From an uncultured Roseburia sp. (GTDB taxonomy: Bacteria > Bacillota_A > Clostridia > Lachnospirales > Lachnospiraceae), in assembly GCA_900753715.1 (NCBI GenBank), contig CAAEAE010000136.1:1-15672 (forward strand): a stretch of 15,672 bases of DNA. The letters run 5' to 3'. Of the stretch, positions 1 to 15,672 are shown in pieces. The translations under genes were made by a program, and so were the position numbers. The notes beneath the pieces were generated by a model that saw nothing but the letters and a program-made list of their open reading frames with translations, did not search any database and was not told the origin of the DNA. Numbering within the stretch: position 1 is the stretch's first letter; every line of letters starts with the position of its first letter.

Positions 1-157
1 AGCACTTTCCGAGAGCATCCGTTCTCTCGAGGATCTGCCCCTCTGTAAAATTCTTGAGGGTCACTACTCTGGTACATTTGTGAGTGTGGCACTTTATCAT
101 AATGCCGTTCATAGCCGGAGCCGTCCTGTCTCCGGTCAGTGCGTAGGAGATCCGCAT
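1..157 (-). CDS. Partial gene of unknown function, running off the left edge
   Basis: An open frame begins at ATG 157 and stays open for 52 codons to the window edge. The protein starts MRISYALTGDRTAPA and contains KCHTHKC (a CxxxxxC/His cluster) followed by RVVTLKNFTEGQ, which reads like real protein rather than a shadow. It overlaps the last 22 bases of the nuclease gene (stop at 136) in another frame. No clear ribosome binding site precedes ATG 157, so the true start may have been lost and this may be the surviving C-terminal part of a backbone gene joined to the cargo. I do not recognise the family. The short Cys/His cluster could bind metal, but this is a guess. Confidence 0.4.
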   Translation of the reverse strand, partial: MRISYALTGDRTAPAMNGIMIKCHTHKCTRVVTLKNFTEGQILERTDALGKC

Positions 158-1092
158 GGATTGTTTAACAACTCACAGAGTTCTGAATATGATATATATC
201 GAATATCTTCAATCTTGGATATCTCCGGAGTCAACAATTCTACTTCACGGAACAATTCATAATCCCTCTTATATTCCTTGTTTTCCTTAGTATCCAATTT
301 AATTTTTCCAGCACCAACGACTCCATATCCCTTGTGATAATACAAAACATAATCACCTTTTTGAAAGCTGTTTACCGATCCAGCTACAGATCCGTAAGCG
401 CTAACCTTATGTTTGAGGAACATATCCCAGATGGAGTTCTCATCATATGCAAAGTTGGTATCAAATATAATACCTTTTCTATCTTTCGGATTTACATGCG
501 TATCATATGGTTTTGAAAAGAATTCAAAATAATACTCATCACCTATCAAATAAATACGGTACGGAATAAAATCGATACTAAGCCCTTGTGCTTTCCAATA
601 ATCAACAGCAGAAACCAACCTGCTATCAGAGGAGCTACCAACTATTATCATTTTCTGCTCTCTATTGAATTGTACGTAATCCAAAGCAGAATCCAGCCCA
701 AATGCATCTTTGTGTGCTTCTTTCAATTCCTGTTTGGGGAGCTTATATTTATCACAATACTTTGCATACGCCTCGTTCAAATCATAATATGACTTCTGAC
801 CCCAAGATTGGGCATAGCGCATCACCTGTATGGTTGTATCGCCCTGAACCTCTCCACGTTTTAATTCAAACAGAACAAGATTACCGTTCTTATCTAATGC
901 ACAAAGATCTGGCTCCTCCTGCCTAGCTCTTTCTTGAAAAATACGCATCAGCTGACCATCTTCTATATAGAAATCGCCAAGATTTTCAGCCAAAAGATTT
1001 TCAAGATCCTTCTCTTTTTTTGCCAAGGATTCAAAATCAGCATAAGGCATTAACTCAATTGTATTATCTTCTTTACTGAGCCTATATAACAT
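136..1092 (-). CDS. PD-(D/E)XK nuclease (NucS/DUF91-like) with C-terminal EVE/PUA-like domain
   Basis: This 318-residue protein is probably a DNA endonuclease. The N-terminal half carries a clear PD-(D/E)XK site: PD at 61-62 and ELK at 76-78, followed by Q89-x3-Y93, a pattern seen in NucS/DUF91 and RecB-type nucleases. Residues about 205-310 look like an EVE/PUA-type module (KGDYVLYYHKGYGVVGAGKI around 245-265). In known proteins such modules read modified bases in DNA or RNA. The start at ATG 1092 has a GAGGGTG ribosome binding site 7-8 bases upstream. The gene lies 18 bases after recQ and is very likely co-transcribed with it. The last residues (CGSPTH) overlap another frame that continues off the left edge, so the natural C-terminus may have been altered by a junction. 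The nuclease fold is fairly sure, the EVE-like assignment moderately so, and a role in restricting modified DNA is inference. Confidence 0.72.
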   Translation of the reverse strand: MLYRLSKEDNTIELMPYADFESLAKKEKDLENLLAENLGDFYIEDGQLMRIFQERARQEEPDLCALDKNGNLVLFELKRGEVQGDTTIQVMRYAQSWGQKSYYDLNEAYAKYCDKYKLPKQELKEAHKDAFGLDSALDYVQFNREQKMIIVGSSSDSRLVSAVDYWKAQGLSIDFIPYRIYLIGDEYYFEFFSKPYDTHVNPKDRKGIIFDTNFAYDENSIWDMFLKHKVSAYGSVAGSVNSFQKGDYVLYYHKGYGVVGAGKIKLDTKENKEYKRDYELFREVELLTPEISKIEDIRYISYSELCELLNNPCGSPTH

Positions 1093-1110
1093 AGTTAAAC
1101 ACCCTCTTAC

Positions 1111-3600
1111 TCACTCTATCAGCCCATGTTTTCTGAGTCTTGCACGAATCGCGCCATTAGTTCGATTGTGAATCTTCGTAATTTCGAAAATCTTCATGCC
1201 ACCATTAAACTCTTCATCAAGCTGCTTATCCTCTTCCTCTGACCAGGATGCACCGGCTCCGTCAGGTCTGTTCATCTTCCGATTGTATGCAGCACGGTCA
1301 AAAGAAGCATTTTCTGCTACATCTTCTTCCTCGTCCTCAGTGGTGGCAACCTGATCACGGATCTCTATATAATGCTCAACTATTTCTTTCTGAACCGCGT
1401 GAGGATACTTCAGCACAGTATATACCGTGCCTATTTTACTGGTCTGTTCAACAGCAATAATGCCCTTCGTCTGACCGATCTCTGTCGGAACCTGCACAGA
1501 TCTGCCATTGATATTCCGCTCTTCCACATACCCTTTTTCTGTAAGGAATCTATAGATATCCGTTCCAAATATATGTTTAACATTATTTCCGGAAGTAATC
1601 CTATTCAGTTCATCCTTGATCTCACCTACAAGATAGAGGTCGCAGTATTCGAACTTTTCCTCATCCTCAGGATTAAGATAAAAAGTTCCTTTTCGACTCC
1701 TCCGCTTCCTTGCCGACTTAACCCTTACTTCTGCAGCATCGTCATCATCTTTGATGCTTGTTACCGATTCAGGATTCTCATCTATAAAAGCCGTTATAGC
1801 CTCTATAAACCTCTCACCATATTTCTCATACTTTGCTTCACCGACTCCCGATACTCCCAGCATAGATAATCTGTCCCGCGGAGCCTTAACACTCATGTCT
1901 ATCAATGTTTTATCACTGAAGACAATATATGGCGGCATCCCCTCTTCCCTTGCAATAGTCAGTCTCAACTGGCGGAGAGTCTCAAATAATTCGTATCCGG
2001 CCTTAGTAAGAGAATCAGTGCTTCTCCTGCTACGGCTTCTAGTCTGTCTTTCAGGTTCTCTGTCTTCGTATGTTCTGATCAAGACACGTGCACTCGCTTC
2101 CTTAAGAGGATCTATATTTCCTAAGCGGATCACGCTATATTTATCTGCAGTCTGGTAAAGATATCCATCCAAAAGCAGTTGGCTGATAAGGAGCCTCAGC
2201 TCTGATTCAGATCGACTCTTTAACGCACCGTATGTCTTGTATTCAGTGGTTCCAAGTTCTTTTAATCTGGCTCTGTTCGCGCCAAGGAGAGTTCCAAGGA
2301 TTATATTCAATCCATATCTGCCCTTTGTTTCCCATACACAATTGATGACCAGCTTGGTATCCTCTGTCATATCAATCTCAGCAAACTCTCTATGGCAATT
2401 TCCGCAGCTGTCACAAGGCTCGTTGCGCTTCTCTCCGAAGTATTCAAGGATATAGTTTCGAAGGCATCCGGATGTTCTGCAATATCCTTCCATGATCTGA
2501 AGTCTTTTTGCATCCCTTTGCCTGATCAGTTCAATATCTTCATATGGAATATCCGTAAAATCCTTATGATCCAAAAGGAACTTGTTTATCATAATATCCT
2601 GAGCCGAGAACAGCAGTATGCATTGTGACGGTTCACCGTCTCTCCCCGCACGGCCGGCTTCCTGATAGTAGTTCTCCATGCTCTGCGGCATGTTGTAATG
2701 AATAACAAATCGGACATTGGATTTATCAATACCCATACCGAATGCATTTGTAGCTATGATCACAGGCGATCTGTCATATATGAAATCATTCTGACTTTCT
2801 TTACGGTCTTCATTATTCATTCCAGCATGATACCTTGCTACCGGAATTCCAGCATTTGAAAGAAGTTCATACAATGCATCTACATTTTTTCTTGTAGCGC
2901 AGTATATGATGCCGCTGTCCTCAGGATGATTTTTGATATATTCCAAAACATAGTCATCCTTCTTCTTGATCGTTTCCACATCAAAATACAGATTCTCACG
3001 ATCAAAACCGGTCACCACGATCTTGGGATCCTTCAGTTTAAGAACACATGAAATATCATTTTTTACTTCTTCAGTTGCTGTAGCTGTAAAGGCACTTACT
3101 ATAGGTCTCTTGCTCAGACCATCTATAAAATCCACTATTTTAAGATAGCTTGGTCTGAAGTCCTGGCCCCATTGAGAAATACAGTGGGCCTCATCTACCG
3201 TAACCATTGAGATACCGACTTTGTCAACAAAATTAGTAAACTCATAACTTTCAAGGCGTTCCGGCGCAACATACAGGATCTTATATGCTCCATCAAGTGC
3301 TCTGGCATATACTGTAGATATCTGCGATTCCGTCAATGAAGAGTTAATATATCCTGCCTTGATCCCCGCCTCATTCAATGCTTTGACCTGATCCTGCATA
3401 AGTGAAATAAGCGGTGAAATAACAATCGTAATACCTGGCAAGAGTAATGCAGGTACCTGATAACAAATTGACTTACCTGATCCCGTCGGCATGATTGCCA
3501 ATACATCTTTTCCTGCAAGAATCGAATCAATGATCTCTTCCTGTCCGGGTTTATAGGAATCATAACCAAAGTAGACTTTTAATGCTTCTTTTGCATCCAT
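1111..3600 (-). CDS. recQ: RecQ-family ATP-dependent DNA helicase with long C-terminal extension
   Basis: This 3'-5' SF2 DNA helicase of about 829 residues is much longer than a typical ~600-residue RecQ. In order it shows the Q-motif region (YKPGQEEII near 16), Walker A PTGSGKS (38-44), DEAH (136-139), SAFTATAT (169-176), motif VI QEAGRAGRDG, the RecQ zinc cluster (Cys at about 374, 379, 396, 399), an RQC winged helix (about 411-500), and an HRDC domain (about 532-608). A lysine/arginine-rich linker then leads to a winged-helix-like extension ending in a Myb/SANT-like HTH (WSEEEDKQL ... RTNGAIRARLRKHGLIE). The frame opens at TTG 3612, but ATG 3600 is the more usual start; neither has a strong ribosome binding site. 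It starts 18 bases after the truncated UvrD gene (stop at 3619), so it was probably translationally coupled to it. The nuclease/EVE gene follows. The HTH suggests sequence- or structure-specific DNA docking (inference). Confidence 0.93.
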   Translation of the reverse strand: MDAKEALKVYFGYDSYKPGQEEIIDSILAGKDVLAIMPTGSGKSICYQVPALLLPGITIVISPLISLMQDQVKALNEAGIKAGYINSSLTESQISTVYARALDGAYKILYVAPERLESYEFTNFVDKVGISMVTVDEAHCISQWGQDFRPSYLKIVDFIDGLSKRPIVSAFTATATEEVKNDISCVLKLKDPKIVVTGFDRENLYFDVETIKKKDDYVLEYIKNHPEDSGIIYCATRKNVDALYELLSNAGIPVARYHAGMNNEDRKESQNDFIYDRSPVIIATNAFGMGIDKSNVRFVIHYNMPQSMENYYQEAGRAGRDGEPSQCILLFSAQDIMINKFLLDHKDFTDIPYEDIELIRQRDAKRLQIMEGYCRTSGCLRNYILEYFGEKRNEPCDSCGNCHREFAEIDMTEDTKLVINCVWETKGRYGLNIILGTLLGANRARLKELGTTEYKTYGALKSRSESELRLLISQLLLDGYLYQTADKYSVIRLGNIDPLKEASARVLIRTYEDREPERQTRSRSRRSTDSLTKAGYELFETLRQLRLTIAREEGMPPYIVFSDKTLIDMSVKAPRDRLSMLGVSGVGEAKYEKYGERFIEAITAFIDENPESVTSIKDDDDAAEVRVKSARKRRSRKGTFYLNPEDEEKFEYCDLYLVGEIKDELNRITSGNNVKHIFGTDIYRFLTEKGYVEERNINGRSVQVPTEIGQTKGIIAVEQTSKIGTVYTVLKYPHAVQKEIVEHYIEIRDQVATTEDEEEDVAENASFDRAAYNRKMNRPDGAGASWSEEEDKQLDEEFNGGMKIFEITKIHNRTNGAIRARLRKHGLIE

Positions 3601-3618
3601 GCTTAATACCAAATGCCG

Positions 3619-4299
3619 TTACATATCAAACGGTATCTTATTCCCTTCCAGTTGCTTCTTTAGCTTTTTAAGCTTACCCTCTGTAATACTCTCTGAATAA
3701 TGCAATCCCTCATAAGTTGAATGGAGAACGGGATACTTTCCCTTGGTTTTTAGAATATAGTGTTCCGAAATCATCCAGTCGACTACGGTTCTTACTGCAT
3801 CTCCTGAAAGCGTCTTATAGATTCCATACTCCGGAATCTTATCCAGCTTATTGTCCTGGATCCGTTTGTTCTCCTCACCACATAGGACCTCGCAAAATAC
3901 TGTCATACCATAGAATTTAATCCTGCTAACATTTTGCCAAGCCTTAACAATATTGAATACAACGTCATTCAGATCCAGTTCACCATAGAGAACCGGATTG
4001 GCTTCAGGAGCCACAAAGAATACCCTGTTTTTGGTCCTGGTCATTGCAACATAAAAGAGTCTACGTTCTTCTGCATAATCTATAGACCGATCCCCTTTTA
4101 TAACCAACGAAAGCACCGGATCATCTTCAACTTTTGTCGGGAAGCCATATGTTTCATTTTTGCCGTTTATGACTATTACATCATCATATCCCAGTCCCTT
4201 TGAAGAATGCTTTGTTCTTTTTCCGGTATTAACGAATAGATACTGAATGCCGAAGGTGCGGTAAAAGGTATTACTAATCGAACCATTACTATTCCCCAT
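3619..4299 (-). pseudogene. C-terminal remnant of a UvrD/Rep-type SF1 helicase with an RQC-like domain
   Basis: Only the end of an SF1 helicase survives. Visible are the late motif HSSKGLGYDDVIVING (about residues 31-46) and motif VI AEERRLFYVAMTRTKNRV (about 76-93). After these come about 130 residues whose YGIYKTLSGDAVRTVVDWMI and YPVLHSTYEGLHY segments resemble a RecQ RQC winged helix. Walker A, Walker B and all of domain 1 are missing. The first ~25 residues after ATG 4299 do not look like helicase, and the ATG has no ribosome binding site, so the reading frame is open but the gene is a truncation product. The combination of a UvrD core with an RQC tail beside recQ suggests the two helicases once worked together. 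The fragment cannot hydrolyse ATP on its own. Confidence 0.8.
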
Positions 4300-4611
4300 A
4301 ATATTAAAAATGTTTTCTTGGGTAATTGGTTAATCAGTAATGCCCGTAGTATTACAATGGCAAAACCAATGGATTTGTAGTACTTTCGGGGCAAGGTTGG
4401 ACGCATTTGAACGTCTATGGATTTCCATAATTCTTAGGGAATCCGTACACTAATTGAGACTTTTCATCGTCGGGAATTTTTTTGATTGCTCAGGTTACTC
4501 TTGTATATCCTTGCAAGCCCTTGAAAATGGGCTTTCCCGGATTCTATATACTTGGTCACTCTTGCATGTTTTTTTGACTTTTGTACGTCCAAAAGATGTC
4601 ATTCGCCTTAA
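4300..4611. other. Decayed intergenic region with coding scraps
   Basis: No intact gene is visible in this stretch upstream of the UvrD fragment. The minus strand contains short protein-like runs separated by stops, such as IPDDEKSQLVYGFPKNYGNP near 4380-4470 and SDQVYRIRESPFSRACKDIQ near 4500-4560. A small hairpin (AAGCCC 4515-4520 / GGGCTT 4529-4534, loop of 8) is present without a following T-run. The region reads as gene debris left by deletions or insertions. No obvious promoter for the UvrD-recQ-nuclease unit was found here. Confidence 0.35.
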
Positions 4612-4881
4612 AATACGTCTTTTTTTGCATGTACTGCTGTATCTATATTTGAAAAATATGGCACAAACGGCATTACGGAATATGAACTCCGTAACGGTAT
4701 AGCAGAAATATCCGATGATACGCAGATGACACTGTTTACTGCCACTGGACTTCTGCCTGGAAGCAAGTTTATCCTACATCAAGCACGACTGTTCAAGTAT
4801 TCCTCCGCGAGAATAAACACCCCGCTTGAAGTCCAAGTATACGCCCTGTCGCGTAAGCCCTCGCCTGTTACGGCGTTATAG
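4612..4881 (+). pseudogene. Plus-strand gene fragment of unknown function
   Basis: A plus-strand frame is open from 4612 to TAG 4881 with no usable start codon or ribosome binding site. From 4639 to about 4775 it encodes a convincing protein-like stretch: IFEKYGTNGITEYELRNGIA followed by EISDDTQMTLFTATGLLPG and SKFI. After about 4775 it runs antisense through the end of the glycosidase gene and loses protein character. The best explanation is the internal part of a backbone gene cut on its downstream side by arrival of the glycosidase segment. It is the only credible coding signal on the plus strand in this window. I do not recognise the family. Confidence 0.4.
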
Positions 4882-6485
4882 TTCTCAGCAAAGCCGCTTT
4901 GCTTTGCCATTTCAAGGAATTTTCGGGCGGTCTCTTTGGCGAGGTCAATCTCGCCGCACCTGCTCAGTCCGTCGCACAAAATAACCGTTGACGGTGCCCA
5001 TATCGGACCGCGCCAGTAGCCGTCAGGTCGGTAACAATTGCTGTCAAGGCTCTCCGTCGCAAAGCCGTGATCAGTGATGAATCTTCCACATTTTAACTTG
5101 TCTATCATATTTTTCCGATACTCTTTCGGCAATCTGTCGCCCAAAATCAGGCATAGATACGGCAGAAGACTTTGGTTTTCAACAACCTTGTGAGTGCCGC
5201 TCTGAAATGCTGTCGGCAGACCGTTTACAAAGCACTTCTCCAAAAAATTGCTTGAGGCCTTCTCGAATCTTGCTTTCCAATTGTCGCTCTCTTGAGGCAT
5301 ACCAAGGCTCTCTGCAAGTTCGGCGAGCATAGCCATCTGCACAAGTAAAAACGCCTGCAGATCTGGAGAAGCTATCGGCGGAACAGTTGCAAATACCGTC
5401 GAGTTGTCCCAGCCCGAATCATTTCCGTGGACATATTCACAGACACCGTCGCCATCAAAATCGCGGTAATTTATCCACCAAAGCGTCTGCTTTTCAAGTG
5501 CAGAGTATGCCTCTGTAAGCTGATTTTTAGTGAGCGTCATACCGTTTTCAAGTATTTTCTTGAGTGTCCAGCCGTGTATCGGCGGCTTGACATAGTTCCA
5601 TATCACCTTTGAATCGTTCACGCTGTCAGGAAGTCTGCCCGATTTATCCTGAAAATCAAACATTATCATGAACTGTTCCCATGCCAAAGACGGATTTTTG
5701 TATGACAGCGCAAGCGCGTTGAAGCAGTGATCCCAGCTCCAGACATTTGTCATGTGGTTTTTTGACATCAGCATCGCATGGCGCTTTAAGAACCCTCGCG
5801 GCATAACATATGCCGACCAGTTGATATACGCACCGAGAACTGATACTTCTTCATATTCTTTCGGAAGTATGGGATAGCTTTTGTAAAACTCCGAAAACTC
5901 ACGCGCGACTTTCTCGCGACAGGCTTCAAAATCGTACTCGGGACATTTTCTGTCCCACTCTATCTGCGTCTCCTTAATTATCAGCAAAAAGCCGTCCGTA
6001 CCGGCAATATTCAGCCTTGAAAACTCCGACGACTGCTCAGACCAATTCTGTTCTAAATAAATATCTCCCTCCTGCGCCCATACGACATAGCTCGTGTTGT
6101 TTTTGTAACAGTTTTCGGCATAGCAATGGCGTCCGTCCGCGTCGAACTCATAAATGTAGTCATAAGGTCCGCTTTCGGTCATAAAGTCAAGAGTCAATAC
6201 AGCGGATCTGCCCCCGCGAATAATAAGCGTTTCGGGGTCGGGGAAGCAAAAATCACATTTGAAATCTCCCGAAGCGAGAGACAGCGAACCGCCGTCTAAG
6301 TCTGCGGAAAGCTCGTCGCCAGAAAAAATAAACTTAGCGACGATAGGGTTCTGCGTCGACCCGCTGACATTCTTCAAATAGATACCGTGTTCAATTTTAT
6401 GCCCTTGCCACCAATCCTGCAGCTCGGCGAGAGCCATATACGAGCCGAATCGAGAAAACGGGACCTCGGAAAGATAGAAATTCAT
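4779..6485 (-). CDS. GH63-like alpha-glycosidase (trehalase/glucosidase superfamily, alpha/alpha barrel)
   Basis: This is a cytoplasmic glycoside hydrolase of 568 residues with no signal peptide or membrane segment. The N-terminal ~200 residues look like a beta-rich domain. The catalytic barrel shows the superfamily signatures WSWDHCFNALAL (249-260), GNDSGWDNST (354-363, proposed general acid Asp360), GYWRGPIWAPST (489-500) and FAENYNAVTGEG (532-543, proposed general base Glu534), ending YTWTSS. This set is typical of GH63 and related glucosylglycerate, mannosylglycerate or glucoside hydrolases, so the exact alpha-linked substrate cannot be told. The start at ATG 6485 has AGGAG about 9 bases upstream, and a near-perfect promoter lies at 6544-6572. 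It is monocistronic, flanked by gene fragments on both sides, and looks by eye more GC-rich than its neighbours. It probably arrived separately as cargo. Confidence 0.85.
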   Translation of the reverse strand: MNFYLSEVPFSRFGSYMALAELQDWWQGHKIEHGIYLKNVSGSTQNPIVAKFIFSGDELSADLDGGSLSLASGDFKCDFCFPDPETLIIRGGRSAVLTLDFMTESGPYDYIYEFDADGRHCYAENCYKNNTSYVVWAQEGDIYLEQNWSEQSSEFSRLNIAGTDGFLLIIKETQIEWDRKCPEYDFEACREKVAREFSEFYKSYPILPKEYEEVSVLGAYINWSAYVMPRGFLKRHAMLMSKNHMTNVWSWDHCFNALALSYKNPSLAWEQFMIMFDFQDKSGRLPDSVNDSKVIWNYVKPPIHGWTLKKILENGMTLTKNQLTEAYSALEKQTLWWINYRDFDGDGVCEYVHGNDSGWDNSTVFATVPPIASPDLQAFLLVQMAMLAELAESLGMPQESDNWKARFEKASSNFLEKCFVNGLPTAFQSGTHKVVENQSLLPYLCLILGDRLPKEYRKNMIDKLKCGRFITDHGFATESLDSNCYRPDGYWRGPIWAPSTVILCDGLSRCGEIDLAKETARKFLEMAKQSGFAENYNAVTGEGLRDRAYTWTSSGVFILAEEYLNSRA

Positions 6486-6543
6486 AATAGTAACTCCTAT
6501 TAATATATTGACTTAGTTGGTTTTCGACTTTGTAAATTGAATT

Positions 6544-6572
6544 ATATTACCATATAGCAATGATTTTGTCAA
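6544..6572 (-). promoter_or_regulatory. Sigma-A promoter of the glycosidase gene
   Basis: Reading on the minus strand, -35 TTGACA (6572-6567) is separated by exactly 17 bases from -10 TAATAT (6549-6544). Transcription would start near 6537, about 50 bases before ATG 6485. The match to consensus is close to perfect, so expression may be strong unless repressed. Confidence 0.75.
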
Positions 6573-6584
6573 TTCAAGTTGACA
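6567..6584. repeat. Inverted repeat over the glycosidase -35 box (possible operator)
   Basis: TGTCAA (6567-6572) and TTGACA (6579-6584) form a perfect 6-bp inverted repeat with a 6-base spacer. One arm is the -35 hexamer itself. A repressor binding here would block RNA polymerase, which would fit a sugar-responsive gene. No cognate regulator is evident in the window, and short arms like these can arise by chance. Confidence 0.35.
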
Positions 6585-6721
6585 CATTTACCGCAAGGGA
6601 AAATCGCGTCGAGAAGGTCGTCTGATTTTCTCGCTTCCCGGTCTGCTTTTGTGATACCGCTCGGCTTGCGATCATCTTCTGTGTCATCGGTGTGCAACTT
6701 ATCGCTTATCCACTGATTACA
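6569..6721 (-). pseudogene. C-terminal gene fragment of unknown function
   Basis: A 50-codon minus-strand frame with no start codon ends in TGA 6571-6569, inside the glycosidase promoter. Its product is hydrophilic and protein-like (GITKADREARKSDDLLDAIF then PCGKCVNLN), with a CxxC pair near the end. It lies between the sigma-like gene (stop 6731) and the glycosidase. It appears to be the 3' end of a backbone gene whose 5' part was deleted. Because its stop overlaps the -35 region, the join with the glycosidase segment is probably close to 6570. Family not recognised. Confidence 0.4.
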
Positions 6722-6730
6722 TTAGTTTTT

Positions 6731-7333
6731 TTAATGTCGAAAGTGACAATCACGGGTCTTTTTTACCAAAACAGGTACAATTGCAGTCTTTTTTATCTCC
6801 ATCTGAACCTTGATCTTTACCTTTGCACGTCTTACCCTCTGTGCCGCGGATTCATACTGAATCCCTTCCTCTTCTGCGATCTCTCCGATATCCTTCTCCC
6901 CGGAAAGATACCCTCTGAATATTCTTAACTCGTTTCTTCCCAGAATACACAGTTGCTGATTGAAAAGTTCATAATCTGCCCTCATTCTGCGAAGCGTGTA
7001 TGCATCCTTCCGATATTTTTCGCCACGGTCAACACCTTCCAGTACATCTCCGGAAAAATCACAGGCAATAATCGCGTCTCGGGTGATGACATTACTGATT
7101 GCCGTATCCGCCGTAATATCACTATGAATGCCCGATGTCTGCACCCATACTCCCAGATCTCCATGATTTTTCTTTCGGTTATAAGCTTTTTCACTCTCAA
7201 TCATGTAGCGAAGCCATTCCGTGTAGCCATCTACGATTCCAATAAAATTCGAATAATTCATACAGATGATATCCACCCTTCCGGCAGCATCTGCCCTTGC
7301 GTAAATCTCAATAATACTTGCCTTTGCCACCAT
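6731..7333 (-). CDS. Sigma-70 region 4-like HTH regulator
   Basis: This is a 200-residue protein starting at ATG 7333, chosen because AAGGAGG sits 5 bases upstream; the frame is open 11 codons further but without a ribosome binding site. Residues about 133-175 form a helix-turn-helix of sigma-70 region 4 type: NELRIFRGYLSGEKDIGEIA, then a second helix with SAAQRVRRAKVKIK. The first 130 residues do not show a recognisable sigma region 2, so it is unlikely to be a complete sigma factor. It resembles the sigma-like or ArpU-like regulators found on Firmicutes mobile elements and phages. It stands alone, with the AbiE terminator upstream and a truncated gene downstream. It probably regulates element genes, but the target is unknown. 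Confidence 0.6.
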   Translation of the reverse strand: MVAKASIIEIYARADAAGRVDIICMNYSNFIGIVDGYTEWLRYMIESEKAYNRKKNHGDLGVWVQTSGIHSDITADTAISNVITRDAIIACDFSGDVLEGVDRGEKYRKDAYTLRRMRADYELFNQQLCILGRNELRIFRGYLSGEKDIGEIAEEEGIQYESAAQRVRRAKVKIKVQMEIKKTAIVPVLVKKTRDCHFRH

Positions 7334-7405
7334 CGAATCCTCCTTGTTTGAATTTGACGTAAGCATCAGCGAAACCGGTTTGCTCTTCCTTACAAATAGT
7401 ATTCT

Positions 7406-7429
7406 ACGACTTTCTATGGATTAAGTCGT
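7406..7429. repeat. Inverted repeat upstream of the sigma-like gene
   Basis: ACGACTT (7406-7412) and AAGTCGT (7423-7429) are perfect 7-bp arms around a 10-base spacer, about 75-95 bases before the ATG at 7333. No T-run follows, so an operator is more likely than a terminator. Apart from this and the terminator at 7488-7513, the 292-base gap between the sigma-like gene and abiEii holds AT-rich sequence and a small hairpin (CCGCC 7578-7582 / GGCGG 7590-7594), with no gene. Confidence 0.35.
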
Positions 7430-7487
7430 TCCCCAAAGAATGGACAAAAAGTACAGTGGGAATGGACTTTAATCTTCTTACTCCCAC

Positions 7488-7513
7488 AAAAAAGACAACC
7501 ATTTCTGATTGTC
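7488..7513 (-). terminator. Rho-independent terminator downstream of the AbiE operon
   Basis: On the minus strand the 8-bp stem GACAATCA / TGGTTGTC (one G-U pair) closes a GAAA tetraloop and is followed immediately by six Ts (7493-7488). It lies about 110 bases after the abiEii stop and separates that operon from the sigma-like gene. Confidence 0.75.
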
Positions 7514-7625
7514 CTTCTGCATAAATTCTATTTCACTCCGACATATTCCATATATGTTACCATATATTTTCCTGTTTCCGCCCTGTCCAGGCGGTTGGGT
7601 ACGATATTCATAGTTCTTATATAAA

Positions 7626-8468
7626 TCATAGTAAATTCTTCTTCATTATTTTCTCTACATAATCAATCACACTTTTCCACTCTAGTTCCCCTACATAAAA
7701 ATTGCTCTTTTTAAACTGCTCCCAAAGTTCTTCCATATGTAAATCATCAGATATCAAATGTAATGTAGCTTCTATATCATCCTTGGTAAAAATAGTTTTC
7801 CTCTTTTCACAGGTAGTAGAAAATGCATCGTATAAAACCCGCTTCTCTATCTGTTCTTCATAGAAGTTCATGATACTGTAAACATCATAAAAATCTCTTA
7901 ATCTGGTATTCGCGATTCCCCTATTTATTATTGTCTGCATTTTTTCAGCAAGCAATGTTTCCTTGTTATATGTAAGAACGGAAATCGTTCTATCCTCAAA
8001 CATCAATTTATAGTCGTATTCTATTGCCTTTGGTGTGATTACATCATCTGTAGAAATATCGATTTTAATTGGTTGACGCATCCTGTCCAACGTAGCTTCC
8101 AACATTACGCGAATGCCTGGGTAATCAAACTCTTCCATAATAGTTCTTGTGCTTTTAATTTGAAAGCTAACATTATCTTCCAGCGGGATGTTACAAATTT
8201 CTTCAATTATCCTCTGTACATCAGCCTCATTTAGTAGTAATGCTTTTACCGTTGTATCAATATCCATCGTAGCTCGCATATCCACCCCAACAATTGACGC
8301 TACCAGCATCCCACCCTTAAGAATAAAATTATCTCGATATGATGATATAGATACTCTTTCCAGAAATCTTTCCATCATAAAATTTCGAATTAGCGTAGTC
8401 GCTTTATTACTGTTCCCATCCGAAATATTTCTCACCTTATCTTTTAATTGTCTTGATGAACTAATCAC
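7626..8468 (-). CDS. abiEii: AbiEii-type nucleotidyltransferase toxin (type IV toxin-antitoxin, abortive infection)
   Basis: This 280-residue toxin belongs to the AbiEii/DUF1814 nucleotidyltransferase family. Such toxins are understood to add nucleotides to RNA (tRNA in related enzymes), stopping growth after phage infection. Diagnostic motifs are FILKGGMLV (48-56), the catalytic MDIDTT with two aspartates (69 and 71), a third acidic strand IKIDIS, and the late motif LLAEKMQTI ... TRLRDFYDVY. The start is GTG 8468 in a GTGA overlap with the antitoxin stop, with GGAGG 5 bases upstream inside the antitoxin gene. This implies translational coupling and fixed stoichiometry. Length and motifs look complete, so the toxin is probably active. 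No in-frame disruption is seen. Confidence 0.9.
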   Translation of the reverse strand: MISSSRQLKDKVRNISDGNSNKATTLIRNFMMERFLERVSISSYRDNFILKGGMLVASIVGVDMRATMDIDTTVKALLLNEADVQRIIEEICNIPLEDNVSFQIKSTRTIMEEFDYPGIRVMLEATLDRMRQPIKIDISTDDVITPKAIEYDYKLMFEDRTISVLTYNKETLLAEKMQTIINRGIANTRLRDFYDVYSIMNFYEEQIEKRVLYDAFSTTCEKRKTIFTKDDIEATLHLISDDLHMEELWEQFKKSNFYVGELEWKSVIDYVEKIMKKNLL

Positions 8469-9064
8469 ACTAACACCTCCACGTACTTCATCACTTCATC
8501 TCGAATTCCCATCATATCCGCATATACAATCAACTGCGATAGCTTTTTGTCCTTCGATGACATATATTCCTTGATAGCCGTTTGAAATACTTGTACTTCA
8601 TACTTATTACGATTCATTATCAAATCGCAAATGCAACGCTCCTTATCGTAAACCTTAACTAAATTTCCACTGCTGGATGCAATCTCACAAATTCCTATTT
8701 TGTATAAATCCGGTGCCGCATATTTCACCGAAACATCAAAATCATTATCCTTAAGATGGCTCGCATTATATCCCTGTGGCACAGTAACACACACAGATGA
8801 ATACTCCCTATCTGTCAAACCGTGCAAATATAGTGCTGTTTCTCCGGAATAAATAATCGCACCATTTCTTTGTTGCAAAATGAACAACTCATCCGGCCAC
8901 ACATCATCCGTTATATATAAACCTCTTGAGACTTTCTCCATACCGTGTTCCTTAATATATTTTGCAACATAGGTCTTAGAAATATCTTCACTACACACCA
9001 AAGAGGTAATAAGATAACCGTTATATTTTTCAATAAAATTTTCAATTTTTTCCTTTTTAGTCAT
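8465..9064 (-). CDS. abiEi: AbiEi-type antitoxin / transcriptional repressor
   Basis: This is the antitoxin partner of AbiEii, 199 residues from ATG 9064 (AGAGGTG ribosome binding site 6-7 bases upstream; an upstream GTG at 9073 is less likely). The N-terminus is a winged helix-turn-helix (KIENFIEKYNGYLITSLVCS ... YVAKYIKEHGMEKVSRGLYI) that in known AbiEi proteins binds the operon promoter. The C-terminal part, from about residue 60 (GAIIYSGETALYLHGL), carries the antitoxin domain. In type IV systems antitoxin and toxin are thought not to bind each other. The gene is driven by the promoter at 9099-9127, and the inverted repeat at 9177-9208 is a possible autoregulatory site. Confidence 0.88.
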   Translation of the reverse strand: MTKKEKIENFIEKYNGYLITSLVCSEDISKTYVAKYIKEHGMEKVSRGLYITDDVWPDELFILQQRNGAIIYSGETALYLHGLTDREYSSVCVTVPQGYNASHLKDNDFDVSVKYAAPDLYKIGICEIASSSGNLVKVYDKERCICDLIMNRNKYEVQVFQTAIKEYMSSKDKKLSQLIVYADMMGIRDEVMKYVEVLV

Positions 9065-9098
9065 TCTATTCACCTCTTCACTTTACCTCTACGCTTTA

Positions 9099-9127
9099 AT
9101 TATATGATTTAAAAGCGAGAAAGTAAA
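9099..9127 (-). promoter_or_regulatory. Promoter of the abiEi-abiEii operon
   Basis: On the minus strand -35 TTTACT (9127-9122), a 17-base spacer, and a perfect -10 TATAAT (9104-9099) precede ATG 9064 with a leader of about 28 bases. Confidence 0.7.
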
Positions 9128-9176
9128 CTCTTTTTTATTTTTTCAAAATAAACGAAGACATTCGTCTAAAATCAAC

Positions 9177-9208
9177 TTGATACAAAAAGTATTATGATTT
9201 TGTATCAA
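9177..9208. repeat. 11-bp perfect inverted repeat between xre and abiE
   Basis: TTGATACAAAA (9177-9187) and TTTTGTATCAA (9198-9208) are perfect arms around 10 bases. ATCAACTTG is also repeated directly at 9171 and 9204. The site is about 50 bases upstream of the abiE -35 box and about 65 bases after the xre stop. It may be an AbiEi operator or a weak terminator for xre; no long T-run follows on either strand. Confidence 0.55.
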
Positions 9209-9273
9209 CTTGCATTATCTCAGGGGCTATATCGTTCTCATCCCCATCAACCAGACAACAAAATTATTATCTC

Positions 9274-9591
9274 TTATTTGACTCCAGTCAACAATTTCAC
9301 CTGCTCCACAGCAACTTTCCTAAGTTCCTCATTCTGCATTCCCTGTAGCAGCAATGCCACCTGCATCACATCTTCACCGATTTCTGTTTTCTCATCGTCT
9401 GCCAGGTAAGCAACCGTTGTACCAAGTAATGCTGCAATCTGCTTTAATATACTAATCTTGATATCAATCTTATCGTTTTCATAAGCAGACACTGTAGATT
9501 TCTTTGTCAAAAGTGCCTCTGCCAGTTCCTCCTGTGTCATTCCCATCTTCATTCTGCATTCTCTGATTCTCATTCCAATTGTCTTTTCCAT
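9274..9591 (-). CDS. XRE-family (Cro/C1-type) HTH transcriptional regulator
   Basis: This is a 105-residue DNA-binding regulator. Residues about 5-62 are a classic Cro/C1 HTH: RIRECRMKMGMTQEELAEAL, KSTVSAYEND, then LKQIAALLGTTVAYLAD. The C-terminal 40 residues (MQVALLLQGMQNEELRKVAV) form an amphipathic helical tail, probably for dimerisation. ATG 9591 is preferred because GGAGA lies just upstream; ATG 9603 is also possible. It precedes abiE in the same direction, separated by about 200 bases and an inverted repeat, so it may be independent. Its own upstream region carries a 16-bp inverted repeat (9635-9711) that could be its operator. Confidence 0.82.
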   Translation of the reverse strand: MEKTIGMRIRECRMKMGMTQEELAEALLTKKSTVSAYENDKIDIKISILKQIAALLGTTVAYLADDEKTEIGEDVMQVALLLQGMQNEELRKVAVEQVKLLTGVK

Positions 9592-9634
9592 CTTTCTCTC
9601 CATTTCCGGAGCAAAACGGAAGCAGACGCAATGA

Positions 9635-9711
9635 AGGAGTCGACAAAACGAATACCAATAAGACCGGTAGCTAATATGCCACCTGGCTCTATTTCCGTTT
9701 TGTCGGCTCCT
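9635..9711. repeat. 16-bp long-range inverted repeat upstream of xre
   Basis: AGGAGTCGACAAAACG (9635-9650) and CGTTTTGTCGGCTCCT (9696-9711) match as an inverted repeat at 15 of 16 positions, with a 45-base interval. A third, degenerate copy (GGAGCAAAACGGAAG) lies at 9608-9622, next to the gene start. Inside the interval a further 6-bp stem (minus strand GGTGGC / GCTACC, loop of 6) can form. Candidates are operator sites for the XRE protein, a structured leader RNA, or the ends of a small mobile element. Confidence 0.55.
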
Positions 9712-9723
9712 AATAGTTCTATG

Positions 9724-10075
9724 CTAATTCCAGCTCGTTACAAACTCTTGATATGCAGCGCCGGCTCTGATGGTTCCTGCCAAATCTGACGGTTCAACTG
9801 CTATCTCACTTATTTGATTTTAATAATTTGCAGCTCTTTTCATGGGTTTCATTTTCCCCGGTTCCTTGCTTTTCTGAACACTCACCCGGACCTGTCCGGC
9901 TCTTCCGTCCTTTTCAGAACCTCGTCTGTTTTCCAGAACCATGACTCTCTCTTCATCTACAAGAACCACAATTTCCCTGTTACATTTCCCACAGGTAATG
10001 TCTATATTACATTGTCCCTGACACTTCATCAGAATCCTGCCACATACCGGGCAGCTGACGTATCTCTTCGATCAT
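9724..10075 (-). pseudogene. Com-like zinc-ribbon gene, frameshifted
   Basis: Joining ATG 10075 (MIEEIR) to the frame that begins at 10056 gives EIR-SCPVCGRILM ... CNIDITCGKCNREI. This is the two-CxxC ribbon typical of Com-family small nucleic-acid-binding proteins of Mu-like and other mobile elements. The two parts are in different frames. Removing TCAG (four bases, about 10055-10058) would restore the family-like EIRCPVCG, so a small insertion is the likely lesion. The second frame continues to TAA 9822-9820 with a basic tail (KSKEPGKMKPMKRAANY). Beyond that stop the same frame stays protein-like to TAG 9724 (SEIAVEPSDLAGTIRAGAAY), suggesting either a nonsense mutation or a second fragment. 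A shorter product could start at ATG 10029, but it would lack the first CxxC. Confidence 0.5.
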
Positions 10076-10152
10076 TAGTGGTTCTCATGAAAAGCAAAAT
10101 AAATTCAATGCCTTCGATGTCTGTTCCGATGGGTTCTTAATTTCTTATCCAT
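10029..10152 (-). pseudogene. Small LexA-controlled gene, apparently frameshifted
   Basis: ATG 10152 has an excellent GGAGGG ribosome binding site 5 bases upstream and follows the LexA-boxed promoter. As read, it encodes only 15 residues (MDKKLRTHRNRHRRH, stop at 10105). Skipping one base after codon 5 opens a frame to TGA 10029 encoding EPIGTDIEGIEFILLFMR followed by TTNDRRDTSAARYVAGF. That frame looks more like protein and would give a product of about 40 residues. Either a short leader peptide or a frameshifted small gene is possible; I favour the latter because nearby genes are also frameshifted. It overlaps the start of the Com-like gene. Function unknown. Confidence 0.4.
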
Positions 10153-10176
10153 TCATACCCTCCTTTTGTCAAATAA

Positions 10177-10189
10177 GAACATATGTTCG
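10177..10189. promoter_or_regulatory. LexA (SOS) box
   Basis: GAACATATGTTC (10177-10188) is a perfect palindrome, with a further C on its minus-strand 5' side. It matches the Gram-positive LexA/DinR consensus CGAAC-N4-GTTCG at all but the last position. It lies just downstream of the -10 box at 10201-10206, where bound LexA would block transcription until DNA damage. Confidence 0.8.
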
Positions 10190-10200
10190 TTATGATTGTT

Positions 10201-10229
10201 ATTATAATCATGTCCTTTTTAACGGTCAA
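10201..10229 (-). promoter_or_regulatory. Sigma-A promoter controlled by the LexA box
   Basis: On the minus strand -35 TTGACC (10229-10224), a 17-base spacer, and a perfect -10 TATAAT (10206-10201). Predicted start near 10194, so the LexA box covers about +5 to +17. It drives the small gene at 10152 and the Com-like remnant. Confidence 0.8.
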
Positions 10230-10254
10230 GTGCATTATACTGCACCCGGTTATG

Positions 10255-10292
10255 AAAAAGGGCTCTACCCCAGTATTTATCAGGGATAGAGC
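10255..10292 (-). terminator. Rho-independent terminator of the small xre gene
   Basis: On the minus strand GCTCTATCCC (10292-10283) pairs with GGGGTAGAGC (10271-10262; one G-U pair) around an 11-base loop, followed by CC and five Ts (10259-10255). The stem overlaps the last codons of the gene and insulates it from the SOS promoter immediately downstream. Confidence 0.8.
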
Positions 10293-10477
10293 TCCTCGAA
10301 AGATATTTCAAAATAATTGATCAGCCGTTTTACTGTGTCTACAGAAGGATTTGCTCCTTCTTCATTTTCGATTGTAATAATCGTTCGCTTACTGATTCCG
10401 GTAGCCTCAACCACCTGATCTATCGTAAGCCCCGTTCCCTGTCGTATTTCCTTCAACCTTGACTTATGCTTCACCAT
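10280..10477 (-). CDS. Small XRE-family HTH regulator
   Basis: This compact protein of about 65 residues is essentially one HTH domain: HKSRLKEIRQGTGLTIDQVV, ATGISKRTIITIENEEGANP, VDTVKRLINYFEISFEELY. Such minimal Cro-like regulators are common on mobile elements, where they control excision, transfer or toxin-antitoxin genes. The frame is open from GTG 10489, with ATGs at 10483 and 10477. I chose 10477 for its spacing from a weak GGAA, but the start is uncertain by a few codons. It ends inside its own terminator. It lies next to the LexA-controlled promoter, which it might also regulate (inference). Confidence 0.75.
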   Translation of the reverse strand: MVKHKSRLKEIRQGTGLTIDQVVEATGISKRTIITIENEEGANPSVDTVKRLINYFEISFEELYP

Positions 10478-10504
10478 AGACATTTCCACACAGAAAATAG
10501 ATTG

Positions 10505-10722
10505 CTATTTCTTTTTGTGCGGTTTTTCGTCGGTGTTAAGCACGCAAAGCACTCCCTTCGGAAGGACATACAGAACTGTTCCCTTTGCAGTATCTCCAAT
10601 CTTGTCATACAATCTTCCGGTGCTGTAGCTTTCACCCACTACCGTGTAAGGGCTGTTTGTGATTATACATTATCAGGTAAGGTGTCCGTTAAAAATGACA
10701 GGTCGAATTCCTTGCTTGCCTA
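10505..10722 (-). pseudogene. Frameshifted C-terminal remnant of an unrecognised gene
   Basis: Two adjoining minus-strand frames make one protein-like sequence. Frame one (from 10720) reads KEFDLSFLTDTLPDNV and stops at a TAA. Frame two picks up directly as ITNSPYTVVGESYSTGRLYD, then KIGDTAKGTVLYVLPKGVLC, to TAG 10507-10505. A small indel near 10665 separates them. No start codon exists upstream, where the CTAAAG repeats and the exonuclease stop begin. It therefore appears to be the 3' end of a backbone gene, cut by arrival of the four-gene operon and then frameshifted. The basic tail (DEKPHKKK) lies about 30 bases before the small xre gene. Family not recognised. Confidence 0.45.
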
Positions 10723-10750
10723 AAGCCTAAACTAAAGGCTAAAGCTAAAG
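10719..10750. repeat. CTAAAG short tandem-like repeats at the end of the exonuclease gene
   Basis: Four CTAAAG copies and one CTAAAC (starting at 10720, 10727, 10732, 10739, 10745) cover the exonuclease stop codon and the junction with the downstream remnant. The cluster marks the likely left border of the four-gene operon and could reflect slippage or a recombination point. It is too irregular to call a defined element. Confidence 0.4.
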
Positions 10751-11293
10751 CAATGGATATTTATCAATAGCATGTTGCAAATAACTCATGATACGAAGCT
10801 CGTCCATCGCATCTGTCAATGCATTATGTAACTCCATATAATCATCCTCGCCGAACATATAGAGTATATCCTCAACCTTATATCCACTCTTCAACCTTCC
10901 TGTTCCACAGCATTTTGCACTTGAAGGTATCGCAGGATTATGTTGCTTGTATGCCGCTAATCGCAATACATCATGCCAATTATATTGGTATAATTCCGGT
11001 AAACAGCGTGCATCAAAAGACGCATTATATGCAAAAACAGACTTCACACCGTTATCATTCAAATATGATTTAATTGCTTCTATCGCTTTTTTCTTTTTTA
11101 ACAGTTCTGGAGTTTGTCCCTTAAGGAACATGGCATAACTATACATTCCACCAACTCTGGCCGCTTCATCAAATATAATGTATTTACTGTCTATCGCTTC
11201 AAAAACTCCATCTTCCGCTATAACAATACCGATGGACATAACTTCATTTTCCCAGTTTGTTTCTGTATCTATAACTGCAAATCTTTCAGCCAT
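10745..11293 (-). CDS. DEDDh 3'-5' exonuclease (DnaQ/RNase T superfamily)
   Basis: This is a stand-alone exonuclease of 182 residues. All four metal-binding acidic residues and the catalytic histidine are present: ExoI VIDTET (Asp9, Glu11), ExoII YNASFD (Asn90, Asp94), and ExoIII HNALTD (His156, Asp161). It should remove nucleotides from 3' ends of DNA or RNA using two metal ions. A CC pair (128-129) may be incidental. It starts at ATG 11293 with AAAGGAGG 7 bases upstream, inside the 3' end of the helicase gene (25-base overlap), so it is co-transcribed and probably translationally coupled. It is the last gene of the four-gene operon. Next to a 3'-5'-type SF1 helicase with its own nuclease domain, it may trim ends that the helicase exposes; that role is inference. 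Confidence 0.88.
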   Translation of the reverse strand: MAERFAVIDTETNWENEVMSIGIVIAEDGVFEAIDSKYIIFDEAARVGGMYSYAMFLKGQTPELLKKKKAIEAIKSYLNDNGVKSVFAYNASFDARCLPELYQYNWHDVLRLAAYKQHNPAIPSSAKCCGTGRLKSGYKVEDILYMFGEDDYMELHNALTDAMDELRIMSYLQHAIDKYPLL

Positions 11294-13086
11294 GCAGTAC
11301 CTCCTTTCGGCTTATAATACTTTGCCAGTTGATGTTTAGTTATCGTTTTAGCAACGCAATCCAAAAACTTATCTTTATCAGGAATTGATATTTCATACAT
11401 GTCATTCGTTCGTGTATTCCACAAAACTCCCTTTTTAAGCCTTTTTGCCACGACATAACATGCACACTGGAGAAAATGTTCGTGAGTAAGCTCACTTACA
11501 AATTTCAATTCGTATACAACCTTGTTCTTTATTACATCAGCATATCCAACTGCAGAAAATTCGAAGATTCCTCCTTTTTTCTTTGCAAATTGAATCTCAC
11601 AAATTTCCTGAGAATCATCTTGTTTTGTAAATATCTCAAGTAGTCTATTCTCAAGTTCTACGCGTTGCTCATCTTCCACTATTTTTCGGTTAACTTGCCT
11701 TATATATCGGTTTTGACTGGTTTCTAGAGAAATCAGATACAGAATCTTTTTGTCCAGCGTTTTATATTTTGTAGCATCAACCTTTTTATCTTTATTCAGT
11801 AACTTATAGAGTTCAATATCTTTATCAATATCATATTTCTCAAAAAAAGAAGCTTCCTGATATATACCAATACACGGTGCCAGGTCTATCAAATCCTCAT
11901 GGTTTTCAATTTTAATAACTGTAGTATCTTCCCTATCAATCTTCTTGATGTCGAGCAATCCAAAGCATTCTTCAACGTCTTCCTTATATTTAAAATCAAA
12001 CATCTCAGAAATTTGCATATTTTTAAATTTGTGATTCGTTTTGTTCGGAGTAGACAAAGACTGCTCCGAAAGCATTGCCTCGTCATGCTCTACAAAAATT
12101 ATCTGTTCTTTTCCTCTGCTAGCAGCTACACAAAAAATGTTTCTAAGTATTTCATATTTTTGTTCTGGCATATCCCTGCGAACTGCCCAATAGCTTTCCG
12201 TAAAATCAAATACTACGCAAATTTTACGTTCCAATCCCTTACTGCTGTCATATGTTGTAAAGATTGCAGTTTCTTTACTTGGTTCAGTCGATCCTGATCT
12301 ATCAGAATCGGATATACTGGCATATACCGTTTTTTTGTTATACTTCGGACTGTATTTATCTTCTAATGTATTTAGTGTCCGAGACATTAAGCCATTTCTG
12401 GCACCCAAACAAAGAATATCCTCTGGTTGCTGCTCAGACAAAAACTTTACAACCTTTTTTTCTGAGAGATATGAAATCTTACATTCCTGATTTACTCCAA
12501 TGATTTTCTTTTCCCACACACGACCAAGCATTTCAGCAATATCTCTGGAAAGCCTAAAGCATTGTGTAAATTCCAGATCTTCACGCTTTCCAACAAATCC
12601 ATCGATGAACTGTTGTACATCTAACGCAGTTTTATCATATATTTTCTGCTTCATGTCACCAACAGCCACAATCTGCATATCGGGATTACATTCCTTGATA
12701 TATGTAAGCATATCGGAAATCTCTTGATCAATATCCTGATATTCATCAAGTACCAGCAAATCATATGCTCCAACGCTTGGTTTTTTATTGAGAAAAACCT
12801 GTATTAAATCAGATATGCCCGCTTTAATGCCTGTTCGTATAAGACATAGATAAGCAAATCCATGATAATTCGTTACAGTGATATTTTTCCCCTTTATTTT
12901 TTCCTTGGCGTCAATCTTAAGCAATTTGTTATATGTCAAATACAGTATCCTTTTATTTCGAGGAAACGCCATGCATAACTGTTGAATAGCCGTAGTCTTA
13001 CCACTGCCCACGCATGCATCAACCAAAACATTGTTACCTGTCAATGCAGAATCTATAAAATTTTGTTGTTCAACAGTTAATTGCAT
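11269..13086 (-). CDS. SF1 (UvrD/Rep-like) helicase fused to a RecB-type PD-(D/E)XK nuclease domain
   Basis: This 605-residue helicase-nuclease is the core enzyme of the operon. Helicase motifs are Q-motif TVEQQNFI (4-11), Walker A ACVGSGKT (24-31), LTYNKLL (50-56), Walker B LVLDEYQD (111-118), motif III VGDMKQKIY (142-150), motif V TYDSSKGLER (278-287) and motif VI VAASRGKEQI (320-329). The core is compact, lacking the large 1B/2B insertions of full-length UvrD. The last ~100 residues hold a RecB/Cas4-type nuclease site: GYAD (Asp517), YELK (Glu526, Lys528) and Q-x3-Y (Gln540, Tyr544). The protein should unwind DNA 3' to 5' and cut it, like a one-chain miniature of AddAB. The start at ATG 13086 has GGGAGG 5-6 bases upstream and overlaps the previous gene by 10 bases. 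All motifs look intact. Confidence 0.88.
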   Translation of the reverse strand: MQLTVEQQNFIDSALTGNNVLVDACVGSGKTTAIQQLCMAFPRNKRILYLTYNKLLKIDAKEKIKGKNITVTNYHGFAYLCLIRTGIKAGISDLIQVFLNKKPSVGAYDLLVLDEYQDIDQEISDMLTYIKECNPDMQIVAVGDMKQKIYDKTALDVQQFIDGFVGKREDLEFTQCFRLSRDIAEMLGRVWEKKIIGVNQECKISYLSEKKVVKFLSEQQPEDILCLGARNGLMSRTLNTLEDKYSPKYNKKTVYASISDSDRSGSTEPSKETAIFTTYDSSKGLERKICVVFDFTESYWAVRRDMPEQKYEILRNIFCVAASRGKEQIIFVEHDEAMLSEQSLSTPNKTNHKFKNMQISEMFDFKYKEDVEECFGLLDIKKIDREDTTVIKIENHEDLIDLAPCIGIYQEASFFEKYDIDKDIELYKLLNKDKKVDATKYKTLDKKILYLISLETSQNRYIRQVNRKIVEDEQRVELENRLLEIFTKQDDSQEICEIQFAKKKGGIFEFSAVGYADVIKNKVVYELKFVSELTHEHFLQCACYVVAKRLKKGVLWNTRTNDMYEISIPDKDKFLDCVAKTITKHQLAKYYKPKGGTAWLKDLQL

Positions 13087-13808
13087 AGGTCCTCCCTTCT
13101 TAACGCCTTATCAAGGATTTTATAGAACAGTTCATCAAATGCAGGAACATTTTTATATGAAAGAAATCCTCCTCTGTCTGTAGTAACTGCAAGTGCTGTC
13201 TCAAGTTCTTCCATCAGTCCCTGCTTGGATATTTTAACCGGAACAAGATATTCATTTTCTCCAAGCAATTTTTCAGAACCATCTTTAATCTGATATTGCA
13301 TTTGGAAGCTGACATATCCCTTTATAAGTTCTGCAAATTCCTCAGGCGTAAACTTTTTTCCATCTATTACAAAAGCTGTATCATAATCTCTGTCTTCATC
13401 TTCGATTATGCTAATGTTACCCTTTGACTTTAGAAAATAGGATGTACTCCACTCTCCCTTGTGCTCTTCAAGTGTTTTCGTGCAGACACCTTCCACAATT
13501 TTACGAAATAATTTCTGTGCAGTATCAGCACCATCTTCTCCCGTCTGCGATATCAGTCTAAACCGATACTCTCCATCCTTTTCATTTGCCTCCCAACTGA
13601 CAATTCCACCTAGAACCACATGCTCAATTTCAAATGTATGAATTTTTCCATTGGGCTCTATAACTGACATATTCTTGGCATAGGTAAAGCTATCATCTAT
13701 TCCCATATCGTGTAGTGCCATTTTATTGTGACAATCAAAACAATAGGAATGATTACCAATACTTATCTTAGCCGGATTCTTTTTACAAATCTCGCATGTA
13801 TCTCCCAT
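13077..13808 (-). CDS. Zinc-ribbon protein of unknown function in the helicase/exonuclease operon
   Basis: This is a 243-residue protein. The N-terminus has two CxxC pairs (Cys5, Cys8, Cys23, Cys26: CEIC ... YCFDC), a treble-clef or ribbon fold that likely binds zinc and nucleic acid or a partner protein. The rest is not recognised. It is acidic, beta-rich in the first half (HTFEIEHVVLGGIVSW) and has a helical C-terminus (DELFYKILDKALRRED). There is no signal peptide or membrane segment. ATG 13808 follows GGAGGG by 4 bases, and that ribosome binding site overlaps the stop of the upstream gene (9 bases away). Its own stop overlaps the helicase start by 10 bases. Strict coupling suggests it is a subunit or regulator of the helicase-nuclease, perhaps a recognition or loading factor (inference). 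Confidence 0.68.
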   Translation of the reverse strand: MGDTCEICKKNPAKISIGNHSYCFDCHNKMALHDMGIDDSFTYAKNMSVIEPNGKIHTFEIEHVVLGGIVSWEANEKDGEYRFRLISQTGEDGADTAQKLFRKIVEGVCTKTLEEHKGEWSTSYFLKSKGNISIIEDEDRDYDTAFVIDGKKFTPEEFAELIKGYVSFQMQYQIKDGSEKLLGENEYLVPVKISKQGLMEELETALAVTTDRGGFLSYKNVPAFDELFYKILDKALRREDLCN

Positions 13809-13817
13809 AGCACCCTC

Positions 13818-15041
13818 CTAGAATTTCATTAATTCTTCAAGCATAGCCTTACGTCTTGGATAAGCCTGTCTGTATTTTTCAGCACGCGCTTCTGCTACAT
13901 CATCGCCTCCTGGATATCTCTGAATCCACTTAAGCAGCCCTGCAAGTTTTCTGTAATCAGATCTTTTATTTCCATCATGCGCCACACGGTCTGCTTTGCA
14001 TGTAAGAACTGTAAGACACCTTTCCGGATACAGTTTTTTCAATTTTTTCTCGTATGCTTTTATCAGATCTGTATCTTCACAGGATTCTACGATATCCATA
14101 ACAAGATCATATCTGTCTTCCTCTGCATACCAGCTGCTTGCTCTATAATCCGTTTTCTTAATCACACCAAATATTTCCTCTCGAGCTGTGGGCCGCTCTT
14201 CTTTTGAAAAATTTGATTTATACTCTTCCCAAAGTTCCATATTCCCAACTGCAGCACGCATGGCCAGTTTCAGATTTTCAAAATACTTTTCCTGATTACC
14301 ATGGTCTTTATATATATGCATCAGTTTTTCACGGTACTCATTTCTGCCCCATCTCTGATCTTCGCGCTCCGCAAGTTCCTCATAAATTGCAATGGACTCA
14401 TCAATATTGCCGTAGTCTAGTTCAATCTTGGCAAGGGTCTCCTTAACAAAATAACTCTTAATTGTGCCGGCATACTGACGCACCTCATCGATAGGATATT
14501 TCAGTTCTCCCATAAGAGTCAGCACTCGTTCCTTACACCTTGGCAAATGAAATTCAACATGAAAATGATCTTCCGATTTCTCAAAAAGTTCTATCTTCTC
14601 TTTCAGAAAATTCATTTTCTTATTTAGGAGTTCTTCTTTCTTGAAGTGCTCCATCATATATCTGTAGAGTTCATCCTCCATATAATCGATAACAGAACCA
14701 TCCAGATTCTTAAGAAACCATTCCAGCATCTTGGCATGATTTATTTTAGGATCATCTGCAGCATATACCACATCCCAGGCACTGAAAACGTAACAAACAA
14801 AATCCTGAGTCTCCCCATCGGAATCATCCTTATCTGTTTTCGCCCATTTCAAAAATGCTTTGTTAGCCAGTTCAAACAATTCCTTATATTGTCCCTGTCT
14901 TCCAAGATCAGCTGTGGCCTCAGTCATAAGACTTGTCATATCGCTCCACAAACCTCTGCAATTATAATAATCAACAAAACCTCTTCTGCTGTAAGCTGCA
15001 AAAATATGGTTAATTTCATCTCTATATTCTTTAAATTCCAT
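13818..15041 (-). CDS. Helical-repeat (TPR/SWIM-associated-like) protein, first gene of the operon
   Basis: This is a 407-residue, highly charged and almost wholly alpha-helical protein. Its middle part contains TPR-like helix pairs (ETLAKIELDYGNIDESIAIY, EKLMHIYKDHGNQEKYFENL). The C-terminus (LIKAYEKKLKKLYPERCLTV ... YRQAYPRRKAMLEELMKF) closely resembles the helical region found in SWIM zinc-finger proteins, but no SWIM CxC...CxH motif is visible. Such repeats usually act as scaffolds or sensors. The start is ATG 15041, where GGAGG lies 5 bases upstream; the frame is open a further 17 codons without support. The extended -10 promoter at 15075-15083 precedes it. It is followed 9 bases later by the zinc-ribbon gene. 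A role as partner-binding or phage-sensing subunit is inference. Confidence 0.68.
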   Translation of the reverse strand: MEFKEYRDEINHIFAAYSRRGFVDYYNCRGLWSDMTSLMTEATADLGRQGQYKELFELANKAFLKWAKTDKDDSDGETQDFVCYVFSAWDVVYAADDPKINHAKMLEWFLKNLDGSVIDYMEDELYRYMMEHFKKEELLNKKMNFLKEKIELFEKSEDHFHVEFHLPRCKERVLTLMGELKYPIDEVRQYAGTIKSYFVKETLAKIELDYGNIDESIAIYEELAEREDQRWGRNEYREKLMHIYKDHGNQEKYFENLKLAMRAAVGNMELWEEYKSNFSKEERPTAREEIFGVIKKTDYRASSWYAEEDRYDLVMDIVESCEDTDLIKAYEKKLKKLYPERCLTVLTCKADRVAHDGNKRSDYRKLAGLLKWIQRYPGGDDVAEARAEKYRQAYPRRKAMLEELMKF

Positions 15042-15074
15042 AATGCCTCCATTATGTCCCGGCTTTTTAAGGCC

Positions 15075-15083
15075 ATTATAACA
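15075..15083 (-). promoter_or_regulatory. Extended -10 promoter of the four-gene operon
   Basis: The minus strand reads TGT then a perfect TATAAT (15080-15075), an extended -10 element (TGnTATAAT). No good -35 lies at 17-18 bases; TTGTCC is 20 bases upstream. Transcription would start near 15068, about 27 bases before ATG 15041. A short GGCCTTAAAAAGCC hairpin lies in the leader. Confidence 0.6.
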
Positions 15084-15130
15084 TAGGTACACGATTTAAG
15101 GGACAAGTTTTTTCTTTTTGCCACACAAGT

Positions 15131-15583
15131 TCACAAGCAGTGCAATCTTATATAGGATCCCTTGGCACCGGTTTCGATATTCTCAAAGGAAATCGGCACC
15201 GGACTGGCCTGTTTGATTGCTTCCATCAATGTAGCATAGCCTTCCACGCTTCCTGTCAGCTCATCTACACCAAGTCTAGGCACCGGCTCACCATCGGTCT
15301 GCGAGATGTCAAACGTACTCACCGGCTTAAAAGCATTTACCTTGATTTCAACAACCTCTTTTACCGGCTCTCCGTCCTTATCAAGTACAGGCTTTCCGTC
15401 TGCGCCAATCTTGTCCTGCTCTCTTTCCATCTTGTAAGGAGCCGGTGCCATCACACGGATTCCCTTCTCGCCTTTCTTTACGAACCGCCCCATTTCCTTC
15501 CATCCGGTAAAAGATTGGCACATGGTGGCATTGGGCTTTTGCATCATGATAAGGATCTGATTGTTAACGGAATATCTGGGCAT
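15131..15583 (-). pseudogene. Truncated ArdC-like antirestriction / ssDNA-binding protein
   Basis: The readable 150 residues match the ArdC N-terminal (ssDNA-binding) domain: YSVNNQILIMMQKPNAT, SFTGWKEMGRFVKKGEKGIR, TFDISQTDGEPVP, GVDELTGSVEGYATL, SPVPISFENIETGAKGSY. Full ArdC-type proteins are about twice as long and carry a metallopeptidase domain with HExxH directly after this point. Here the match stops at GAKGSY (about 15150) and six unrelated residues lead to a stop at 15131. The N-terminus is also damaged: the frame is closed by a TGA eight codons before MPRYS and no ribosome binding site precedes it. The gene was probably split by arrival of the four-gene operon. ArdC genes are typical of conjugative elements. 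Confidence 0.75.
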
Positions 15584-15647
15584 CTTTTGCGACAGTTCGT
15601 TTGCTCATGCCCCTGGCATACTCTGAATATCTTGATTTTCTACCCAT
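15564..15647 (-). CDS. Short ORF with strong ribosome binding site, probably the out-of-frame start of the ArdC-like gene
   Basis: ATG 15647 has GGAGG 7 bases upstream and encodes 27 residues (MGRKSRYSEYARGMSKR...), ending in TAA 15566-15564 inside the ArdC-like frame. Skipping one base after SKRT would join it to SQKMPRYSVNN, so it may be the genuine ArdC start separated by a frameshift. It could also be an independent small peptide. SEYARGMSK loosely resembles the helix that precedes the conserved YSxNN of the family. Confidence 0.35.
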   Translation of the reverse strand: MGRKSRYSEYARGMSKRTVAKDAQIFR

Positions 15648-15672
15648 TGTTTTTCCTCCAATTCAAAAGGGC

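Follow-up and report, generated by a model that had tools for sequence, protein, structure and literature searches.

The block of four genes on the minus strand of a 15,672-nucleotide contig (the whole stretch analysed, here called the window) is, with little doubt, a composite and not a four-gene system. Its functional core would be a two-gene module made of a UvrD-like helicase-nuclease (Hel) and a DEDDh 3'-5' exonuclease-like protein (Exo), to which recombination within the zinc-protein gene would have joined an unrelated segment carrying the TPR-like and zinc genes. The block lies in a defence-cargo region of a mobile element, probably one of Lachnospiraceae. As for the most likely enzyme activity, trigger and defence role, which we infer, Hel would load onto exposed ssDNA or the DNA ends of replicating invaders and unwind them with ATP, while its nuclease domain would cut the freed strand. 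Exo would then trim the 3' ends, and the DNA of the phage or plasmid would be destroyed by resection. The block and its parts are as follows.

13818..15041, minus strand: TPR-like helical-repeat protein, 407 aa from ATG, judged to be outside the Hel-Exo module
13077..13808, minus strand: zinc protein, 243 aa, with DUF7686, DUF7713 and a weak DUF7685, judged to be outside the Hel-Exo module
13106..13107: junction left by recombination within the zinc gene, with 13107 as the last base of the L001-like sequence
11269..13086, minus strand: Hel, an SF1 UvrD-like helicase with a C-terminal PD-(D/E)XK nuclease, 605 aa
12049..13086, minus strand: residues 1-346 of Hel, forming its helicase core
11386..11616, minus strand: PD-(D/E)XK nuclease segment of Hel (residues 491-567 approximately), with D517, E526, K528, Q540 and Y544
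10745..11293, minus strand: Exo, a DEDDh 3'-5' exonuclease-like protein, 182 aa

The first-pass annotation had read these genes as a single undescribed system, with strong ribosome binding sites and very short distances behind one promoter. All four open reading frames are indeed present on one strand, and each of their starts has a purine-rich ribosome binding site ahead of it. The distances are exact on recheck, with a gap of 9 bases followed by overlaps of 10 and 25 bases, the last of which places the start of Exo inside the end of Hel. The single promoter, on the other hand, was not borne out. The scan found 14 promoter-like sites against a shuffle mean of 17.6, thus no excess, and no minus-strand site just upstream of 15041. 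A TATAAT at 15080..15075, noticed by eye only, is also found in L001, and the TPR-like frame has an alternative open GTG start at 15092. No stable fold was detected just downstream of Exo (z 0.67).

The tight spacing, good ribosome binding sites and common strand speak for the one-system reading. It also gains from a cluster led by an identical 243-aa zinc protein on 432 contigs, so that a single lineage may often have this arrangement. Even so, this reading is hardly credible and was rejected, because the set does not co-occur elsewhere and the zinc gene is truncated at its junction with Hel. The similarity to Fusibacillus kribbianus (L001; 88.6%) breaks off at 13107 within the zinc gene, and Hel begins just past this point. 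The L001 zinc protein is intact at 297 aa; the one in the window is shortened by about 54 C-terminal residues. In the neighbourhood survey, Hel or Exo was found at none of 30 loci of the TPR-like gene (the zinc gene at one), and neither the TPR-like nor the zinc gene was found at any of 16 Hel loci, a sample taken apart from the contigs of the closest Hel relatives. A recombination junction can thus make two unrelated modules resemble one operon, a hazard for any attempt to define systems by the spacing of their genes.

The TPR-like and zinc families gave no match in the viral contigs, and neither the TPR-like family nor the DNA of the block matched the plasmids; the zinc protein gave one weak plasmid record (27% identity over 60%). 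The zinc family occurs in 1 of 299 genomes, where its neighbourhood is without TPR-like gene or Hel. Homologues of at least 90% identity are known for the TPR-like, zinc and Hel proteins.

The domain assignments made earlier for the four proteins were correct, and the claim of intact helicase and nuclease domains is supported by alignment. In Hel, the Walker A residues (G27, G29, K30, T31 and T32), the DEYQD motif (D114-D118) and the nuclease residues D517, E526, K528, Q540 and Y544 are invariant across 44 aligned sequences, window included. Pfam places AAA_19, UvrD-helicase and PDDEXK_3 above cut-off, the last of these spanning residues 518-560. The predicted structure (pLDDT 90.7) aligns to UvrD and FBH1 and builds the nuclease part from strands and helices; by sequence, the sole match among solved structures is FBH1, over residues 1-86. 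Hel thus shows the Walker A, DExQD, motif VI and UvrD-like fold of a UvrD-like SF1 helicase. Behind the helicase domain it carries a D...ExK...QxxxY set, which we take to be that of RecB-type PD-(D/E)XK nucleases. The gene family is named only 'AAA family ATPase' in the records.

Exo carries the five catalytic residues of a DEDDh exonuclease, D9, E11, D94, H156 and D161, in 48 of 48 sequences, window included. In PADLOC-DB 2.0 it has a weak match to a CRISPR-associated DEDDh (E 2.3e-11). Pfam gave nothing above cut-off, solved structures gave by sequence only unrelated protein G chains (E > 0.05), and the plasmids and phages searched gave no match.

It is very probable that Hel and Exo form a functional unit. 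Relatives of Exo, which tblastn and BLASTP searches of the loci and of fused proteins brought out, are fused to Hel, adjoin it or lie 0.7 kb from it at 11 of 16 loci. Moreover, 47 of the 120 Hel homologues listed are helicase-PD-(D/E)XK-DEDDh fusions. Should the defence reading be right, such natural fusions would allow a direct test of why a DEDDh trimming enzyme is added to a RecB-like nuclease. One Hel locus, L044, is without Exo; it has an AbiEi match 1.5 kb off, a gene of the KilA-N type and also a match to subtilase. At another locus, L073, Exo adjoins a different helicase.

The earlier statement that the genes match no named defence system holds in PADLOC, Pfam and NCBIfam, and the TPR-like and zinc proteins have no match at all in PADLOC-DB 2.0. 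Searches of the literature, mostly without subscription papers, returned no description of the Hel-Exo module, which leaves its absence unproven. Gabija, in which the OLD-like nuclease GajA stands beside GajB, was rejected: none of the ten window proteins scanned with PADLOC matched GajA, and the GajB matches are weak and local (best E 2.7e-10). Hna is like Hel in joining an N-terminal helicase and a C-terminal PD-(D/E)XK nuclease in one protein, and it defends by degrading DNA. However, the accessible part of its description gives an SF2 helicase and names no DEDDh partner, whereas Hel is a UvrD-like SF1 enzyme coupled to Exo; identity with Hna was rejected on the helicase class. Nhi, as far as the available text describes it, is likewise a single-gene nuclease-helicase acting against phages, with no mention of a DEDDh partner, and the likeness is one of description.

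AddAB, AdnAB and RecBCD also place a UvrD-like motor before a RecB-type nuclease in one chain, and Hel matched them over both parts. The rmsd over the whole span is about 25-28, so the placement of the domains is not comparable. Among the other three genes of the block, Pfam and NCBIfam found no AddB-like second large subunit, though a partner may be encoded elsewhere in the genome. According to the portions of the literature at hand, MrfAB and the exonuclease-bearing DinG combine a helicase and a DEDDh 3'-5' exonuclease, either encoded by two genes or joined in one protein. Their helicases are SF2 enzymes of repair, while Hel is UvrD-like and has a PD-(D/E)XK nuclease of its own. MrfAB, with the SF2 helicase MrfA beside its exonuclease, was rejected since Hel belongs to SF1 and does not match the zinc-binding domain of MrfA.

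The setting of the block bears on its role. The first-pass annotation had noted an AbiE pair nearby and truncated genes at the flanks, and both descriptions stand.

15131..15583, minus strand: ArdC-like gene fragment at one edge of the cargo, Pfam ArdcN
8465-9073, minus strand: AbiEi, PADLOC E 9.1e-64
7626-8468, minus strand: AbiEii, PADLOC E 8.6e-95, Pfam AbiEii
3619..4299, minus strand: C-terminal fragment of a UvrD-RQC gene at the other edge, Pfam UvrD_C and RQC

In the nearest genome (G001), the ArdC-like protein has 411 aa against 150 here (72% identity), and the UvrD-RQC protein 1140 aa against 226. The matching region of that genome holds the BREX genes BrxA, BrxB, BrxC, PglX and BrxL, and Hel was not found in G001.

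Three of the four two-gene copies outside the window are also near defence genes. At L051 these are a type I R subunit, HamA and HamB (Hachiman), GmrSD and Mrr; at L039, SIR2-Argonaute and a caspase-domain gene; and at L059, a CBASS cyclase and E1-E2. The latter two loci are not fully independent because they have a 4.9-kb stretch in common at 98%. The fourth copy, L046, has only the candidate family PDC-S01 nearby.

For the fused copies, an enrichment in defence genes was not supported. At E 1e-25, 61 chosen neighbours of L042-L048, not all neighbours, matched 21 PADLOC families with one member each, against 29 in a control of 58 neighbours of ten TPR loci (61 of 121 sampled, three reaching the locus end dropped). 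Among the 25 of the 29 control matches listed, most are to GajB models. Genes were traced for part of the 21 families, in L044 and L046. The fused copies are surrounded by other chromosomal genes. The neighbour scan left out L040, L053, L056, L057 and L061, and took only one neighbour for L052.

Defence or else repair and element maintenance had been offered as the alternatives. These were the right ones, and the block does lie in defence cargo, although the unit to which they were applied, of four genes, has to be given up. Drawn from computation and not from bench work, the leading reading, somewhat favoured, is that the primary role of Hel-Exo is defence by DNA degradation. If it is true, the family would provide a new immune effector, a helicase-nuclease. 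More tentatively, Hel-Exo may be an undescribed anti-phage system, a DNA-degrading machine of three activities in which a UvrD-like motor, a RecB-type nuclease and a DEDDh exonuclease occur as two coupled genes or a fusion. It appears to pass between unrelated loci as a cassette of one or two genes, and a phage would have acquired it as well.

A role in DNA repair or recombination is possible but less probable. The module would then act in the manner of MrfAB, AddAB or FBH1, resecting or remodelling stalled and broken forks for mobile elements and chromosomes, and its defence neighbours would be incidental. The resemblance of Hel to UvrD, FBH1, AddAB and AdnAB agrees with such a role, as do the fused copies among ordinary chromosomal genes and the partly accessible descriptions of repair pairs of a helicase and a DEDDh exonuclease (MrfA/MrfB and exonuclease-bearing DinG). 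Copies on viral contigs, and those on two actinobacterial plasmids where Hel is near a topoisomerase gene, fit it as well. The multi-gene defence systems beside three of the four two-gene copies outside the window argue against it. So does the patchy distribution, the unit being present in 8 of the 397 genomes from a single family (7 of 299 in an overlapping sample) and in 1 of 6, 1 of 3 and 2 of 6 genomes within genera; a core repair enzyme would not be expected to be so scattered. P0194 found a match in one of 398 genomes of the phylum, and there only an Exo remnant.

It is also conceivable, though improbable, that the copies borne by phages and elements reveal the true role, in which the pair serves its carrier by degrading DNA that belongs to rival phages or elements, or processes the carrier's own. 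The 50,697 phage records searched held no match to fused Hel or to Exo, and most fused copies are without a noted recombinase, as judged without a family search. This account draws on the serine recombinase-like ORFs beside Hel-Exo or Exo at L039 and L073, and on the viral contigs, of which L053 has both Hel and Exo, and L040 and L052 Hel alone. The viral (phage) copy of Exo has an open frame only if TAG codes for an amino acid.

Four open reading frames, read in the first-pass annotation as one candidate undescribed system with a possible antiphage role, do lie at the proposed places on the minus strand:

15041..13818, minus strand, ORF, TPR-like gene (helical-repeat protein, 407 aa)
13808..13077, minus strand, ORF, zinc protein gene (243 aa, cut short)
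13086..11269, minus strand, ORF, Hel, helicase-nuclease gene (SF1 UvrD-like helicase with a C-terminal PD-(D/E)XK nuclease, 605 aa)
11293..10745, minus strand, ORF, Exo, exonuclease gene (DEDDh exonuclease-like protein, 182 aa)

Their spacing, a 9-base gap followed by overlaps of 10 and 25 bases, is exact, and a purine-rich ribosome binding site stands ahead of all four starts. Homologues with at least 90% identity are known for the TPR-like protein, the zinc protein and Hel; chance ORFs are, therefore, out of the question for these three.

As a four-gene system, the set is no real unit, as both co-occurrence and the limits of homology indicate. A TPR family scan over 84,980 species genomes gave 30 loci. 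The zinc gene adjoins the TPR gene in only one of them (L001, Fusibacillus kribbianus), and neither Hel nor Exo was found in any of the 30; in 24 of them the sequence extends 3 kb or more past the TPR gene on its downstream side. The 16 Hel loci examined comprise nine genomic loci (L042-L048, L059, L061), five viral contigs (L039, L040, L051, L052, L053) and two plasmids (L056, L057); outside this set stand L049 (apparently an Exo-only remnant), the weak hits L054 and L055, as well as shorter copies of places already in it. No TPR or zinc relative was found in any of the 16, with flanks of 0.6 to 10 kb per side. Further, positions 13107 to 15158 of the window are 88.6% identical to L001, and this match ends within the zinc gene. 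The L001 zinc protein is intact (297 aa) and is followed by the start of another gene, which is complete at locus L002 and encodes a WYL-domain protein there. The zinc protein of the window lacks about 54 residues that most aligned homologues have. The simplest history would be a recombination at 13106/13107 that joined Hel-Exo to a TPR-zinc segment. Since the 243-aa zinc protein heads a cluster found on 432 contigs, the zinc/Hel junction may be widespread in a single lineage.

Read by eye, a perfect 20-bp palindrome lies near 490 in L001, at the far end of the TPR-zinc segment, and is partly preserved in the window near 15150-15160, adjoining the ArdC break. In three Mediterraneibacter genomes (L021, 3983-10817, and similarly L022 and L023), a longer TPR relative is followed by an MrfA-like helicase and a UvrD helicase, the domains (MrfA-like with an MZB domain) being checked in L021 only.

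Hel and Exo, on the other hand, recur together. Of the 16 Hel loci, 11 also contain an Exo relative. In six it is fused to Hel (L042, L043, L045, L047, L061 and L048, whose frame is broken), in four it is the neighbouring gene (L039, L046, L051, L059), and in the viral contig L053 it lies some 0.7 kb upstream. It is absent from L040, L044, L052, L056 and L057. Fusions make up 47 of the 120 Hel homologues among the matches listed (the best 120 of 1873 hits, with 8000 candidates scored). A quick tree built from 134 rows, with proteins under 560 aa excluded, requires the fused label to change 7 times, and supported branches force at least 5 of these changes. Several long branches make the number unsure, and the changes may be gains or losses. 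One fused protein, P0171 (926 aa), has an additional C-terminal HTH_17 domain and, on visual inspection, a hydrophobic tail, a potential membrane anchor.

When viral contigs were searched with Exo alone, five loci were obtained. Three are the contigs of L039, L051 and L053 again, with Hel present, and the fifth is a weak hit without Hel. In the fourth, L073, a 1614-aa protein (5052-9896) with DEAD-helicase and UvrD domains is followed, after 98 bases, by an Exo relative (50%; 9995-10549), and thus Exo can partner a different helicase. Upstream of them, L073 has two ORFs resembling serine recombinases. The L049 Exo relative (49%) occupies 9716-10369 in genome G208, and a Hel match was absent from the search of the same genome.

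The phage-borne copy is carried on a 146-kb viral contig, IMGVR_UViG_3300028591_000106:

8732-9280, L053 Exo
9989-11851, L053 Hel

Six stop codons, every one a TAG, interrupt the Exo frame; translated with TAG as Q, the frame is open. The Hel gene close by is stop-free. Judging from these frames, TAG probably encodes an amino acid in this phage. A suppressor tRNA was not found in a 21.8-kb part of the contig.

The distribution of Hel is patchy. Two overlapping samples from the family of G001, the nearest genome, contained it in 7 of 299 genomes and in 8 of 397, and within three genera it was found in 1/6, 1/3 and 2/6. Phylum-wide, one of 398 genomes matched, with an Exo remnant only. Where two species of one genus both have Hel, the similarity does not extend beyond the gene. 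The closest Hel relatives are about 73-90% identical; some homologues are named Lachnospiraceae bacterium, Roseburia sp. or Clostridiales bacterium.

By what is established for these protein families, DNA would be opened by the UvrD-like motor, the strand so released would be cut by the RecB-type nuclease, and 3' ends would be removed by the DEDDh enzyme. Combined, these activities would amount to destructive DNA resection. Precedents for a trigger, in papers on Gabija, Nhi and Hna, are free DNA ends or phage ssDNA-binding proteins. The nearest single-protein analogue of Hel-Exo is Hna, but Hna is described as SF2, and MrfAB and the exonuclease-bearing DinG are described as pairing an SF2 helicase with a DEDDh exonuclease. 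In AddAB the domains follow the same order, but there is an additional large subunit. Gabija was rejected, as it requires GajA and the scan of ten window proteins gave no GajA match.

Defence is the leading reading of the Hel-Exo role and is modestly favoured, the link being based on few independent loci. The Hel loci include four two-gene copies besides the window's own, and three of these have defence genes nearby. In L051, Hel-Exo comes after a type I R subunit, HamA, HamB, GmrSD and Mrr; in L039, after SIR2-Argonaute and a caspase-domain gene; in L059, a CBASS cyclase and E1-E2 genes lie about 5.5-8.5 kb away. L059 and L039 have a 4.9-kb stretch in common (98% identity). Near the fourth, L046, there is only a candidate family. 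In L044, which is without Exo, an AbiEi match lies 1.5 kb away. For fused copies, defence neighbours were not enriched against a control set. Because Hel copies also occupy ordinary chromosomal places, viral contigs and plasmids next to a topoisomerase gene, repair or recombination is the main rival, possible though rather doubtful.

The surroundings of the block were also as first described. An AbiE pair (AbiEi and AbiEii) is present in the window, and the truncated flanking genes are fragments of genes longer in G001: the ArdC-like gene has 150 aa vs 411 aa there, and the UvrD-RQC gene 226 aa vs 1140 aa. Contig C44 of G001 aligns with window 1-4209 (98-100%) and with the ArdC-like gene (72%), and between these matches it carries BrxA, BrxB, BrxC, PglX and BrxL. 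Thus, the window block sits in a cargo region that holds BREX in a related element. Grouped together at window 136-4299 are a NucS-like protein (PADLOC candidate PDC-S11), an 833-aa RecQ and the UvrD-RQC fragment; this stretch has 98-100% identity in G001, where the 1140-aa UvrD-RQC gene is followed by the BREX set. Inside the cargo region, at 4779-6485, lies an MGH1-like glycoside hydrolase gene (568 aa) of higher G+C (0.479).
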